In this document: piece after piece, positions 1 through 64,000 of the stretch
Layout of the letters: every line of letters starts with the position of its first letter
Numbering within the stretch: position 1 is the stretch's first letter
From: a virus
Direction: 5' to 3' (one strand)
DNA length: 64,000 nt
Virus record (IMG/VR): IMGVR_UViG_3300009506_000013
Span: 1-64,000 of that record
Translations under genes and position numbers: made by a program
Notes under the pieces: model-generated
What the model was told of the DNA's origin: nothing
Database searches by the model: none
The model's input: only the letters and a program-made list of their open reading frames with translations

Positions 1-26
1 TTGATGACCTTCCTTCGAGGTTTCAT
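1..26 (-). CDS. start of a gene running off the left edge (partial)
   Basis: Only the first eight codons (MKPRRKVI) lie inside the window. The ATG at 26-24 is preceded by a strong AAAGGAG ribosome binding site with normal spacing, and it follows a candidate promoter. Function cannot be judged. Confidence 0.6.
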
Positions 27-82
27 GATGTCTCCTTTGAATGTTGATGGTACGCGGGCGAGTGTCGAGTACACCAGTGCAC

Positions 83-111
83 CCTATAAAAAACCAACCC
101 ACCGCAATCAA
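83..111 (-). promoter_or_regulatory. candidate sigma70-like promoter in the 27-217 gap
   Basis: On the minus strand TTGATT (106-111) and TATAGG (83-88) are separated by exactly 17 bases, upstream of the partial gene starting at 26. Each box matches the consensus at about 4 of 6 positions, so this is weak. The rest of the 191-base gap is purine-rich on the minus strand and shows no open reading frame with a ribosome binding site. Confidence 0.35.
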
Positions 112-217
112 ATTCCAACTCCCCAACCCATTCCATTTATTCCCCGCTCTTATTCCATCCAATCAACTTATCCGTCATTCCACTCTACACTTTTCACTTA
201 TTCTACTATTTCTTGCC

Positions 218-1024
218 CTATACGGGAAATGTTTTACTTGTAATGGCCTTCCGCTCTTCGGGAGTCATTGCCGCTTCCGGATTGCGATTGGCTAGCTGGC
301 GCTCCTTTTCCGCGATCTCTTCCATGTCCTTTACAACCTTTTCCGACAATCCCAGCTGGGCCCATCTATACGAGGGAATCATCGTCATCACTGCGCCTCT
401 TAGCTGACTCAATTCTCCCCGCATTTTTTCTATACGGTCTGCGGCATCCTCGACCAGCGCCTTGTCACAGAGCGCCTTGTCACAGATCGCACATTCGTTT
501 TGGCCCTCGTAGTGCTCGTGCGGCGTATCGCACAACAGCCTTAATCGCTCCCATTGCTCTAGGCTGACCCCGTGATCCCCTGCCGCCTTCTTCAATTCTC
601 CTCTTAATCTTTTTATTTCTACTGCGGCTTGCTCTTCGGCGGCGACAAACACTTCAGCTTGACGGTTATGTTTCCGGATCACCTCCTGTAGCCTTTCTAC
701 TTCGGCGCAATTCGCAATACAATCGCCCAAATCCAGCCTTTCCGTCAACCTCCGTTCCAGCTCTTCCTTCCGGCGCTGGATGCGCTTAATCTCCTGATTG
801 AGGCTTTTGATCCGCTGTTGGAGCGGATATACAGCAGCCTGTGCCACTTCCTTTATCCGCTTTTCCAGATCATCAACATCCTGCCGCATATCCTCTTCGG
901 CCCGTCTCACCACAGTTCCGAACGTCTGACAAACGGGACAATGGCCTGATTTGCCCGGACTAACAATAAATGTACCGATCCGGCACGCCATATTGATACA
1001 CTTCCATGTTTCTTTCATCTCCAC
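218..1024 (-). CDS. zinc-finger coiled-coil protein, unknown function
   Basis: A 268-residue protein I do not recognise. Four N-terminal cysteines (two near residues 9-14, then CPVC) look like a zinc ribbon. They are followed by a long charged, heptad-like region rich in K, E and R (about 45-150) that should form a coiled coil, then a second CAIC-type cysteine pair with a duplicated CDKAL motif. The start at 1024 has a GTGGAG binding site. It follows a terminator-like hairpin, so it may be expressed separately from the outer-membrane-type gene upstream. A scaffold or DNA/RNA-binding role is possible but unsupported. Confidence 0.75.
   Translation of the reverse strand: MEMKETWKCINMACRIGTFIVSPGKSGHCPVCQTFGTVVRRAEEDMRQDVDDLEKRIKEVAQAAVYPLQQRIKSLNQEIKRIQRRKEELERRLTERLDLGDCIANCAEVERLQEVIRKHNRQAEVFVAAEEQAAVEIKRLRGELKKAAGDHGVSLEQWERLRLLCDTPHEHYEGQNECAICDKALCDKALVEDAADRIEKMRGELSQLRGAVMTMIPSYRWAQLGLSEKVVKDMEEIAEKERQLANRNPEAAMTPEERKAITSKTFPV
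456..485 (-). repeat. 15-bp tandem duplication inside a coding region
   Basis: The 15-base unit agcgccttgtcacag occurs twice back to back (456-470, 471-485). It adds five residues (the CDKAL motif twice) without breaking the frame of the coiled-coil protein. It looks like a recent slippage event. Confidence 0.9.
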
Positions 1025-1030
1025 CCCCCT

Positions 1031-1068
1031 AAAGACAAAAAGGCCGGCAGACAGTTAATCTACCAGCC
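1031..1068 (-). terminator. Rho-independent terminator after the outer-membrane-type gene
   Basis: On the minus strand a 10-bp stem (plus-strand arms 1042-1051 and 1059-1068, with two G-U pairs in RNA) is followed directly by a U-rich tract (TTTTTGTCTTT). It sits 18 bases after the stop of the gene at 1086 and just before the ribosome binding site of the gene starting at 1024. Confidence 0.85.
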
Positions 1069-1085
1069 CTCTCGCCTTCGATAAT

Positions 1086-1616
1086 TTAAAACGTGTAACC
1101 GACATTGAACCTTGGCGCAAAAAACACCCTGTCGTTTTTCTCCAGTTCTACTATGGGCATAATCTGAATATCGAAGTGCCCAAAGTTTTTTCTTATCTGG
1201 CCACCTAGTGCGGCATTGAACGTATTACCAAGGTTCGTGTTCCGGACTCCCGGCGCAGCCACCAGCCACACCCCATATGTCTTCGATCCGAACAACCGTG
1301 GAGATATGCCGATGTGTACCGTGGTGGATATGGGAGAATATTTTTCTGGAATCTTTATGTTGGGATTGCCGGGATATTCCGGATCATCCTTCCATATCGT
1401 TTCCGTTACATCGGTGAACGTTGCGTCAAAGTAAATATTGAACATCTCCCGGTCCAGTGGTATTCCAGCCGATACATTGAACCCGGCCCCGCTTTCAGTG
1501 TCATCATTAACAACGGCCCCGACCGAAACATAGCCGCCTTGTGCATGTCCCTGGCGCACGAACGCCAACAGGCACACAAGGCATATTGCCAACAATCCAT
1601 AATACAATAGTTTCAT
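1086..1616 (-). CDS. secreted outer-membrane beta-barrel-type protein
   Basis: 176 residues. The N-terminus is a clear signal peptide: MK, a hydrophobic stretch to about residue 20, then a GHA-Q type cleavage site near 26. The mature part alternates polar and hydrophobic residues in short strands. It ends in GYTF, a C-terminal phenylalanine typical of outer-membrane barrels recognised by the BAM machinery. About 150 mature residues would fit a small eight-stranded barrel. Phage-encoded outer-membrane proteins (for example lambda Lom, phage-encoded porins) can alter host surface or exclude other phages; that role here is inference. It is followed by a strong terminator. Confidence 0.75.
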   Translation of the reverse strand: MKLLYYGLLAICLVCLLAFVRQGHAQGGYVSVGAVVNDDTESGAGFNVSAGIPLDREMFNIYFDATFTDVTETIWKDDPEYPGNPNIKIPEKYSPISTTVHIGISPRLFGSKTYGVWLVAAPGVRNTNLGNTFNAALGGQIRKNFGHFDIQIMPIVELEKNDRVFFAPRFNVGYTF

Positions 1617-1664
1617 TTTGCTTCTCCTTGTTATTGGTTAAGTGTTACTGCTGTTTCCCCTTCT

Positions 1665-2162
1665 TTAAATTGGTTCCGCCGCGATCACGGTCATCTCTAC
1701 GTTCGCAACCGCCTCTTTCCAGCACACGAGACAAGCGGGCACTGTAGTCCGCTCTCCCTCTGCCTCCACCGTCAATAGAACAACACCCTGTTCCTTACAC
1801 TGCTCCCACCGCACTGGGCCCAACGTAAAAGCTCCCCCGTGCCGGCGATATCCCTGACACTGACTGTCCCATACGGGTGCTTTGGCCTCTTCCTTCTTGT
1901 TACTCTTCAGCCATATTTCACGGGCACGCGGATTGACTATGTATTTCTGGTCTGGAGAATGAAACCGGATCAGCTGCCCCCTTCGCATCATCATAAGGTA
2001 TTGACTAAAGAGATGCGGACCAATTTTTGGAAAAAAGCTGATCAACTGACGGAATAACATACCCTCTTCCCCTGCCCGTACCAGTAGCTCCATTATGCGG
2101 GCTTTGGTAGCGCGGACATCCTTACTGCTCCGGCGCGTGTATTTTTTTCTGTGCTTTGCCAT
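1665..2162 (-). CDS. winged-helix-like DNA-binding protein with cysteine pair
   Basis: 165 residues. The basic N-terminus (KHRKKYTRR) leads into a helix-rich segment (about 18-75) whose pattern resembles a winged helix: a recognition-like helix, then a strand containing RFHSPDQKYIV. The second half has C102, C122, C144 and C147 and could bind zinc. It could be a regulator of the neighbouring genes. No specific family is recognised. The leader carries sequence repeated upstream of the next gene. Confidence 0.6.
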   Translation of the reverse strand: MAKHRKKYTRRSSKDVRATKARIMELLVRAGEEGMLFRQLISFFPKIGPHLFSQYLMMMRRGQLIRFHSPDQKYIVNPRAREIWLKSNKKEEAKAPVWDSQCQGYRRHGGAFTLGPVRWEQCKEQGVVLLTVEAEGERTTVPACLVCWKEAVANVEMTVIAAEPI

Positions 2163-2180
2163 AGGTGGTTTCCCCCTCCT

Positions 2181-2251
2181 TTATGGTTAATGTTACCGCT
2201 GTCTCCTTTGTTCTCTTATATTACTTCCAGTTGACGCCGTTTTTGGTCAAC
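2181..2251 (-). promoter_or_regulatory. leader with repeated promoter-like motif and inverted repeat
   Basis: The 19-base minus-strand motif GGAAGTAATATAAGAGAAC (plus 2210-2228) recurs exactly at 11597-11615, and its first 13 bases recur at 19451-19463. It holds a TATAAG, -10-like core. Just upstream lies an inverted repeat GTTGAC/GTCAAC (2230-2251), a possible operator. Downstream, plus-strand 2181-2202 resembles 1631-1654, the leader of the next gene. Confidence 0.45.
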
Positions 2252-2262
2252 TTTCTTTCCCT

Positions 2263-2472
2263 TTAATTCAACCGGCTCGGCATCCGATATCGCACCCACC
2301 GGCACCAAGGCTTATCATGCCGGCGGATCTCCCCCCGGTCACTTTTCTTCCGGCACTCCCCGCAAACCAAGCAACAATCCCCCTCACACTTCCATTCCGC
2401 CCGCGCCCCGCAATAGGCGCAATCGTGGAAATACGAGAACAGCGGGTGTAGCTTTGGTGGGTTCCTTTTCAT
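2263..2472 (-). CDS. small cysteine-rich zinc protein
   Basis: 69 residues with CAYC, CEGDCC, CGEC and a later cysteine, enough ligands for one or two zinc sites. The basic C-terminus suggests nucleic-acid binding. The start overlaps the stop of the SLOG-family gene by ATGA (2469-2472), indicating translational coupling. Function unknown. Confidence 0.7.
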   Translation of the reverse strand: MKRNPPKLHPLFSYFHDCAYCGARAEWKCEGDCCLVCGECRKKSDRGEIRRHDKPWCRWVRYRMPSRLN

Positions 2473-2885
2473 GTGGCCCTCTGGAAACCTCTTTCCAATT
2501 CCCTCCAGGTTTCATTCTCCTGATACACCACGGCTGGTATGCGGATGTCGGCTACCTTTTCAGCAACATCACCGGTTCCCCGCGAATGTTTCAAATCATC
2601 GTGGAACAATAATACCAAATCCGGTTTCCCGTTCATGATCATCTGAGAATTGCGGACTGGTCCAGCTCGCCTTCCCAACCGCTTCCAATCCGCTTCAAAT
2701 TCCCAATACGACAGGCAACTCTGGATGCAACATTCCTTCGCTATCCTATCGGCTCCAGTTGGGCAATCGCCCAAAATGAATTTCGCAGTCGGGTGGATCA
2801 GGTGAACGGCCCCGATCACCCGTCTCAAAAAAACTACATTTTTCCAGCTCCGGCTACCCGATATCAAAACGCTAAAAACCCGCAT
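2469..2885 (-). CDS. SLOG-family (YspA/DUF2493-like) nucleotide-binding protein
   Basis: 138 residues. The N-terminal ISGSRSW, central GDCPTGADRIAKE, then ADWKRLGRRAGPVRN and PDLVLLFHD are the hallmark blocks of the DUF2493/YspA branch of the SLOG superfamily, a Rossmann-like fold that binds nucleotide-derived ligands. SLOG proteins occur in phages and near defence or NAD metabolism genes. The actual ligand is unknown. Length fits the family. Confidence 0.85.
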   Translation of the reverse strand: MRVFSVLISGSRSWKNVVFLRRVIGAVHLIHPTAKFILGDCPTGADRIAKECCIQSCLSYWEFEADWKRLGRRAGPVRNSQMIMNGKPDLVLLFHDDLKHSRGTGDVAEKVADIRIPAVVYQENETWRELERGFQRAT

Positions 2886-2903
2886 AATTTGGCTCCTCCT
2901 GTT

Positions 2904-3356
2904 TCAAGGGTATAATCGCCCACGGATACCCCTAAAAAACCATTTTAGAGCATGTCGTATGTGAAAAAAGGGTAAAATCCGGCCCCTATTCTGGCCCATT
3001 TCGGCTAAAATCCCGGCTATGTCCGGAGATTCCCACCCTTCCGGCTTCAAAATCTTACCATCACCCCGTTTTGGCCCCCCGGTTTTTCGCATATTGGCCC
3101 GGTGGACTTCGGCAAAGAATGGATCCAAATTCACCCCCCACGACACGAAAGATCCCAAGACCACATAAATCAAATCGCATCCCCCGTCGATTGCCGCAGG
3201 CATATCCCTCTGGTCAATCGCCTCCAAAAGCTCCCGGCACTCCTCTTCAATCAAAGACTTTCTCAACTCCACAAATGCAAAGTTGGCTCCATAGCGCTGA
3301 ACCATTAGGCCGAACTTTTCGTGAAACCTTTGGACCTTCCGTTGCCACTTATTCAT
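2904..3356 (-). CDS. MazG/PRA-PH-like nucleotide pyrophosphohydrolase
   Basis: 150 residues. The helical EEECRELLEAI motif followed by DGGCDLIYVVLGSF matches the metal-binding EExxE...ExxD pattern of the all-alpha NTP pyrophosphohydrolases (MazG, PRA-PH). The tail FAEVHRANMRK and KPEGWESPDI is seen in phage members of that family. It probably hydrolyses non-canonical or excess nucleoside triphosphates. It overlaps the upstream gene by eight bases. Substrate unknown. Confidence 0.8.
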   Translation of the reverse strand: MNKWQRKVQRFHEKFGLMVQRYGANFAFVELRKSLIEEECRELLEAIDQRDMPAAIDGGCDLIYVVLGSFVSWGVNLDPFFAEVHRANMRKTGGPKRGDGKILKPEGWESPDIAGILAEMGQNRGRILPFFHIRHALKWFFRGIRGRLYP

Positions 3357-3738
3357 CCGACACCCTCTCTTCCATCTCCAGCCATGCCCGCTTCAGATCA
3401 ATCTGATAAGATTCAGCCATAGCAATAATCTGAAGAATAACACACATCATTATTCGGGTTGCGTATTGAACCTGCTCTTCTGGAAGACGGTTTGGAAGCG
3501 TAACAACATCTGCCGCCGCTCCCGCTAACACCTTCTTGTTAAAGTCCATTTCCATACGGTCCAATTTGTGAATAAGAAAATTGCGAACCTTTCCAAAGAT
3601 ATCAGCCCGCTTGGCCTCTTCGAGCTGGCCCAATAAGCGGATCGCACAATTCACCGCACCCTCATCCTGCGAAGGCTCGCCGGGAATATTCGCCATAATA
3701 TAGCTGGCCAATGCGTCAATTTGATCTAAAGCATTCAT
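3349..3738 (-). CDS. helical protein of unknown function
   Basis: 129 residues, almost entirely predicted helix, ending in a charged segment (AWLEMEERVSDE). It sits between SbcC-like and MazG-like genes. Its AAGGAG ribosome binding site is partly paired in a small hairpin. No family recognised. Confidence 0.65.
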   Translation of the reverse strand: MNALDQIDALASYIMANIPGEPSQDEGAVNCAIRLLGQLEEAKRADIFGKVRNFLIHKLDRMEMDFNKKVLAGAAADVVTLPNRLPEEQVQYATRIMMCVILQIIAMAESYQIDLKRAWLEMEERVSDE

Positions 3739-3849
3739 GGTGAGACTCCTTATTGAATAGGAGAGGGTGGTGAAGCGGGGAAAGCCTCACCACCCAGGAC
3801 AGCGGTTCACATCCATAAGGAGATGAACCGAACTATATACTAAAATTCA
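3739..3849 (-). promoter_or_regulatory. structured leader with three successive hairpins
   Basis: Between the SbcC-like stop and the next start the minus strand can form a GGUUCA/UGAACC stem extended to about 10 of 11 pairs (loop UUAU) and a perfect 9-bp stem GGGUGGUGA/UCACCACCC. A third small stem pairs CUCCU with the AAGGAG binding site of the gene at 3738. The last would limit ribosome access. There is no U-run after the 9-bp stem, so it is not a classical terminator. Confidence 0.5.
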
Positions 3850-5613
3850 CTAGACCAGAACAGAAATTTTATCTTCTCTCTTCACGGTCCATACAGCATC
3901 CGCCACATTATCACTGAGCAAGCTCTTATGGCTTACAAAAAAGCTAGTTCCTATTAGCTTTTCCCGAATCAGGTTTACAATCGCCGTTTCCCCAGAAGCA
4001 TCCAGCCCTTCACTCGGCTCATCATATACCTTCAACGACACCTCCACACCAGTCATCTCTTTCCGTACATCATCCAGCGCAAAGGCCGCAATCAGGTTTG
4101 CTCTAGTAACCATACCACCCCCGCTCAGCTTAAAGTTCACACCATCATCCTTCTCTACAACCACAGAATACCGTTCACGCAATTCTCCTTTCTTGGTTTC
4201 CGACAAGTTGTTGAATACAATCCGGAGTGCTCCTCCGGAAAGCTCTTGACTGTAGTATTCGGCCTGTTGATTTAATGCTGGGTTCAGCTCCTCCATCCGC
4301 ATCGACTTCATCCCAGCAGGACCATAGGCCCGTTTCAGCATCTCCATATCCTTCAAATAACTCTCCAACAGCTTCAATGCCTTCCGCTCCGCCAGCAGTT
4401 CCTTCTTGTACTCTCTGATCCGGCCCTTTGTAGACTCGGAGTCACCCTGCTCTCTTTCGGCCCTTATAATCTCAATAACTGTCCATGGATCATGTTTGCC
4501 TAGATCCTTTGGAATAAGCCGCGCCACCCAGCCCCACAGCCCGCTAGATTCACCTTTGGCTTTCTCGAATGCCCGCTTTTGCTTTCCCTCTTTGTCTGTG
4601 TAGTCCTTAAGCTCTTTGGTTAAAAATTGACCAGTAGACTTTATGCTGTTTAGGTCTGCAGATAATTCCCTTTTGACCTTCTCCACGTTGGCTATGGATT
4701 CCTTGGTCTTAAGATCCTGCTGGCACTGGCTACACTTCTTTCGTGTAAGCTCGCTGTTCACCCTGTTAAACTGAGCAACCTTCGCCCGGTATTGCTCCCG
4801 CGCCCTCTCCAGCCGGTCCTTTGTATCAAGAATTTTCGTTTGAGTGGCTTGATACTGCTGGCCCTTCTCTAGTGTTCTCTTTTCCGCCACACTCCATTTC
4901 TCATAGGCCTCTTCCAGCTTCTTTAAATCCACCGCATCATATTTATGAGCCAGCTCCTTTATAGACTCCTCTGCGGAAGCGATGGACCCTTCCAGATGGG
5001 ATATCCTTTGCTGGTGATCGGCGATGTCTCCGGACAATGCGGATGTCCGCACAGACAATTTTTTCCGCTTCTTTTCAAACTCCTCCGTTCCCACCAACTC
5101 ATCAAACAACAGCTTATACTCCGCATCCGTCAGGCTAATCAGCCGCCGCGCCGCATCGCCCTGGGCCCAGAACACCGAAGAGATGAACATGGAATAGGTC
5201 ATCCCCAGAATCTTTTCAATCTCCACATTGCTCGCCGCCCGCTTCCCGTGCATTTGGATTGCGCCCTCGATCTCTGCCGTGTTCCGCTTGCCTTTGTACT
5301 TCCGGTAGCGGGTGATGGTGAATTCCTTTCCATCCTGCTTTAGCCAAAGCCGCCCAAAGCAATCTTTCCCGGCCCTTACATTCACGACATCGTCCCCAAT
5401 GATCTCTTTCCCGGTTTTGGCCAGCTTCTCAAACAACACCCAAGTAATCAGGTTGAACAAATTACTTTTCCCTGAATCGTTGGAATCTGTTTCGGCGTCA
5501 TCCATGTTCTGGCCCTTTACAAATACCAATCCCAAATTCTCCACGGATGTCTTCGGAAGCTGATGGAACGTGAGAAAGTTTTGGCCCTCGATTGCTACGA
5601 TATCCAAAATCAT
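3850..5613 (-). CDS. SbcC/Rad50-like recombination ATPase (T4 gp46 type)
   Basis: 587 residues. The N-terminal P-loop has the T4-gp46-like form with a long insertion before SGKSN (about 40-50). Two long coiled-coil arms flank a CSQC zinc hook near residue 293. The C-terminal lobe has the LSGGG signature (about 496) and the KVYDEPSEGLD Walker B (about 532). Together with the SbcD-like partner (ATGA overlap at 5610-5613) it should form an Mre11-Rad50-type nuclease complex that processes DNA ends during recombination and replication. It is shorter than cellular SbcC, as in phages. Confidence 0.93.
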   Translation of the reverse strand: MILDIVAIEGQNFLTFHQLPKTSVENLGLVFVKGQNMDDAETDSNDSGKSNLFNLITWVLFEKLAKTGKEIIGDDVVNVRAGKDCFGRLWLKQDGKEFTITRYRKYKGKRNTAEIEGAIQMHGKRAASNVEIEKILGMTYSMFISSVFWAQGDAARRLISLTDAEYKLLFDELVGTEEFEKKRKKLSVRTSALSGDIADHQQRISHLEGSIASAEESIKELAHKYDAVDLKKLEEAYEKWSVAEKRTLEKGQQYQATQTKILDTKDRLERAREQYRAKVAQFNRVNSELTRKKCSQCQQDLKTKESIANVEKVKRELSADLNSIKSTGQFLTKELKDYTDKEGKQKRAFEKAKGESSGLWGWVARLIPKDLGKHDPWTVIEIIRAEREQGDSESTKGRIREYKKELLAERKALKLLESYLKDMEMLKRAYGPAGMKSMRMEELNPALNQQAEYYSQELSGGALRIVFNNLSETKKGELRERYSVVVEKDDGVNFKLSGGGMVTRANLIAAFALDDVRKEMTGVEVSLKVYDEPSEGLDASGETAIVNLIREKLIGTSFFVSHKSLLSDNVADAVWTVKREDKISVLV

Positions 5614-6671
5614 GCCGTCTGCACCTCCTTATTAATTTTGATGAGCCGCGCCGCATCCTTTGCTGATTGGCCTTCCCGCTCCATCAGGTACTTTTTCAAC
5701 AGCTCCTCCTCAGACATGAGGCTCGCCTTCCCCTGTGTTACCTTTCGTGTTACCTTTTCCGGCCTCTCCAGTTTGACTTGGATGTTTGCTTTGACTTTCT
5801 TCTTATACTCTGCCGCTTCCCGGTATTCGGCATCATTCTGGCCAATAAGAGTGATGTAATTCCTTAAGCTATTCCAGCCTTGTGGTGCTTTGTCTGCCGC
5901 CACATCACTCCAAAGGACATCTACAAAATTCGGGCCAACGAGCGGGATGCGCTTACCGTTGCGGGAAGGAAGGCTGATGCAGTAAACACCCCGCCTATCT
6001 CCTCTGTCTCCACGGTTGTGCTGGACGGGTGCGCCGACGCAAATGACCTTCCCGATTGTCTGAGGCGTATGGTAATGCCCGTTGAGAAAAATCACCTTCC
6101 CGCCCAGCACTTTGTATGCCTCTGTAAAATAAGACTGGGGGATGGCCCCGTCTGATTTATAGATGAAACCTTGAGAACTCCGGCCCCCAGCAATATCCTT
6201 GTGGAGAAGGAAGACGTGGAATTGGGCTTTCTTTGCGTATCTATTCAATGTGTAGATACTTGGGAACTTGGTATTGTAGCCGATACAATGGAACAATACT
6301 CCCTTATAATCGAACGGCCCCGACACGGTGTTTTGGATATACGGGAAGTTGTTGTGGTTGTCCGGATCTCCGCTGACGGTATCGTGATTGCCGTGGATGC
6401 CGATGACGATACCGCTGTTGCTCCTTACCGCCTCAGCACAATTCTGGGCAAACTCCCTCGTCACCGCTTCCAGCCGGTAGTCATTCGAGGCATTAAAATT
6501 CCAATCCCCCAATGAACAAAAAACATCTATCCTATTCTTCACAATTAGGTCTGGGATGGGCTTGATAGTTTCGAGGATATCCCGCACCCTCGTGTTCAAG
6601 CCCTCTCTCCAGACTCTTGAAAATTGAGGATAATTATGGATGTGATAATCTCCCGCCGCCATTATTCGCAT
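5610..6671 (-). CDS. SbcD/Mre11-like metallophosphoesterase nuclease
   Basis: 353 residues from the ATG at 6671, chosen because GGGGAG lies just upstream; longer in-frame starts lie in the intergenic hairpin. Metallophosphoesterase motifs are DYHIH (about 8-12), GDWN, IHGNHD (about 98-103) and a later GHYHT. Partner of the SbcC-like ATPase encoded next, giving 3'-5' exonuclease and endonuclease activity by family analogy. The basic C-terminal region may contact the Rad50 coiled coil. Confidence 0.92.
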   Translation of the reverse strand: MRIMAAGDYHIHNYPQFSRVWREGLNTRVRDILETIKPIPDLIVKNRIDVFCSLGDWNFNASNDYRLEAVTREFAQNCAEAVRSNSGIVIGIHGNHDTVSGDPDNHNNFPYIQNTVSGPFDYKGVLFHCIGYNTKFPSIYTLNRYAKKAQFHVFLLHKDIAGGRSSQGFIYKSDGAIPQSYFTEAYKVLGGKVIFLNGHYHTPQTIGKVICVGAPVQHNRGDRGDRRGVYCISLPSRNGKRIPLVGPNFVDVLWSDVAADKAPQGWNSLRNYITLIGQNDAEYREAAEYKKKVKANIQVKLERPEKVTRKVTQGKASLMSEEELLKKYLMEREGQSAKDAARLIKINKEVQTA

Positions 6672-6695
6672 TACATCTCCCCACGAAAGTGAAGA

Positions 6696-6713
6696 GGCCG
6701 GATTGCTCCGGCC
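6696..6713 (-). repeat. solitary hairpin matching H1 of the 22-30 kb intergenic elements
   Basis: The minus strand reads GGCCGGA-GCAA-TCCGGCC, a 7-bp stem with a GNRA-type loop. This is hairpin 1 of the element repeated in 22.7-30.3 kb, where the loop is mostly GCGA. It lies between the stop of the gene at 6730 and the start of the SbcD-like gene. The sequence before it also contains GCATTAA, but hairpins 2 and 3 are missing. Confidence 0.75.
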
Positions 6714-6729
6714 CCCTTTTAATGCACCG

Positions 6730-7110
6730 CTAAACTCCAAGGCCCTTCTCAAAGAGTTTGCGCAGTTTTAAGATCCTATCGCTGTAATCTTCAAACTCTG
6801 CAACAAGATCATCCAGAGCTTGGGCATTCGCCTTCCGGCCCTTAGATGTTAACATGGTATCCGGATCATCAGCAACCCGGTTAATCTCAGCATTAGCACT
6901 AAAGGCCTTCTGCCGATAAACCCGCATCGCCCTCTTATCCATCAACCCCATACTGTTCTCGTGAAAGCGGGATATAGACTCTACTTTCACCGCCTGAGAG
7001 TTTTTATTGCGCTCCTTTACCTTCGCCCAAACTTCATCAGGGAGACAATGTAAAGGAATTTCGTTATACTTCCCAGACTTTCGAGAACACAGCTTACCAT
7101 TTACAATCAT
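6730..7110 (-). CDS. unknown protein near recombination genes
   Basis: 126 residues, helical and basic, with no recognisable motif. The start at 7110 follows GGAGGAG. A 7-bp hairpin with GAGA loop stands just upstream of that site. Position before SbcD/SbcC suggests a DNA-metabolism accessory role, but this is only context. Confidence 0.65.
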   Translation of the reverse strand: MIVNGKLCSRKSGKYNEIPLHCLPDEVWAKVKERNKNSQAVKVESISRFHENSMGLMDKRAMRVYRQKAFSANAEINRVADDPDTMLTSKGRKANAQALDDLVAEFEDYSDRILKLRKLFEKGLGV

Positions 7111-7128
7111 CGTTTACTCCTCCAGAAC

Positions 7129-7146
7129 AACAGTATCTCTACTGTT
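7129..7146 (-). promoter_or_regulatory. hairpin with GAGA tetraloop before a ribosome binding site
   Basis: The minus strand AACAGTA-GAGA-TACTGTT is a perfect 7-bp stem with a GNRA tetraloop, five bases upstream of the GGAGGAG site of the gene starting at 7110. It could stabilise the message or control translation. Confidence 0.5.
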
Positions 7147-7202
7147 CATGTTTGTGCCCTATTAAATAGAACACCCACCACACCGCAGTGCGATAGACCG
7201 TA

Positions 7203-7658
7203 TTAAACATCCATGTAGTTATTCAGCCAAACTTCCAGCGGGCAAACAACTATCCCATGACTACTGTGGATGTATTCCCCTTCTAATAAATCAGCACTCC
7301 CATCCCATTCGCGGATCAATATTGGTATCCGCATTCTCTGGGCCATAACCAACAGCGGAATCTTTCCCTCTTCTGCGGCCTGTTGCTGTGCCTTCGCCCA
7401 CCATTCCTGAACTGGCCCCTTCCCCTCGAACAAACAATTCCACAGGTCCCAGCCTTCCTGCTTTTTACACTCGACAAAATACGGGAAGTCCACGCCTTCC
7501 CCTGCTACCAAATCCCCTTTGGTCTTCGCCTTCCCCCAACCTCCGCTGAGTGGCGTCCGGTATAGCTCCAACCCGCTATACTTCCGGAACATCTTGGCCA
7601 CTTCCCGTTCGAACTTCGCACCCTTCTCTTTGCGGCCCGCTTGCGACATTGCCATCAC
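7203..7658 (-). CDS. PDDEXK nuclease, Holliday-junction-resolvase-like
   Basis: 151 residues. The order KGAKFEREVAK (E near 18), SGGWGKAKTKGDLV (D49) and FPYFVECKKQ (E63-x-K65) is the E...D...ExK active site of archaeal-type resolvases and related phage nucleases. It could resolve branched DNA before packaging or trim recombination intermediates. It overlaps the upstream gene by ATGA. A homing or repair nuclease of the same fold is the alternative. Confidence 0.8.
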   Translation of the reverse strand: MMAMSQAGRKEKGAKFEREVAKMFRKYSGLELYRTPLSGGWGKAKTKGDLVAGEGVDFPYFVECKKQEGWDLWNCLFEGKGPVQEWWAKAQQQAAEEGKIPLLVMAQRMRIPILIREWDGSADLLEGEYIHSSHGIVVCPLEVWLNNYMDV

Positions 7659-7876
7659 GCCTTCCTCCTTTTCGCCTTCCAGATCCGCAACCGGATCTTA
7701 TGAGCCCAAATCCGCTCCATGTAATAGTTGAGGCCAGGAGTCTTCTTCACTGTCCTGAAAATACGAGCAAAGCAACGGCCACAAACGCTCAATACTCCTT
7801 TGTGACAACGGATCTCCAACTGTTTCCCGTCCGCTGGAATCTGATACTCTTTATTACACCATATACATATCATCAT
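7655..7876 (-). CDS. small CxxC zinc protein
   Basis: 73 residues with CIWC near the N-terminus and CHKGVLSVCGRC later, a likely four-cysteine zinc site, then a strongly basic tail (KIRLRIWKAKRRK). It overlaps both neighbours by four bases, so it belongs to a coupled set with the PDDEXK nuclease. Unknown role, possibly DNA or RNA binding. Confidence 0.7.
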   Translation of the reverse strand: MMICIWCNKEYQIPADGKQLEIRCHKGVLSVCGRCFARIFRTVKKTPGLNYYMERIWAHKIRLRIWKAKRRKA

Positions 7877-8211
7877 CTCTTTATCCCTGTCAGCTTTATC
7901 AGCCCAGTAGAAATAAGCGCCAGCATCTCCTCATCTCTAATGGAACGGCCCTCTAAAAGCCAACGTACACATCGCCAAAGATGATGTGGAGGAATAGGAA
8001 CACCTTCTGAATCTGCGGTCTTCGTTATCCTGTGATAGATATACTCGCACCGTCTACACAATACCCCATGGTCATAAAGCGGAATAATTGGATCGCGCAA
8101 TTCGGAAGGATTTTTCTTTTGATGGTAATGCTGGACGTATTGGCCCCCGTATAAATCCCGCTTTCCACAACCAATACATTCCTTCATAGTCTTAATTGCT
8201 CTTTTCCGCAT
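7873..8211 (-). CDS. zinc-binding protein, unknown function
   Basis: 112 residues with CIGCGKRDL near the N-terminus and CRRCEYIYH around residue 53, spaced as a treble-clef-like zinc site. The C-terminal half is helical. The start is two bases from the previous stop. It is coupled to the next zinc protein and the nuclease. Confidence 0.7.
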   Translation of the reverse strand: MRKRAIKTMKECIGCGKRDLYGGQYVQHYHQKKNPSELRDPIIPLYDHGVLCRRCEYIYHRITKTADSEGVPIPPHHLWRCVRWLLEGRSIRDEEMLALISTGLIKLTGIKR

Positions 8212-8212
8212 G

Positions 8213-8779
8213 CTAGTTTATCCAGGTTTGTATTTCGAACTCGATCTCAGAAAATTCCTTCGCCGTTCCAGAGAAGCCACAACCACAACTCAGCGTTTCC
8301 AACTCCGCATCATACGGGAAGTGCTGACGGCAGACGGGGCAAACATATGGCACCACTTCGCCCGTCTTCAACTGTAACATCTTCCGCTCCGGCTCAATGG
8401 TCACTAGCCAAGGCATCCCCGGCTCTGTCCATTCCTTTAAATAATGCCGGATCGCATCGCCCTGTTTCAGGAAGGTGCTTTTTATATCCTCCCACTTCTC
8501 CTTCACGAACCGCTCTGCCGTCATGCGGATTAATTCCGAAGTGGCCTGTACAAATACCCTCTCGCCTGGTCTCGGCTTATATTCACGAGTATAGATGCCC
8601 GGTGGGAGCTTAATCTTCATAAGATGTTTGGAGCGGCGGTTCACGATGACCTGCGGCACCTTTATATCCCCATTCACCCAAACCTTCTCCGAACAACAGC
8701 CCTCGTCACAGGCAAATGTCGTTATACAATAGGCTATAGGATATTTGTGTTTTTGTTTCATTCCAACCACATCCCCCAT
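8213..8779 (-). CDS. zinc-ribbon protein, unknown function
   Basis: 188 residues from the ATG at 8779; a GGAGG site lies eight bases upstream, better placed than for the ATG at 8794. CITTFACDEGCC sits near the N-terminus. A C-terminal zinc ribbon has CPVC then CGCGF. The middle contains a strand-rich region. It lies directly downstream of recA in the recombination operon. No family recognised. Confidence 0.65.
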   Translation of the reverse strand: MGDVVGMKQKHKYPIAYCITTFACDEGCCSEKVWVNGDIKVPQVIVNRRSKHLMKIKLPPGIYTREYKPRPGERVFVQATSELIRMTAERFVKEKWEDIKSTFLKQGDAIRHYLKEWTEPGMPWLVTIEPERKMLQLKTGEVVPYVCPVCRQHFPYDAELETLSCGCGFSGTAKEFSEIEFEIQTWIN

Positions 8780-8812
8780 TACAGCGCCTCCCATCCATTA
8801 AAGAATAGCCCG

Positions 8813-9712
8813 CTAGACTATCCCTGTATCAAAGTTTATTTGCATCTCTGCGTTCCGGAAAGGAGCGCCAATTTTGTTCTTCTTATTCGAGATGCGTGAA
8901 GTAATACCTGTTGCCTTTTGGCCAGTCTTATTAGTGCGAACCCGCTTAACAAAGACGCGGGATGAGAAGTAAAAATTCTTGGCCCTTCCGCCCGGTGTCC
9001 CTTCTTTGGCTCCGAAGAGTACACCAATTTTATCCCGTAGCTGGTTGATAAAGATACATGCGGTTTGCGTCTGGAGCATCGCAGTATGAAACTTCGGCAT
9101 GTTTACTGCCATCGCCCGCGCCAAAGCCCCAACACTCCGCTCCCCATAATCCCCTTCCAGCTGTTCCCTTGGAAGCAAAGCCGCTACACTATCTACAACT
9201 AGCAGTTGAGGCGTTTGATACATTGACCAGCTCTGCCGCACCATAGCCTCGTATTTTTTGAACTGCTGATCTACGCTGTCGGCAATCATCTCTGGCCCGG
9301 TCTTCTTGTCCACCTCATATGCAGATTCGACAATGATTAGCTGTTTAGGATCCAGCCCTTGCTTCGATGCCCATACAGTATCAAAGCTATGTTCGATATC
9401 GGCGAGCCAAGTGATGTACCCGGCCTGTTGTGCCCATGCTATAAGGGCATAGGCCAATGTACTCTTCCCGGCAGACTCATCGCCGGCAATCTCTGTATAA
9501 TAGCCACAGGGAATACCGAAGGCCTCATGACCAAGAACTTCGTTGAACAACCCGACATCGATCCAGTTTTTAATCCTCGAAATCATGTAGTCTGGATCAT
9601 CGCCAGGAATATTAACCGCCCCCACACCACCAAACGATTTGGCAACTGCGTTTGCGAGTTTGTGTATGTCTATGGTCTTGGTTTTCTTTGAGGCCTTCGG
9701 TGGTTGCTTCAT
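8813..9712 (-). CDS. RecA-like recombinase
   Basis: 299 residues. Walker A GDESAGKST (77-85), Walker B LLVVDSVAALL, the L1-like region YGERSVGALARAMAVNMP and the FINQLRDKIGVLFG block with GTPGG and an asparagine-rich end are RecA core features. It lacks the large C-terminal domain of bacterial RecA, as phage RecAs often do. It forms a recombination set with SSB, SbcC/SbcD and the PDDEXK nuclease. Confidence 0.95.
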   Translation of the reverse strand: MKQPPKASKKTKTIDIHKLANAVAKSFGGVGAVNIPGDDPDYMISRIKNWIDVGLFNEVLGHEAFGIPCGYYTEIAGDESAGKSTLAYALIAWAQQAGYITWLADIEHSFDTVWASKQGLDPKQLIIVESAYEVDKKTGPEMIADSVDQQFKKYEAMVRQSWSMYQTPQLLVVDSVAALLPREQLEGDYGERSVGALARAMAVNMPKFHTAMLQTQTACIFINQLRDKIGVLFGAKEGTPGGRAKNFYFSSRVFVKRVRTNKTGQKATGITSRISNKKNKIGAPFRNAEMQINFDTGIV

Positions 9713-9733
9713 ATTACATCTCCCTGTTGCTGG

Positions 9734-10891
9734 TTACTTCTTTTTAGCTGGTGGCCGACGCGGTGGAGTCTTCTTACCGCCCGTTGCCGGCTTGGCTGGT
9801 GGTTTAGCTGGTGGCCTCTTCGGAGGAGTCTTGGCCGCAGGAGGTGCTGTCTTCCCTGCTGGCTTTGCCGGTGGCCGCTTCGGAGGAGGTGGCGGTGGAG
9901 GAGGATCAGTTGCGACTTCCGCCGCCCCATCACCATCCCACTCGCCCGCTCCGCCGCTATCACCACCCCACTCGCCGCCACCATCGCCGCCATCGAACGG
10001 AGGATCAGCCGGTTCAGTCTCGACAGTTTCCGTTCCGGCATTCTCCCAATCCTCTGCGCCGCCTCCAGCAGAAACCTCTTCCGTTCCCCCGAAGCCATCA
10101 TCTGCTCCAGCATAGGCAGCATCATCTACATACTCCCCGCCTTCACCCGCGCCTTCAGTATCGCCCCAGACCTCCATGTGATAGGCCTCATCATAGTTGC
10201 CCAAAGCCTTTCCCAAATCAGGAAGTTTGAAAGTTTGAATCCGCTTATCGGGCATGGGAACGCCGATCACAAAGTTGCCCTCTGGATCTTGATAATATGA
10301 ACCGTCTGGATTCTTTTTGATCTTTATTGGAAATTCGTTCCGGCTGGTAGAAAAGCCCTTCTGGATGTTAACGTCTTGGACGCCTCCACGGATGCTCCGT
10401 GGCTCTTTAATTATCAGCAAGTTGATTAGAAGCCCGTGCTCAAACTGGAACACGGATGCCCCATATTCATCTGGCTTCGAGAACAGGTTGATAAGCGCAG
10501 ACCAGGTACCACAGTTCTGGGTGTCCTTCGGCTCGAAGAGTTGAGGCCCCTTCGCCCGGTCATCCCAGTCAATAATGTACATGTACACTTTCCGCTTCCG
10601 GCTTGCGTCCCGAACAAACTGGATATCTGATTTGTCTTCGCTATGAGCAAGCTCCCCCAAGCGCTGACAGGTATAGCAGTCATCTTCCCCGCATACCAAC
10701 ACTTTCGTGCTGTCTCCGGCTGGGACATAATGAACGTGACCCTCTACCCAACAAGGGATGCTACCGGGCCATTCCAGTATTCGCAACCTTGCTTCTTGAC
10801 CGTTTGGTGGCTGATAAAAATCCTTCTTGCCGCGCTCCTGCTCTCCGGCCCGTTTGGATTCCTCAGCATAGTCCTGCAATGTTTTGGTCAA
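9734..10891 (-). CDS. gp32-type single-stranded DNA-binding protein with basic tail
   Basis: 385 residues from a TTG start after AAAGGAG. The core (about 1-235) has the HVHYVP...CGEDDCYTC zinc motif of T4 gp32-like phage SSBs and aromatic residues for base stacking. Residues about 240-315 are very acidic and glycine-rich, as in SSB partner-binding tails. Unusually this is followed by eight prolines and a lysine/proline/alanine-rich tail with RPPAK and KPAK repeats, resembling histone H1 tails. Typical SSBs end acidic. Replication and recombination role by family. Confidence 0.85.
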   Translation of the reverse strand: MTKTLQDYAEESKRAGEQERGKKDFYQPPNGQEARLRILEWPGSIPCWVEGHVHYVPAGDSTKVLVCGEDDCYTCQRLGELAHSEDKSDIQFVRDASRKRKVYMYIIDWDDRAKGPQLFEPKDTQNCGTWSALINLFSKPDEYGASVFQFEHGLLINLLIIKEPRSIRGGVQDVNIQKGFSTSRNEFPIKIKKNPDGSYYQDPEGNFVIGVPMPDKRIQTFKLPDLGKALGNYDEAYHMEVWGDTEGAGEGGEYVDDAAYAGADDGFGGTEEVSAGGGAEDWENAGTETVETEPADPPFDGGDGGGEWGGDSGGAGEWDGDGAAEVATDPPPPPPPPKRPPAKPAGKTAPPAAKTPPKRPPAKPPAKPATGGKKTPPRRPPAKKK

Positions 10892-10894
10892 TTC

Positions 10895-11044
10895 TCATTC
10901 TCCTTTCTTCTTTCCAAGATGATTTATGATCCTTGCGATGAAAGCCCCAAACCCCTTAGACAAAGAACGGGTTTGGAGCCAAAGAAGCAAGGCCATGAGT
11001 ATTACAACTGTACAGACGATAGCCAAATACCACATCATATTCAT
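10895..11044 (-). CDS. small single-pass membrane protein (49 residues)
   Basis: A 49-codon frame starts at 11044 with an ATGA overlap on the gene at 11041 and ends just before the SSB start. Residues about 4-22 are a continuous hydrophobic segment (WYLAIVCTVVILMALLLWL), followed by a basic tail (GKKKGE). The coupling and single membrane helix argue that it is real. Function unknown. Confidence 0.6.
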   Translation of the reverse strand: MNMMWYLAIVCTVVILMALLLWLQTRSLSKGFGAFIARIINHLGKKKGE

Positions 11045-11580
11045 GACCAGTCGTCACCTCCACTATTAGGTCTTCCGGTTCGTTTCGCAAAGCCCTTCTG
11101 TAGTGCCTTGGTAGCCTTCTCTGTCCGGCTTTCCATAGAACGGCTCGCACTCGCATTCTCCACACCCATCTCAGTTCGCCTTGTAGCCGATAAGCCAGAA
11201 AGCATCACAGCCCTCTGATCAAAAGCCCGCGCCGCCGCTGACAAAATTCCTTTGTCCCGCTTCGCATCAAGGATCTTTATATTAAGATCATTCCATTCTG
11301 CCCGTTGATGGATGGTTGCGGTGACGAGTGCTTCTGTTACCTTCTCCCCCATCTGTATTAACCTTGCCCTTGCCGGCTTATCGGCCTTGGCCTCGAATAT
11401 GGCTAGTTGGTGTTTGTAACGGTCCATCTCATCTTCCGCAAGCACGGCGGCAATAGCAAACTGACTATAGAGTGCCGCTTGCCTTGTCATTTCCATATCC
11501 AAATCTGGAGTGATCCGGAGTATATCCTTAATTGCTTCCAGCTCTGTAGTGACCTTTGGTCCTGATCTCTTCCCGGCCAT
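11041..11580 (-). CDS. helical protein of unknown function next to SSB
   Basis: 179 residues, almost all helix, with many Ala, Arg and Glu and a basic C-terminus. The start at 11580 follows AAGGAGG, after the repeated GGAAGTAATATAAG motif. By position (between polymerase and SSB) it might be a replication or recombination mediator, but there is no recognisable motif. Confidence 0.7.
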   Translation of the reverse strand: MAGKRSGPKVTTELEAIKDILRITPDLDMEMTRQAALYSQFAIAAVLAEDEMDRYKHQLAIFEAKADKPARARLIQMGEKVTEALVTATIHQRAEWNDLNIKILDAKRDKGILSAAARAFDQRAVMLSGLSATRRTEMGVENASASRSMESRTEKATKALQKGFAKRTGRPNSGGDDWS

Positions 11581-11596
11581 GGTTCCCTCCTTGTGG

Positions 11597-11615
11597 GTTC
11601 TCTTATATTACTTCC
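11597..11615 (-). promoter_or_regulatory. second copy of the promoter-like motif
   Basis: Identical 19 bases to plus 2210-2228 (minus GGAAGTAATATAAGAGAAC), here 17 bases upstream of the start at 11580. The TATAAG core could be a -10 box; no good -35 box is visible, so an activator- or phage-sigma-dependent promoter is possible. Confidence 0.45.
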
Positions 11616-11639
11616 CCAACCCCGGCGAATCATACCTAA

Positions 11640-14600
11640 TTATTTGTATAATTTTTTAACCATATCAGCAAAGACTTCCACCGCCCGGCAGAAGGCCTGA
11701 TTGGTCGATGCATCATACATCGTAGCAGCAGGGTGAAGACAATACACCACCCAGCAAGCATACTTAGGACTCCAAATCACCTTCCCGTTCAACTCAGTAA
11801 TTTTCGCCCCCTTTATAAAAAACTCAGCAGCCACTCCTCCAGCCGCCAACACTACCATAGGCCGAATCATCTTCAGCTCCTTATCTAACCAAATAGATGA
11901 ACACTTCTTTGGATATATGGCGCTAGGAATTTTGTTATTTGGCGGACGGCACTTCAATACATTGTTCACATGAACGCGTGTTCTCGGAATACCACCCCGG
12001 TTCAGTAGTTCATTCCAGATCTTTTTGCCCGACTTACCAATCAGCCCAATTCCTTTCTCATCTTCAGAGGCACCCGGTGATTCCGCCACAACCATCGCAT
12101 CATACAGCCCACGGCTTGGCCGCACCGGGGCAGTACAACCCTGCCGCAACTTACATTCTGTACACTCCAATACCTCATCATCAAACGGCCCACTCTCCTC
12201 CTCGCACCTATTACCTAGAGTAATGGCAGGAAGAAAGGCTTGGTTCACTTCTCCTATTAGCTCTTCCAAAAATAGGATCTTATGGGCCACGAGTTTCAAG
12301 TCCACTCCCCCTCTTTTATCTGGCGCAACCTTCGCCCGTATCAACACCCAGCAGTTCTCAGCAGTCTCGATTTTTTTCTTGACATCGGTATCGCTCACGC
12401 CATGAGTACACCTGTGATCAAAAGTAATCATCATCTGGTTCTGGCCATCGAAAAAGTTCCCATATGCTCCTCCCAAATCGCCGCCACCCCGCTTATCAGT
12501 AACATGGTCCCGATAGGAATACTTGATCTTGTCGATGCGCCCTATGAAATTGTGATCTCCTTTTATCTCCCGACGCAACACAGACCGAAGTGTGCTGATG
12601 GGAATTTTCTTCTTAATCCTCTTCACCAAGGCCGATATCTTATACAGCGGATCATCCGAAGGCCCAAAGTCCAACACATCCCCGACCAAGGCCAAGACTT
12701 CCTCTTTGCTATCCTTTGGATCCAGTACGCCGTTGCCGGCTAACACCTCATCAATATCCCGGCTACAAAGCACCCCAATACCCAACGAACGCAAGGCCCC
12801 ACTCAGTCCAAGGTTCTTCACCACCCTTTTATTGACGGTCTTTCTCGCCACATTCTCCAAGAAGCTATCCAATGAAGAGAAACAGCCCTTGGTGTTTACC
12901 TTCTTTCTGGCCTTGAGGATCTCTGCTCCAGACCGCTCTGAGATAGAAGTAATACTACTCAACCCGGCCCGTAGCACTCCCGGCTCCTCGATGGTCCATA
13001 TGTCGGCTGACTTGTTGATATCCGGCCATAGAACCTTGATCCCGTTCTTTCGGGCATCATCAACGTAGTCTGACTTGAACTCCGCTCTCGCATAGTTGAT
13101 AAGGGAACAATAGAACTCTGTCGGATAGTAGACTTTCAGCCACATGGTCCAGTAACCAATCTTTGTATACGCTACCGCATGGGACTTGTTAAAGCCATAG
13201 GAACCAAAGAACACCATCTTATCAAACACAGCGCTGGCCTCATCTTCGCTCATAGTCTTCAGCTTCCGACACCCATCCATGAACTCCTTTTTGAACCCGG
13301 CTATTTTTTCTGTCCCTTCGCTCTTGGATATCGCCTTCCGGATTGTATCCACCGTTCGCCAACCGATACCGGCGCCATGGTAGAGTACCTGCATAATCTG
13401 CTCCTGGTAAAGCATGATGCCGAATGTATCCTTGGTGATCTTATCGTAAAAGCCTGAGACTGGAGTGACCTGCTTCCGCTTGTTCTTGATCTCCTTAAAT
13501 TCGTTTGTCATACCTGATTTTAGTGTGCCCGGCCTCCACAATGCATTTATATCAACCAAGTCTTTAAAGCTATTCACTCCGATCTCCCGGCAGAAAACAC
13601 CAAGCCCTGCCGTACCGAACTGGAACACCCCAACGGTATTCCCCCGGCTAAATTGCTCCAGAACTTTCTCATCATCCAGCCGGATCTTATCATAATCAAT
13701 CTTTACTCCCGGCCAGTTATACTCGATCAGCTCCTTTGCCCGGTTGAGAACAGTCAGCGTCGATAGCCCAAGGATATCCAGCTTCATTAACCCCCAGTCA
13801 TCAATATCCTTCTTGTCCCAGTTGATTGTCCGCACCCCATCCTTCGCATTGATAACAACACATCGTTCACCATCATACAATGGAGTCTTTGATATTACTA
13901 CACCAGCGGCATGGACGCCGCCCTGCCGGCAGATACCCTCCAAAGACTTTGCTACACTCACTACACGTGGATATTTTTTCGCAAATTCCTTACACTCTTG
14001 GAATGTAGTAAACGCATCCTCAATGGAGTAGTCTTCCCGCGCATCTCCTCCGCTCCGCTTGATGATGGCTTTGGCCGCCCGCCCAACCTCCTCATTAGAA
14101 ACGTTGAAAACTCTCGCGACATCCCGAAGAGTCTGCCGCCCGTGCATCTCGTTGAACGTCTTGATCTGAAGCACGTTCTTGTCTCCATATTCCTTCCGGA
14201 AGTAACTGATCACTTCATCGCGGCGGTCATCTTGGAAATCAACATCGATGTCAGGATAGTCAATGCGGCCCGGACTAATAAACCTTTCAAAGTTCAGGTT
14301 ATACTCCAACGGGTCAACATCCGTTATCTCCAAACAATAGGCCAGCAAGCTCCCCCCAACCGAACCACGGCCCGGTCCAACCATTATACCATTCTCCCGA
14401 CACCACCAGATAACATCCGTCAGCACAAGGAAGTACGCCGCAAAGCCCAGCGAGCATACCTGACCAATCTCATGTTCTAGCCGCGCCCGGTAGTCTTTCT
14501 TTCCGGCCAATCCTTTCTTCTTCAACCCAATCCAAGCCAGCTCATACACCAGTTTCTCAGCCCTCTTCTTCAGCCCAGCAAAGCGGGAAGGCATCGGCAG

Positions 14601-15428
14601 GTTCACATCAATCTTTTCCATATCAAAATTACATTTCTCCACCACCCGCTCTGTATTCGCCATCATCCATTGGGCATGCTTCGGGTTACACTTCGCCTCC
14701 ACGAGCGCATCATACATCTCCTTATCCGTCCGCAGCCAAAGATCCTTTACATCAAACCGCATCCGGTCCTTATCATCCCAACGCCGGTGACTGCCTACTG
14801 CGAGCGCCACCTCATGGGCGATGTGCTCCCCCTTATATATGTAGTGAACATCGTTGGTGACTATAATGGGGATGCGGGACTTGACATGAAGCTCTAATGC
14901 GCGGGTGTAGATTTCAGCTTGCGGCTTCCAATATAAGTATGGCTGTGTCTCGAAGTAAAAATCATTTCCCAGCTTCTTATACAGCCATTTACATACCTTC
15001 TCATATTCAGGATGCGATAGAAGGCCGGAGGTACATGCTGTCGATACCACAACATCCTCCAGGTTCCCCAGCTGATCCAAGGTTACACAAGGCCGATAGT
15101 AGAACTGATCTTGGTTCGCGACTGTTAGCGCGGCCATCATACTCTTCAACCCCGCATAACTCTTCGCCAACACCAAGGCATGATACCGCTTCAGCCCCTT
15201 CTCCTTTTTAAACTTCTCAACCACGTACATCTCGCAACCGACAATTGGTTTGATACCATTCTTCTTGCATTCCTTGTAAAATTTAACCGCTCCGTCAACA
15301 TTACCGTGGTTGGTCTGGGCCAAAGCCTTGAACCCAAGCTCTTTCGCTCTCTTCACCAAGTCTGGAGTCTTACAGATCCCATCCAAGGTGCTATAGTGAT
15401 CGTGTACATGTAGGTGTGTAAATTTCAT
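11640..15428 (-). CDS. dnaE: DNA polymerase III alpha subunit fused to a family-4 uracil-DNA glycosylase domain
   Basis: 1262 residues. The N-terminal PHP domain starts HLHVHDHYSTLDG. The family C polymerase active site PDIDVDF lies near residue 391, and fingers motifs such as FNKSHAVAYTKI follow. The last ~175 residues are a different domain: ECTEC, AESPGASEDEKG, then VNNVLKCRPPNNKIP, KKC and LHPAA. This is the four-cysteine, GEAPG-like and HP(S/A) pattern of iron-sulfur uracil-DNA glycosylase family 4. The frame is continuous, so the fusion is real. Replicative polymerase role is clear; the glycosylase may scan the template for uracil. SPO1 polymerase carries a related domain. Confidence 0.95.
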   Translation of the reverse strand: MKFTHLHVHDHYSTLDGICKTPDLVKRAKELGFKALAQTNHGNVDGAVKFYKECKKNGIKPIVGCEMYVVEKFKKEKGLKRYHALVLAKSYAGLKSMMAALTVANQDQFYYRPCVTLDQLGNLEDVVVSTACTSGLLSHPEYEKVCKWLYKKLGNDFYFETQPYLYWKPQAEIYTRALELHVKSRIPIIVTNDVHYIYKGEHIAHEVALAVGSHRRWDDKDRMRFDVKDLWLRTDKEMYDALVEAKCNPKHAQWMMANTERVVEKCNFDMEKIDVNLPMPSRFAGLKKRAEKLVYELAWIGLKKKGLAGKKDYRARLEHEIGQVCSLGFAAYFLVLTDVIWWCRENGIMVGPGRGSVGGSLLAYCLEITDVDPLEYNLNFERFISPGRIDYPDIDVDFQDDRRDEVISYFRKEYGDKNVLQIKTFNEMHGRQTLRDVARVFNVSNEEVGRAAKAIIKRSGGDAREDYSIEDAFTTFQECKEFAKKYPRVVSVAKSLEGICRQGGVHAAGVVISKTPLYDGERCVVINAKDGVRTINWDKKDIDDWGLMKLDILGLSTLTVLNRAKELIEYNWPGVKIDYDKIRLDDEKVLEQFSRGNTVGVFQFGTAGLGVFCREIGVNSFKDLVDINALWRPGTLKSGMTNEFKEIKNKRKQVTPVSGFYDKITKDTFGIMLYQEQIMQVLYHGAGIGWRTVDTIRKAISKSEGTEKIAGFKKEFMDGCRKLKTMSEDEASAVFDKMVFFGSYGFNKSHAVAYTKIGYWTMWLKVYYPTEFYCSLINYARAEFKSDYVDDARKNGIKVLWPDINKSADIWTIEEPGVLRAGLSSITSISERSGAEILKARKKVNTKGCFSSLDSFLENVARKTVNKRVVKNLGLSGALRSLGIGVLCSRDIDEVLAGNGVLDPKDSKEEVLALVGDVLDFGPSDDPLYKISALVKRIKKKIPISTLRSVLRREIKGDHNFIGRIDKIKYSYRDHVTDKRGGGDLGGAYGNFFDGQNQMMITFDHRCTHGVSDTDVKKKIETAENCWVLIRAKVAPDKRGGVDLKLVAHKILFLEELIGEVNQAFLPAITLGNRCEEESGPFDDEVLECTECKLRQGCTAPVRPSRGLYDAMVVAESPGASEDEKGIGLIGKSGKKIWNELLNRGGIPRTRVHVNNVLKCRPPNNKIPSAIYPKKCSSIWLDKELKMIRPMVVLAAGGVAAEFFIKGAKITELNGKVIWSPKYACWVVYCLHPAATMYDASTNQAFCRAVEVFADMVKKLYK

Positions 15429-15718
15429 TCACAGCCTTCCTTCTTTAGGATTTTGGTTACAGTCATGTTTGCATAGTTCGACAGATCTCTCAAGGTATCC
15501 ACGAGACCATCCACCAACATGGGATCAATACTCTCCACAGTCCCTTCCTTCATCAAGGCCCTCAGCCTTTCAAACTTCCTACGGATATCATAATAGCTTG
15601 CCTTGATGTCGATCTTGTAGAAGCTCCCATCATACATCACATTCTTTTCCGCATACAGCTTCCGGCAAGCTTCTTGCTCTTCTATAAAGGCCCGTTTCTG
15701 CTGTTCGATTTTGATCAT
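15425..15718 (-). CDS. Nmad1-like (DUF1599) protein
   Basis: 97 residues. YAEKNVMYDGSF, IDIKASYYDIRRKFERLR and DTLRDLSNYANM match the helical pattern of DUF1599, also called nucleotide-modification-associated domain 1. It overlaps the polymerase start by ATGA and the SDR stop by TAATG, so the three are translationally coupled. The family is found near phage DNA modification genes; its reaction is not known. Confidence 0.65.
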   Translation of the reverse strand: MIKIEQQKRAFIEEQEACRKLYAEKNVMYDGSFYKIDIKASYYDIRRKFERLRALMKEGTVESIDPMLVDGLVDTLRDLSNYANMTVTKILKKEGCE

Positions 15719-16401
15719 TACTTTCCCCCAGTTATCTCGTAGTTTGCCCCGTTAATAAACTCTGCATCATCGCTGAGCAAGAACAAACAAACCTTCGCCA
15801 CCTCCTCCGGTTTCGCCGGTCTTCCCATTGGGATCTGCTTGTTCATGGTTTCTTCGGCATAGTCATGGACCCATCCCCGCTCCCGGTCTAACCACTCGTA
15901 CACACCGCTCAGCATTTGGGTCCGCTCCACCTGCGTAGGGCTCACGCAATTAATCCTCCAGCCCTTCTCAGCCAGCTCGCGGGCCATACACCGGGTCATT
16001 TGGACCAGTGCCGCTTTCGAGGCACAATACATACTGGAAGCCCGCATCGCAACCTTCGCCGCATCCGAAGCAAGGAACACCACACGGAAAGGCTCCACCT
16101 TCATCCGGACCGCAATATTGATCGCATTATACGGTGCCCAAACATTGGTCTCATACATATCCAAACCCTGATAGGATGGAGTCTTCCCGATCCAGCTGAG
16201 CGCATTTACTCCTGCCGCATATATCAGCCCGCCAATTGGCCCTGTCCTTTTAAGCTTGTACAAGTCTTCCCAGTCCGCGCCGTTTCGGGCATCGAACGCC
16301 GGCAACCCGTACAGCTCAGATTGTATCCCCCTCTCGCGACAAAGCGCAGAACAAGCCTGACCAATACCGCCCGTCCCGATTATGACCACTTTCCCCTTCA
16401 T
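15718..16401 (-). CDS. short-chain dehydrogenase/reductase
   Basis: 227 residues. Rossmann motif GTGGIG (9-14), YAAGVN (NNAG equivalent), S112 and the YCASK catalytic pair (Y125, K129), then MARELAEKGWRINCVSP and EITGGK at the end are classical SDR features. All catalytic residues are present. It oxidises or reduces an unknown alcohol/carbonyl with NAD(P). Phage SDRs often act in nucleotide or sugar modification; the neighbours favour nucleotide modification. Confidence 0.9.
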   Translation of the reverse strand: MKGKVVIIGTGGIGQACSALCRERGIQSELYGLPAFDARNGADWEDLYKLKRTGPIGGLIYAAGVNALSWIGKTPSYQGLDMYETNVWAPYNAINIAVRMKVEPFRVVFLASDAAKVAMRASSMYCASKAALVQMTRCMARELAEKGWRINCVSPTQVERTQMLSGVYEWLDRERGWVHDYAEETMNKQIPMGRPAKPEEVAKVCLFLLSDDAEFINGANYEITGGK

Positions 16402-16402
16402 A

Positions 16403-16792
16403 TTATCTCCTCTCCCACCACGGCCTTATTTCACTATAGACAAGTTGGTTTAAGGTATCGTCCCAATCTCCCTCGAACCGCACCGCCTTATCATCTACAT
16501 ATACATCCGCATGCGGCTTTCCAGGGTTCATAGGATTGTTGTATGTTTCGTGGTGCTGATTAATTTCATCGAATAGAATATTGTGTTCAATAAGCCAATC
16601 TGCTATCAGTTCCACTTCGGCCCTTGTGGTATAGATGATCACAACCCATCCAGCATCTTTCAAATATCGTAAGGCCTCAGCCGCCCCAGCCACCGGGCCA
16701 TTAAAGACTCCCGGCCCCTTAAAGCCATCATACTCGTGGATCACGCCATCGAAGTCTATACAAACAACCATTCTACCTTTTGAATCTGGCAT
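16403..16792 (-). CDS. HAD-superfamily phosphatase-like protein
   Basis: 129 residues. The nucleophile motif CIDFDGVIH (D13, D15), a threonine in IIYTTR (motif II) and the late DVYVDDKAV (motif IV acidic pair) identify a small capless HAD hydrolase. It may dephosphorylate a nucleotide or sugar phosphate. AGGAGG binding site. It lies directly after the ThyX terminator. Confidence 0.85.
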   Translation of the reverse strand: MPDSKGRMVVCIDFDGVIHEYDGFKGPGVFNGPVAGAAEALRYLKDAGWVVIIYTTRAEVELIADWLIEHNILFDEINQHHETYNNPMNPGKPHADVYVDDKAVRFEGDWDDTLNQLVYSEIRPWWERR

Positions 16793-16802
16793 TGCTCCTC
16801 CT

Positions 16803-16829
16803 AAAAGGAAAAGGCCCCGCTTGGGGCCT
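16803..16829 (-). terminator. Rho-independent terminator after thyX-like gene
   Basis: Minus strand AGGCCCC-AAGC-GGGGCCT followed by TTTCCTTTT. It lies directly downstream of the ThyX-like stop and just before the binding site of the next gene, so read-through may set relative expression. Confidence 0.8.
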
Positions 16830-16838
16830 CTCCCGACT

Positions 16839-17699
16839 CTACATAGTTTTGCCGTCTTTCGCGACAGGGTTGGCTTCGTGAGTGGTCTCCTCCCATATCG
16901 CCTTTATCTCATCCCGTGTCCGCGTACCAACAGCCGCAAACCCTCCAAATGATTCGCCTGTATCTGGATTGAATACATACTGCTGGATGGGGCAAGCCTT
17001 ATATCGCGGGAAGCAACAAGTACCCTGATTGACGCAATAGACTTCGATCCAGCCTCTGGTCCACGGATGGACCTTGTAGACTTCTGCCCGCATTCGGCGG
17101 AACACCTGCTGATATTCGCCTTGTGCGCGAGTACACAGCCTCACCTGAGCCATATCGCTCAACACCCGCAAGCTGATCTTGGCCACAATACTGGTAGTGA
17201 TCCCGTTTGATAGAGCAGAGCGGGCATCCTGATAATTCTCTCCGAATGATAACAGATCCAGATATGTGCGTTCATTCACAGCATAAACATCCTCGTAAAA
17301 ACCAGGTCGCTTCGCTCCTGCCGGGATGCTGTAGCCGTTGCCTGATGCGTCGATGGTCCTTTGGGCCTCTTGTGCGAAAGAAGCCACCGCTGCGTTTGCC
17401 TCCGGAGCGCCAAAGGCCGGATCATCCACCCCGGCCATAGTCCGCGTCCGGACAAATTGGTGTGTGAATACCCGACTGACGTTGGAGAGAAGGAATACAT
17501 AATCACAGAACTCCCAACTGCTCTTTATAGTATCCCGCATATAAGCCAGCTCTTCCAGTTTCTTTTCGTGGGGCCACGCGGCGATATCTGCCATAGTGCG
17601 CTCCCCCTTGAGCCTTGTCGCCTTGGTAAACAACAATAGGTCCAAAGCCCTTGGATTAAAGTCAATGATCTCTACTTTCGGCTGTACTATTCGTACCAT
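16839..17699 (-). CDS. divergent ThyX-family flavin-dependent thymidylate synthase
   Basis: 286 residues. The block DARSALSNGITTSIVAKISLR with RLCTRAQGE, and the upstream RVFTHQFVR, align with the conserved ThyX fold. The signature RHRxxSxxxxSxR is strongly altered at 84-96 (R-T-R-T-M-A-G-V-D-D-P-A-F): the histidine, both serines and the last arginine are lost. That suggests a changed substrate or reaction. Neighbouring FAD oxidoreductase, HAD, SDR and Nmad1-like genes fit a nucleotide-modification pathway; plain dTMP synthesis is the alternative. Confidence 0.85.
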   Translation of the reverse strand: MVRIVQPKVEIIDFNPRALDLLLFTKATRLKGERTMADIAAWPHEKKLEELAYMRDTIKSSWEFCDYVFLLSNVSRVFTHQFVRTRTMAGVDDPAFGAPEANAAVASFAQEAQRTIDASGNGYSIPAGAKRPGFYEDVYAVNERTYLDLLSFGENYQDARSALSNGITTSIVAKISLRVLSDMAQVRLCTRAQGEYQQVFRRMRAEVYKVHPWTRGWIEVYCVNQGTCCFPRYKACPIQQYVFNPDTGESFGGFAAVGTRTRDEIKAIWEETTHEANPVAKDGKTM

Positions 17700-17710
17700 A
17701 CATCTTCTCC

Positions 17711-18670
17711 TTATAGGTTCCCCAACCGCATGTCATAGTTGGACTGATTAATTAGTCTTCGAATCTGGAGTGCGTCATCGTACACATCGTCCAGCAGTAT
17801 ATTCCTCCAGACACTATACCTTCCCAATGAATATATATTATATTCCGCCGATAAGTCATATATGATTTTTTTCCGGAAGTCTTCTGTTATCGGCCTTATC
17901 TTTCCGGCTTGTTCTGTAACTAACCAATTGCCCCTTTGAATAAACCGGGACATCCCCAAAGCCTCCATTACATAAGCATAGTCGCTGGAATCCGGCTTCT
18001 CTATAAACTCCGCAATCACCTGGCTGCCTACGATGGAAACTCTATACGGACAACGGCCTGAATCCGGAAAGTACATAGTCTGATGAACGTCGCAATTCTC
18101 CAAGGCTACACGGGCAACCCAGATTTTCTTGATCCCGAACTTAGGAAGAGCAATAGAAGGCCAAACCATCCTCGCATTAACTGACATCGGAAGAGTAGAT
18201 ACAACTGGCTCATCTCCCCGCTCTACTTCTATCAGCTCATCAGCACACTCAGTAGAGGAAGTCAATATTGTATCCCGGCTAATAGCTTTCACAGGGGAAT
18301 CAAATTGTATCCGGCTCTTACACCGTTCCAACAGAGTGGCGTGAAAATTCTCCGGCGCAATATACCGCTCACAGTCCCCCAGATCGCCAATAGAGCGGTC
18401 ATAGTATCCGCCCGTCACCTTCCGCGAATACATGTTCAAAAATTGTATAGTTGGTTGACGGTATTCCTTTTCTTTATAGAAGATGGATTTGCGGACACGG
18501 ACCTTCTTAAATTCCATCCCACATATCCGCGCAATCTTATCGCTCCGGAAACGGAGCAAGGCCTTATGTAGCGGAATATCCTCCAGCGTTGCGGCCCGCT
18601 CAAAGACTATCGCATCCCCATTCAATATCGCCGCAATACACCCTGCCATTCCTGCACCTAGTATATACAT
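17711..18670 (-). CDS. FAD/NAD(P)-binding oxidoreductase
   Basis: 319 residues. The N-terminal YILGAGMAGCIAA is a dinucleotide-binding Rossmann motif, followed by an acidic residue at the end of the second strand (FERAA) that would bind the FAD ribose. Late STLPM and YSLGRYSVWRN resemble UDP-galactopyranose mutase or amine-oxidase-like flavoproteins, but no exact family is recognised. It is encoded just before ThyX. Its leader can fold into a pseudoknot. Confidence 0.75.
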   Translation of the reverse strand: MYILGAGMAGCIAAILNGDAIVFERAATLEDIPLHKALLRFRSDKIARICGMEFKKVRVRKSIFYKEKEYRQPTIQFLNMYSRKVTGGYYDRSIGDLGDCERYIAPENFHATLLERCKSRIQFDSPVKAISRDTILTSSTECADELIEVERGDEPVVSTLPMSVNARMVWPSIALPKFGIKKIWVARVALENCDVHQTMYFPDSGRCPYRVSIVGSQVIAEFIEKPDSSDYAYVMEALGMSRFIQRGNWLVTEQAGKIRPITEDFRKKIIYDLSAEYNIYSLGRYSVWRNILLDDVYDDALQIRRLINQSNYDMRLGNL

Positions 18671-18680
18671 GCCGCCTCCA

Positions 18681-18735
18681 GACTAAACAAGGTGCCTAAA
18701 CCGCAAGCACCTTGTTTAGTCATTTGTGGTTTAGG
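18681..18735 (-). promoter_or_regulatory. 15-bp hairpin with possible loop-upstream pseudoknot
   Basis: A perfect 15-bp inverted repeat (18681-18695 with 18707-18721) surrounds an 11-base loop. The loop part cctaaacc (18695-18702) is complementary to ggtttagg at 18728-18735, upstream on the transcribed strand. The RNA can therefore form an H-type pseudoknot or switch between two helices, about eleven bases before the FAD gene start. There is no U-run, so it is not a classical terminator. Confidence 0.7.
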
Positions 18736-18740
18736 ATCTT

Positions 18741-19448
18741 TTATTTCGTGGCGCTGTACACGATCCCTTTGTCGGTCGATTCAGCAGTGATCACACCAGC
18801 GGCCTTCAACAGCTTGGCAGCAGCACCAATTCGGGCCGGATAATTCGAAGACTCCACGCCACTCTTTTCCAGCAGGGCGATAGCCTCATCTTGCTTAATC
18901 GACTTCCTCTTCACCAAAATGCTACAGGCAATCTCCAAACTACTGCCTTTCCGGAAGCGGACACCTTCAGCAAACTCGACATAATCCCCTGCGGGAGCTT
19001 TGGCGGTTTCGGCCTTCTTGACTGCCGGCTGTTTGGCGGCTTTCCCGGCCTTCTTGGTTTTGGGTTCCGGTTGAGTGGCGGCGGTGGTTGTTGCGGCTTT
19101 CTTGCCCTTCTTGCCCTTGGATGCGGGCGGTGTTGCTTTGGCTTCTTTTTCTTTCTCAGCCATTACTTCCTCCTTTTTGGGTTTGTATTTGACCGGGTTT
19201 TTCGACCAGCCCTTACAGGCCTTATGGCTGCTACACTCCTTACAGGCAGGATCATCAGCCAAGCTCTTCCCTGCGTCAGTTTGTTTCCCGAAACAGCTTT
19301 CTGGATCCTTCGCAAATGCCTTCGCGCATTGGATACATACCAGCTGATCCGGCTCGTTTGTCTCCAACGCCAGATTGTTCTTTATAGAAGAAGGAATCTG
19401 GAGTTGGCGACCGCAATAGATACAAGCAACTTCCTTTTCTTTTGTCAT
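18741..19448 (-). CDS. zinc-finger protein with Lys/Ala-rich linker and C-terminal helical domain
   Basis: 235 residues. The N-terminus has CIYCGRQL, CIQC and C..CSSHKAC clusters (zinc). Residues about 90-150 are a low-complexity Lys/Ala/Thr/Pro linker. The C-terminal ~75 residues resemble those of the protein at 27140-27802 (ACSILVKRKSIKQDEAIALL, then AAKLLKAAGVI) and look like a winged-helix domain. It is probably nucleic-acid binding. Its start follows the GGAAGTAATATAA motif with the GGGGGAAG ribosome-binding-like sequence. Confidence 0.65.
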   Translation of the reverse strand: MTKEKEVACIYCGRQLQIPSSIKNNLALETNEPDQLVCIQCAKAFAKDPESCFGKQTDAGKSLADDPACKECSSHKACKGWSKNPVKYKPKKEEVMAEKEKEAKATPPASKGKKGKKAATTTAATQPEPKTKKAGKAAKQPAVKKAETAKAPAGDYVEFAEGVRFRKGSSLEIACSILVKRKSIKQDEAIALLEKSGVESSNYPARIGAAAKLLKAAGVITAESTDKGIVYSATK

Positions 19449-19450
19449 GA

Positions 19451-19463
19451 TTATATTACTTCC
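19451..19463 (-). promoter_or_regulatory. third copy of the GGAAGTAATATAA motif
   Basis: Thirteen bases identical to those at 2216-2228 and 11603-11615, here immediately before the start at 19448 and containing TATAAT. In this copy it overlaps the ribosome binding site, so it could be a leader rather than a promoter element. Confidence 0.4.
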
Positions 19464-19491
19464 CCCTTGTCGAATATTTGACCAAAAAAAA

Positions 19492-19974
19492 TCAAAATTT
19501 TGACAGCTGTACTAGCGCCACCCGAAAATCCCGGTCACTCATTCCAGATAGCCTCTTCAATTCTGCTATAGAACACAGCTTCATCCGGCTACTGTGTTCC
19601 GTAAATGCGTTGAGCAGTCTCTTCGCATTCAGGTTGCCCCGGCTCGTAAACACATCCCTGATCCGGACGGGAAACAAATCAGGAGGTGGCTGGTTGGGGA
19701 CTGAAGGAGTCTCATTGGCTTGACGCAGTTGGGCCCTCCTCCTTTCCCGGCTCCAGATCTTGGCAAAAGTCTTTTTCACCGCCTCGATGGCATAGGTGCT
19801 TTGTTTTGCGCTTCCGGTTGTGTTATACTTCCCTGCCGCCTTCACCAAAGTCAAACGAGCCTCTTGTAAATAATCCTCGAAATCCCGGCTACAGTCACGG
19901 TTCTGCTGGAAAGCCTTCCATGCCAGGCTTTCTATGTATCTTTCGAGCACGAACTGGGAACTTGGTTTTTTCAT
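19492..19974 (-). CDS. sigma-factor-like protein (region 2 resemblance)
   Basis: 160 residues from the ATG at 19974 after GGAGGAGG. Residues about 25-85 (DFEDYLQEARLTLVKAAGKY, then QSTYAIEAVKKTFAKIWSRE) follow the sigma70 region 2 pattern: DLxQEaxlaLxkAxxkY and TYA before basic helices. A proline-rich stretch follows, then a short C-terminal helix-turn-helix-like segment (IAELKRLSGMSDRDFRVALV). It could redirect host RNA polymerase to phage promoters. It overlaps the upstream gene by 80 bases. Confidence 0.7.
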   Translation of the reverse strand: MKKPSSQFVLERYIESLAWKAFQQNRDCSRDFEDYLQEARLTLVKAAGKYNTTGSAKQSTYAIEAVKKTFAKIWSRERRRAQLRQANETPSVPNQPPPDLFPVRIRDVFTSRGNLNAKRLLNAFTEHSSRMKLCSIAELKRLSGMSDRDFRVALVQLSKF

Positions 19975-20239
19975 AATCCTCCTCCGATACCATAACATCT
20001 GTTCCTGAACATATATTAAGATCCTCTACAACTTCCTTCTCTGTAAGTGGCTTCTCTACTCTGGCCCTGATATACGTAGAACCACAGCCTTGGTAGATGA
20101 CCACTCCCGAAAGCATTTGCATATTGGGCGGAAACCAAAAATTGGTATTCGCCGGTAGTGTACCCACCTTAACATAATAAAGGCCATGGTACAAGCTCAC
20201 TGGTGGATTCTTTACTGGGTAACCTTCTTTCTCCTTCAT
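19895..20239 (-). CDS. unknown protein
   Basis: 114 residues from the ATG at 20239 with GGAGGAG eight bases upstream. The N-terminal half is strand-rich (VSLYHGLYYVKVGTLPANTNFWF) and looks like a small beta domain; the C-terminus is basic. It overlaps the sigma-like gene by 80 bases. No family recognised. Confidence 0.65.
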   Translation of the reverse strand: MKEKEGYPVKNPPVSLYHGLYYVKVGTLPANTNFWFPPNMQMLSGVVIYQGCGSTYIRARVEKPLTEKEVVEDLNICSGTDVMVSEEDYEKTKFPVRARKIHRKPGMEGFPAEP

Positions 20240-20250
20240 GGACTCCTCCA

Positions 20251-21984
20251 TTAGAACGGGCAAGCATCATCACTCACTGCCTTATCCGCATCGACATAAT
20301 CTCTTCCCCAATCGCTCTGGTCGATGGGTCCGCTGTTCGCTCCTTTCCCCAATATAACATCGATGATACTACTTTTCCCGGCCGCAATTTGGGCCAAGAC
20401 AACGTCCATACTATTTTGTAACACGAGATGCGTCACGAGCACCTTATGAGTTTGGCCGATCCGGTGGGAGCGGTCTGCCGCTTGGTTCATCCGCTCTGGC
20501 ACGACATCCTCTTCCACAAACAGCACATGCCATGCGGACGTAAGGTTCAGCCCTACACCCGCCGCCTGTATACTCCCGAAGAAAGGAAGCATTGAAGGAT
20601 CGCCGTTGTATTGGTCGATGATCGGTTGCCGCTTCTTTGCTGGTGTCGGCCCGTATACGAGCGCAGATGGCTGGAACTCCCGGTGTAGCCTCTCCAAGAC
20701 ATGGTGGTGGTGCGCGAATACTAACATCTTATGTGGATCGTCGGTGAGTGTCTCTTTAAGATATTGGATGGCGTATGGGATCTTGAGGTCAGCCAGCTCC
20801 CGCCTCTGCCGGCTATACTCTTCAAAAGAGATGGTAACCTGAGAGTCTAGCTCCCCCACGAGCTTGCGGAACTCCGCCGCATTTCCGGCCTCTCTAGCTG
20901 TTTTTAAGGCCTTCCTGATAGAATCTGTTGCCTTCCGGAAATGATCCACCTCTCTGGCCAGCTCGCGGGCCAATTTTGGGCTTTCTACAGGCACTTCAAG
21001 GATCTGATACCGCTTATCGGGCAGGTCCAGGTCCACCTCATCCTTTGTCCTTCGGATCATCACCGACTTCCGGAGCAATTCCTGAAACTGCTCTTCGTTG
21101 GATGACCCGCTAAAATCCCAGCCATATCCGTTGTGTGTCGCTCCGCAAAACGTCTGCGCAAACCACCAAAAGCTTGGCCAGGACTTCGGATCCAGCCAAT
21201 GGAGCACCCCGAACATCTCCACCGGACGGTTCTCAATCGGCGAACCACTCAGCGCCGATTTATACCGCGCCTTCAAAGGGGCAAAGGCCTCTTCATTTTT
21301 CGGGTTGTCCTTCTTTGGCTCATATCCTAGCACCATCTTGGTCCGCATGGCTTTAGGGTTTTTGATAAATTGAGCCTCATCAGACACAATAAGATCCCAC
21401 GAGACAGAGTCCAGCCGAAACTTATGCCTGTCGAGGATATCATAATTGATGATAATGATTTGAGCTGCTGGCCAATCGCTCCCCCAACAGATCCCGACAC
21501 TCAAAGGCCGGACAAGCCAAGTCTTCAGCTCATTCTCCCAGTTGACCTTGAGACTGGACTTAGTTATGATCAGAACTCTCTCAATAGTAGGATCGGCGTT
21601 GATAAGACCGATAGCCTGGATGGTCTTCCCCAAGCCCATGTCATCGGCGATGTAGCTATTCTTATGTTCTAGCTGCCACTGGATGCCGGCCTTCTGGTAT
21701 CCGAAATACTCTTCACCCTCTGGAGCTGGTAAAGCCCAGTTGGAATCTGTAGCGGATGATTTGGCCAGGTTGGCCTCTCTCTTCTTAATAACATTCGCCA
21801 GCATCTCCCGGCACCGTGGCGTGGCGTATTGGGCTAGTATTGCGGCGTGTTCCGGATTGGTAGTTGCCCAATGGTTGGGCACTATCCGCTTCCAGACAAA
21901 CTGAGCGCCCTTAGGCACTAGGCGCTCAGCATACGCACAATAACAGACAAACGCCTGGTATCGGTCTGAATAATCTAATTTCAT
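20251..21984 (-). CDS. SNF2-family DNA-dependent ATPase/helicase
   Basis: 577 residues. Motif I DDMGLGKT (114-121), DEAQ in place of DEAH, SALSGSPIENRP (motif III), LVFAHHHHVLERL (motif IV) and QAADRSHRIGQ (motif VI) are all present, so the enzyme should be active. Such phage SNF2 proteins resemble SMARCAL1-type fork remodelers or translocases and may act in recombination-dependent replication. The start overlaps the upstream stop by ATGA. Confidence 0.93.
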   Translation of the reverse strand: MKLDYSDRYQAFVCYCAYAERLVPKGAQFVWKRIVPNHWATTNPEHAAILAQYATPRCREMLANVIKKREANLAKSSATDSNWALPAPEGEEYFGYQKAGIQWQLEHKNSYIADDMGLGKTIQAIGLINADPTIERVLIITKSSLKVNWENELKTWLVRPLSVGICWGSDWPAAQIIIINYDILDRHKFRLDSVSWDLIVSDEAQFIKNPKAMRTKMVLGYEPKKDNPKNEEAFAPLKARYKSALSGSPIENRPVEMFGVLHWLDPKSWPSFWWFAQTFCGATHNGYGWDFSGSSNEEQFQELLRKSVMIRRTKDEVDLDLPDKRYQILEVPVESPKLARELAREVDHFRKATDSIRKALKTAREAGNAAEFRKLVGELDSQVTISFEEYSRQRRELADLKIPYAIQYLKETLTDDPHKMLVFAHHHHVLERLHREFQPSALVYGPTPAKKRQPIIDQYNGDPSMLPFFGSIQAAGVGLNLTSAWHVLFVEEDVVPERMNQAADRSHRIGQTHKVLVTHLVLQNSMDVVLAQIAAGKSSIIDVILGKGANSGPIDQSDWGRDYVDADKAVSDDACPF

Positions 21985-22514
21985 ATGGACATTCTCCTTA
22001 TTAGATTATCCATTCGGCGTAGAACTTCTGTTTGCAGTTTTGGCGGAATGAAATGCTTCTTTACTTCTTGGAACATCTGGCTGCTAAGCCACACACCCTT
22101 CGAGTCCTTTTCCTTCAACAACTGATACTCTTGGAACTCTGCGGCGGTGATGGTTATGCTGTTTGCTACGCGGGCACCCTTCGGTGTTGCCGCCTTCTCC
22201 GCATCATCCTTATTAAAACGGATCGCCGGAGGTGGCTGAACCTCTTCCTTATCAGTCTTCAGGTTCTTAATAAGGAAGTCCACAATACCTTTGACGGATG
22301 GATTGGTGTACTTGTGCCGTTGAAGCCGGCAAGTCCAGGTTACCACCATATCATCCCTGTCGAAAGTAAAGTTCATGTTAATTTGGAGCGGCTCCATTTT
22401 CGCACTCCAGATCCGGTCCCAGTACTGGCCGACAAAATAACCCCGCCGCCCCAGCTCCTTGCGGATCTCTTTTTGCAACCTTGCCTTCTTTTCCCCTTGC
22501 GACATAGGTCCCAT
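21981..22514 (-). CDS. unknown protein upstream of SNF2
   Basis: 177 residues. The start at 22514 has AAAGGAGA at proper spacing; a second ATG lies at 22505. The N-terminal basic helix is followed by a strand-rich part (NMNFTFDRDDMVVTWTCRLQ), then a helical C-terminus. It is coupled to SNF2 and preceded by the structured region and element copy A. No family recognised. Confidence 0.7.
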   Translation of the reverse strand: MGPMSQGEKKARLQKEIRKELGRRGYFVGQYWDRIWSAKMEPLQINMNFTFDRDDMVVTWTCRLQRHKYTNPSVKGIVDFLIKNLKTDKEEVQPPPAIRFNKDDAEKAATPKGARVANSITITAAEFQEYQLLKEKDSKGVWLSSQMFQEVKKHFIPPKLQTEVLRRMDNLIRRMSI

Positions 22515-22546
22515 GTTTATCTCCTTTCGCTGTCCTGTTTGCTAAC

Positions 22547-22704
22547 ATCTTATCCCCTAAACTTTGGTGGGGTGAAGGATCGCTGTGCCTTCTTGGAGTT
22601 CACGCAACTCCCTGCCGCCCCACCACCGGCAGAATGCGCTTTCCTAGTCACTCAGGAGAGCACTTTGGCCCTTCGAGCTTTAGGCTCGTCAGGCCCACAA
22701 TTGT
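22547..22704 (-). ncRNA. structured RNA-like region between HNH gene and next gene
   Basis: No open frame is seen. On the minus strand several helices can be drawn in series: GGCC...GGCC around GAGC/GCUC; a 10-pair stem GUGCUCUCCU/AGGAAAGCGC with one mismatch; CUGCCG/CGGCAG; GGAGUU/AACUCC; and GAAGG/CCUUC. GGUGGGG in the CUGCCG hairpin loop can also pair with CCCCACC near 22567, closing the last two. This density suggests a folded RNA: a leader, small RNA or intron relic. No known class is recognised. Confidence 0.45.
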
Positions 22705-22775
22705 CTGGACTTGCGACCAGTAGCCCAATCCTCTGGGCTAGCGCATTAAGGCCGGATCGCTCCGGCCCCGCTCTG
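22705..22775 (-). repeat. intergenic hairpin element, copy A
   Basis: Follows the HNH stop directly. H1 GGCCGGA-GCGA-UCCGGCC; H2 AGCCCA-GAGGAU-UGGGCU; H3 CUGG-UCGCAAGU-CCAG. It is followed by the structured region rather than directly by a binding site. Confidence 0.95.
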
Positions 22776-23090
22776 CTATGCTACATCCTCTTCCCACTCC
22801 TCTTCCTCTTCCTTACTGGGGTTGATCCCGGCATTACAGCTCCGGCACAACAGCTCCAGCTCCCCGTTCTCATAGTCCCTCTCATAGCGGACCATCCGTG
22901 ACCACCGGGACAAATCCCGGCAGGACCAATCCCGCCCGTTGGGGTGGTGAAATTCTAACTTCCTTTTTTTACCACACTCTTCACAGCACCCGCCCATCTT
23001 TATGATTAAGGCTTTCCGCCTCAGTTTGTAGGCTTTGACGTGATTCAGAGTTTTTCTTCGGCTCCTTTTCTTCCGGACTTCCTCTGTCAT
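22776..23090 (-). CDS. HNH-type endonuclease-like protein
   Basis: 104 residues. CEEC (zinc knuckle), KLEFHHPNGRDW, then LLCRSCNAG match a treble-clef HNH motif with the first histidine pair HH and the second cysteine pair. The basic N-terminus suggests DNA binding. Free-standing phage HNH proteins may be homing endonucleases or packaging-related nicking enzymes. The acidic tail (EEEEEWEED) is unusual. A structured RNA-like region lies directly downstream. Confidence 0.75.
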   Translation of the reverse strand: MTEEVRKKRSRRKTLNHVKAYKLRRKALIIKMGGCCEECGKKRKLEFHHPNGRDWSCRDLSRWSRMVRYERDYENGELELLCRSCNAGINPSKEEEEEWEEDVA

Positions 23091-23147
23091 CTCGTTTCTC
23101 CCTTCCAGTATTTTACCCCAGTTTTTAACTGGATCATAGCTAAAAAT

Positions 23148-23220
23148 CTGGACTTGTGACCAGTGGCCGGGACAACCCCAGCCAGCGCATTAAGGCCGGA
23201 TCGCTCCGGCCCCACTCTGC
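23148..23220 (-). repeat. intergenic hairpin element, copy B
   Basis: H2 is GGCUGGG-GUUGU-CCCGGCC with a U-G pair. Its upstream flank reads ATAGAAAATTAG, the same 3' end as the gene at 28702 (IEN stop), although no such gene is present here. The HNH start is about 57 bases after H3, with an extra CCAGTT/AACTGG hairpin between. Confidence 0.95.
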
Positions 23221-23279
23221 TAATTTTCTATGCCCATAACCTTTTCAATCTGACTCCCCGCTTTCCCCTATCAAACCTC

Positions 23280-23711
23280 CTATCCATATATCCGGTCAGC
23301 CAAGCACTCCCTCCACAACATTTCTGGGATGTCTTCCTTCCGGAAGTATGCTTTGACCCTTGGATCAGTTAATAACAACCCTTCCGCCACATCTGGACAA
23401 GCATCCTGTAATCGGGAATCATCATACCCGTCTGCCTTAAGATCCGCCCGGCACTGGCTACAGATCTTATTCAGCTGGCGCTCTGTATATGGCTTTACCT
23501 TTGGGGCTGAGGTATTCACCTTGAACGGCCTTTCCTTCTCCTTTATCCGGATGTAGTCTGGATATAGGATACCGGCATCGCTTTGTATCCTTATTTTATA
23601 GGCCACAAAACCACCCCGCCTTCCAAGCTCAACCTTCTCCACTACGGTCCCGATTATACAGGTGTTCTTATCTATTCTGAACCGGTCCCTCTTTCCTATC
23701 TTTGCTACCAT
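23280..23711 (-). CDS. unknown protein
   Basis: 143 residues. The N-terminal half is strand-rich (a small beta-barrel pattern); the C-terminal half is helical with CSQC, another cysteine in LQDACPD, and a fourth. Possible zinc site. The gene is followed by a 59-base stretch carrying a remnant IEN-stop and then copy B. Confidence 0.6.
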   Translation of the reverse strand: MVAKIGKRDRFRIDKNTCIIGTVVEKVELGRRGGFVAYKIRIQSDAGILYPDYIRIKEKERPFKVNTSAPKVKPYTERQLNKICSQCRADLKADGYDDSRLQDACPDVAEGLLLTDPRVKAYFRKEDIPEMLWRECLADRIYG

Positions 23712-23725
23712 TTTGTTTCTCCTTT

Positions 23726-23795
23726 CTGGACTTGCGACCAGTAGCCCAACCGTTGGGCTAGCGCATTAAGGCCAGGTTGCCCTGGCCCCGCTCTG
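23726..23795 (-). repeat. intergenic hairpin element, copy C
   Basis: H1 differs yet still pairs: GGCCAGG-GCAA-CCUGGCC, a changed stem with another GNRA loop. H2 AGCCCAA-CGG-UUGGGCU; H3 CUGG-UCGCAAGU-CCAG. Precedes the AAGGAG of the gene at 23711. Confidence 0.95.
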
Positions 23796-23990
23796 CTATA
23801 AGAGTTTTGATAAAGGTGAACGCCGAACACGGACCGCACGAGCGCGGTGTATGAACTGACTACCTTCATACTTCACAATCACCCGTCCGCATCGCCCACA
23901 ATTCGCTACACGAGAGGCAGGCATACTACCAACATCCACCCGGTTTTTCTGCCCACAGTAGGGGCACTGCCGGATCTTAATACATTCCAT
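23796..23990 (-). CDS. small zinc-ribbon protein
   Basis: 64 residues from the ATG at 23990, one base after the previous stop. CPYCGQKNRV and CGRCGR form a four-cysteine zinc ribbon; the tail is basic (RARAVRVRR). It resembles the zinc half of the protein at 24432. No intergenic element precedes it, so it is translated by coupling. Confidence 0.7.
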   Translation of the reverse strand: MECIKIRQCPYCGQKNRVDVGSMPASRVANCGRCGRVIVKYEGSQFIHRARAVRVRRSPLSKLL

Positions 23991-23991
23991 G

Positions 23992-24432
23992 TTAGTATCC
24001 TCCACCAGAAGCACATTTTGGACCAATCCCGGCCTTTACAGACTCCGGAGTTGTTAACAACCTACCACATACGCAGCACCGCCCGCAGTGATAGAAGTTG
24101 ATCTTGGTTGGTATAGAACCTTTAATCAAGTGACCGTACCACCACCGGAAGGCAACAGCCGCTTTCGAGTCTTCGCTCATCTTCTTTTTAGAGTGGCGAT
24201 ATTCGCCGCCCTTAATAAGACCCATGAATGAATAATCGGAAGTGTTGTCCGGACCTCGAAGCAAGCTGACCCAAAACAGATCCTCTTCCTCAGTCTTTAT
24301 TGCCTTTGATATCCGATAGGTGAAACGATTCCCGGTGTCAGGATTCTCAATGGTAAAATAAGCATTCCCGCCAAAGATGAATTTTTTCTGCTCCTCTATT
24401 TCGAAGAGCTGGGCAATCGGTAGAGGCTCCAC
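23992..24432 (-). CDS. DUF6011-like zinc-binding protein
   Basis: 146 residues with a GTG start overlapping the upstream TAG (TAGTG). The C-terminal CCVCGRLLTTPESV followed by GIGPKC is the hallmark of DUF6011-type treble-clef zinc modules found in phage and plasmid proteins. The N-terminal ~110 residues have a strand-rich unknown domain ending in RWWYGHL. Probably nucleic-acid related; function unknown. Confidence 0.75.
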   Translation of the reverse strand: MEPLPIAQLFEIEEQKKFIFGGNAYFTIENPDTGNRFTYRISKAIKTEEEDLFWVSLLRGPDNTSDYSFMGLIKGGEYRHSKKKMSEDSKAAVAFRWWYGHLIKGSIPTKINFYHCGRCCVCGRLLTTPESVKAGIGPKCASGGGY

Positions 24433-24647
24433 TAGTCACCTCCCAGTTCATCATCTGCGAACAGACCATCATCTGCGAACAGACCATCATCATCGTCATG
24501 GTCTTCAACATCGCCCACGCCAAACTGATCGCGAATTGCATCCTGTAACGGGTTTTTACAGCGCCCGCAAATAGCAGTCTGAACCTTCGCCTCATCCACT
24601 CTATTCTTCACCTGACACGCATCGCACTTAACAGTCATATTATCCAT
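24432..24647 (-). CDS. zinc-ribbon protein with repeated acidic tail
   Basis: 71 residues from the ATG at 24647. CDACQ and CGRCKNPL form a zinc ribbon; the tail is very acidic with two GLFADD repeats encoded by an 18-bp tandem duplication. Acidic tails of this type bind basic partners, for example SSB-like docking. Function unknown. Confidence 0.7.
   Translation of the reverse strand: MDNMTVKCDACQVKNRVDEAKVQTAICGRCKNPLQDAIRDQFGVGDVEDHDDDDGLFADDGLFADDELGGD
24450..24490 (-). repeat. 18-bp tandem duplication in the acidic tail
   Basis: The 18-base unit accatcatctgcgaacag (as read on the plus strand) occurs twice, encoding the GLFADD repeat. In-frame slippage. Confidence 0.8.
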
Positions 24648-24663
24648 TTTTATCTCCTTTATA

Positions 24664-24732
24664 CCAGACTTGTGACTGGTCTTGGGACAATCCCAAGGCG
24701 CATTAAGGCCGGATCGCTCCGGCCCCACTCTG
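24664..24732 (-). repeat. intergenic hairpin element, copy D
   Basis: H3 arms are exchanged relative to the other copies: CCAG-UCACAAGU-CUGG instead of CUGG-UCACAAGU-CCAG. Both arms changed together and pairing is kept. H2 CUUGGGA-UUG-UCCCAAG; H1 standard. Confidence 0.95.
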
Positions 24733-24733
24733 C

Positions 24734-25072
24734 TTATAGGTTGTTTAGTTCTGCTTCGGTAGCGGTGATGGCTTCCCGGTCAGGATTATCAGCCATCAAC
24801 TGCCTTTCGAGCTTGGCCTTAAGGTTCTTCAGATCCGTGGAATAACCACCCGCCTGTAACGAACTCATGAACAGCCGGACATTGGACAGAAAGAACTCAC
24901 CCGTGCGGCCCCGGTCATCGACTGCCTGAACCTTTACCACTCCCTCTTCAATCCAAGCCGCCACGATCCTTGCGGGCCACGCTACCTTGTAGTCATTAAA
25001 AGCATGTTCGATCCGCCACGCCGGACAGATGAACTGTTCTAAAAGGTTGTTTGATAATGATCCTCGTGCCAT
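24734..25072 (-). CDS. unknown protein
   Basis: 112 residues. A small beta-type middle (VVKVQAVDDRGRTGEFFL) precedes a helical C-terminus. Start ATG at 25072 after AAGGAGA. It lies between element copies E and D. No family recognised. Confidence 0.65.
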   Translation of the reverse strand: MARGSLSNNLLEQFICPAWRIEHAFNDYKVAWPARIVAAWIEEGVVKVQAVDDRGRTGEFFLSNVRLFMSSLQAGGYSTDLKNLKAKLERQLMADNPDREAITATEAELNNL

Positions 25073-25091
25073 TTTGTTTCTCCTTATTAGT

Positions 25092-25140
25092 CTGAACTTG
25101 TGACCAACGAATGGGGCCAGGGAAGCCTGACCCCGCTCTG
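25092..25140 (-). repeat. intergenic hairpin element, copy E (short form)
   Basis: H2 and the UUAAUGCGC linker are missing. A single long stem GGGGUCAGG-CUUC-CCUGGCCCC replaces H1. H3 is UUGG-UCACAAGU-UCAG, with two wobble pairs and the conserved octaloop. Confidence 0.85.
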
Positions 25141-25350
25141 CTAGCTGTCTTCCCTGCGTTCTGCTTCCCGCAGGTCATCGGCCATATTAACAATGTTCTC
25201 GCACAGTTCAATCAGCTTATCCCGATATTCCTTTTCAGACTTACTGATATCATGATCCGGCCCCTCTTCAATAGCTTCTTCAATAGCCGATTCACAATCA
25301 AGTAAATCACGATAGGTGTTCTCAAATCGACAATAGCTCATATTGCTCAT
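25141..25350 (-). CDS. small helical phage protein (MSYCRFENT type)
   Basis: 69 residues from ATG 25350. The start MSNMSYCRFENTYRDLLDC resembles small conserved phage proteins of unknown function beginning MSYCRFxNT. The rest is acidic helix. AGGAGA binding site right after H3 of copy F. Confidence 0.7.
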   Translation of the reverse strand: MSNMSYCRFENTYRDLLDCESAIEEAIEEGPDHDISKSEKEYRDKLIELCENIVNMADDLREAERREDS

Positions 25351-25366
25351 TTTCTTATCTCCTATT

Positions 25367-25438
25367 CTGGACTTGTGACCAGTAGCCTCCACCATAGAGG
25401 CTAGCGCATTAAGGCCGGATCGCTCCGGCCCCACTCTG
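25367..25438 (-). repeat. intergenic hairpin element, copy F
   Basis: H2 AGCCUC-UAUGGUG-GAGGCU; H1 and H3 standard. Lies between the gene at 25439 and that at 25350. Confidence 0.95.
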
Positions 25439-25963
25439 CTAGATGATAGGCTTCACTCTATTCGCCCACACCGTGATAAGATCCTTGGGTGCACGGCCAG
25501 TGATACGGGCCAGATGACCACCAAAGGCCAGGTCCAACATTTTCTTCGGGTTGAGTACAGTTACCTTCCCGGTGGTCTTATTAATCCGAACCACCTGGGA
25601 CTTTGACCACATCCCATTACTCAGGACTTCAACCATCTGCCCAACCCGCAACCTCTCTATATAGCCAAAGTTTTTAAGGTATTCAGCAGCCTTCTCTTTG
25701 TGCTCTTCGCGGTGAGCTTGGCGCTCCTCCTTGAATTCATTTCCTGCCGCATACAGCACTTTTCTCTGCTTCGGCGTCAACTTCGCGGGTTTCAACATAT
25801 GCTCTGGAACAGTGTACATTCCTTCCTCTTCCGATTTTACTTCAAAACGATAGACAACAGGCTGATATCGCTTACTGACTTTCCGCATCCCCATAACTAC
25901 TCCAACAACCGTCTTGTGTTTGCGGGAAGATGTAAACTGAACTGCGTCACCGATATTAAACAT
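25439..25963 (-). CDS. protein with SH3/KOW-like segments
   Basis: 174 residues. Two short beta segments (FNIGDAVQFTSS with VVGVVMGMRK near the N-terminus, and LRVGQMVEVLS...SQVVRINKTTGKVTVL near 105-140) resemble KOW or SH3-like turns; a helical charged link joins them. RNA or DNA binding is possible. It follows copy G. Confidence 0.6.
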   Translation of the reverse strand: MFNIGDAVQFTSSRKHKTVVGVVMGMRKVSKRYQPVVYRFEVKSEEEGMYTVPEHMLKPAKLTPKQRKVLYAAGNEFKEERQAHREEHKEKAAEYLKNFGYIERLRVGQMVEVLSNGMWSKSQVVRINKTTGKVTVLNPKKMLDLAFGGHLARITGRAPKDLITVWANRVKPII

Positions 25964-25977
25964 GGTATTTCTCCTTT

Positions 25978-26049
25978 CTGGACTTGCGACCAGTAGACTC
26001 CACCATGGAGTCTAGCGCATTAAGGCCGGATCGCTCCGGCCCCGCTCTG
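25978..26049 (-). repeat. intergenic hairpin element, copy G
   Basis: H2 AGACUC-CAUGGUG-GAGUCU: compared with copy F a C-G pair became A-U on both arms. H3 loop UCGCAAGU. Confidence 0.95.
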
Positions 26050-26334
26050 CTAGTCTTCTTTACACTCAGGATAATCAACCGCTTTAAATACAGGGAACGT
26101 CCGCTGAGTCACGGCATTCTGGACTTCCTTTAAAACACTAAACAGAGCCTCAAGCTCTTGCTCCTGTTCCTTACCACGAACACGGATTTCACAGTTAAAA
26201 CAAGCCTCACCGTTGCTTCCTGATACTTGAAGCTCCCCGCGATAGCCATACACCAGACTTAACAGGCCCTTCACATGTTCCACAATTTGGGCATCTGTCG
26301 CTTCTGTTACCGTCTCAACCGAATAGTCTTTCAT
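26050..26334 (-). CDS. unknown protein
   Basis: 94 residues with a mixed alpha/beta pattern: CFNCEIRVRGKEQEQELEALFSVL. Start ATG at 26334 after AAAGGAGA. Lies between copies H and G. No family recognised. Confidence 0.65.
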   Translation of the reverse strand: MKDYSVETVTEATDAQIVEHVKGLLSLVYGYRGELQVSGSNGEACFNCEIRVRGKEQEQELEALFSVLKEVQNAVTQRTFPVFKAVDYPECKED

Positions 26335-26352
26335 TTCTTATCTCCTTTTATT

Positions 26353-26422
26353 CTGGACTTGTGACCAGTGGCTCCCCCATGGAGCCAGCGCATTAAGGCC
26401 GGATCGCTCCGGCCCCACTCTG
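26353..26422 (-). repeat. intergenic hairpin element, copy H
   Basis: H2 GGCUCC-AUGGG-GGAGCC; H1 and H3 standard. Directly follows the stop of the gene at 26423. Confidence 0.95.
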
Positions 26423-26632
26423 CTAAGATGCCCGCTGAAGGATTATCTCTCTTGCCTCTATAGCGCGGACATTGGTTATCTCGTTTTGTAGCTCTAAAAG
26501 ATACGTTTGCTCAACTCCTGAAGCCTCCGCATAGTTCATCAGGCCTTGGATATAGGCTTCGTAAACACGGACCATCCGTTTCAGAGTCTTCTCTTCCTCT
26601 ACCACTATTCTCTTCACGTTGTTATTAGCCAT
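26423..26632 (-). CDS. small helical protein
   Basis: 69 residues, helical throughout, no motif. Start ATG 26632 with AGGAGAA directly after H3 of copy I. Unknown. Confidence 0.65.
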   Translation of the reverse strand: MANNNVKRIVVEEEKTLKRMVRVYEAYIQGLMNYAEASGVEQTYLLELQNEITNVRAIEAREIILQRAS

Positions 26633-26644
26633 TTCTTTTCTCCT

Positions 26645-26709
26645 CTGGACTTGTGACCAGTACCAGGGACAATCCCCGGTAGCGCATTAAGCTGGAGTCT
26701 TAAGACTCC
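26645..26709 (-). repeat. intergenic hairpin element, copy I (read into by upstream gene)
   Basis: H1 is replaced by the perfect palindrome GCUGGAGUC-UUAA-GACUCCAGC; the UUAA loop contains the stop of the SprT-like gene, whose last codons are formed by the element. H2 ACCGGGG-AUUGU-CCCUGGU with a G-U pair. Confidence 0.9.
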
Positions 26710-27149
26710 AGCCCACTCTGCTGTAGCGTCCAGATAGCAACTAAATCAGCCATCCGGCTTGACTCTTCCATAGTCAACAGCCCATCCGCAAACATCCTTT
26801 CCCATTTGCGAAACGCAGGGCCGTGACCCTCGTCAGCGCCATCCTTATACTTGCCCAGCCGAACGGGTTGGGCACTGTTGCAAATAAACCCGTGGACCAG
26901 CTCGTGCCACAGGATGCTTCGGACCTCTTTCAAATACCGCCCATATTTGAGCGGCTTTTCAAAGAACTTATTCAGGGCGATTGTCCGGGCCGCAACGTCA
27001 TACTGACCGAAGACCACGCCCGGCAACCCGGCCTGATTAACTGTTATTGGGAACTGCTGGAAGGATACTTTCACCACACAGCCGGAGCCATTCAAGTATC
27101 CTTCATCCATCTCCTTCACCAACTGGAAAAGCAAAGATTCTATTTGCAT
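26700..27149 (-). CDS. SprT-like zinc metalloprotease domain protein
   Basis: 149 residues. HELVHGF (82-88) with a second zinc ligand region EGHGPAFRKWERMF (about 107-120) matches SprT/Spartan-type zincins. Cellular Spartan cleaves DNA-protein crosslinks; phage relatives have unknown targets. It overlaps the upstream gene by ten bases and lacks its own element. Its C-terminus is encoded inside element copy I. Confidence 0.85.
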   Translation of the reverse strand: MQIESLLFQLVKEMDEGYLNGSGCVVKVSFQQFPITVNQAGLPGVVFGQYDVAARTIALNKFFEKPLKYGRYLKEVRSILWHELVHGFICNSAQPVRLGKYKDGADEGHGPAFRKWERMFADGLLTMEESSRMADLVAIWTLQQSGLES

Positions 27150-27802
27150 CGCGCATACCCTGCCTTCCCGCCGATTTTAACCTTGCGGATAATTCCAAGT
27201 CTCACAAGGTGCCCAGCGACCATCTTCAAACGGCCAGCTGGATTCGAGCTTTTAATGTTGGGAATGAGTTCAGCAATAGCGTCATCCAGTGTAATAGAAG
27301 GATATTTGACCAGTAATTCCGCGCAAAACCTTATAGAGGTATTTGGCAACCAGGCCGGAAGACCATCCGGACCAATCGGAGGTATTGCGGAAGTCCCACC
27401 ACCCGTCTTGGCCTTCTTTGCTTTCGCCGTTGACGTTGTAGTAGTCTGTTTGTTTTCGAGCTTATCAATATAAGATTGGATCTGCGGCGGATTCAGCGCC
27501 ACCGCAAACCGTTCCATATACTTCAAAGCCATCCGCAAACTTGTTTCCTTCTCTTCCGGAAACTGTGTGCCCAAGGCGCGGGCACGGCATTTACCTGCGA
27601 TGTTCCAGATTTTAACAGCATCATCGGGCAGGTACTTCACACCGGGATTCTGTCGCTGTAATCTCTGAAGACTCCCACAAATCGGGTCCATCACGGATAT
27701 CGCCTGGATTAATAGGCTTGTCCGAAGACTTAAGTCATCGTGGGCACGGGAAAATGCCGCGTAAATCTTTTCAATCATTTTCCTTGGATTTGCTTTCGCC
27801 AT
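27140..27802 (-). CDS. protein with Thr/Lys-rich linker and winged-helix-like C-terminus
   Basis: 220 residues. An N-terminal helical domain, a low-complexity linker (TTTTSTAKAKKAKTGGG) and a C-terminal ~75-residue domain (SIRFCAELLVKYPSITLDDAIAE, then HLVRLGIIRKV) similar to the C-terminus of the protein at 18741. Probably DNA binding. The start follows copy J. Confidence 0.65.
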   Translation of the reverse strand: MAKANPRKMIEKIYAAFSRAHDDLSLRTSLLIQAISVMDPICGSLQRLQRQNPGVKYLPDDAVKIWNIAGKCRARALGTQFPEEKETSLRMALKYMERFAVALNPPQIQSYIDKLENKQTTTTSTAKAKKAKTGGGTSAIPPIGPDGLPAWLPNTSIRFCAELLVKYPSITLDDAIAELIPNIKSSNPAGRLKMVAGHLVRLGIIRKVKIGGKAGYARCK

Positions 27803-27814
27803 TTCTTTTCTCCT

Positions 27815-27886
27815 CTGGACTTGTGACCAGTGGCCGGGACAACCCCGACCAGCGCATTAAGGCCGGATCGCTCCGGCCCCACTCTG
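27815..27886 (-). repeat. intergenic hairpin element, copy J
   Basis: H2 GGUCGGG-GUUGU-CCCGGCC: compared with copies B, L and O the two central stem bases on one arm are changed, moving the U-G wobble from the fourth pair to the third while the stem is kept. Confidence 0.95.
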
Positions 27887-27887
27887 C

Positions 27888-28607
27888 TTATTCGCTCCCC
27901 GTCCCCAACAGCGGACGGTTCGCAACCGCAAGAAATTTCGCCTCAAACTCAGCCTCACTCGTGATCTCCTCATGAACTCCCCCGGTGATTGCGCTCAGGG
28001 TTTTGAGGTTATCACTACCATTTCGGCCATACCAGCTGTCTTCGCGGCCAATAAAAATGGTGTCAATAATAACGCCAGCCGTTTTGGCTTGTTCGGCGGC
28101 ATCGAGGGCAACATCATAGTCATGCATATCGCCATCCGATGTAAGGATAATTCTGGGCGTATAATCTTTGTTCTTCTTCAGAAGAGTCAACGCCGCACGG
28201 ATACCCTTTCCAGCATAAGTCCCGTTTCCATTCGCATACAGCGCACGAACAGCATCCTTGATCTCATCCAGGTTCGATGAGCCTCTCAGAGGTATTCGAG
28301 TGTTTTTCCCGAACTCAACAACGCCAATCTTCATGGACAGGGCCTTTTCGCCAATCCGTTCATTCGCATACTTCTCAACAACCTTCTTTTGAAGGTCAAC
28401 CTTCCGTGAACCGCTGTAGCGGTCTTCGCCCATCCCATCATTCATCGAATAGGAAGCATCCAACACGAAACAGAGATATTGGAAATTATCAAAGAAGTCA
28501 TTCAGATCCATACTACCAGCACTCAGGATCAAATCCTCTTCTTTTTTCGTCATGGAAGTTGCGGTTGTTACGATAGAAGTGTTTTTGGAAGTTTTGTTAT
28601 CAGACAT
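27888..28607 (-). CDS. von Willebrand factor A domain protein
   Basis: 239 residues from ATG 28607 with AAGGAG. MIDAS motif DASYSM at 50-55, later TYAGKG threonine site and LTSDGD aspartate: a complete metal-ion-dependent adhesion site. No signal peptide, so it acts in the cytoplasm. vWA proteins often pair with MoxR ATPases or serve in complex assembly; no ATPase partner is visible nearby. Its role in the phage is unknown. Confidence 0.88.
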   Translation of the reverse strand: MSDNKTSKNTSIVTTATSMTKKEEDLILSAGSMDLNDFFDNFQYLCFVLDASYSMNDGMGEDRYSGSRKVDLQKKVVEKYANERIGEKALSMKIGVVEFGKNTRIPLRGSSNLDEIKDAVRALYANGNGTYAGKGIRAALTLLKKNKDYTPRIILTSDGDMHDYDVALDAAEQAKTAGVIIDTIFIGREDSWYGRNGSDNLKTLSAITGGVHEEITSEAEFEAKFLAVANRPLLGTGSE

Positions 28608-28628
28608 GGTATTTCTCCTTTTTAAAAA

Positions 28629-28701
28629 CTGGACTTGTGACCAGTTAGATTCCACCATGGAATCTAGCGCATTAAGGCCGGATCGCTCCGGCCCCACTCT
28701 G
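28629..28701 (-). repeat. intergenic hairpin element, copy K
   Basis: H2 UAGAUUC-CAUGGUG-GAAUCUA: another compensated stem. A U/A-rich spacer precedes AAGGAG of the vWA gene. Confidence 0.95.
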
Positions 28702-28893
28702 CTAATTTTCTATCCAAGCAACGCTTTTCGCATTCAATAGTTCCAGTCTCACCTCTTCCAGCATTTGGATATCGGCCTCGTGTTTCCTCTTGCTTCGAGC
28801 TGAGAAAGAAAGTTTGTCAATCCGGTCTTGGATAGCGTCAACCACCGCCAACTGCTGGCGGATACTCAGAAAGTGTACCATTAAGTCTTTCAT
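28702..28893 (-). CDS. small helical protein
   Basis: 63 residues, basic and helical (likely one long hairpin of helices). Ends in SVAWIEN; its 3' end sequence is repeated upstream of copy B, where the gene is absent. Unknown function. Confidence 0.65.
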   Translation of the reverse strand: MKDLMVHFLSIRQQLAVVDAIQDRIDKLSFSARSKRKHEADIQMLEEVRLELLNAKSVAWIEN

Positions 28894-28905
28894 TTTTTAT
28901 CTCCT

Positions 28906-28977
28906 CTGGACTTGTGACCAGTGGCCGGGACAACCCCAGCCAGCGCATTAAGGCCGGATCGCTCCGGCCCCACTCTG
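28906..28977 (-). repeat. intergenic hairpin element, copy L
   Basis: H2 GGCUGGG-GUUGU-CCCGGCC with a U-G pair, same as copies B and O. H3 abuts AGGAG of the gene at 28893. Confidence 0.95.
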
Positions 28978-28978
28978 C

Positions 28979-29278
28979 TTAAGGCTCATAAAATCTAACA
29001 TCGAAATCATTACAAGCCCTCATGAAATCCAGTATCGTCATCGTGTCAGATAACCGGCGCAGGAAGGCATAACCGTTCATTCCTTCCACCGTAGAATACT
29101 GGTCAAGATCATTCTCGTAGATATGGACGCCATTGGCGTCAACCACGATCCCATAAGCCTTCTCAACATCTTGCGAGATTAGAACCAACCCGACCAACGG
29201 ATCAGAACCATCACCAAAACTCTCAGCACTCGAAAAGGCATCCCAATCTTGCTTATCAAACTTTCTAAGATTAATCAT
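28979..29278 (-). CDS. unknown acidic protein
   Basis: 99 residues, acidic, alpha/beta (VGLVLISQDVEKAYGIVVDANGVHIYE). Start ATG 29278 with AGGAGAA directly after copy M. No family recognised. Confidence 0.65.
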   Translation of the reverse strand: MINLRKFDKQDWDAFSSAESFGDGSDPLVGLVLISQDVEKAYGIVVDANGVHIYENDLDQYSTVEGMNGYAFLRRLSDTMTILDFMRACNDFDVRFYEP

Positions 29279-29290
29279 TTTGTTTCTCCT

Positions 29291-29362
29291 CTGGACTTGT
29301 GACCAGTAGCCTCCACCATAGAGGCTAGCGCATTAAGGCCGGATCGCTCCGGCCCCACTCTG
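29291..29362 (-). repeat. intergenic hairpin element, copy M
   Basis: Same H2 as copy F (AGCCUC/GAGGCU); H1 and H3 standard. Confidence 0.95.
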
Positions 29363-29614
29363 CTAGTCTTCCAACTCATCCAACCCATCGAGGCAAGCCT
29401 CAACTTCATACAACCGCTGAGCCTCTTTCGCGGATATCTTCACGGAGGAAACAACCAGCCAGTTGTTATCGTCCAAGACATCCCCAACCTGTGTAACCAC
29501 GGGGCAATTCTTTCCATCGAACACTTTCTTCATGGCGGCATTTAACTCATCCACCGGAATTTGATCTGCCCAATCCCAAAATATTAACTCAGTCTTTACT
29601 GTGTTCTTTTTCAT
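29363..29614 (-). CDS. unknown small protein
   Basis: 83 residues from ATG 29614; the longer in-frame reading would start within the element. Alpha/beta with an acidic C-terminus. Unknown. Confidence 0.65.
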   Translation of the reverse strand: MKKNTVKTELIFWDWADQIPVDELNAAMKKVFDGKNCPVVTQVGDVLDDNNWLVVSSVKISAKEAQRLYEVEACLDGLDELED

Positions 29615-29637
29615 TTTCTTTTCTCCTCTGGACTTGT

Positions 29638-29697
29638 GACCAGTGGCTCCCCCATGGAGCCAGCGCATTAAGGCCGGATCGCTCCGGCCCCACTCTG
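29638..29697 (-). repeat. intergenic hairpin element, copy N
   Basis: Same H2 as copy H (GGCUCC/GGAGCC); H1 and H3 standard. Confidence 0.95.
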
Positions 29698-29931
29698 CTA
29701 ACCGTTCCAAACCTCAACGCCAGTAACCGTCACTTTCATATTAATTCCGGCATCGGCCACGAACTTTTTGACCAGTTCCTTCGCAACATCCTTGTTTCGA
29801 GCCTCCACAAGGATCTCATCCAGCGTATCCACGCAACCGCCAAGAATATAGGTACAACGGTATTTTTTCGGCGTGACCTTATGGTGTGGTTGCCGACGCA
29901 TCGAAGTCCCCCATCCATTGTTTCTTCCCAT
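29698..29931 (-). CDS. unknown small protein
   Basis: 77 residues from ATG 29931. Basic N-terminus, then strand-helix-strand pattern (YRCTYILGGCV...ILVEARNKDVAKELVKKF...KVTVTGVEVW). Looks like a small alpha/beta fold. Unknown. Confidence 0.65.
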   Translation of the reverse strand: MGRNNGWGTSMRRQPHHKVTPKKYRCTYILGGCVDTLDEILVEARNKDVAKELVKKFVADAGINMKVTVTGVEVWNG

Positions 29932-29947
29932 TTTCTTATCTCCTATT

Positions 29948-30019
29948 CTGGACTTGTGACCAGTGGCCGGGACAACCCCAGCCAGCGCATTAAGGCCGGA
30001 TCGCTCCGGCCCCACTCTG
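29948..30019 (-). repeat. intergenic hairpin element, copy O
   Basis: Same H2 as copies B and L (GGCUGGG/CCCGGCC); a short UA spacer separates H3 from AGGAG. Confidence 0.95.
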
Positions 30020-30223
30020 CTAGTAACAATCTATTCCTTTCACCACGCATCCGGTGTTCAGGCCCTTTACCTCTTCAACCAGCGCCTCCCAGTACTTTCT
30101 AGCTGGCGCCTCTCTTTTATATTTACGGTTCCAACTCTCAAACGCGGGCCTGCGATTAAGAGTACAAAAAATCTCAAAGCCATCTTTGGTTTCGAAAAAC
30201 GAAATTCTAATTGTATCGCTCAT
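30020..30223 (-). CDS. unknown small protein
   Basis: 67 residues from ATG 30223 with AGGAGAA. Mixed alpha/beta (RISFFETKDGFEIFCTLNRR then KYWEALVEEVKGLN). Unknown. Confidence 0.65.
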   Translation of the reverse strand: MSDTIRISFFETKDGFEIFCTLNRRPAFESWNRKYKREAPARKYWEALVEEVKGLNTGCVVKGIDCY

Positions 30224-30235
30224 GGTGTTTCTCCT

Positions 30236-30313
30236 CTGGACTTGTGACCAGTAGCCCAACCGCTGGGCTAGCGCATTAAACGGATGGCAATGCACTTACC
30301 ATCCGCCACTCTG
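30236..30313 (-). repeat. intergenic hairpin element, copy P (read into by upstream gene)
   Basis: First copy in transcription order. H1 is replaced by CGGAUGG/CCAUCCG with a longer loop. H2 AGCCCA-GCGGU-UGGGCU. The upstream 66-residue gene reads through H1 and stops at TAG in the linker. Confidence 0.9.
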
Positions 30314-30468
30314 CAAATTTTGGAGAATTTTCCGATCTCTTTTAGCAAAATACCGTATCGGTCACCCGCGACAATCGAATCACACTCGATTACTGAGCCA
30401 CCCCGCTCAATTGGGACTTGCGATATTTCACCGTCTGTTTCACCGGGTGTCTTATCCACCCTGCCCAC
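30268..30468 (-). CDS. small protein at the head of the element-bearing operon
   Basis: 66 residues with GTG start at 30468, or 63 from GTG 30459. Basic/strand-rich with no motif (VIECDSIVAGDRYGILLKE). Its end (ADGKCIAIRLMR) is encoded by element copy P. Confidence 0.5.
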   Translation of the reverse strand: MGRVDKTPGETDGEISQVPIERGGSVIECDSIVAGDRYGILLKEIGKFSKICRVADGKCIAIRLMR

Positions 30469-30652
30469 AACCTACTTTGTTCAGCTCTGGGTCCGCCTCA
30501 CCTCCTCCGGATTTTAGCGGTAGCACCTTGGGCTCCCCGTTTTTCGGATCTTTGCCATCAGGTCTGGCCTTTTGTTTTTTCTCCGGTGGCCTTCGATTTT
30601 CATCAACCGGATTTTCCGCTGGCTCCTTCGGTTCCGCCTTCGGTCGGCTTCT
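30452..30652 (-). pseudogene. start-less Pro/Lys/Glu-rich open frame
   Basis: After a TAA at 30653-30655 a 66-codon frame (RSRPKAEPKEPAENPVDENR, continuing) runs to a stop at 30452 but has no usable start. An ATG frame at 30726-30514 (MTGGNRKGEKERRKG...) covers the preceding part in another frame. The pattern suggests one protein broken by a frameshift, or low-complexity noncoding sequence. Confidence 0.35.
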
Positions 30653-30973
30653 TTAATTCCGCTCCCCCTGACCTTGGGCTTTCCCTTCCGCCTTTCTTTT
30701 TCGCCCTTCCGGTTTCCCCCAGTCATGCCGATGTCGGCCTCAGTTGGGTTCCACGTTTATAGGGTGTACCGCTTTTCGCTTCCCCGCCCCCCCTTTCTTC
30801 TTTCTACTCTATTTAACTTTATCATCTTACCTTATCCTTTCTTACTGTACTTAAATATAATGGAAAATGAAGGGATAGTCTACATTTTTTTTAACTTTTT
30901 TTGATTTTTTTTTTAAGTGGAGGAAAATCAATCATTTATGAGGACGATTTTTTTGTTTTTTCCGGCATTTAGG
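30653..30973. other. AT-rich gap with little coding
   Basis: Between the DNA-binding gene and the element operon. It contains long T-runs on the plus strand around 30885-30960, the promoter at 30854-30882 and a possible 22-codon leader ORF (MIKLNRVERRKGG...). Nothing else is supported. Confidence 0.6.
30854..30882 (-). promoter_or_regulatory. sigma70-like promoter for the element-bearing operon
   Basis: Minus strand TAGACT (30877-30882) and TATATT (30854-30859) are separated by exactly 17 bases, matching consensus at 4 of 6 and 5 of 6 positions. It lies in the AT-rich gap upstream of the small-gene region with copies P to A. Confidence 0.6.
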
Positions 30974-31228
30974 CTATTTTTTACCCCCATCAACTGCTAA
31001 TTTCCTATGCTTTTTTGATGGTCTTCCCCGGTGTAAATTCCGGGCTTTTAGGGCCAGCACCTGCCGCATATCGTACAGCCGAATATGGCCATCATCGAAC
31101 ACAGGCACCAAATACCCCTTTAAAACATGGCTATCGATGGCGCTTGCTGAACAGCCGTATATCTCTGCCGCAGTCTTCCGGCTCACCAGCCGATTAATAT
31201 CAAACATCCTTCTCTTGAATCTCCTCAC
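30974..31228 (-). CDS. small helix-turn-helix (excisionase/MerR-like) protein
   Basis: 84 residues. RLVSRKTAAEIYGCSASAIDSHVLKGYLVPVFDDGHIRLYD has the winged-helix pattern of Xis/MerR-like DNA binders. It overlaps the primase by ATGA and stops just before the promoter gap, so it may regulate that promoter. Confidence 0.7.
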   Translation of the reverse strand: MRRFKRRMFDINRLVSRKTAAEIYGCSASAIDSHVLKGYLVPVFDDGHIRLYDMRQVLALKARNLHRGRPSKKHRKLAVDGGKK

Positions 31229-32097
31229 CTCAAAGCCTCCAAAATCTCCCGCTCATCCGTTTCAGCTGGATCCTTCCCCGATACCTGAACAATCCTGATC
31301 GGCCTTCGATGAAAGGATAACAGCTGTCTCATTTTTAACGCATCCAATTCCGCTTCCCGGTCCAGCATCACCACGAACCGGTCAAAGCCGGATACCAACG
31401 CCAATTTCTCGTGGCTGAGAACCTTCCCGCCGATAGCGACAGCCGCCCAATCAGCAAACATTCTATCATGCGCCAACGCACGATCAACCGCCAACTTATC
31501 GGCCCAACCTTCTACAAGCACCAAGGTGGAGGCGATGCCTGCCGCCTGGTCATAACCAAACAGCGCCTCAGCTGCCTTCGCTCCTACAGGGTGAAGAACC
31601 TTCCGCTCAGCTCTTCCTGTCCAATCCCGCGCAACGAAGCTCACCAACTCCCCGTCCAGCGTAATGGGTATTATCACCCTGTTTCTATATCTCCCAGTCG
31701 GACAAAATCCTATGGAATATTTTTGAATCTGGCCTACTGTGATCCTCCGGCCCAGCAGGTAGCGCATGGCTATCCCGGCAATAATACCGCGCCGGGGGAG
31801 TGCGAAATATTCCGAAGGCAAGCAAACATCCTTCTCTTTCTCCGGCTTCCACATTCCTCCCGGCAACTCGCCGGAAAGCATCCGCGCCTCACGGTAGCTG
31901 ATACGATTTAGCTTTACAAACAGCCCTGCTAACCGGCCCCGCTTCCCGCAACCGTGGCAGATGTAAACTTTCTTCCGTACATTAACGCAACAAGACGGTG
32001 TGCGCTCGTTGTGCCACGGGCAGAGTATGGTCCATTCTCCTCCTCCACTATGGCGTGCGTTTGGCTGTCCTGCGATAATCCGCTCTGCTTGATTCAT
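31225..32097 (-). CDS. DnaG-type DNA primase
   Basis: 290 residues. The zinc motif CPWHNERTPSCCVN followed by ICHGCGKRG (CHC2-like) and a Toprim region (LVLVEGWADKLAV with FVVMLDREAE) are present. The polymerase basic domain is short and the C-terminal helicase-binding domain is absent, as in compact phage primases. ATGA overlap with the helicase suggests they work together. Confidence 0.88.
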   Translation of the reverse strand: MNQAERIIAGQPNARHSGGGEWTILCPWHNERTPSCCVNVRKKVYICHGCGKRGRLAGLFVKLNRISYREARMLSGELPGGMWKPEKEKDVCLPSEYFALPRRGIIAGIAMRYLLGRRITVGQIQKYSIGFCPTGRYRNRVIIPITLDGELVSFVARDWTGRAERKVLHPVGAKAAEALFGYDQAAGIASTLVLVEGWADKLAVDRALAHDRMFADWAAVAIGGKVLSHEKLALVSGFDRFVVMLDREAELDALKMRQLLSFHRRPIRIVQVSGKDPAETDEREILEALR

Positions 32098-33455
32098 GGC
32101 TGTGCCTGATTCTGGGCGTAGGCCACCCCATCACTTAATCGCATCTCATGGAGACAGAATTGCATCCGCGAAAAATCCTGCTTCAGTAAGATGTCTCCAA
32201 CCTTCTGGCCAGCCGGTCCATGCCAATAACCATCTACATATAACCGCATTTCGTTGTTGTCATACTCCTCTGGCGTTTGGTTTAATGTAAGAATCAAGGA
32301 GGAGTGCTGGGCTGGCATCGAGCTTTCCTGTCCATCCTCCATATAGATCCGGAATTGTTTCCGCCTTTTTAATGGTGTCTGCTGGGCGGTAATGAGCACA
32401 ACATTCTCCCGTTGGGCCACGGCACGGGCGGTTGTGAATATCTCATCCCGCGAAGCTCTCATCCAAGCATCCCCGCCCCGCACTGAACTCTTCATCAGCT
32501 CCCCATAATCAACAATCACCACATCTATCCGCACCCCATCGCGGGCCAGCTGCTGGATATCGTTTTGAAGATCCTGGGGAGAGTAGGTCCGCGCCATCCG
32601 CCATAGGATATACAGCTTGGATTTGAACAGCTCTTTTAGATAACCAATTTGGTTTCCTAATTTGTCCATGAACGGCGTCAGCTCATCCTTTTCCATATTC
32701 GAGAACATGGAGTCATAGCGATCCTCTACCATCGCCCTCGAATTTTCCAGGCTGACATGGAGCACGTTGTGCCCTTGTAGAATTGCGCACTTGCCGGCGT
32801 GTTGTAAAAAGATGGACTTGCCCCGCTTGCTTGGCGCTATACAAAGACAGATCTCATCCCGGTGCGCAAATATTCCGTACTTCTCCAGCGTAGGAACCAT
32901 GAAACGGACTCCATCCTTTGACTTCGATTCCAGAATGCGCCGGAGTATGCGCTTGTTCACTGTTGTAAAATATTCTACAGGCCTCTCCAAATCATCCTTC
33001 TGGATCGCCTGTGCCCTGCTTACTGCTTCCGCCGCCGCATCTATATTCCCGGCCTCGATAGCTTCCCCCAATTCAATCTGAAGCCTCTTCAACTTCGCGA
33101 ACTGAAAGAACCTTTCGAGCTTTTGGGATATGTAGTATGCGTTGGTTGGTTCTTGAACAAGCTCAGCGCCTTTTCCTTTTAGAAGCTTGACGCGTGACTC
33201 ATTCATCCGCTCATCTTCGGCGGCATCCTGTATATAGGACAAGAACATGTCCTTGGCCACGAGGCCAGATTGGTCATAATAACGTCTTGCTAATTCTGCT
33301 AATGTAATGCGGAGTGTATCCCCGAATAGATCTGGGCTTAATAGTTGGCCATACTTCCTCATGAACTTAACATCAGTCAGCATCAAAGTCAGTACACCAT
33401 CGACAAACCCTTCGTCAAACCCTCTAAACGTGTCGCGTGTGTACTGTGTGGCCAT
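32094..33455 (-). CDS. DnaB-like replicative helicase
   Basis: 453 residues. A helical N-terminal domain is followed by the RecA-like core: APSKRGKS Walker A (about 203-210), LHVSLENSRAMVEDRYDSM, VDVVIVDYGEL Walker B and VLITAQQT. It unwinds DNA at the phage fork with the adjacent primase. Confidence 0.9.
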   Translation of the reverse strand: MATQYTRDTFRGFDEGFVDGVLTLMLTDVKFMRKYGQLLSPDLFGDTLRITLAELARRYYDQSGLVAKDMFLSYIQDAAEDERMNESRVKLLKGKGAELVQEPTNAYYISQKLERFFQFAKLKRLQIELGEAIEAGNIDAAAEAVSRAQAIQKDDLERPVEYFTTVNKRILRRILESKSKDGVRFMVPTLEKYGIFAHRDEICLCIAPSKRGKSIFLQHAGKCAILQGHNVLHVSLENSRAMVEDRYDSMFSNMEKDELTPFMDKLGNQIGYLKELFKSKLYILWRMARTYSPQDLQNDIQQLARDGVRIDVVIVDYGELMKSSVRGGDAWMRASRDEIFTTARAVAQRENVVLITAQQTPLKRRKQFRIYMEDGQESSMPAQHSSLILTLNQTPEEYDNNEMRLYVDGYWHGPAGQKVGDILLKQDFSRMQFCLHEMRLSDGVAYAQNQAQP

Positions 33456-34104
33456 TCCTTCTCCTCAAGAATTTGCTCTTCTCTTCATAGAATATACGCT
33501 CACGGATGAGCTTCTCTCTCTCGTGCTTTGGCATGCTATCGAATACAAACTTTGGCATTCCGGCTACCGGCTTATTTGCATCCACCACTGCCATGCTGGC
33601 CTTCCGCTGGGCGTATTGGCGGGCTTGCTCTTCTAATTGTATTGGGAGTCTATGTTGGCGGGCAAGTTCTTGGATGCGGCGGGCGGATGCTTCCTGATTG
33701 GCTAGCTCTTGCTTTCTCTTTTCGGCATCCCCGTTGTATAGCTCTTGGCTGAGAAATTCCGTATACCGCATTTCAGCCTTCGCTCCGCATAGATGATGGG
33801 GGAGCGGGCGATGCCGGCTATATTGAACGAACCATAGAAAGTTGTGCTCAACAAAATCCGTCAAACTCCAGCTCCGCATCCTACACAAAGCAATTATCCT
33901 CTTCATAGAGGTAAGCTCAGCCTTGGTTGTTCCTATGCGGATATATGTGGTATGGTAGTGCTTCTTATAAAGGTCAAACAATATCTCTTTAAGGTTTTGA
34001 ACCTCGAACTCCATGACCCTCTTTTCGATTATCTTTAAAAGCTCTTCTGGCTCTGGTGGTACGGGCGGTGTGCGGTTCGGTATCCAGTTCCATAACATAG
34101 GCAT
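33424..34104 (-). CDS. unknown helical protein upstream of the helicase
   Basis: 226 residues (or 224 from ATG 34098, which has better spacing to AAGGAG). Charged helical protein with a coiled middle (AEKRKQELANQEASARRIQE). It overlaps the helicase by 32 bases. By position it could be a helicase loader or replication initiator, but no motif is visible. Confidence 0.65.
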   Translation of the reverse strand: MPMLWNWIPNRTPPVPPEPEELLKIIEKRVMEFEVQNLKEILFDLYKKHYHTTYIRIGTTKAELTSMKRIIALCRMRSWSLTDFVEHNFLWFVQYSRHRPLPHHLCGAKAEMRYTEFLSQELYNGDAEKRKQELANQEASARRIQELARQHRLPIQLEEQARQYAQRKASMAVVDANKPVAGMPKFVFDSMPKHEREKLIRERIFYEEKSKFLRRRNGHTVHTRHV

Positions 34105-34133
34105 CTCTCCTTATATAACTGAACATTGGTTGA

Positions 34134-34325
34134 TTAACTTGCTGTGTCATCATGGTGTATCTCTGCACTCCTCCTTTCAAACATTAACTCGGCGTATGTA
34201 TAGGCTAGACTCACTTGTTGTTTTGGATCTGGTGTCGGAAAGCCTAACAATATAAGATCCTTTAACAACAGGGTAGCCAGCATATCAACCAAGTCCATAG
34301 GAACTTCTTTTTCAGATTTGCTCAC
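34134..34325 (-). CDS. small protein at the start of the replication operon
   Basis: 63 residues from a GTG start with AAAGGAG. Acidic/helical (PMDLVDMLATLLLKDLILLG). Sits directly after the terminator at 34344. Unknown. Confidence 0.6.
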   Translation of the reverse strand: MSKSEKEVPMDLVDMLATLLLKDLILLGFPTPDPKQQVSLAYTYAELMFERRSAEIHHDDTAS

Positions 34326-34343
34326 GCTGTCTCCTTTGTAGCT

Positions 34344-34368
34344 AAAAAGACCGTGCTAGCACGGTCTT
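34344..34368 (-). terminator. terminator between late and replication regions
   Basis: A 22-base perfect palindrome (34347-34368) is followed on the minus strand by TTT, giving a strong hairpin with a U-tail. It marks the boundary before the GTG of the gene at 34325. Confidence 0.85.
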
Positions 34369-34612
34369 ACGTTGACTCCAGTCAACGTCAAATCACTTGG
34401 TGAAAATTTTTGGCGGTTCTTTTTAAATCTCTAAGCCTTATATCGCTTTTGCTTCGCAAATCCCCAGCGCTTTGGCCCTTTGCTTCGCAAACCCCATTCC
34501 TAAATCCCCCCCTACCCCCCCTTAAAGGTTTTCCCCGTAAGGTACAGCGCTTTCCTTTCTATTAAATCCCTTCGGCGGAAAAAGTAAAGAAGTTTTTTCT
34601 GACTTTTTTTAG
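34369..34612. promoter_or_regulatory. noncoding boundary region, possible origin
   Basis: It holds an 8-bp hairpin ACGTTGAC/GTCAACGT (34369-34388), two copies of the palindromic TTTGCTTCGCAAA (34448-34460, 34479-34491), and two 7-base G-tracts on the minus strand separated by TA (34506-34521), which could form a G-quadruplex. No gene is supported; one 19-codon frame is too weak. Confidence 0.45.
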
Positions 34613-34795
34613 TCACCTCTTCTTCTTCACTACTTTGTTGAGTCTTGTACCAAGGGTGTGTACTTGTGACCATGCGCGTTGATTGTCCTGTTCTAAGCGA
34701 GATATACGTTTCTTCTGCCTTCGGAGGGTCTTTTTGAGACCCTCCACAACATCACAATGATCACAATCCTTATTTATACATTCCGCATCAGACAT
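34613..34795 (-). CDS. small basic coiled-coil protein with cysteines
   Basis: 60 residues with C..C..C cysteines at the N-terminus and a basic coiled-coil body ending KKKR. It includes the bases TGGTCACAAGT shared with H3, probably by chance. Unknown. Confidence 0.55.
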   Translation of the reverse strand: MSDAECINKDCDHCDVVEGLKKTLRRQKKRISRLEQDNQRAWSQVHTLGTRLNKVVKKKR

Positions 34796-34804
34796 CCAGC
34801 ATCC

Positions 34805-35260
34805 CTACGCGAATTCATCCTGTACCGTGATAGCTCCCTCTACAATCACCAAACTATCTGTCTCGCTGGCTGCTACAGGGATTGTAATGGTTTTCTCACG
34901 GTAATCCTCAGTCGCTTGCTTTACTTTCGCTCTACAAGTGATTACACCATCTCCTAATACGCCTGTACACTTCGCCAGACAGGATAAACCATCCGCCGCA
35001 GGTTCCAGCTGAAATATAGCAGCGGTTGTCGTGGACCATTCCGGAATACCATACACCTGACTGGGATTGCCTCTTTTATTCCGGCCCTCTACTGCTAACT
35101 GTATCTGTTGGACGTCATTCAATACTGCCATAGCTTCAATCTCCCCTTCTATGACTATATAGTCATCAATTACTGCTTTTGTGAATATGATAGATTCGGT
35201 GTGATCCGATCCACCAACCAGCTCCTCTACAACACTCTTTACTTTAGAGGCCATCGACAT
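34805..35260 (-). CDS. Ig/BIG-like beta protein
   Basis: 151 residues. After an N-terminal helix, the pattern PEWSTTTAAIFQLEPAADGLSC and GVITCRAKV resembles a bacterial Ig-like (Big2) domain. Start overlaps the secreted protein by 17 bases; a second ATG lies at 35254. Possibly a virion decoration or adhesion protein. Confidence 0.6.
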   Translation of the reverse strand: MSMASKVKSVVEELVGGSDHTESIIFTKAVIDDYIVIEGEIEAMAVLNDVQQIQLAVEGRNKRGNPSQVYGIPEWSTTTAAIFQLEPAADGLSCLAKCTGVLGDGVITCRAKVKQATEDYREKTITIPVAASETDSLVIVEGAITVQDEFA

Positions 35261-35864
35261 AGAATGTCCCGTTCGTGGTCAGCTCTTCCCCGTCTGCAGA
35301 AGTAATTGACCAGATGTACTCATAGTATGCCAATTCATCCATAGGTAAATCATAGATGACGGCTCGATGCATAAGGCCCACGGGCGTGGGCGATGCAATG
35401 ATAGTCTTCCAAGGTTCGCCTTCCACTCCCATCTTCCTGTAGCGGACATAGGCCGAAGCGGGCTTATTGGTCATGGCCAATAGCGTGGCCCCGTACCAAT
35501 CGACTGACACCGGGTGCGATGTTATCTCGAATATAACTGGCTCTGGGGGAGGCTCTTCGCTGTCAATAAAGGCAGACACTTCATTAGAGTATCCACTTTC
35601 CGTATCAGGATCATAAGCCGTCACCGCAAAGAAATAAGTACCAGGCTCCAGCGCTACAACGGTCCATGTAGTTTGGTTCCCGGCATCTTGAGCGTGTTCA
35701 TAATTCCGGCTAGACGGTCCCCAATAGACTTTGTACCCGGTCACAGTAGATGTAACACTTGGATTCCAAGCCAGACTTACCTCAGCACAGTCTCCACATC
35801 GCACCGCTAAACTAAGCAGGACAATCAAAAGAAACGCAATCAGGTTCTTTCTTCCTCTACTCAT
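35244..35864 (-). CDS. secreted fibronectin type III domain protein
   Basis: 206 residues. Signal peptide MSRGRKNLIAFLLIVLLSLA with cleavage near CGDCA. The FnIII domain (VSLAWNPSV...TGYKVYWG...PGTYFFAVTAYD...SGYSNEV) occupies about 28-105. A second beta domain follows. It starts inside the holin stop (8-base overlap), so it may belong to the lysis or surface-modifying set; there is no lipobox. Confidence 0.75.
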   Translation of the reverse strand: MSRGRKNLIAFLLIVLLSLAVRCGDCAEVSLAWNPSVTSTVTGYKVYWGPSSRNYEHAQDAGNQTTWTVVALEPGTYFFAVTAYDPDTESGYSNEVSAFIDSEEPPPEPVIFEITSHPVSVDWYGATLLAMTNKPASAYVRYRKMGVEGEPWKTIIASPTPVGLMHRAVIYDLPMDELAYYEYIWSITSADGEELTTNGTFYVDGL

Positions 35865-36456
35865 TAGCCTTCCCTCCTGGTACCAGTTCCTTCACCTTAT
35901 CCATCAAACCTTTGGTCTTTTGCCTGGACCCATCGGAGGAGCCAAACCAGAAGGTAAAAATCTGCGCAACTACATTCGTCAAGACGCCAACCAATGTACT
36001 AATCATCCCAACAAATATCATCAGCACTGGAGTGGATTCTTTCGGGAGCCACGCCTTCATAACCGCCAGCAATAATACTGTAAACATCAGGAAGTAACCA
36101 CTGATGCCAACATAGGAAAGAATCTGCTGTGGATACTTATCCACACTAAATAGCTTGCGGGCGGAGTCCCGATCCTTGAAACGGATCTCCTCCAAGTCCA
36201 CTCCCTGCTCGCCCAGTTCCACAGCCAGGTCTACATCCATCTTCTTCATCGCCACTACATCCGCCGGAGTCATATTTGTAATTGCGGTTTCGATCTCCTG
36301 TGGGCTTCCATCTTCCTTTCCCAATAGAACATTAGACACCGACTTCATAGCCATCCCGGCCAAAGGTGTGCCCAATGCGGAAGCAGCAGTTGGAGCCACT
36401 ACATTCAAGGCTATCCCTGCCGCAGTCTTTCCAAATTCCTTCCAATTAAATCCCAT
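35857..36456 (-). CDS. holin (three-transmembrane type)
   Basis: 199 residues. A soluble N-terminal half with an amphipathic start is followed by two clear hydrophobic segments (ILSYVGISGYFLMFTVLLLAVM and VLMIFVGMISTLVGVLTNVV) and the FWFGSSDGSRQKT motif typical of the Holin_3TMs family. It would permeabilise the inner membrane at lysis. Confidence 0.85.
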   Translation of the reverse strand: MGFNWKEFGKTAAGIALNVVAPTAASALGTPLAGMAMKSVSNVLLGKEDGSPQEIETAITNMTPADVVAMKKMDVDLAVELGEQGVDLEEIRFKDRDSARKLFSVDKYPQQILSYVGISGYFLMFTVLLLAVMKAWLPKESTPVLMIFVGMISTLVGVLTNVVAQIFTFWFGSSDGSRQKTKGLMDKVKELVPGGKANE

Positions 36457-36466
36457 AACAAACCTC

Positions 36467-36880
36467 CTATCCTTCCATCAAGAGATAGAACTCATCCACA
36501 CCGGTCAAATAACTCATAAACTGATTAAATGCTTTTTTACTTTGAATTATTCCTGGCTGTCCGAGAACAGGATCGAAAGATTCTCCTATGCCTACACACC
36601 CTTCTGATTGATCTTCAATATTCAATATATGAAATAAGATTCTGGTATGCCCATCGACATGAATCTCGAATGTCTCATATCCGCCTTTATTATACATTGT
36701 ACGAGTGCACTTGTGAATGCCGGGCGTGATCTTGGAGGCTTGAGCAAGGCCAATACCATAGGTCCGCTCTAAAGTCACCGCAATAGGAAGCCATTCATCA
36801 TCATCATTCCGGACCATCAAACCTCCATAGGCTCCAGTAGAGATAACTGACAGATGTTTTAGCTTAACCAATGTATGCAT
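36467..36880 (-). CDS. DUF5675-family protein
   Basis: 137 residues from ATG 36880 after GGAGGG. VTLERTYGIGL, KITPGIHKCTRT, FEIHVDGHTRILFHI and GCVGIGES reproduce the DUF5675 core seen next to phage lysis genes. Function not established; a cell-wall role is suspected from context. No separate endolysin is visible in the window. Confidence 0.8.
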   Translation of the reverse strand: MHTLVKLKHLSVISTGAYGGLMVRNDDDEWLPIAVTLERTYGIGLAQASKITPGIHKCTRTMYNKGGYETFEIHVDGHTRILFHILNIEDQSEGCVGIGESFDPVLGQPGIIQSKKAFNQFMSYLTGVDEFYLLMEG

Positions 36881-36882
36881 GA

Positions 36883-37281
36883 CTATCCCTCCAAAAGAAC
36901 TGAAGCGTGGGTTCCTAGCAAGAAGACCAGCATCATAATAATTCCTATTGCGGCCCAACGGGCAATAGGAATCCAGAAATTCAGCTTCCATTGGTCCGCG
37001 CAAGTCCGGGCTTTTTCAGAAGCATTAACGTGAATAGTAAAACTTTCCTCCAGCTCCGCAACCTTTCCCTTCATAGCACAAACGAATGGATGCTTTTCAG
37101 CCTCTATCATTCTATGGCTAAGATCCTCGACGTGACCATTCTGTTTGGATAGGTTCTCAGCCATCAGTTTCACTTGAGCAGATAGAATACCAACATTAGT
37201 AGTCAATATCCCAAGTGCATCCGACATCTTCAGCTTGAAGTCACCCAACTCTGTGGTCAGGTTTTGTACTGGATCAGACAT
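36883..37281 (-). CDS. coiled-coil protein with C-terminal membrane helix (XhlA-like)
   Basis: 132 residues: heptad-type helix for ~95 residues, then one membrane helix (IARWAAIGIIMMLVFLLG) near the C-terminus. This is the layout of XhlA-like lysis accessory proteins. Next to the DUF5675 protein and holin. Confidence 0.6.
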   Translation of the reverse strand: MSDPVQNLTTELGDFKLKMSDALGILTTNVGILSAQVKLMAENLSKQNGHVEDLSHRMIEAEKHPFVCAMKGKVAELEESFTIHVNASEKARTCADQWKLNFWIPIARWAAIGIIMMLVFLLGTHASVLLEG

Positions 37282-37298
37282 TTAACTCTCCTCCTTAA

Positions 37299-37796
37299 TT
37301 ATACAGGCGGCTCAGGCGGATTCACCACAGGTTTCCGGATCTTCAGCGGCTCTTTCCAGCCCCCGGTTAAATCTGGCTGGAAATCGTAGTTTCTCCATTG
37401 AGTCTTATCAGAAACCCAAGCCATCTTTGCGCACGTTCGGAACGCAGGAATTTCATCAATTAACATTTGCTTTGCTATATCTATCGTTGGTGGTCCATTC
37501 TCCAGATCATACTCTTGCCAGATTTGCTGGGTATGCTTATCTCTCAAGAATAAATACGGAACATTTTTGAAGTTGGGATTCTTTTTATACTTGCCATCTG
37601 AAGCCTTTGTTCCACCCAATGAAAACTCCACATAACACCGGCCTTCATTCCTATTCCATAAAATACGCTCAATCTCAATTTCTTCCGATGCAATTTCTTC
37701 TCCGGTATCAGGATCATAAAATGCCGGTATATTTTCTACACCGTCTACTGTACCGGTGCCTTGATTAATCTTGGCTTTTTGAATTTTTAACTTCAT
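37299..37796 (-). CDS. unknown tail-region protein
   Basis: 165 residues, strand-rich with many aromatics, ending NPPEPPV. Located immediately after the tail tip gene. It could be a tail fibre assembly or tip protein. No family recognised. Confidence 0.6.
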   Translation of the reverse strand: MKLKIQKAKINQGTGTVDGVENIPAFYDPDTGEEIASEEIEIERILWNRNEGRCYVEFSLGGTKASDGKYKKNPNFKNVPYLFLRDKHTQQIWQEYDLENGPPTIDIAKQMLIDEIPAFRTCAKMAWVSDKTQWRNYDFQPDLTGGWKEPLKIRKPVVNPPEPPV

Positions 37797-37805
37797 AATT
37801 CACTC

Positions 37806-40800
37806 CTATAGAAAATATGCCATTACAGTAATTATAAATGATCTCGAAGAACCGCATGAACACTGAGCCCGTCTACTACTATCCAACCCTATAACCCCGG
37901 TAACACCGATTGCAGCGGATGTGCAATATCCTCTGATAGAATTATATCCGCCTTGCCCATATTCATAAATGTTATATAACGGAGTCCCTGTACCACTACC
38001 AATTATGCAACTCAATGACGCTTTATTATACCCTGCCGGAACTATACTACTTAAATCCACAGTCACCGGCGTACTACTTACAGCACCATTCGCCCAATCA
38101 CCTGAAGCGGAAGATCCCAGCGCAACCCCGACTGCCGCCTCAGTCATGTGGCGTAAAATAATTTCAGCATCATTAATTGCCGCCTCTAATACAGCAAGAT
38201 CATTTATTGATGTGCTAACAACCTTATCAGCATTTACATTCCCATCCGCCGCTGCGACGGTATACAGCATTACCTGACCGACTTCATCGAATACTTCTAC
38301 TCGTACACAATCAATCTCCGCCTCATTTGCGGCTACTGCATCATTATAATTGAGAATAAAAATCGGAAGCAAATAACGTGTATTTGTTACTGCAGTCTGT
38401 GGATTGGTCGGATCATCAAGCTCAGTGCCGCCAACTCCCGTACCTTCCCCAGACATATAACCAACAACATCAGTCCACGTGTCTATCGTCCACCCGTACA
38501 TATCCAACGCACTAACCGGATACCTGGAACCCAAGCTATTATAATTGGAATCAACACATAGGAAACCGACATAAATTTTCTGGTTTCCGCTTGCACCTGT
38601 AACCGTTCTTTTCGCCTTTGCAGAGATCCTATAAAGCCAATTCTTATTATATGGAATATAAAATCCGGCTAAATATCGGCCTACACAACCCGCGCAACTA
38701 ATCACATACTTGCCTGTCACCCCTCCTGTGGTTCTTGTAGGTGTGCCATTATATGTGGAATATTGTACCCAATAGGAAAGTACATTTGGATTTTCAAAGG
38801 ATTCTACAAATAATGTCTGACCGGGAATCTTTGCATAGTCAATTTGTTCCAATGGCACATCAGTCAGTGTGCCGTCACTATTCAAACTAGCATCTGTCTT
38901 ATCTACTGAAGAATTGACCTGAGAGGCCGTATCCGTTCCCACATTGGATGTATTATTGGAGGTGTTGTCCCCTGTTACATCCGCATTATCATCTGGCTTT
39001 CCAGTTCCCGTTACACCATCCCAAGTAGACGTTAGTGCTGATGCGTCCGCTATAGACTTGGCCAGATCAGATACCTTATTTAGCAATGCCGTCCGCGCAT
39101 CATAGTAATCAGTAAACTTGCCGCGAAATGTTGAACTTGCGATAGTAGTGGTAGTGCTAAGCTGGGCATCCGATATCCACAGCGGTATACCGCTTGACCA
39201 TGTTCCGTTGTTTAGATAGTCTGCCAAGGCTTGGAAGGCATTATCGTATGCGATCTTTTCTGTAGTAATACTATAAGCTGTAGCCAGCGAATCTAGGCCA
39301 CTAACTTCTGCCGCAATCCCTTCCCATTCCCGGCGCACCGACAGCTTCTCCACAGGCGTGAACTTGCTATCTGCGGCAATGTCTGCTAATAGAGCATTTG
39401 CAGCATCAGCATCATCTTGAGCATCAGAAGCGGCTTGACTTGCGGCACTCGCAGCGGCACTCGCAGCAGCGGCATCATCTGCCGCATCAGCAGCATCTTG
39501 TGCGGCGGCGGCGGCATTGTTAATTGCAGTAGAAGCGGTGGCGGCGGCTGAGTCTACTGCATTGTCAATAACTTCTGCGATCTTGTTCCGGAGTGCTTCG
39601 CGGGTATCATAATAGGCCTTCCATTTATTCCGGAATGTTTCAGCGACAATCGTGGTGGTAGTGTCTAGCTGGGCATCCGATATCCACAGCGGAACATCCA
39701 TTACAATCATCTCGTCAGACTTTGACCCCTCCTCTGCTCCAGTATCATATGCACTAATTGCCGCATAATATATGCCTGCGGAAGTGAACTGGTGCGTATA
39801 GGAAGTAACATTGCCTACATCTATGGGGGAGCCATAACTGCCGGGTGATGTCCCGATGTACAGATAGTAACCATCCAAATCCGGTTCAGTATTTGGCAGC
39901 CATACAAAGTCTACATATGTTCCTGCCGCAATTTGCCCTGTCCACACTCCGTTGTTTAGATAGTCTGCGAGTGCTTGGAAGGCAGCATCCATTGCATTCT
40001 TCTCATCCGTTATCCCATAGGATGATGCCTCTGCATTCAGCCGATACCATTCCTGTATGATCTTTTCCCACTCCTTGCGGGCCGCCAACTTCTCTACTGG
40101 AGTGAACTTCGCATCAGATGCGATGTCTGATAACAAGGCGTTCGCGGCGGCTACATCCCCATATACCGTGGCAGAATCACTCGATCTATACAAACGGGTG
40201 AGCGTTCCGCCATCATTATAGCCTATGACATAATAACTTGAAGAGGGAAGAGAAGAGCTGGTACCGAAGACATCAGGGTTGGCTGGATCCCAATATATCC
40301 AGGCACTATTGGTGTTCCCGTCTGTTATGGCATATCGGACATCTTTGTAGACTACAACAACCCCGGTCCACGATACATACCCAGCAGAAGGGTCATCATC
40401 CGCAAACCCCGTCGCCCCTTCAATCACCTCGAACTGTGGCGGGCTGTCGACAACCTTGGGAGTGTAAGACTCCGTGGAGGTTCCCCACTCCGTTCCAACT
40501 ACCGCTGAACATAACAGCGTCATCTCGTGTCTATCGTTGTCGTATATCCTATGGGCGATTTGCTCCACAAAATAATCGCCGCTCAACCCGTCTTCCGTCA
40601 CCACAGTGATTCTATCAGATATGTCCCGCGTCTGTGCTTCGGCCAAGTGGGCAGCGGCGGCATTACAGTCCAGCGTTATCATCAAAGCATTTCGAGGCTC
40701 TTTATACACGGACAAATAGTAGTCACAGAAGGCCTGAGCCTCTGCTTGGGAAGAGATGAACTTGGCCGGTATTCTCCAGTCATTCTTCCCGTGGTCGCTG

Positions 40801-41957
40801 ATGCTGGTATCATCCTTCGCATATACCTGTAAAGCGTCACCCTCTATCACAGTCTGACCCAACGCTTTCAGCACGATTATGTAGGCCGCAGTTCCCCCGG
40901 TATTCTCCAGCTCCAAGACCAGCTTGGTATCATATTCTGTCGAGGTAATGTCGATGTTACTGGTCAGGTCCGAACCGCTCCCGATGGCATTCGAGTTTGC
41001 TTCCAGAGTAATCGTGCCCCAATCCGCAACAGCAAGATCCCGGCCCTCTGGTGGATATGGAATCTCCACTATGATGGTTTCGCTTGCCCCAATCTGGAAT
41101 GCCTCTCCGGTGTTCCCGTTCGCATCCCATATATCTACAATAGACTTGAGCTGTTTGGTTGCGCTCAGGTTGTAGGTCTTGACGCGGGCCTCGATGTAGT
41201 TGTACATCTCATCATCAGTATCAACAGGCACAATCTTTTTATAGCGGATGGTCCCGGCCAAAGCATTGGTATATGTGGCCTGACTTACTGTGTGAGGAGA
41301 GTTGAACCTGTGATCGCGGGCTTCAAATACAATCTTACCATCCTTTCCCTCACGGAGGAAACCACCTTCTGACTCTTCGATATCCCGCAAGACTTGAAGA
41401 CCGTCCAGTTGTCCTCCGGCCCAGAACCTTGGCCATGTACTCTTTCCAGTATCCACCAACCGATCACCAGCGGGCCAGCTTATTGCATCAAGTACAACTC
41501 CAACCGCCGCGCCGGATGCTATATTTGTTTGCATTGCTACGCTAATATTCTTGTTTTTCTTTACTGTGTACAGCGCTCCTCTGGCCGTTATAACAACCCG
41601 GTAGTCATTCCGCGTAGAGCCAAACTCTGTAGGTATCGCACTCAGCCTTCCCGCAAACATCACTACTTCGCCGCCACCACTTATCTCCATCGTGATCTTG
41701 ATCCGGCGATCTCGCTTAATGTTCCCGTATAGCGGGCCACTGCTGTTAAACCTGGAGAAGCGGAGATCAGAGTTGTTCAGGGAAAGGGTCAGCTTCCCGG
41801 CAACACTCTTGCTTACAAGGCCAGAACTTCCTTCCCGGCCTCTCGTGAATGTTATCTCGCCGTGGATATAGGAGGAGACATCATCATATGTACCATCGTA
41901 CAAGCCGGAGTTTGTCCAGTCGATGTATACCTTATAATCGCCCCATACTTGACTCAT
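37806..41957 (-). CDS. large tail tip / fibre protein with internal repeats
   Basis: 1383 residues. N-terminal ~480 residues have a tail-tip-like beta-domain pattern. A FnIII-like domain lies about 683-750 (GYYLYIGTSPGSYGSP...YYAAISAYD). Two long repeats (about 605-690 and 855-940) share AANALL, KFTPVEKL and FQALADYLNNG; both are followed by LWISDAQL(D/S)TTTTI. An alanine-rich coiled coil lies about 804-858. The C-terminal ~400 residues include a beta-rich fibre-like part. ATGA overlap with the tape measure. Receptor contact is the likely role. Confidence 0.8.
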   Translation of the reverse strand: MSQVWGDYKVYIDWTNSGLYDGTYDDVSSYIHGEITFTRGREGSSGLVSKSVAGKLTLSLNNSDLRFSRFNSSGPLYGNIKRDRRIKITMEISGGGEVVMFAGRLSAIPTEFGSTRNDYRVVITARGALYTVKKNKNISVAMQTNIASGAAVGVVLDAISWPAGDRLVDTGKSTWPRFWAGGQLDGLQVLRDIEESEGGFLREGKDGKIVFEARDHRFNSPHTVSQATYTNALAGTIRYKKIVPVDTDDEMYNYIEARVKTYNLSATKQLKSIVDIWDANGNTGEAFQIGASETIIVEIPYPPEGRDLAVADWGTITLEANSNAIGSGSDLTSNIDITSTEYDTKLVLELENTGGTAAYIIVLKALGQTVIEGDALQVYAKDDTSISDHGKNDWRIPAKFISSQAEAQAFCDYYLSVYKEPRNALMITLDCNAAAAHLAEAQTRDISDRITVVTEDGLSGDYFVEQIAHRIYDNDRHEMTLLCSAVVGTEWGTSTESYTPKVVDSPPQFEVIEGATGFADDDPSAGYVSWTGVVVVYKDVRYAITDGNTNSAWIYWDPANPDVFGTSSSLPSSSYYVIGYNDGGTLTRLYRSSDSATVYGDVAAANALLSDIASDAKFTPVEKLAARKEWEKIIQEWYRLNAEASSYGITDEKNAMDAAFQALADYLNNGVWTGQIAAGTYVDFVWLPNTEPDLDGYYLYIGTSPGSYGSPIDVGNVTSYTHQFTSAGIYYAAISAYDTGAEEGSKSDEMIVMDVPLWISDAQLDTTTTIVAETFRNKWKAYYDTREALRNKIAEVIDNAVDSAAATASTAINNAAAAAQDAADAADDAAAASAAASAASQAASDAQDDADAANALLADIAADSKFTPVEKLSVRREWEGIAAEVSGLDSLATAYSITTEKIAYDNAFQALADYLNNGTWSSGIPLWISDAQLSTTTTIASSTFRGKFTDYYDARTALLNKVSDLAKSIADASALTSTWDGVTGTGKPDDNADVTGDNTSNNTSNVGTDTASQVNSSVDKTDASLNSDGTLTDVPLEQIDYAKIPGQTLFVESFENPNVLSYWVQYSTYNGTPTRTTGGVTGKYVISCAGCVGRYLAGFYIPYNKNWLYRISAKAKRTVTGASGNQKIYVGFLCVDSNYNSLGSRYPVSALDMYGWTIDTWTDVVGYMSGEGTGVGGTELDDPTNPQTAVTNTRYLLPIFILNYNDAVAANEAEIDCVRVEVFDEVGQVMLYTVAAADGNVNADKVVSTSINDLAVLEAAINDAEIILRHMTEAAVGVALGSSASGDWANGAVSSTPVTVDLSSIVPAGYNKASLSCIIGSGTGTPLYNIYEYGQGGYNSIRGYCTSAAIGVTGVIGLDSSRRAQCSCGSSRSFIITVMAYFL

Positions 41958-44900
41958 GGTTGCTGTAATATCCCGTTAAAGCTCCCACCAGCAGTAGCCT
42001 CTTTGATGACCCTATAAATCATGGTCTCTAGGTCAGTGGAGCTGTATATGTTCCCGTTATTCTCCAGAACAGCATTTAAGATAATTGATTCCGGACCTGT
42101 TGGATTGGTTGGGTAGTCTGCCGGATTGGTGGAGGCGGGCGTGGTTTGCTCTGGTGTAGCTTCTGCTACCGCCGCCAGCGGACTACCGAATACAATCGCA
42201 TCGTTCATCTCTTTGATCTTTTCGAGGATGAGATCAATCTGCTCCACGGCGGCTTCCCGCGCCGTCACAAACGCGGCGGCAATATTATCAGACACCAATG
42301 TAAATTGACTCTCGATGGTAGCCGTTATCTCGTCAGCGCGGGATTGAAGCTGGGTCTGAGCCTCGTCGATATAGTCCATGACCCCTTCCTTCTCTGCTAA
42401 ATACGCAGCCTCCATAGCTTCTTTGGTTTTCTCCAGAAGAGCAGAGGTGATGGTATTGAAGCCGGCATCAAGTCTTTCCACGGCCAACTTGCCCTCTTCA
42501 CCACCATAGGTTGTTAGCATATCCCGAACCATCTGGCCTTCGGTCCCTACAAGTGTTCCGGACCTTTGGAATGTACTCACTGCGCTCTCCCAGCTCTTCA
42601 TTCCGCCCACCAGCTTCGCAATACCTTCGAACACCTTCGGGTCAAATCCCTCTGAGAAGAGCTTATCCATCACGCCCTGATCCCAAAGGCCCGTCATCAC
42701 ATCTTGTAGTCCGGTAGTCTCAGCTACAAAGGCATTCATGGAGTCACGGAACTCATTGAGGCTAGCGATGGTCTGATTCATCCCCTTCAGGTCTGTAGCT
42801 CCTTCAACAGTTTCGCCAAAGTCTTGCATAATCTGGTTGAGGTCAGGTAGGATCTCGCCTGTCTGCCGGAAGTGGTCCACGAGCTGTCCGAAATAGTTGT
42901 TGGTCCGGATTAATGAGGCAGACTCCTCCAAGGCCTCTACTTCCCCACCCAGCTCCTTCACCTTCTCGCGGAAGGCATCCGTCACTTTGCCTTGGTTTAT
43001 AAACAGTTCAATCATCCCGTTCCCGGCAACCTGGAAATTCTCCAACCCGGCCTTTATAGTCTGAAATCCGTATGCGATTGTATCCAGCTCTGCCAACTCT
43101 GCGGCATTATTCTTCATACTCTCCAGCACCGCATCCACTTCGGCCAGCTTCCCGGCAAAATATTCGGAACTATCTGCATAGGACTCCAACTGATCCCGGT
43201 TCTCTTCTATATAGGTAGTGAACTCTTCGCTGGCGCGGCCCGCTTCTTTCATAGCGTCGTAGTATTCCATGAACCCTTGAGCCGTTTCCAGCGCTGTGCT
43301 CCCGCCCATCTTCATAGCTTCGGCAATGTCTGGGAACGTCTTTGCCAGTTCCTTCCCCAATCCCGAAGTTTCATACCATACCTTGTTCAGCGCTTCCCAA
43401 TCCCCGGTCAGCATCCCCTCCTCTACAGCACTTCTAAAGTCCTGCCCCCAGCTCAAATGGCCTGTCTTCGCCATACTAGGTTCCAGCCGTTGTAATAGTT
43501 GTTCCAGTTGCCCTTGAGATTGGGCCAATGGTATCAGCTGTTCTGCGATGAACCTGGGGGAGCGGATCGCTTCTGCCCGGTGGCCATATAGTTGTGATTC
43601 GCTCCAGCCGTATTGTTGCATGGCGGCGGTGAATTGCTCTTGGCTCATTTGAAGGCCTGCATCCCGGCCCACCTCCATATAGCCCGCTTCCCAAGCATTC
43701 TTCCCGTTGATTGCTTGGATACCTTTTATCATCGCACCTGCGGTGGCCCCGACTGCCGCACCTATGGCAGTTCCTATCCCAGGCAGGATCATAGTTCCTA
43801 TGCCCATTCCAGTAAGAGCGCCACCACCAATCGACTTACCCCAACCTGCGGCCCCTCCTTGGCGGATACCCTGGGAAAGTAGACTTGCCCCCAATCCAGT
43901 TTCCAAGCCAACTACGCCACCAAAACTACCACCCAAAGACCGTCCCAACATATAGCCGCCCGCGCCGCCTTGAAGAACTCCACCCCAACCATTCGAGCGC
44001 ATCCCGTTCGCCGCCAACAATGCTCCCCCGGCGAACATGGCACCTCCAGCAATACCTGAATCTCCTCCAAGGCCCGGTATCATTCCGGCCAACGATCCTG
44101 AAGCCCTCTTCTGAAGAGCGCCAGTAAGGCTCTTCATCAGGTTGCCCAAGGCCTCTTTGAACGGGTCAAAGAAACTCTCCAACAAGATCCGGAAAGCCAT
44201 CCGGCCAAACTCTTCCAGCGTATCCAATATCATCTGTGTTCCGCTCTTTGCGCGGAATACAATGTCTGTAATACCTTGGCTCCAATCCGTCACGATAGTG
44301 CTGACCTGATTCTCCCATACCTTGGTTGTTTCCTTTGCGGTATCCTTGGTGAAATCCTTGATCTTTTCATCCATCTCCTTAATATCCACAGGAAGGTTCG
44401 TGTACAACTTCTTTAGTGTCTCGATGTACTTCTCCCAAGCCGGTAACATCTCGTGTTTCAGAACTGTATTGTTCCCGTCCATGATCTCCTTGAGCTTTGC
44501 GGCGTACTCTTCCGGCCACTGACCATTCTCATCGCGCAAACTCGCATAGTAGTTCATCCAGACAGGCAACATTCTCTCGCGGACATTTACATCTGTATCA
44601 AAAGCCATTTCCTCCAGAGTCTTCCGTATATCCTCCGGTACAGTCCGATTCTGTTTAATATACTCCGACATAAGGTTTGTTAAGCCGTCTGACATGGTCC
44701 GTACACTTTGCATTCCGTCTTTCTGGAGGAAACGGAAGGCCTCTTCCATTTCCTTTATGTTCTGGCCACTAGACACGCCTAATCGGGCATACATCGTGGC
44801 GAGCTTTCCGGTGTAGTCGATGCTCTTCTGAAATTCACCGTTCTGTTCTCTGAGGTTGCCCTTATTCTTGGTTATAATCGCATCATATTTTGTAAGCCAA

Positions 44901-46957
44901 GCCATAGCGAATTTGTACCCGTCCGAAAGGTTATCCACCTTCCCTTGGGCCTTGGCCAATTGGGCCACGTGCTCTGCCAGGCCTTGTGCGTTCGCGGCCA
45001 ACTCCTTATTGGTCAAATTCGCAATAGCTATCGGCAACTCTGTACTCAGTATAGTCTTGAGCCTCTCCTCTTCAGTCTTCAAGTCTTTGGCTTTTTTCTT
45101 TACTTCCTCGAAAGCCTTGGCCTGTTCATATAGCTTGGCCACTACTGGCGGAATTGCGACTCCCATTAGCTCAGACTGCTCCACTGCGGCTATGATTTCT
45201 GAACTTAAGGCCTTTACAGTTTTGGAACTATTGATCCCGGCCCGGTCTAATATATCAAGTGATTTCGCCAGCTCTTCGGCGGGCTTTATAGCTTCATTTA
45301 TACCCTTCATCAATTCTTGAAGAGTTTCATACTCTTCTTCAGTCAGTTCAGATAGTGTACTGAGCACTTCCCCGTTCTTGCCCATTATCACATACATATT
45401 GTTATATTCCGCTAACAATTCATCTGGAATGCCCAAACCATTCACTACTTTGTCTTGTAAATCTGAAAGCCGGATAGCATAGTCAGTAAGTTTTTCACCT
45501 TCTCCCCGCGCAACCTCTAAACCAAGTTTGTTCAGATCCTCCTCTGCCTCTTTGATCTTTTCAAGAGCCTCTGGAGTCACAATCCCCATCCGATACAGCT
45601 CATCGTTCCATTCCTTTATTTGCTTTTTATGTGTGCTCCAAATCGCATAGCCCGCAATACCAGCCGCCAGCGCCGCCAGCCCTCCTGTTGCTGCCGCCGC
45701 TCCCGCTCCAATAGCGGACAGCCCTGAAATAAAGCTTGTCAATATCGCTTGGCCCTTTAATGCGGCAAAGAAAGCCAAGGTGCCTACGGTAAGAGATCCA
45801 ATATCAACATTCTTTATTGCCTCCCCTAAAGTTTTAATTGTCGGGATGAGTGCGCCCTTTAGCTTCATTACTACACCATCCACCTGCTTTTGAAGCTCGT
45901 TCATCGTCTTGGTCCACTGCGCATCTATCGTCTGCATCTGCTTTTCGAAAGCGGTGGCGGTATTCCCGGCAGTATGTTGCATTTTTTCGAGAATGCGGGT
46001 GTACTCTTCCGATTGCTTCCCGGTCAAGGCCAACGCCGCACGCAAGGCACGGATATTCGGGAACAAGGCCGCTACAGCTTCCGCATCTCCTTTAACCTTC
46101 TCTGCCATCTCCCCCAAAGCTACTGCAAGACCTTTCGATTGGACTGCGCTGGCGGTTAATTCCAGGTTGTACTTCTTGGCTACATCAACAGCCTGTGTAG
46201 TTGGGCTTAAGAAGTTTAACATGGCGGCGTTGAGCGAAACAACAGCCGTAGCAGTGTTGAAACCACCCTTTGTTAAGGTAGCAACAGCCGCACCAACTTC
46301 CTTCAACCCAACTTCAAGAGCGGCGGCAGTCGGGATAGCCGGACCAAGAGATGCCGCCAACTCCGCGCCCGTTGTTTTACCTTGTTTGATAATTTCGAAG
46401 AGGTCATCTGTAACCTCTCCAGCCCTGTCCGCTGACATCTGGTAAGCGTTCAGGATTGTAGTCATGATATCGACAGCGGTGAATGTATCCGTGAGTGCCG
46501 CCCGTGCGAACTCCGCAGACTTCCCAACAAACTGAACTGCCTTCCCGGCCTCCACGCCGGCAGACAGCGCCTGATACAAGCCCTTGGTAAGCTCAGCGCT
46601 TGTTCCCAACTCTGCACCAAGGCCTCTCAACTCTTCTCTCATTGCCGCAGTGTTGACCTTCGCAGTATCTAAAAGAGTGGTGACATTTGCAAATTCCTTA
46701 TCAAACTCAACCGCCGCACCGATCCAACCACGGATTGCGCTAACTATGGCCAAACCTCCGAATGTTAAACCCAAACCAGCAGCAATTGATTTGACGTTTT
46801 TGAGCGTACCTCCGAAGACACTGGCTGCCTTCTCGCCTTCCTTAAAAGCCTTGACCCCGGTGGTGCCTACTTTCTTGTAAGCACCGTCCAGAGTCTTCAT
46901 CTGCTCCAAGGTGGCTTTGCCGTTTACAACCCCAACTTTGAAGAATAAGTCCGGCAT
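41954..46957 (-). CDS. tape measure protein
   Basis: 1667 residues. N-terminal TMP core with ADTFTAVDIMTTILNAYQMS and long helices, a membrane-active-like hydrophobic centre (GGLAALAAGIAGYAI; later Gly/Ala-rich AGAMIKGIQ), and coiled C-terminus. Follows the chaperone pair by TAATG overlap. At about 0.15 nm per residue the length predicts a tail near 250 nm. Confidence 0.93.
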   Translation of the reverse strand: MPDLFFKVGVVNGKATLEQMKTLDGAYKKVGTTGVKAFKEGEKAASVFGGTLKNVKSIAAGLGLTFGGLAIVSAIRGWIGAAVEFDKEFANVTTLLDTAKVNTAAMREELRGLGAELGTSAELTKGLYQALSAGVEAGKAVQFVGKSAEFARAALTDTFTAVDIMTTILNAYQMSADRAGEVTDDLFEIIKQGKTTGAELAASLGPAIPTAAALEVGLKEVGAAVATLTKGGFNTATAVVSLNAAMLNFLSPTTQAVDVAKKYNLELTASAVQSKGLAVALGEMAEKVKGDAEAVAALFPNIRALRAALALTGKQSEEYTRILEKMQHTAGNTATAFEKQMQTIDAQWTKTMNELQKQVDGVVMKLKGALIPTIKTLGEAIKNVDIGSLTVGTLAFFAALKGQAILTSFISGLSAIGAGAAAATGGLAALAAGIAGYAIWSTHKKQIKEWNDELYRMGIVTPEALEKIKEAEEDLNKLGLEVARGEGEKLTDYAIRLSDLQDKVVNGLGIPDELLAEYNNMYVIMGKNGEVLSTLSELTEEEYETLQELMKGINEAIKPAEELAKSLDILDRAGINSSKTVKALSSEIIAAVEQSELMGVAIPPVVAKLYEQAKAFEEVKKKAKDLKTEEERLKTILSTELPIAIANLTNKELAANAQGLAEHVAQLAKAQGKVDNLSDGYKFAMAWLTKYDAIITKNKGNLREQNGEFQKSIDYTGKLATMYARLGVSSGQNIKEMEEAFRFLQKDGMQSVRTMSDGLTNLMSEYIKQNRTVPEDIRKTLEEMAFDTDVNVRERMLPVWMNYYASLRDENGQWPEEYAAKLKEIMDGNNTVLKHEMLPAWEKYIETLKKLYTNLPVDIKEMDEKIKDFTKDTAKETTKVWENQVSTIVTDWSQGITDIVFRAKSGTQMILDTLEEFGRMAFRILLESFFDPFKEALGNLMKSLTGALQKRASGSLAGMIPGLGGDSGIAGGAMFAGGALLAANGMRSNGWGGVLQGGAGGYMLGRSLGGSFGGVVGLETGLGASLLSQGIRQGGAAGWGKSIGGGALTGMGIGTMILPGIGTAIGAAVGATAGAMIKGIQAINGKNAWEAGYMEVGRDAGLQMSQEQFTAAMQQYGWSESQLYGHRAEAIRSPRFIAEQLIPLAQSQGQLEQLLQRLEPSMAKTGHLSWGQDFRSAVEEGMLTGDWEALNKVWYETSGLGKELAKTFPDIAEAMKMGGSTALETAQGFMEYYDAMKEAGRASEEFTTYIEENRDQLESYADSSEYFAGKLAEVDAVLESMKNNAAELAELDTIAYGFQTIKAGLENFQVAGNGMIELFINQGKVTDAFREKVKELGGEVEALEESASLIRTNNYFGQLVDHFRQTGEILPDLNQIMQDFGETVEGATDLKGMNQTIASLNEFRDSMNAFVAETTGLQDVMTGLWDQGVMDKLFSEGFDPKVFEGIAKLVGGMKSWESAVSTFQRSGTLVGTEGQMVRDMLTTYGGEEGKLAVERLDAGFNTITSALLEKTKEAMEAAYLAEKEGVMDYIDEAQTQLQSRADEITATIESQFTLVSDNIAAAFVTAREAAVEQIDLILEKIKEMNDAIVFGSPLAAVAEATPEQTTPASTNPADYPTNPTGPESIILNAVLENNGNIYSSTDLETMIYRVIKEATAGGSFNGILQQP

Positions 46958-47361
46958 TAGAATACCCTCTTTGTTGCGGCCCGGTAGATCCTTAGCAGTT
47001 CGAACTCTGTTTCAGTGATTGTAGAAGGCTCTACAAGCCCGAACTCCATCCCATCCAATAAACGGGCCACAATTTCGATTAAACCGCTGTACAACCGATA
47101 ATTCATGTTTTGCTCCGCGCTTGCCTGTTTCAGCGGATTATCTTTACACTTGTGACAGGCGGATGGATTAATTTGTAGTTTCTTACACTTTAAATCCATC
47201 TTTAATAATTTCGCAACGCATTGCTGTTTCTCTTCTAAAGAATCATCAGGTTTGGCGATGTTTGGGTAGATCCAGCGCCAGTTGGGTTCGTGTTCACAGC
47301 CCTGACTTCCCCGCTCCATATACAACTTTAGAGCTTCGGCAAAACCAGCGGCTGTCGTCAG
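46957..47361 (-). CDS. tail assembly chaperone, frameshifted extension (gpT-like part)
   Basis: The -1 frame after the slippery site encodes 134 residues, ending in TAATG with the tape measure start. It is open upstream through the slippery site and has no good start of its own (first codons TTG, then ATG at 47319). A CHKCKDN cysteine cluster is present. It is expressed as a 393-residue fusion with the gene at 47358, as in lambda gpGT. Confidence 0.85.
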   Translation of the reverse strand: MTTAAGFAEALKLYMERGSQGCEHEPNWRWIYPNIAKPDDSLEEKQQCVAKLLKMDLKCKKLQINPSACHKCKDNPLKQASAEQNMNYRLYSGLIEIVARLLDGMEFGLVEPSTITETEFELLRIYRAATKRVF

Positions 47362-48137
47362 TTTCCCCGCACGGATCTTTCTGCTCTTGAGAACAAGTAC
47401 TGGAGTGCGGCCCGTTTAAACAAGTATGGAACCTTATCCAGCCAGCTCTCTTTGTTAGCCTCGTTACAGGGTGCCTCGCCCATGACAATTCCGCCATCAT
47501 CGAAGCATGACCGGATCAGCTTCCCGTACAGCGTAGTCAATGCTTCATGGTTGTAGTTGACGCGGAAGCCTCCCCCGCGCAACCCTTGCTGGATCTGGGC
47601 CCGGTCCCACTGAAGAGAATCCATCGCTGTTGGCGGGTTGAAGATCTGGGGAATGACGATATTCTGTTCAATCCCGTCCGCATCCACCAAAGCAAAGTTC
47701 ATCCGGACCACCGCATCATCCAGCAGGGCATCCAAATCCAGGTCCGCATCCGGATCAGTAATCTCCGGAATGTATCTTGTGATTCCGTTGTAGCCTTGTT
47801 CTATGACGTGCTCCTTGATGCCGTATCGAGCATCTAGCTTTTCCAACTGTTCCGGCGTTATTGTTTTGTAGCTCTTGCCGGAACGGATCTTGGCGTCAAT
47901 GAAGTTGTCTTCAAAGAAGTCCCGCGCCGCCGTGGCTTTCCCTTCTTTTACATCCCAAGCATCAATGTCATCTTTGGCCTGTTGGAGATGTCCGGCCCGT
48001 TCCTTCAGCATCTGGATCATAAGCCTGTTATTATAGGGCTTCATTGCCACTATAATCTCCAACGGGTGCGGGAGTAAATCGTGTCGCAACCGGAAGAAAA
48101 ATTCAAGCCTTTCGGCATTTAGGTCATAATTCATCAT
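47358..48137 (-). CDS. tail assembly chaperone (gpG-like)
   Basis: 259 residues, helical, between the tail tube region and the tape measure. The final codons are GGA AAC TGA; with the preceding G they form the slippery heptamer GGGAAAC. Position and frameshift are diagnostic of the G/GT chaperones even though sequence is divergent and longer than lambda gpG. It should bind the tape measure during tail assembly. Confidence 0.8.
   Translation of the reverse strand: MMNYDLNAERLEFFFRLRHDLLPHPLEIIVAMKPYNNRLMIQMLKERAGHLQQAKDDIDAWDVKEGKATAARDFFEDNFIDAKIRSGKSYKTITPEQLEKLDARYGIKEHVIEQGYNGITRYIPEITDPDADLDLDALLDDAVVRMNFALVDADGIEQNIVIPQIFNPPTAMDSLQWDRAQIQQGLRGGGFRVNYNHEALTTLYGKLIRSCFDDGGIVMGEAPCNEANKESWLDKVPYLFKRAALQYLFSRAERSVRGN
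47361..47367 (-). promoter_or_regulatory. programmed -1 ribosomal frameshift site G GGA AAC
   Basis: The heptamer fits X XXY YYZ in frame and sits directly before the TGA at 47358-47360. Slipping back one base gives GGG AAA CTG, in the open 134-codon frame. Lambda uses GGGAAAG at the same place in its tail genes. Confidence 0.85.
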
Positions 48138-48832
48138 TGTGGTAATGCTCCTTTCTTTTTACGTTTTGATTTTTTGACTACGGTCTTATCAACTTTGCTA
48201 ATATCGTGACAACCGGCATTCTGATCTGACTCCCCCAGCTTATTCAGCACGAGATGGTCTGCCGTGATCTCCTCCAGAGTAACCATCTTGAATCCGGCCT
48301 CTTTCGCCTTCCAACAGAAGTAGGCATCCTGTCCGCCGTAAGGATAGTTGGTCTTGACTAGCTTCCAAGCCCGCTTTACACAACTGCTTCCCGTGTGACA
48401 GGATGCGACCGAATAGCCAGTCATAAACCAAGGCTCTGCTATTCCCTCGAATACTGCCCGCTTTACCAGCGTACAGCCCAAAGACACCCATAACAAATTT
48501 CCATCATCATCCCTCTTCTCAGAGACCACCCCAGGTTGCCTTTTCAGGAAGTAGTTCACGGCCACGATGTCATAGCCTTGATTAATTAATTCCAGCATCT
48601 TTTCCAGTATACCGGGAGGCACAACAACATCCTCTTCCACGAACCAAATAAGATCTGAACTTTGGTCCAAGAGCTTTGCGGTTACTTCGTTGAAGCTATC
48701 TGGAATGTCGAGGTCCCAACTGCGCTCTTCAATAGAGTCATGGCCCCGTAAATTTTTCTCAATGGAATCTGAAGACTCTGAAAATTCCAAGCCTCGTGTA
48801 GGCCTTGCTAGACCGATCATACACACCCCCAT
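48134..48832 (-). CDS. glycosyltransferase-like protein in the tail operon
   Basis: 232 residues. The block LIWFVEEDVVVPPGILEKML followed by VAVNYFL, GCTLVKR and PWFMTGY parallels the protein at 60629 (VWLVEEDTVPPPLVLSVML, GCMLISNG, DPWF). The EED is the DXD-like site of GT-A folds. Basic C-terminus (KKSKRKKKG). Located between tail tube and chaperone genes, an unusual place. Confidence 0.7.
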   Translation of the reverse strand: MGVCMIGLARPTRGLEFSESSDSIEKNLRGHDSIEERSWDLDIPDSFNEVTAKLLDQSSDLIWFVEEDVVVPPGILEKMLELINQGYDIVAVNYFLKRQPGVVSEKRDDDGNLLWVSLGCTLVKRAVFEGIAEPWFMTGYSVASCHTGSSCVKRAWKLVKTNYPYGGQDAYFCWKAKEAGFKMVTLEEITADHLVLNKLGESDQNAGCHDISKVDKTVVKKSKRKKKGALPQ

Positions 48833-48840
48833 TCCACCTC

Positions 48841-48870
48841 AGGGGCCAAGCCCCATAAAGACCGGCCCCT
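48841..48870 (-). terminator. hairpin after the tail tube gene
   Basis: AGGGGCC/GGCCCCT stem on the minus strand, with an alternative inner GGGGC/GCCCC helix. No U-run follows, so it may be a processing or weak termination signal. Confidence 0.45.
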
Positions 48871-48880
48871 GATTTGTACC

Positions 48881-49924
48881 CTACGCCGCCACTAACAGGT
48901 AGGTGTCATCTTCATCCGTGCGGACGGTAACAGAGCAATAATCCTCGCCACTGTACTTTAGCACAGACTCTTCATCGAACGGGATGGTGTATACAACTTG
49001 ATCCTGTTCCTCTCCGAAAGACTCTGTTGGAATCTTCAGGTGTGGAATTTCGATGGTCACCGTATAGTACATCCCGGTGCTCGCGATCTCATCCCCCACC
49101 AGTTCAATAGTCAACGAGCATTCAGTATTGTTCTTGAACAAGGTTCTCTGATCGGAGTTTTCGAACAAGGTAACCACTTGCCCGCTGATCCCCTGTTTCC
49201 CGATCAAAGACTTGGTAAGCAGATCCTTTGACCCGGCGGCATTGCCCGGTAGATACCAGTGGGAAGCTCCCTGTGTAGCCATAAAGCTCCAGCTGATCAA
49301 CTTGGTAGAGATATCGACCGTGCCCCCACCATAAGCATTGAAGCTGAATGTTCCCTTTAAGGTTTCAAAGAAACTTCCTATAGCCGCCGCATCCGGAAGA
49401 CTGGTTGCGTTCGTAGCCATCTTCTGGGCCACGCCCTGCCAAGCTATTGTACACATCTCAGCGAGCGCACCTGCCATAGTAAACTGCTCAACGACAGCGC
49501 CGCTTATGATGTTCTGTTCGACTCCCCCCAACTTCTCAATAAAGGTTGTATACAAGCAAGTCGGATTGCTCGCCGGATCTTGGAAGGTGAACTTGTGATC
49601 ATATACAGTCGGCTCTGCTGAACTGGGGTTGGTCGAAGCCAGATTCCCCATGACGAAAGCAGGAGCGAACAAAGCGGAAAGATTCGACAAAGCATATTCC
49701 CGGTTGGGAATAGAAATTCGCTTTGTGGTAGGATCTTGGAAAGTTGCGAATGAGTGCCCCTTTCCATACCAATCCTTGTCGCTTGTCCGGTTTGGATATT
49801 CCTGCAGAGAGGGCGCAAAGGTTGAGTACGGTAGCACACGGTCAATGTTGCCTGTTGCTATCGCCGTGCCGATTGCGCTCTGCTTATTTAGGCTAAAAGC
49901 CATTTCCAGATCTATACCACGCAT
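48881..49924 (-). CDS. major tail (tube) protein
   Basis: 347 residues. Long beta-rich protein (YTVTIEIPHLKIPTE, VTVRTDEDDTYLLVA), start ATG 49924 with GGAG upstream. Position after head-completion genes and before chaperones, plus size, fits the tube protein; the C-terminal Ig-like part may be exposed. Confidence 0.75.
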   Translation of the reverse strand: MRGIDLEMAFSLNKQSAIGTAIATGNIDRVLPYSTFAPSLQEYPNRTSDKDWYGKGHSFATFQDPTTKRISIPNREYALSNLSALFAPAFVMGNLASTNPSSAEPTVYDHKFTFQDPASNPTCLYTTFIEKLGGVEQNIISGAVVEQFTMAGALAEMCTIAWQGVAQKMATNATSLPDAAAIGSFFETLKGTFSFNAYGGGTVDISTKLISWSFMATQGASHWYLPGNAAGSKDLLTKSLIGKQGISGQVVTLFENSDQRTLFKNNTECSLTIELVGDEIASTGMYYTVTIEIPHLKIPTESFGEEQDQVVYTIPFDEESVLKYSGEDYCSVTVRTDEDDTYLLVAA

Positions 49925-49968
49925 ATTACTTTTTCTCCATTAAAGGCCAGCTACGCAGCCAGCATTAT

Positions 49969-50409
49969 TTAGCCACTTCCGTATGCCCCAATCACAATCG
50001 TGATTTTGGCCAACCCCCAGCGCCCAGCCGGGTCATAGTTGGGTTCGACCGTATCGCACCGAACCCGAAAGCTGTTATTGCGATCAGATGTAACTGTGGT
50101 GATAATAGCCTCCACTCGTTTCACCATTCCGAGTAGATCAATTGACAAACTCTCTTCTTCACCTTGGGTGATGGCAACCCATATTTCCCAAGGGGATAAT
50201 CGTTGTGAAGGATTAATCCACCGGATATCCGTGTTCACAAATTCATTCCGCTCTCCTGCGTATATAAGGGCAAAGTATGGGTACTCGTCATCCTCATCTA
50301 CAAAGTCAGGATGTTTCGGATACATAGCAATTTTGTTCTTAAACACATGCGGCACTAACCCGTCATTAAGCTCCTGCCGGATGGTTTCGATTGCTGTTTT
50401 CAGTCCCAT
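49969..50409 (-). CDS. tail terminator-like protein
   Basis: 146 residues, alpha/beta (PYFALIYAGERNEFVN, PWEIWVAITQGEEE). Position between the neck protein and tube protein fits a tail terminator. Sequence alone does not prove it. Confidence 0.6.
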   Translation of the reverse strand: MGLKTAIETIRQELNDGLVPHVFKNKIAMYPKHPDFVDEDDEYPYFALIYAGERNEFVNTDIRWINPSQRLSPWEIWVAITQGEEESLSIDLLGMVKRVEAIITTVTSDRNNSFRVRCDTVEPNYDPAGRWGLAKITIVIGAYGSG

Positions 50410-50411
50410 GG

Positions 50412-50915
50412 TTAAGTCCCCACTATTCTATCAGGGAAGTTTTCAACAACAGGCCGCATCTCTAGGTGCCAAAGAAAGAGTATTTGCGGCCTTGCTTCCT
50501 TTATCCCCGGCTCCAGCCACTTCCTTGGGGCCTGAGCTGGTATGTATACGCTTTTCCGGAATATAACACCCTTCTGTCTTCCTGTCTTTAATACCCCCAT
50601 CCCTGCGGCTTGCTTCTTGGTGGTCCCTTTCGCGAGACCAACTGGGATGGCCAGAACCTTTGCCCGCACAGCAGTGACCTTGTGGGCCTTTATTCCCTTC
50701 TCCCAATACATCAGGTAGTCCACATTCGATCCTACAGCAAAGCCATCCGCTAACAGCTTCATGGACACGCTATTCCTGGCCCTTCCAGTAACCACCCCAA
50801 GGCGCTGTGGACGCGGGCCTTGTAGCCAACCTCTCACAGTACTGACTGTAAAATGGCCAGCGGTAGTATACCAACGGAGGAAGGCCTGACGCCAGACTTG
50901 TTCAATTGTAGCCAT
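50412..50915 (-). CDS. neck / HK97 gp10-like tail completion protein
   Basis: 167 residues. The pattern of basic helix then LMYWEKGIKAHKVTAVRAKVLAI and PRKWLEPGI is typical of HK97 gp10-like minor tail completion proteins. Coupled by TAATG to the upstream gene. Confidence 0.7.
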   Translation of the reverse strand: MATIEQVWRQAFLRWYTTAGHFTVSTVRGWLQGPRPQRLGVVTGRARNSVSMKLLADGFAVGSNVDYLMYWEKGIKAHKVTAVRAKVLAIPVGLAKGTTKKQAAGMGVLKTGRQKGVIFRKSVYIPAQAPRKWLEPGIKEARPQILFLWHLEMRPVVENFPDRIVGT

Positions 50916-51283
50916 TAGAATATAGCCTTTGGAGCATAATAGACTCCATTGGGGTTGTACATACCTTCTATGTTAATGATCTGGGGCTGAGAACCGTCCG
51001 GAAGAGTGATCCTATCCCTGACCTTTAATGGTATCGGATCCACAAACTGGACCGATGTGACCTGTACCGCCTGTAAGGTATCGTCGATGCGGAGGAACCT
51101 GTTCCGGTGCATGAGTGCGGCCCGGTATGTAGTGGCCGCTCCATACTTCCTTTTCCCCATCAGCTTGGCGTCATCCTTTTCACTACTCGTACACTGCTCC
51201 ACGGTCACTTCCACCAGCAAGTCCCTCGTGACAGAACGTATCGTGCTTATTGCATTGGTAATAATTGTGGAAAGTCCCATCAC
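50915..51283 (-). CDS. head closure/stopper-like protein
   Basis: 122 residues, beta-rich C-terminal half (RDRITLPDGSQPQIINIEGMYNPNGVYYAPKAI) as in head-tail stopper proteins. ATGA overlap with the connector gene upstream. Confidence 0.65.
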   Translation of the reverse strand: MMGLSTIITNAISTIRSVTRDLLVEVTVEQCTSSEKDDAKLMGKRKYGAATTYRAALMHRNRFLRIDDTLQAVQVTSVQFVDPIPLKVRDRITLPDGSQPQIINIEGMYNPNGVYYAPKAIF

Positions 51284-51804
51284 GCCCTCGCAAGTTTGGC
51301 TTGTCCGCCGCCACCGTCAATCCGCGCCTTACACCAAAGCCTTACAAACTCCCATACCAGCTCCGGCAACACCCGGCGTTGAGGGGGAGCACTCGAAGAA
51401 AATTTGATCCCGATATCCCCGACATCCATGCCCTCAATTCCTTGGGTGGTCAAATCGTCAGTTCTATCTGTGCCTAGAAGTGAATCCGCAAGTTCACAAA
51501 CAGCATATCCTATCTCTACTGGGATCGCATCATCTTCAATCTCTACACCTTTCGCATCATACAATTCCAACCTAGGCCAGAGAAGGGCTTGCGTATCGCT
51601 AGCCGCAAGCCCATCCCAAACAACCATTTTGTCCAGAAGCCTTGTAGCCGTCACCAAGGCCCGGTTCTTATCATCATCGCTCACCGTAGCCAGCCAGTTA
51701 GATGCCGCCGGCATACGCTCTTCAAAATAGCTTTCTGCATCCACGAGAGTGATGTAACTGTTTGCCGATTCACCCCCGATTGTCGCATCTATAACTACTG
51801 GCAT
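51280..51804 (-). CDS. head-tail connector adaptor (DnaT-like type)
   Basis: 174 residues. NSYITLVDAESYFEERM followed by LVTATRLLDKMVVWDGLAA, LLWPRLELYDAKG and AVCELADSLL is the signature of the phage adaptor family often labelled DnaT-like. It links portal to stopper. Confidence 0.85.
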   Translation of the reverse strand: MPVVIDATIGGESANSYITLVDAESYFEERMPAASNWLATVSDDDKNRALVTATRLLDKMVVWDGLAASDTQALLWPRLELYDAKGVEIEDDAIPVEIGYAVCELADSLLGTDRTDDLTTQGIEGMDVGDIGIKFSSSAPPQRRVLPELVWEFVRLWCKARIDGGGGQAKLARA

Positions 51805-51815
51805 GGCTCACTCCT

Positions 51816-52268
51816 TTACTTGGCTGGAGCTTTTCTCTTGGCCGGGGGAGTCTTTGCTGGCTTGACTGGCTCCGGCTCCGGAGGTGCGACATTAGTGCCT
51901 GATATGGGTGGGGTGAGATCTGTCAAGGTTACTTCCCCGCCCTCTACGCTCGCCACCTCCACAGCCTCTTCCGGTTCAGAAGGATTCAGCGGAGGTTCTA
52001 CTGGAGAGGTTGCGACATCGCCGCTTGCGAGATGTACTCTGACGCCCGCCCGCTGGTATGCCCTTCCTATCCGTTCCAAGTCATCCTCAAGCACGAGGAT
52101 AGCCTTACAAGGTTCAGTCTGATCCGGCCTATCCGCAGCCAGATTCACCCGTTGCTGTATGTTTGCGCCGGGATATAGTTTGTTTGCTTCTGTGATCAGG
52201 GCTGACCGAAGCTCTGGCATTCTATTTGGAGAAAATACCAATATAATCGGTCTTGTATCTTGAGCCAT
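51816..52268 (-). CDS. head-region protein with Pro/Ala/Lys-rich tail
   Basis: 150 residues. N-terminal alpha/beta (PIILVFSPNRMPELRSALI...CKAILVLEDDLERIGRAY), then a low-complexity tail (EPEPVKPAKTPPAKRKAPAK) like the SSB tail. Unknown role, possibly capsid decoration. Confidence 0.65.
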   Translation of the reverse strand: MAQDTRPIILVFSPNRMPELRSALITEANKLYPGANIQQRVNLAADRPDQTEPCKAILVLEDDLERIGRAYQRAGVRVHLASGDVATSPVEPPLNPSEPEEAVEVASVEGGEVTLTDLTPPISGTNVAPPEPEPVKPAKTPPAKRKAPAK

Positions 52269-52282
52269 TCTGTTGTCCTCCT

Positions 52283-52319
52283 AAAAGAACGGGGCACCAT
52301 GGATAGTCCAGGTGCCCCG
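52283..52319 (-). terminator. strong terminator after the major capsid protein
   Basis: CGGGGCACC/GGTGCCCCG with an inner TGGA/TCCA pair, followed by TTCTTTT on the minus strand. Typical position after the capsid gene. Confidence 0.88.
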
Positions 52320-52373
52320 ACGCACGTTTATTGTGTTGAATTCAGATCCTCATCAATGCACGGGGCCACCGTC

Positions 52374-53345
52374 TTATTTAGTCAGCAAATAGACACCGGC
52401 GAGGGACTTTACATCACTCACCTTCTGGACCCAGTTCGTATCGGTCGCCACTGCGGTATCCGTGGGGTTGACTCCACCACCTGAAGTATTCCAGGCAAAG
52501 CCCTTCACACTCAGGTTGTAGGCGAATTCACCCTGGATTCGCATGAGGATGTTTTCTTTTCCAGTAATCACATCAGAGACAACATCCCGATCTTCCGACT
52601 CTTCTACAGCGCAGGCATCGGCAGTCAATCCCAGGGTGACATAGGTGTTCGGCGTTCCGTATACGACCAGCGCGGAACTATCCACAACGATTGTCGGCCT
52701 TCCGAGTGTCGCGGTGGTACCCTGTTGAATCGTGACGTCAGCCACGTTGGTGATTTTGTCGGTGATAGATTGTTTGACGAGATCGTGCCAGGGTTTCGAA
52801 TGCATTACCCAGCAAACGATGTTCTGGGCATTGTCTCCGAACTTCGCCAGAACTTCTGCGAGATAGGTATGAATCAGGGTGTTGGCGGAATAATCGGTCA
52901 AGCAAACATCCGACACGCCGGACAGCGCCGCAACAGCAGCACGAACAGCATTGTTCACATAATCGACCATTACAGCCTTTGCCCACTGTTGTCCGAGTAG
53001 ATAGCTGAACACGGACGGGCTTGCGGCGATCTTCCGGAAAGCATCGCGGCTCTGCGCGACCGGGCCGATTTTCCTGTTGATTTTTACAGAGATGAACTCA
53101 TCCTGTTCCATCTTCAGGTCCGAAGCATCGCTCACGCTAGTAACATCCCGGCGAGTCACGAGGTTGGAGACATCTTTCACAAAGGACTCTTTTTCATAAT
53201 CGCCCTTTAGTGGTTTCGGCACCATCCGGATCGCATTGCGGGAGGCACCGTTGAAAACATCGGAGTTTTGCATCAAAACTTCCGTCATCCCTCCAAAGAA
53301 CTCCTCTTGGTAGATGACAAAATCTGATTTAGTTCCAGCAGCCAT
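52374..53345 (-). CDS. major capsid protein
   Basis: 323 residues with HK97-fold-like length and composition: an N-terminal arm (IYQEEFFGGMTEVL), helix-rich middle with Ala repeats, and beta-rich end (NILMRIQGEFAYNLSVKGFAW). Follows the scaffold and is followed by a strong terminator. Confidence 0.8.
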   Translation of the reverse strand: MAAGTKSDFVIYQEEFFGGMTEVLMQNSDVFNGASRNAIRMVPKPLKGDYEKESFVKDVSNLVTRRDVTSVSDASDLKMEQDEFISVKINRKIGPVAQSRDAFRKIAASPSVFSYLLGQQWAKAVMVDYVNNAVRAAVAALSGVSDVCLTDYSANTLIHTYLAEVLAKFGDNAQNIVCWVMHSKPWHDLVKQSITDKITNVADVTIQQGTTATLGRPTIVVDSSALVVYGTPNTYVTLGLTADACAVEESEDRDVVSDVITGKENILMRIQGEFAYNLSVKGFAWNTSGGGVNPTDTAVATDTNWVQKVSDVKSLAGVYLLTK

Positions 53346-53428
53346 AGTAGTTTACCTCAACAGTTCCTAGTTAATTGGTTCTTTGTTTTTGTTTCCCGCA
53401 ATGCGCCAACGCGGCACACGCTCAAGTG

Positions 53429-54241
53429 TTACGCCGGCAGTTTCAGATATTCAGACTGACCATTTTGGTTTATGTAGTCCGCCCGCTCTTCCACTGTCAT
53501 CTCTGATCGCTTTTTAGGAGTTTTGCTACCAGGCCCTTTGTTCTCTGACCCTCCGCCACCCGATGGCGCAAAGTAATGAGGACAATCAGGCTTCAACAAA
53601 CCTAACCATTCATCAACCGGCATCGGCTTTGCCGGGTCTTTTCCATACCAGATACTCCCATCATCCCGGTATGGGGTGATCTTTCCGGCCTCATCAAGCT
53701 TGTATACATCGTGTGCTCGACGGGTTATGTCCGGAATTGCTGAAGGAAGCACGCCCAAGTCCTTGCCAACCTGTGACGCGAGTACATTTGTAATTGCCGA
53801 CTCGATCTGTAAATTGGCCAAACGCCCGTGCGCAGTCTTTAAAGCCGTGTCAGCCTCTTCGAGCTTTGTCTTGAACCCATGAATTTGGTTCTCGTGGTCC
53901 GCTCTCATGCGCTCTGTCTTTTGTTCAATGAGTTCGTCCACCTTCCCCTGGTCCAATAGTTCCTTGTCCTCAAGCTCTTGGAGCTTTGCCTGTGCCGCTC
54001 TGGCCTTTTCGGGATCAATGTCCTTGAACTTGTCAATTGTAGCTTGTAAATCGGTCTTTACTTTTTTATGATCCTCTTTCAGCCGCTGATGGGCGTTCCG
54101 AAGTGCACTGATAGATGGTAGGTGTTCAACGCTTTCCGCATCCAGGTCTAATACAAATTGACCATTCTGCTCGACGTAAAGAGCACGTACACCCTCATCG
54201 AGGGCCTCATACTCTTCTTTTTTCAAAACCGCTTTCAGCAT
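53429..54241 (-). CDS. scaffold protein (phage GP20-like)
   Basis: 270 residues: coiled-coil middle (QRLKEDHKKVKTDLQATIDK) rich in Lys/Glu/Gln, and a short C-terminal basic/Gly-Ser tail (GGGGSENKGPGSKTPKKR). Matches phage minor structural GP20-type scaffolds placed before the capsid gene. Confidence 0.85.
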   Translation of the reverse strand: MLKAVLKKEEYEALDEGVRALYVEQNGQFVLDLDAESVEHLPSISALRNAHQRLKEDHKKVKTDLQATIDKFKDIDPEKARAAQAKLQELEDKELLDQGKVDELIEQKTERMRADHENQIHGFKTKLEEADTALKTAHGRLANLQIESAITNVLASQVGKDLGVLPSAIPDITRRAHDVYKLDEAGKITPYRDDGSIWYGKDPAKPMPVDEWLGLLKPDCPHYFAPSGGGGSENKGPGSKTPKKRSEMTVEERADYINQNGQSEYLKLPA

Positions 54242-54351
54242 CGGTATACTCCTTAATTATCCAGGGCCACAACCTGTGGTATGACACAACGTCATCTAAC
54301 CCTTCAATTTTGGAGTATAAGTCAATAGTCAGGAAAATAAAACAGAAAAAA

Positions 54352-55017
54352 TCAAAGGCGGGCATAGGACTTTGACCACGTTCGGCCCCTTCCGGCGTCC
54401 AACTCCGGACCTCCATCACCGTGGCGGACTACAAGTTGACCGGCTATGACGGTTCGCCACCGATACGCTCTGGCCCGTAGGCAATATTCATTGTCCTCTC
54501 CGCCATATCCTACAATTCCAGTTTCCAGCAATCCGATCTTATCAATCATATCCCTTTTCAAGTACACACACGGGAAACAAACTGGGGCTTCTCCCGTAAC
54601 ATCTTTGTGTCTTTCTTCGGGCCGCCACCATATACTTTTCTGATGATAATATTGTAGCTTGTTCCCGACACCACCCATAATCAAAGGTGACAGTATACCC
54701 ACATCTGGATAATCTGCCTCCTCTGCCAACCGGCGAAAGAAGTGGCGCTGGAGGAGCGATATATCATCATTCATCAATATGACATCATCTTCGCCCGCTT
54801 CCACAATGCCGGCGTTGGCCGATATCGCAAACTGGAACTTCCCACCGGGATATGGTATCTGCTCGAAGCCATAGCTGTTCTTGTGCCCGTCTGCAACTAT
54901 GATTATTCGGGGATGTGGCTTGGGAATATAGGCACGTATTGACCGGATCAAAGGCTGAATAATATCCTCGAATCTATTGGGAATGACTACTGTATAATTG
55001 TTCAAGACTCCCCCCAT
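54352..55017 (-). CDS. GT2-type glycosyltransferase
   Basis: 221 residues. GT-A features: YTVVIPNRFEDIIQPLIRSI, IIIVADGHKN, DDVILMNDDIS (DXD-like) and GYGGEDNEYCLRA (catalytic base region). ATG 55017 overlaps the upstream gene by 16 bases; a TTG at 55005 is an alternative. Last gene of the decoration module. Confidence 0.85.
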   Translation of the reverse strand: MGGVLNNYTVVIPNRFEDIIQPLIRSIRAYIPKPHPRIIIVADGHKNSYGFEQIPYPGGKFQFAISANAGIVEAGEDDVILMNDDISLLQRHFFRRLAEEADYPDVGILSPLIMGGVGNKLQYYHQKSIWWRPEERHKDVTGEAPVCFPCVYLKRDMIDKIGLLETGIVGYGGEDNEYCLRARAYRWRTVIAGQLVVRHGDGGPELDAGRGRTWSKSYARL

Positions 55018-55826
55018 TCAGCTACAGGGTCATAAACCAAACACCCTTCCGGCTCGCGATAATACCAATGTTCCCAGAACACCTTGGCCAGAGCTTCCCG
55101 GCCTCCAGCATTGTATAGGTTGTAATAATCGCGCCAGTGCCTTCCGTAGGCCAAGGGCAAATCTGCGGCCTCGTATGCCTTCCCGCCATTGATTGCCTTG
55201 CGGATAAAGTGTTCTGCGCTCCGGACCTGAAAATGCCGGATCTCTATTTCAACAGGATAGTTAAACTGGACGGGAGCATATTGGTGAAATATGACTTCGT
55301 GGTTCCCCTGCTCGATGGTGAACTTGGTCCGGTCTGCCCGAAATGCTATCTTGGAGAGGGGGAGTGCCCGTGGCGCCCGCCAGCCCATCCTTTTAAAAGG
55401 ATTGAGAATGTCTGGATCATCCTTCGCAGTACAGTGGTGGTTGTAGAGCTTTACTCCGATCCAATCCGATGGGACCTGCTGAAGATAACCGGCGAGAGTT
55501 TGGTTAGATGATCCCATTACACGCCACCATTCATCCGCATCAAACGGTATCACCCATCTCGCCCCCAGTTCGAAGGCCCTTTCTGCGAGCGCGGTCATCT
55601 TTGCGCTTTGGTAGTATCCCACCTCCGAATCAGTAGTGATAAAGATCCTGTTACGGGCCTTTGCCATATCGTGAAGTATATCTGATGTCCCGTCTGTGGA
55701 AAGATTATCCGCAACAATAATCCCATCCAACTCCTCATCTAACATGTGTTCGAGAATGGGCCGGATAACGTCTGCCTCATCCTTTACCATGGTAACGCCC
55801 CAAACCTCTTCCCAATCCCCCATCAC
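55002..55826 (-). CDS. glycosyltransferase family 2-like protein
   Basis: 274 residues. VWGVTMVKDEADVI, IIVADNLSTDGTSDIL, RWVIPFDADEWW (DXD) belong to the Glyco_tranf_2_4 group. Coupled by ATGA to the sulfotransferase and encodes the next step in the set. Confidence 0.9.
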   Translation of the reverse strand: MMGDWEEVWGVTMVKDEADVIRPILEHMLDEELDGIIVADNLSTDGTSDILHDMAKARNRIFITTDSEVGYYQSAKMTALAERAFELGARWVIPFDADEWWRVMGSSNQTLAGYLQQVPSDWIGVKLYNHHCTAKDDPDILNPFKRMGWRAPRALPLSKIAFRADRTKFTIEQGNHEVIFHQYAPVQFNYPVEIEIRHFQVRSAEHFIRKAINGGKAYEAADLPLAYGRHWRDYYNLYNAGGREALAKVFWEHWYYREPEGCLVYDPVAEWGES

Positions 55827-56383
55827 TCCTCCTTTGCCCTTTGTACCAGAGTAAATATTTGATCCACGATCCTCGTAGGATCTTTGATTAAATTTTCGAA
55901 CCGGATAAAGTACGGCTGGACATTATTGCTCTGGAACCACCGGCCCCATGCCCTATTGTGCCGGATAACCTCTTCCACCTGCCACCGGGAAGGCCTTGGC
56001 CGGAGGATGGGCGATTGCCGTTTGAACCAAATGCCTGTTCGCCGCGCCCGCTCCCAACTTGCGGCCTGAGCGATGATGTTCCGATGCTGGAAAAGCCAGA
56101 TGTATTTGGAGCCAGGAGGGAACAGCCATTTAATATCATAGTGGACCCATGGATAGTCCATCTCCCCCCAATGGATCTTTATAACCACGATATCATTGAC
56201 CGTTATCTGCTCCCAAAGCCAAGGCCAATAGTCCGCTCCACCGAAACGGTGCATCTCTTGGAGCGGCTCCATAAGCCGGGGAGAAGCCCACTCATCACCA
56301 TTACCAATTCCCCGGTCCCGCAATAGCCGGCAAAGATAGTTCCCACCCGTTCTGGGCGTTCCACAAATAGGTATCGCAATCAC
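55823..56383 (-). CDS. Stf0-type sulfotransferase
   Basis: 186 residues. GTPRTGGNYLCRLL (8-21) is the PAPS 5'-phosphosulfate-binding loop. IWLFQHRNIIAQAASWERAR followed by RTGIW is the 3'-phosphate binding region of Stf0 sulfotransferases, and IRFENLIKDPTRIV is the usual end. It transfers sulfate from PAPS to an unknown hydroxyl, probably a sugar. ATGA overlaps on both sides bind it to an APS-kinase-like gene and a glycosyltransferase. Confidence 0.87.
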   Translation of the reverse strand: MIAIPICGTPRTGGNYLCRLLRDRGIGNGDEWASPRLMEPLQEMHRFGGADYWPWLWEQITVNDIVVIKIHWGEMDYPWVHYDIKWLFPPGSKYIWLFQHRNIIAQAASWERARRTGIWFKRQSPILRPRPSRWQVEEVIRHNRAWGRWFQSNNVQPYFIRFENLIKDPTRIVDQIFTLVQRAKEE

Positions 56384-56754
56384 TTTTTCAACTCCTCCAA
56401 AGTAGGCACTTCAAACTCCAGCCCATTCCATAGGTCTTCCCCGCCCGGTATATAAACAAGCAAACTCTCCTCCCAATAGCTTCTCATCCGCTCCCGCCAT
56501 TCCCGCTTTGGAGCAATAAAGGCCAAAATGACTATATACCCGGCCTCTTCCAAGACTCGTGCCTCTTTCGCAGCAGCAATAAGGTTCCTTGCCCGCCCGC
56601 CTTCTGAAAAGTCTTGATTGTTTGTACGCAAGCGGAATACATCCGCATCTATAGTTTTGACCTTTGGCCCCTCCGGATCATATAGCTCACACTCCAGCGT
56701 ACAGGCATAATGCGTCTTTCCCGCTCCTGGTTTCCCGCAAATTAAGTATACCAT
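56380..56754 (-). CDS. adenylylsulfate (APS) kinase-like P-loop kinase
   Basis: 124 residues from ATG 56754 with AAGGAGGAG; longer readings lie in the upstream gene. GKPGAGKT P-loop (7-14), DADVFR (36-41, for DGDxxR), then FSEGGRARNL and LEEAGYIVILAFIAPKREWRERMR match the CysC family core. It is shorter than cellular APS kinases (~200). With the Stf0 enzyme next door it should make PAPS. A sugar or other kinase with a similar fold is the alternative. Confidence 0.8.
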   Translation of the reverse strand: MVYLICGKPGAGKTHYACTLECELYDPEGPKVKTIDADVFRLRTNNQDFSEGGRARNLIAAAKEARVLEEAGYIVILAFIAPKREWRERMRSYWEESLLVYIPGGEDLWNGLEFEVPTLEELKK

Positions 56755-56765
56755 TGTTCTCCTCC

Positions 56766-57431
56766 TTATGCTGGCTCCGGCATCTTCCAGCCGTGCCCGT
56801 GTTTGTCTCCATACCGCTGTAAATAGAACTCTCCCGGCCCGGTGTTGTAGATTGTTCCGCCACACCGATGACAGGCCTGTATAAAGCTCGTATCTGCCCA
56901 ATAATTATCAGGGTCATGACGGAAGGCTGGATTTTCCATATACCGCCGCCACAACACTGCAATCGTAGGGCCAGCCACACAAGCCACCGGCCCCTCCATA
57001 TCAGGATTCATCTTGTACCGGCGTTCTTTGTCCTTTCCAATCCACCGCGCCCAATAGTCAGACTTCCCCACCATCCAAGCATCTGGATAGGCGCGGAATT
57101 TTTCTTCCACCTGCTGAAGATAACCGGGACCATACCAATCATCATCATCCATCACACACATTACTGTATCATCGTCGGCAGAGGCTAGCCTTGCGGCACT
57201 TGGGATCGCGAACAAGAACATCTTTGACAGGTTCCACGTATCCAACCCGCGACAAGCATCAAATGGATAACCCGCTTCTGCCATCTCTTCTATTAGACCA
57301 TCAGGGGAGCTGGTCACCTTATGATAGGCGAGAAAGCTGAAATCTGGTTTGCGCCTCTGCCTCTTGATGTTCTCTTTTATATTCCCCCACATACTCGATC
57401 TCAGCGAACATGTAACCGTAACAAGTCTCAT
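56766..57431 (-). CDS. GT-A glycosyltransferase-like protein
   Basis: 221 residues from ATG 57431 (ATGA overlap with the methyltransferase). LVTVTCSLRSSMW, DTVMCVMDDDDWYGPGYLQQ (DXD-like DDDD) and PAFRHDPDNYWADTSFI identify a GT-A fold enzyme of the decoration module. Confidence 0.8.
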   Translation of the reverse strand: MRLVTVTCSLRSSMWGNIKENIKRQRRKPDFSFLAYHKVTSSPDGLIEEMAEAGYPFDACRGLDTWNLSKMFLFAIPSAARLASADDDTVMCVMDDDDWYGPGYLQQVEEKFRAYPDAWMVGKSDYWARWIGKDKERRYKMNPDMEGPVACVAGPTIAVLWRRYMENPAFRHDPDNYWADTSFIQACHRCGGTIYNTGPGEFYLQRYGDKHGHGWKMPEPA

Positions 57432-58072
57432 TCCTCTTCTATCCTCTCCAGTAAAAAGAATCCGTGGCCCTCTGGGTGCGTTCTGTAGTGCTCCTCTTTG
57501 ATGCCGGGGATTTGAAATGTAAAAGACTTTAGCCGCCATCCGCAGAAAGCAAAAGTCCTAATCCACCAGTCATATGTTTCGCGGATCTGGTGCGTGGTAT
57601 CGTTGTTGTTTTCGGGACAATAGAAATTGGTGCCGTTGCCAAGAGGGATGATATGGAAAGCCTTGGGAAAGAACTTTGCCGCATCCGCAAGTAGGTTCCC
57701 AAGCTCTTCCACCTCCATGTGTTCGAGAGTGTCCTTGGTAAAAAACCATTCATAATCGCGGCCAGTAAAGAATGTCTCATCCGGCCCATTCAGCTTTCCC
57801 ACATACTTCCGGACATCTTCGGGAGCTTGGCTGATTGCGTATTCGGAGATGTCCACCCCGAAGGCATCAATCCCAAGCATCCGGAAGGCCTTTACATAAT
57901 AGCCCTTCGCACAACCAAAGTCTAACAGGCTATCACCCATCCGGAGGCCCATGTACTCGATCAAGTAATGAACGGCCCGTATCGTCTTCTCAGGCATCCA
58001 ATGATAATTACTGTAGCAGGACTTCCCTGTTACAGTCCCCATCTCGAAATACTCCTCATCATACTTTTCCAT
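57428..58072 (-). CDS. SAM-dependent methyltransferase (class I)
   Basis: 214 residues. LLDFGCAKGYYVKAF (49-63) is motif I, GVDISEYAI motif II and FFTKDTLEHMEVEELGNLL motif III/IV. Such enzymes methylate sugars in surface polymers; context fits. Substrate unknown. Confidence 0.9.
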   Translation of the reverse strand: MEKYDEEYFEMGTVTGKSCYSNYHWMPEKTIRAVHYLIEYMGLRMGDSLLDFGCAKGYYVKAFRMLGIDAFGVDISEYAISQAPEDVRKYVGKLNGPDETFFTGRDYEWFFTKDTLEHMEVEELGNLLADAAKFFPKAFHIIPLGNGTNFYCPENNNDTTHQIRETYDWWIRTFAFCGWRLKSFTFQIPGIKEEHYRTHPEGHGFFLLERIEEE

Positions 58073-58079
58073 AGTCCAC

Positions 58080-59084
58080 CTATATAAAGTTGACGTGTTC
58101 TAATCGGGGAAGCTCGTTGTCCCACTCTATGGGAAGATGCCCTGCTATAATATCACTCAGCAGTTCATTCTGGACACTAAAGACGCAACGCGGACATTTC
58201 GCCGTATCTATCAAGCTTCCGCTTATCTCCTTGTCCCAATAGAACTCCTCCACTCTATCCCAACGGCAAAGCGCATAATCAGGATGAAATCTCCTATCGT
58301 CTGAAGGACTGTTTAAAACAAGCGAATCACACGGGTAGATGTACCCATCAGTATACAAGACTGGGTGAACGCGGCCAAGATGACACTCTCGCGGCTGTAC
58401 AAGAAACTTTCTTTGATGGAAGAAAGGTGGTCCCAACTCTGCGGCCTTCCTTCTTAAGAAGTGGTTGGCGGCATCGAACTGATCCGGAGGCAGGTTGCAA
58501 TCAGGGATAAGCCGGACATAGCGGATGGGATGACTCCGGATAGCCTTCTGGATTTTCTCCATAGCCGGAGGCATCCCGCCTCCACCGGGCCACACATAGC
58601 TCATCCCCACGGTGATATTCTCTGGAACTCTGGGAATGATATCGGCAGACGGGAGATAATCCCACGTGTTTGCCGAAACACGGATCCAACAGACAGTTGA
58701 GTCAGTAAAGTGCGCGTTGTTTAGTACTGCACCATTTGTGATCAGGCCAACATCCAGCTTCATCTCCTTTAAGAACTTCAAAAGGCGTCCCAAACTTGCA
58801 TACAGCGTTGGCTCGCCGCCACCACTAATAATCACAGCCTTCAGCCCCAACGGGATCATCCTATAAACAACATCTTCTATAATCCCGAAATACAAATCAG
58901 GAAACAGCCTTCCTTCCCGGCCCCGATCTGCAACAGAACAGAACTTACACCGGAGGTTACACCGTTCTGTCGGCATAACGTGGAGGGTGATGGGATGATT
59001 CCTGCGGTCTATAAGATCCTTAATCGCATCCATGTGGTAGCGTAATTTTTGCCCCGTCGATGTATAGCTATTAAGTCTGTCCAT
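58080..59084 (-). CDS. radical SAM enzyme with SPASM-like C-terminus
   Basis: 334 residues from ATG 59084, TAATG-coupled; a longer start lies in the upstream gene. CNLRCKFC (C42, C46, C49) is the iron-sulfur motif. GGGEPTLY follows. C-terminal CxxxxxP-like cysteines (PRECHLG, YPCDSLV, KCPRC) suggest auxiliary clusters. It may modify a sugar or peptide of the virion decoration set. Confidence 0.88.
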   Translation of the reverse strand: MDRLNSYTSTGQKLRYHMDAIKDLIDRRNHPITLHVMPTERCNLRCKFCSVADRGREGRLFPDLYFGIIEDVVYRMIPLGLKAVIISGGGEPTLYASLGRLLKFLKEMKLDVGLITNGAVLNNAHFTDSTVCWIRVSANTWDYLPSADIIPRVPENITVGMSYVWPGGGGMPPAMEKIQKAIRSHPIRYVRLIPDCNLPPDQFDAANHFLRRKAAELGPPFFHQRKFLVQPRECHLGRVHPVLYTDGYIYPCDSLVLNSPSDDRRFHPDYALCRWDRVEEFYWDKEISGSLIDTAKCPRCVFSVQNELLSDIIAGHLPIEWDNELPRLEHVNFI

Positions 59085-59821
59085 TAGTAACCCTTTCCAA
59101 CCCGTTGATCTCCTATGTGCCAAACTGTTGGCTTATCGCCAAAGGAACCCAAATGTGCGAAGTCCAAACCCTTCTTCAGGAGCTTGTGCGTAAACACGCC
59201 TTCGCAATGCTTCTCTAGTGGCCAGCCCAAATAAGGAATGTTTCTTGGATAAAGACATGGGTTGGTCGTAAAATAGGATCTGTGCCGGAGCCAATAGATG
59301 CGGTCCGAATCAGGCCCAACAAATGCTGGCCGATTGTGGATGTAACTTTCCTTTAAAGTAGACCACTGTTGGTATTGATCCAGACGGGATTCAATTAAGC
59401 CTCCGGCCTTTTTCTCTGTCTCATTCCACGGCTGGCGCACGAGTGCTATCTGAGCAAGATCTGGTTCAGTCCTTAACACCCGAACCATATCACGCAACTG
59501 GATCTCTCTCAGGAATAGAAAGTCATCCTCAAGGTGGAACACGAAGTCTGAACCAACCTCCAGCCGCCTCCAAGCATCCCATATACTCCGGCAAAAGCCA
59601 AGCCGGATTGGATGAAATATGGCCCCTGTAAACCGTCCAGCATCCAAAAAGTTATCGACAATGTACTGATTGTAAGATGGGTTGGCCGAATCATCAATCA
59701 GTAGCCGTTGAAGCCACTTCATATCCCCGTCTAGCTTTATCATCTTATCAAAGCTGTCCAATGTCCTTTGGAGCAATCCTTCCCGGCCATCCGTAAAACA
59801 GATCAACGACAGATGTATCAT
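59084..59821 (-). CDS. GT-A glycosyltransferase-like protein
   Basis: 245 residues. HLSLICFTDGREGLLQRTLDS, VFHLEDDFLFL (DXD-like EDD) and LRHRSYFTTNPCLYPR are GT2-like. ATGA overlap with the upstream gene. Confidence 0.85.
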   Translation of the reverse strand: MIHLSLICFTDGREGLLQRTLDSFDKMIKLDGDMKWLQRLLIDDSANPSYNQYIVDNFLDAGRFTGAIFHPIRLGFCRSIWDAWRRLEVGSDFVFHLEDDFLFLREIQLRDMVRVLRTEPDLAQIALVRQPWNETEKKAGGLIESRLDQYQQWSTLKESYIHNRPAFVGPDSDRIYWLRHRSYFTTNPCLYPRNIPYLGWPLEKHCEGVFTHKLLKKGLDFAHLGSFGDKPTVWHIGDQRVGKGY

Positions 59822-60438
59822 ATGAGTCTTTTCTCCTTTGCTATGGGTGTAAATTCTCCTCTTATTTGGTGGTATAACTCTTGTGCCCGCTTTCCTGATA
59901 AATGATTCCGGCTATTCGGCCTCATGTGCGCCCGGTACACAGCATCCCGAACCAAGCCCAGCACCGCACCATCCACCCAGCATCGCAACCACAATCCCCA
60001 ATCCTCATAGGCCGGATAATCTGGAAAGCCTCCAACCCTCAAGAACTGTTCGCGGCGCACCAGCGTCCCGATCACCATGTGATTCTGGTCCAAGAGTGTA
60101 TTCCCTTTAACCAAGATGCGGCTTGGGGCAGAATCAGCATCCCCGCCATACGGGACATAGCGCACCCTTGGATAGCGCAAATCCCCTGTCCCGGCCAGCA
60201 TCGCCTCCAAATACCCCGGCTCCAGTTCATCATCCGCATCCAAGAAGCACAACCATGTCCCGGTTGCCTTGTGGACAGCGCCGTTTCGGGCAACTTGGAT
60301 GTTTGATCCGTGACTTCGGATTAACTGGTGAAGGTATCGGCCTTGTTGGTGAGCGGAAGCGATGGCCCGCTCCGCGAGCTTATCCCACCGGACCTTATCC
60401 CCGAACGTCGCAATGATTACTGTAGCTGTCTCGTTCAT
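59818..60438 (-). CDS. GT2 glycosyltransferase
   Basis: 206 residues. ATVIIATFGDKVRWDKLAER, VARNGAVHKATGTWLCFLDADDELEPGYLEAML is a classic GT2 donor-binding and DXD (DAD) block. ATGA-coupled. Confidence 0.92.
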   Translation of the reverse strand: MNETATVIIATFGDKVRWDKLAERAIASAHQQGRYLHQLIRSHGSNIQVARNGAVHKATGTWLCFLDADDELEPGYLEAMLAGTGDLRYPRVRYVPYGGDADSAPSRILVKGNTLLDQNHMVIGTLVRREQFLRVGGFPDYPAYEDWGLWLRCWVDGAVLGLVRDAVYRAHMRPNSRNHLSGKRAQELYHQIRGEFTPIAKEKRLI

Positions 60439-60632
60439 TTCTCCTTCACTTCGAACTCAATTAAATTACCACAATCGCACTCATATGTAAACCGCTCGCC
60501 AATCTCCGGCAGCAGGGAAGTGCTGACCCGTATGGGTAGCGAACAAACCATACAAACCACGCTGGGGTCATCCTTCGTAAGCACCGCATATGGCGGGCCG
60601 TCATTGCAGGTGTTCTTTGTAAATATGTTCAT
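60435..60632 (-). CDS. small cysteine-rich protein
   Basis: 65 residues. CMVC and CDCG pairs suggest a small zinc ribbon; the position in the glycosyltransferase operon is unexplained. Coupled to both neighbours by ATGA. Confidence 0.65.
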   Translation of the reverse strand: MNIFTKNTCNDGPPYAVLTKDDPSVVCMVCSLPIRVSTSLLPEIGERFTYECDCGNLIEFEVKEK

Positions 60633-61264
60633 AATTCCCTTATTGTGTGTAATCCGTTATTGGTTCCCCGCTCTCCCAGCTTCTCCAGTCGCAGGTGGCG
60701 GGCCGGGATGCCTTGAACATATCCCATCTTCAGCTTCTCTTCCCGTATCCGTTTCAAGAAGCCTACATCAAGCCGGCACGGCATCTTATTAGACCGCTTC
60801 GCATATGTTCCATCCTCTAACAATATCCAATCTTCACCATCAAACCAAGGATCGCCAATCACCGTCAGCGCTCCATTACTAATCAGCATACAACCGATAC
60901 CACTATGGAATATCTCCCCCTTTTTTAGCATCAGGCTGTGCGCTCCCCCTTCCAGCCGGTAGTCAACAAACATTACATCCGCCTTATTCCGGACCATCAA
61001 GTCAAGCATTACAGAGAGCACCAGCGGCGGCGGCACTGTATCCTCCTCCACCAGCCACACATACGCAGGGTACAGTTTCTGTGCTCTCCGGATCGCCTCG
61101 TTGTGAGATGCTGGAAGGGTGTGCTGGGAAGTAGTCACGAAAGTGAACCGGCTATTTTTCTGGTATTTCTCTATGGATAGGAAGTTTGCTTCAACGGCTT
61201 GAATGACGTCTGTGAGAACGGCCCCGCGTGTCGGGATTGCAGCAACTACAAGAAAGTCGGCCAT
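60629..61264 (-). CDS. glycosyltransferase-like protein, first gene of the decoration module
   Basis: 211 residues. VVAAIPTRGAVLTDVIQAVE, YVWLVEEDTVPPPLV, GCMLIS and IPARHLRLEK. GT-A-like with a DXD-equivalent EED. Paralogue of the protein at 48134. AAGGAGATAAC binding site. Confidence 0.75.
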   Translation of the reverse strand: MADFLVVAAIPTRGAVLTDVIQAVEANFLSIEKYQKNSRFTFVTTSQHTLPASHNEAIRRAQKLYPAYVWLVEEDTVPPPLVLSVMLDLMVRNKADVMFVDYRLEGGAHSLMLKKGEIFHSGIGCMLISNGALTVIGDPWFDGEDWILLEDGTYAKRSNKMPCRLDVGFLKRIREEKLKMGYVQGIPARHLRLEKLGERGTNNGLHTIREL

Positions 61265-61309
61265 CAGTTATCTCCTTATACAATATGTCCACCTCTTATA
61301 TTATACCCA

Positions 61310-61591
61310 CTAAGGCTTCTGGGTGTCCCAAAGAACATACACCCCTATTTCAGCATACATATTGCAAAGGGATAGCTCAGCATGCATGAGACTTGCGCTG
61401 GGTAGCCTTTTCTCCACCCGGTAGTCATCGATGCGGGCTGACTCCGGTATCATAAACTCTCTTTCTGTGGAAAGGAACTTTGTTATTTTTCTGGTAGTCT
61501 CTACATCAGGGAAGTCCACCGTGAACTTCCGGTTAATTTGATCATATTTTACTGTGCCCTTATAATCCTTTGTTTTCACCATTACCTTCAT
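61310..61591 (-). CDS. unknown small protein
   Basis: 93 residues from ATG 61591 (TAATG overlap with the head protein); GGGGAGG lies upstream. Beta-rich with no motif. Followed by a 45-base gap and the decoration module. Confidence 0.65.
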   Translation of the reverse strand: MKVMVKTKDYKGTVKYDQINRKFTVDFPDVETTRKITKFLSTEREFMIPESARIDDYRVEKRLPSASLMHAELSLCNMYAEIGVYVLWDTQKP

Positions 61592-63627
61592 TACCACCTC
61601 CCCAATATCCTTGTGCCTTCGGCAAACTTTTCTTCAATAAACTTCGCCAACTCTGGATACCTGTCCTGTACCAAATACCATTCTGTCTCCCTTGCTGCCC
61701 ATTTTGCCTTCCCCTTCAGCACCAACTCCTCTACCCCTGCTTGGCCAAGCATAGACCCTGCTGCGGCCCTCTCCCGATATCCTGCCAATATCTTATCATA
61801 AGTTGATGCCTTATTCAGATATTCCGCATACCGCTGACAGTTCATCGTCCACCACTCAGGCCCATCCGTTCCGCCCTTCCAAGGATATATTCGGCCTTCA
61901 TAATCGCGGATCCAATTATCCTTCCAATAATTCCCATCTCCGTTTGTGTAGGTGCCGATCTCCTTTGTATGGATGCTCTTATATACCCCGGCAAGCCGCT
62001 TACCATCTTCCGCCTTCACCCAAGGATTATTGGTCCAACGGAAGCCAGTTCCAGAACCACCTACTTGATACAGATCATGTTTGGCCCCGAATATAACATC
62101 ATCTACTGCATGCCCTACTTCATGGGCCACGGTTACATATCCGTCATTCGCAAAGACTTCCACTTTGTTGCTAGTATTCTGGCCCCACCAAGCCCGGTTA
62201 TAGGAATTGTGCCAATTAATCTTTACACCCTTCTCACGCAACGTATCCAGCACATCGAGCGGATACATGTCTGTTCCTTTTTTAGAGGCCAACTTCATCG
62301 CAGAATACTTGCCCGGCGTAACATCGCTTGGTATCACAGTCATCTCTTCTACAATAGACAGTCTTGTCTCCAAATACGTTTCCTCATCCATAAATGGAAC
62401 TGTCTTGTAAAAGGCCCCTCTCTCTTTCCGGATAACCTTGCTGAGCGTTGCCCGCGCCTCTTCGAGTTGGACTGATGCTCGATTCAACAATTTGTATGCG
62501 GCTGTCCGCTCTTCCTGATTGGCGGATGCGAAGTATGCTTGATTCGCGGATGCCTTCTCTATCTCCCATTCCTTCACACTCTTCTCTGCGGATACTCTGG
62601 CCTGTTGCTGGCTCTTCCAATTCGCCTGTGCCTTTTGCTTTGGAGTCATCTTTGGCTGAGGAGCGGGCTTTGGCTTTGGTTTGGGCTTGACTACCTTTGG
62701 CTTTATTGGCTTGGCCCCTTTAAGTACAGTAGGCTGGACCGGACCAACTACTGCTATCTTTTGTACAAGGTTCTCTCCGCACCGGCAATTAGGATGTAGC
62801 GTTGGCCCGGTAGTCCCTGCCCCGAAGCCAACTTGGTAGACTCCGCCGATGGGCCTTCTGGCCCCCTTCATCGAGTTACACCTATCGCACGTTACATCAT
62901 CCGGCGTAACAATCCACTCCACCTCCATGTTGTTCTTATCAATCCGGCCCTCACTCACAGCCTGATCCCAGGCCAACCGCTGACCCTCGCAAGAAGCCTC
63001 GATGGTTTCCGTCCGCGCAATCATGGATGCCCGTTGCTTCAATAGCTTCCACCGATACCGGCCAACCATCTTATCATACTGGGCCCCGGTATAGCCTCTT
63101 TGCGCAAGGTTGGTCCGGAACTTCCGCAGGGAAGCCATCTGCCTCTGGTTCAGCCCTAATTCATCGCGGATGTTTGCCGCACTTTCAATAATGTTGAAGA
63201 TGCGATCCTTTGGAACTCCCCGCCCGTCCAAGAATGCTTCCCGAACGGCATCGGTGATTCCTTTGCGGGTTTGATCGGTGATGCTGGTAATGAGCCTTCC
63301 GGCCCGCGTATTCACGGCGGTGATTACTTCTGGAAACATAACATTGAAAGATCCTTCAACCCCGATAAGATCCTTCATGGCAGCAGTTCCGGCAGAGTCC
63401 ATTATTCCAAGCATAGCTTTTTTGATTTGCGGGCTGAATTCGGTTTGCATCACCTTATCCCAATCCAGCGCATCCCAAGCAAACTGAGCATTCCCTGACT
63501 TTACCGCTTCCCGAATTTTCCGGATGTTTACGCTTGAGGCCATCTTGCGAACGAACTTGACGAACTCCCATTGGAACTGCGGCTGGGCCCGGTCAGCGAT
63601 ATAATGGAGCTTTTGCCACAATTCCAT
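61591..63627 (-). CDS. Mu F-like head morphogenesis protein with zinc-metallopeptidase-like tail
   Basis: 678 residues. The central SMIARTETIEASCEGQRLAW, then TCDRCNSMKGARRPIGG and HPNCRCGEN, is the SPP1 gp7 / Mu F minor head domain. A Lys/Pro linker follows. A C-terminal domain has VAHEVGHAVDDV (HExxH near residue 500), a zincin-like motif. The first part binds portal and capsid; the tail may be an ejected protease or effector. Confidence 0.88.
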   Translation of the reverse strand: MELWQKLHYIADRAQPQFQWEFVKFVRKMASSVNIRKIREAVKSGNAQFAWDALDWDKVMQTEFSPQIKKAMLGIMDSAGTAAMKDLIGVEGSFNVMFPEVITAVNTRAGRLITSITDQTRKGITDAVREAFLDGRGVPKDRIFNIIESAANIRDELGLNQRQMASLRKFRTNLAQRGYTGAQYDKMVGRYRWKLLKQRASMIARTETIEASCEGQRLAWDQAVSEGRIDKNNMEVEWIVTPDDVTCDRCNSMKGARRPIGGVYQVGFGAGTTGPTLHPNCRCGENLVQKIAVVGPVQPTVLKGAKPIKPKVVKPKPKPKPAPQPKMTPKQKAQANWKSQQQARVSAEKSVKEWEIEKASANQAYFASANQEERTAAYKLLNRASVQLEEARATLSKVIRKERGAFYKTVPFMDEETYLETRLSIVEEMTVIPSDVTPGKYSAMKLASKKGTDMYPLDVLDTLREKGVKINWHNSYNRAWWGQNTSNKVEVFANDGYVTVAHEVGHAVDDVIFGAKHDLYQVGGSGTGFRWTNNPWVKAEDGKRLAGVYKSIHTKEIGTYTNGDGNYWKDNWIRDYEGRIYPWKGGTDGPEWWTMNCQRYAEYLNKASTYDKILAGYRERAAAGSMLGQAGVEELVLKGKAKWAARETEWYLVQDRYPELAKFIEEKFAEGTRILGRW

Positions 63628-63632
63628 AGGTT

Positions 63633-63734
63633 TTACCTGCTATATTTTAGGCTGATATCTGTTGTAGGATGGCTGTAGGTGGGTCCGAACGATAATATCA
63701 CAATAATCCGGCGAATCCTCCTGAAATCGGCCAT
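63633..63734 (-). CDS. possible 33-residue ORF between portal and head gene
   Basis: ATG at 63734, one base after the portal stop; 33 codons containing a short hydrophobic segment (IIVILSFG). Very short; could be spurious. Confidence 0.3.
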   Translation of the reverse strand: MADFRRIRRIIVILSFGPTYSHPTTDISLKYSR

Positions 63735-63735
63735 T

Positions 63736-64000
63736 CTACGCAGTTCTTTGCCGAGGCGGAAAGTCTTCATCCCCCTCATCCTCTTCACCTGTTCCATCGC
63801 CAACGGGTGGCGGATTTGTCGGTAAGTCAGGGAACAGCCTTTTGTTGATCTCCTCCTGCTTCTCTCTTTCTTCTTGGATGTCCTTTTGCTCCTGCTCTTC
63901 GTCAACCCCATCCCGCGTGATCTCGCCTTTCTTGAGGTTGTGATAGAGTGTTTTGTAGCTAATGCCATCGGACTGCCACAGCCCTACCAACGCAGTCAAG
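63736..64000 (-). CDS. portal protein C-terminus (partial)
   Basis: The last ~88 residues of a protein entering from the right edge. The LYHNLKKGEITRDGVDEEQE motif and acidic C-terminus (GEEDEGDEDF) match the C-terminal end of SPP1/DUF1073-like portal proteins, and the head morphogenesis gene follows, as usual. The terminase genes lie beyond the window. Confidence 0.75.
   Translation of the reverse strand, partial: LTALVGLWQSDGISYKTLYHNLKKGEITRDGVDEEQEQKDIQEEREKQEEINKRLFPDLPTNPPPVGDGTGEEDEGDEDFPPRQRTA

Follow-up and report, generated by a model that had tools for sequence, protein, structure and literature searches.

The window analysed here (64,000 nucleotides, positions 1 to 64,000 of the viral record IMGVR_UViG_3300009506_000013) carries on its minus strand a single uninterrupted open reading frame (ORF), in which all 1262 codons are open. 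An earlier note, made from the letters alone, had described it as a polymerase III alpha chain continuing in frame into a C-terminal uracil-DNA glycosylase (UDG) domain. This was borne out by Pfam and NCBIfam, the order of the Pfam domains being PHP, DNA_pol3_alpha, finger, HHH_6 and UDG. No DNA-level matches to known phages were obtained for the first 25 kb of the window. The parts of the protein are:

11640..15428, minus strand: whole fusion ORF, DnaE-type replicative polymerase with a C-terminal UDG domain, 1262 aa
14943..15416, minus strand: PHP domain (residues 5-162, Pfam E 4e-34), with metal ligands extending to residue 195
13767..14540, minus strand: polymerase core, DNA_pol3_alpha (residues 297-554, Pfam E 2e-79)
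13263..13760, minus strand: finger domain (residues 557-722, Pfam E 7e-40)
12780..13043, minus strand: helix-hairpin-helix (HhH) region, HHH_6 (residues 796-883, Pfam E 6e-16)
12270..12557, minus strand: beta-rich, OB-like region between the HhH and UDG parts (about residues 958-1053, from AlphaFold2 strands)
11685..12164, minus strand: family-4-type UDG domain (residues 1089-1248; Pfam, NCBIfam and AlphaFold2/Foldseek)

By its sequence the ORF encodes a whole replicative polymerase of family C (DnaE) and scores 762.9 bits against NCBIfam TIGR00594, well past the cut-off of 434. The catalytic aspartates D393, D395 and D551 are present in PDIDxDF and KxDxLG motifs and are kept in 29/29 fused proteins. 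All nine of the expected PHP metal ligands (H7, H9, D16, H41, E66, H83, C132, D193 and H195) were also found, and each is kept in 28-29 of the 29 fused proteins, the exception being a gap. The PHP domain is probably a 3'-5' proofreading exonuclease. As the polymerase aspartates and all of the PHP ligands are present and conserved, both the polymerase and the proofreading parts look functional.

The UDG domain was matched by Pfam UDG (residues 1112-1249, E 5e-15) and by NCBIfam TIGR00758 UDG_fam4 (residues 1089-1248, E 4e-27). The score against the latter, 95.0 bits, lies under the curated cut-off of 125.3, so the domain is family-4-like and divergent rather than a typical member. The nearest sequence of solved structure is 1ui0, the Thermus thermophilus UDGa (E 5e-28). 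An AlphaFold2 model of residues 886-1262, in which the strands of the OB-like region are model residues 73-168, gave a pLDDT mostly above 90 for the UDG part. Foldseek matched this model best to 1ui0 (E 3e-14), 1ui1, 4zbx (TM 0.86 over the target) and 1vk2. The modelled fold is thus confidently that of the UDG superfamily, nearest to family 4.

The four cysteines that mark family 4 are kept (C1089, C1092, C1160 and C1176, equivalent to C13, C16, C84 and C100 of T. thermophilus) and are putative [4Fe-4S] ligands. Of six active-site residues compared, five are also conserved: E1116, E1122, N1156, N1165 and H1232 correspond to T. thermophilus E41, E47, N80, N89 and H155, whose numbering is used below. 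The exception is the base-stacking F54 of family 4, replaced by L1129. In the Sulfolobus tokodaii UDG, the Phe at this place is stacked on the base, whose Watson-Crick face is bonded by the Asn (PMC11078745). Leucine at this position is shared by 10/40 DnaE-linked domains and by the stand-alone UDG of MT836940. Thus the four-cysteine, family-4-type assignment of the earlier note stands, and the domain search and structural model that it had proposed as a check returned a family 4 fold with the catalytic residues essentially intact, apart from this Leu. Its motifs fared less evenly: HPA is present, but the exact GEAPG is not, the window reading AESPG...ED.

The fusion lies among other genes of DNA metabolism:

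9734..10891, minus strand: probable single-strand-binding protein (SSB), an identity suggested despite only a weak match to a PHROG of unknown function
8813..9712, minus strand: RecA (Pfam E 2e-50)
16839..17699, minus strand: divergent ThyX, flavin-dependent thymidylate synthase family (Pfam Thy1, E 7e-23)
2904..3356, minus strand: MazG/PRA-PH-type nucleotide pyrophosphohydrolase, with a possible role in dUTP/dNTP clean-up
31225..32097, minus strand: DnaG-type primase
32094..33455, minus strand: DnaB-like replicative helicase

A PD-(D/E)XK nuclease and an SbcD-like protein are also encoded near the fusion. RecA lies near the fusion in many relatives and gp32-like proteins are common beside other DnaE-UDG genes, the neighbours across relatives being mainly RecA, gp32-like SSB and clamp-loader ATPases. 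Separately, 14 twister-P5 ribozymes were seen at 22.7-30.0 kb of the window.

Viral contigs scanned with just the UDG of the window gave no matches, and an alignment was needed. Alignment-based scans found DnaE-UDG as a single ORF in 47 rows, including the window, with 40 distinct UDG sequences, the UDG always being C-terminal. They also found 37 ORFs that join a UDG to a family A polymerase, here always at the N-terminus. Since the same DnaE-UDG fusion recurs in about 40 distinct viral sequences, chance and misassembly can be rejected. All 29 of the fused proteins tested matched Pfam PHP, polymerase, finger and UDG, and the full-length model of one relative (L030, 1116 aa) had a mean pLDDT of 87.5 and a pTM of 0.75.

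In a tree of DnaE proteins, fusion as a label requires three changes and is strongly clustered, 0/500 shuffles giving a number as low; L042 is the partner of the window (SH-aLRT 92%). On a UDG tree the intact DnaE-linked UDGs group at SH-aLRT 97 in a set of 34 rows, 32 of them DnaE-linked, the two exceptions being one edge-truncated contig and one family A fusion. A second UDG tree, under a mixture model, again required three label changes; starred support for the intact DnaE-linked grouping was absent and no starred branch held the window. Four DnaE proteins (L111, L114, L115 and L119) stop just past the HhH region with no UDG in the ORF, and the records of L114 and L115 gave no UDG match at any other place either. 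Origin from the stand-alone UDGs of the related unfused DnaE phages L118 and L124 was considered and rejected, these UDGs (L269 and L270) lying outside the fused ones. A cellular origin was likewise rejected, as no polymerase fusion was seen among the 80 best bacterial and archaeal UDG relatives listed for the one pattern scanned.

Conservation was judged on 11 sequences of the intact clade picked by DnaE patterns alone, because loci picked up by UDG motif patterns are biased towards an intact motif A. The four cysteines and E47 were kept in 11/11, and E41, N80 and H155 in 10/11 each; only 15 of 152 columns were invariant. By sequence, most DnaE-UDG fusions have retained the catalytic set although they have diverged deeply, with single fused lineages carrying E41Q or H155N. 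A second DnaE clade, which includes V1VFA-S and the cultured Pseudomonas phage nickie, Stenotrophomonas phage ANB28 and Rhizobium phage RHEph10, keeps the UDG fold and E47, with Asp in place of E41 throughout, Asn in place of H155 in nearly all members, N80 lost and the Fe-S cysteines partly or wholly gone. The recurrence of this Asp/Asn pattern could mean that chemistry or binding has changed, rather than that the domain is simply decaying. That the fold survives such losses means that the domain serves at least one use outside the canonical one, and sensing and processivity models therefore stay in play. This altered clade lies on a long branch in the trees, so that its relation to the intact one is tentative. 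Among the family A fusions, Serbin, PMBT14 and STP12 are without E41, F54 and N80 and keep the cysteines and the His. No cultured phage with an intact DnaE-UDG was found among the phage records searched.

In the 81,032-base virus record to which the window belongs no UDG was matched besides the fused domain, and the same is true of all 20 intact fused-phage records, the window's included. The trimeric dUTPase PF00692 was found in one of these, so uracil could accumulate in the other 19. Neither EndoIV-type (above cut-off) nor ExoIII-type AP endonucleases were found in 50 records, and a complete phage-encoded repair pathway was rejected. A delta-prime-type clamp loader is present in 13/20 intact DnaE-UDG records, often adjoining the fusion; the window's record gave no match to the beta-clamp PF00712 or the delta-prime-type clamp loader PF13177. 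These absences are provisional, as the records may be fragments.

From the architecture, the intact polymerase, PHP and UDG residues, which a deep clade of phages has conserved, and the modelled family-4 fold, we judge it slightly better than an even chance that the protein is a family C replicase that probably proofreads itself, with a tethered uracil glycosylase that is probably active. The UDG would be a permanent C-terminal module of the phage replicative polymerase. With the polymerase at the fork, the tethered glycosylase would scan nearby DNA and remove uracil arising from cytosine deamination or dUTP incorporation. The abasic sites left behind would be passed to host AP endonuclease and ligase, which would complete the repair; here we assume either excision behind the fork or processing by the host. 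We propose uracil excision, action at the fork and a finish by the host as parts of one scheme. This reading is favoured by the retention of the Fe-S cysteines and of the catalytic Glu, Asn and His in the window and the 11-sequence sample, by the grouping of the intact DnaE-linked UDGs (in the first UDG tree, the second lacking starred support) and by the absence of another UDG from 20/20 intact records. It is also favoured by the replication and recombination genes next to the fusion (RecA, gp32-like SSB and clamp loader), by the full set of PHP ligands and polymerase aspartates and by the lack of a PF00692 match in 19 of the 20 records. Against it count the replacement of F54 by Leu, the expected block by abasic sites ahead of the polymerase, with no AP endonuclease found in the phages searched, and the loss of canonical catalytic residues from a folded domain in the tentative sister clade and in the single E41Q or H155N lineages. 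A broader proposal, in which one chain couples synthesis, PHP proofreading and uracil excision to fork movement, a phage-specific solution having arisen separately in families C and A, and in which the sister lineage has had its glycosylase turned into a non-excising or altered-specificity reader, is less likely than not.

The difficulty of abasic sites in the template would not arise if the domain acted as a uracil sensor, flipping out and binding uracil or marking damaged template and so stalling or redirecting the polymerase, while excising little or nothing at the fork. Archaeal family B polymerases, with their read-ahead pocket, offer a precedent. The joining of UDG to two unrelated polymerase families (C and A) at opposite ends, and the retention of the fold and E47 in lineages with altered catalytic residues, would also suit such a role; we think it unlikely, and a pure sensor would not need the catalytic Glu, Asn and His that are preserved across the deep intact clade. 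The same conserved chemistry is left unexplained if the main task of the UDG fold is to keep the polymerase attached to DNA, in place of the usual DnaE C-terminal region. Here the position of the domain at the DnaE C-terminus, the UDG-like region kept without the canonical catalytic set in cultured nickie, ANB28 and RHEph10, the lack of a PF00712 or PF13177 match in the window's record and the precedent of the vaccinia D4 UDG with A20, for which repair and processivity have both been proposed (PMC10253040), are all in favour. With clamp-loader genes in 13 of the 20 intact DnaE-UDG phages, a tethering role seems rather improbable.

The earlier note had considered a link to unusual bases plausible, and the domain might recognise or tolerate modified thymine or uracil in phage DNA, or remove a uracil precursor wrongly left unmodified. 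F54L could change base specificity, the phiLo polymerase has been solved with a 'modified template', and phage SP-15, which has hypermodified thymine (PMC5977210), is among the fold matches. PF00303 (thymidylate synthase/hydroxymethylase) was found in 7/14 family A UDG-polymerase records, in the same operon in PMBT14, Serbin and the Manatee Spring phage, and above cut-off in 0/20 intact DnaE-UDG records (Fisher p 6e-4, a guide only, as the records are related by descent). The window's own 81-kb record, possibly incomplete, has no PF00303 match, the gene expected of an hmU-type modified-thymine phage, and no modification gene was recognised among the window genes scanned. ThyX is not commoner in fused DnaE phages (7/20) than in unfused ones (5/12). 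The thymine-modification link was thus abandoned for the window phage, for which a modified-base reader is very unlikely; the idea sits more easily with some of the family A phages. Most improbable of all is that the domain protects phage DNA from uracil made by deaminase-type host defences, to which uracil removal has only a general fit: no defence-linked neighbour was identified, the conserved neighbours being replication genes. The UDG-superfamily enzyme Brig1 does act in phage-host conflict, on the side of the host (PMC11078745).

If the domain is an active glycosylase, uracil removal would be tethered directly to the replicase in these phages, and it would be a puzzle how the polymerase escapes the blocking abasic sites made by its own domain. 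A uracil-handling replicase could also be a useful enzyme. UDG-family A phage polymerases, one of them solved (9QHS), are already known, as is a DnaE with a UDG-like note in a deposited record. No account of DnaE-UDG was found in the literature on phage UDG-polymerase fusions, in a search whose scope took in few subscription papers, and glycosylase and UDG go unmentioned in a 2024 survey of polymerase swapping in phages. No earlier description was found of a large DnaE clade with intact UDG chemistry.

Among known systems, the stand-alone family 4 UDGs (1UI0, S. tokodaii 4ZBX and T. maritima TM0511) share the fold, the four-cysteine cluster and the Glu, Asn and His with the window domain, but are repair enzymes with a base-stacking Phe where the fused domain has Leu. 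UdgX also has a related Fe-S UDG fold, by Foldseek. It cross-links to DNA via the His of a KRRIH insert, and no motif of this type is visible in the window domain. Vaccinia D4/A20 resembles the fusion in that a UDG is physically coupled to the viral replicase. D4, however, is a separate protein, a family 1 UDG without Fe-S that works with a family B polymerase, and the two arrangements are not homologous.

The earlier note had pointed to a related domain on the family A polymerase of SPO1. Such domains do occur on family A phage polymerases, as in PMBT14, Serbin, STP12 and phiLo, and SPO1 itself we take to be one of this group. Like the window protein, the family A UDG-polymerases (phiLo, PMBT14, Serbin, STP12, ctfzr933 and, by fold, SP-15 and others) combine a polymerase and an Fe-S, family-4-like UDG in one chain, and the UDG domains of phiLo and ctfzr933 look intact, as the window's does. 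The polymerase of Thermus phage phiLo has been solved (PDB 9QHS, 'phiLo family-A DNA polymerase with modified template'). The window protein is not of this SPO1/phiLo type, being a family C polymerase with a C-terminal UDG rather than a family A polymerase with an N-terminal one, and genes of the thymidylate-synthase/hydroxymethylase type, carried by half of the family A set searched, are absent from the DnaE set.

There is also a likeness to the DnaE proteins of Pseudomonas phages nickie, hairong, ZY21, phiK7B1 and Nican01, Rhizobium phages RHEph10, V1VFA-S and B1VFA and Stenotrophomonas phage ANB28, which have a C-terminal UDG-like domain as in the window; that of RHEph10 is already annotated 'uracil-DNA glycosylase-like' in its deposited record. 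Those checked have Asp at E41, Asn at H155 (Ser in V1VFA-S) and no N80, and their Fe-S cysteines are partly or wholly missing, whereas the window keeps the canonical set and all four cysteines. Three natural comparisons are offered: the intact DnaE-UDG proteins, the altered clade with its cultured Pseudomonas and Rhizobium phages, and the family A UDG-polymerases, one of which is solved.

A second clade of DnaE-UDG fusions, some of them from cultured phages, includes nickie (L271), ANB28 (L272), RHEph10 (L273), V1VFA-S (L027) and the viral loci L122, L123, L125, L129, L133, L134 and L148. Here the catalytic glutamate of the UDG domain (E41 in T. thermophilus UDGa) is replaced by aspartate and the catalytic histidine (H155) by asparagine, or by serine in V1VFA-S, and the Fe-S cysteines are missing to differing extents.

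Four DnaE proteins (L111, L114, L115 and L119) fall inside the fused lineage and terminate directly after the HhH region, the entire C terminus including the UDG having apparently been lost. Two phages with an unfused DnaE, G025 and G026, have a UDG gene separate from that of the polymerase (L269 and L270, respectively), and these stand-alone enzymes are not close relatives of the DnaE-fused UDGs. An ORF at L105:5170-6567 encodes a putative 5'-3' exonuclease (FEN-like by eye) with a C-terminal UDG domain and would be a further replication/repair fusion.

Two features of the window itself were recorded:

17711-18670, - strand: ThyX-adjacent protein that begins with a GxGxxG nucleotide-binding motif

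22705-30021, - strand: 14 predicted twister-P5 self-cleaving ribozymes (Rfam RF02684)

The former matched PHROG 4828, a family of unknown function, strongly (E 5e-72) and gave no match in a Pfam search. The ribozymes were noticed because their translation lengthens ORFs as VGPERSGLNAL...; they scored 44.6-51.4 bits (gathering score 37.6). The copies, all within one stretch and mostly directly upstream of small genes, may constitute a transcript-processing array.

The UDG is N-terminal in the family A UDG-polymerases, as in that of Thermus phage phiLo:

L268:16090-19617: phiLo polymerase, annotated as 1175 aa

Its UDG domain contains GEAPG/NHPS motifs along with four cysteines, and the chain in the solved structure (9QHS) is 1142 aa long rather than the annotated 1175. 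Operons of such polymerase genes hold thymidylate kinase, NTP pyrophosphohydrolase and thymidylate synthase-type genes (L009, L010 and L020), with a deaminase gene additionally in those of PMBT14 and Serbin. These operon genes point to a possible link between these family A phages and modified thymine.
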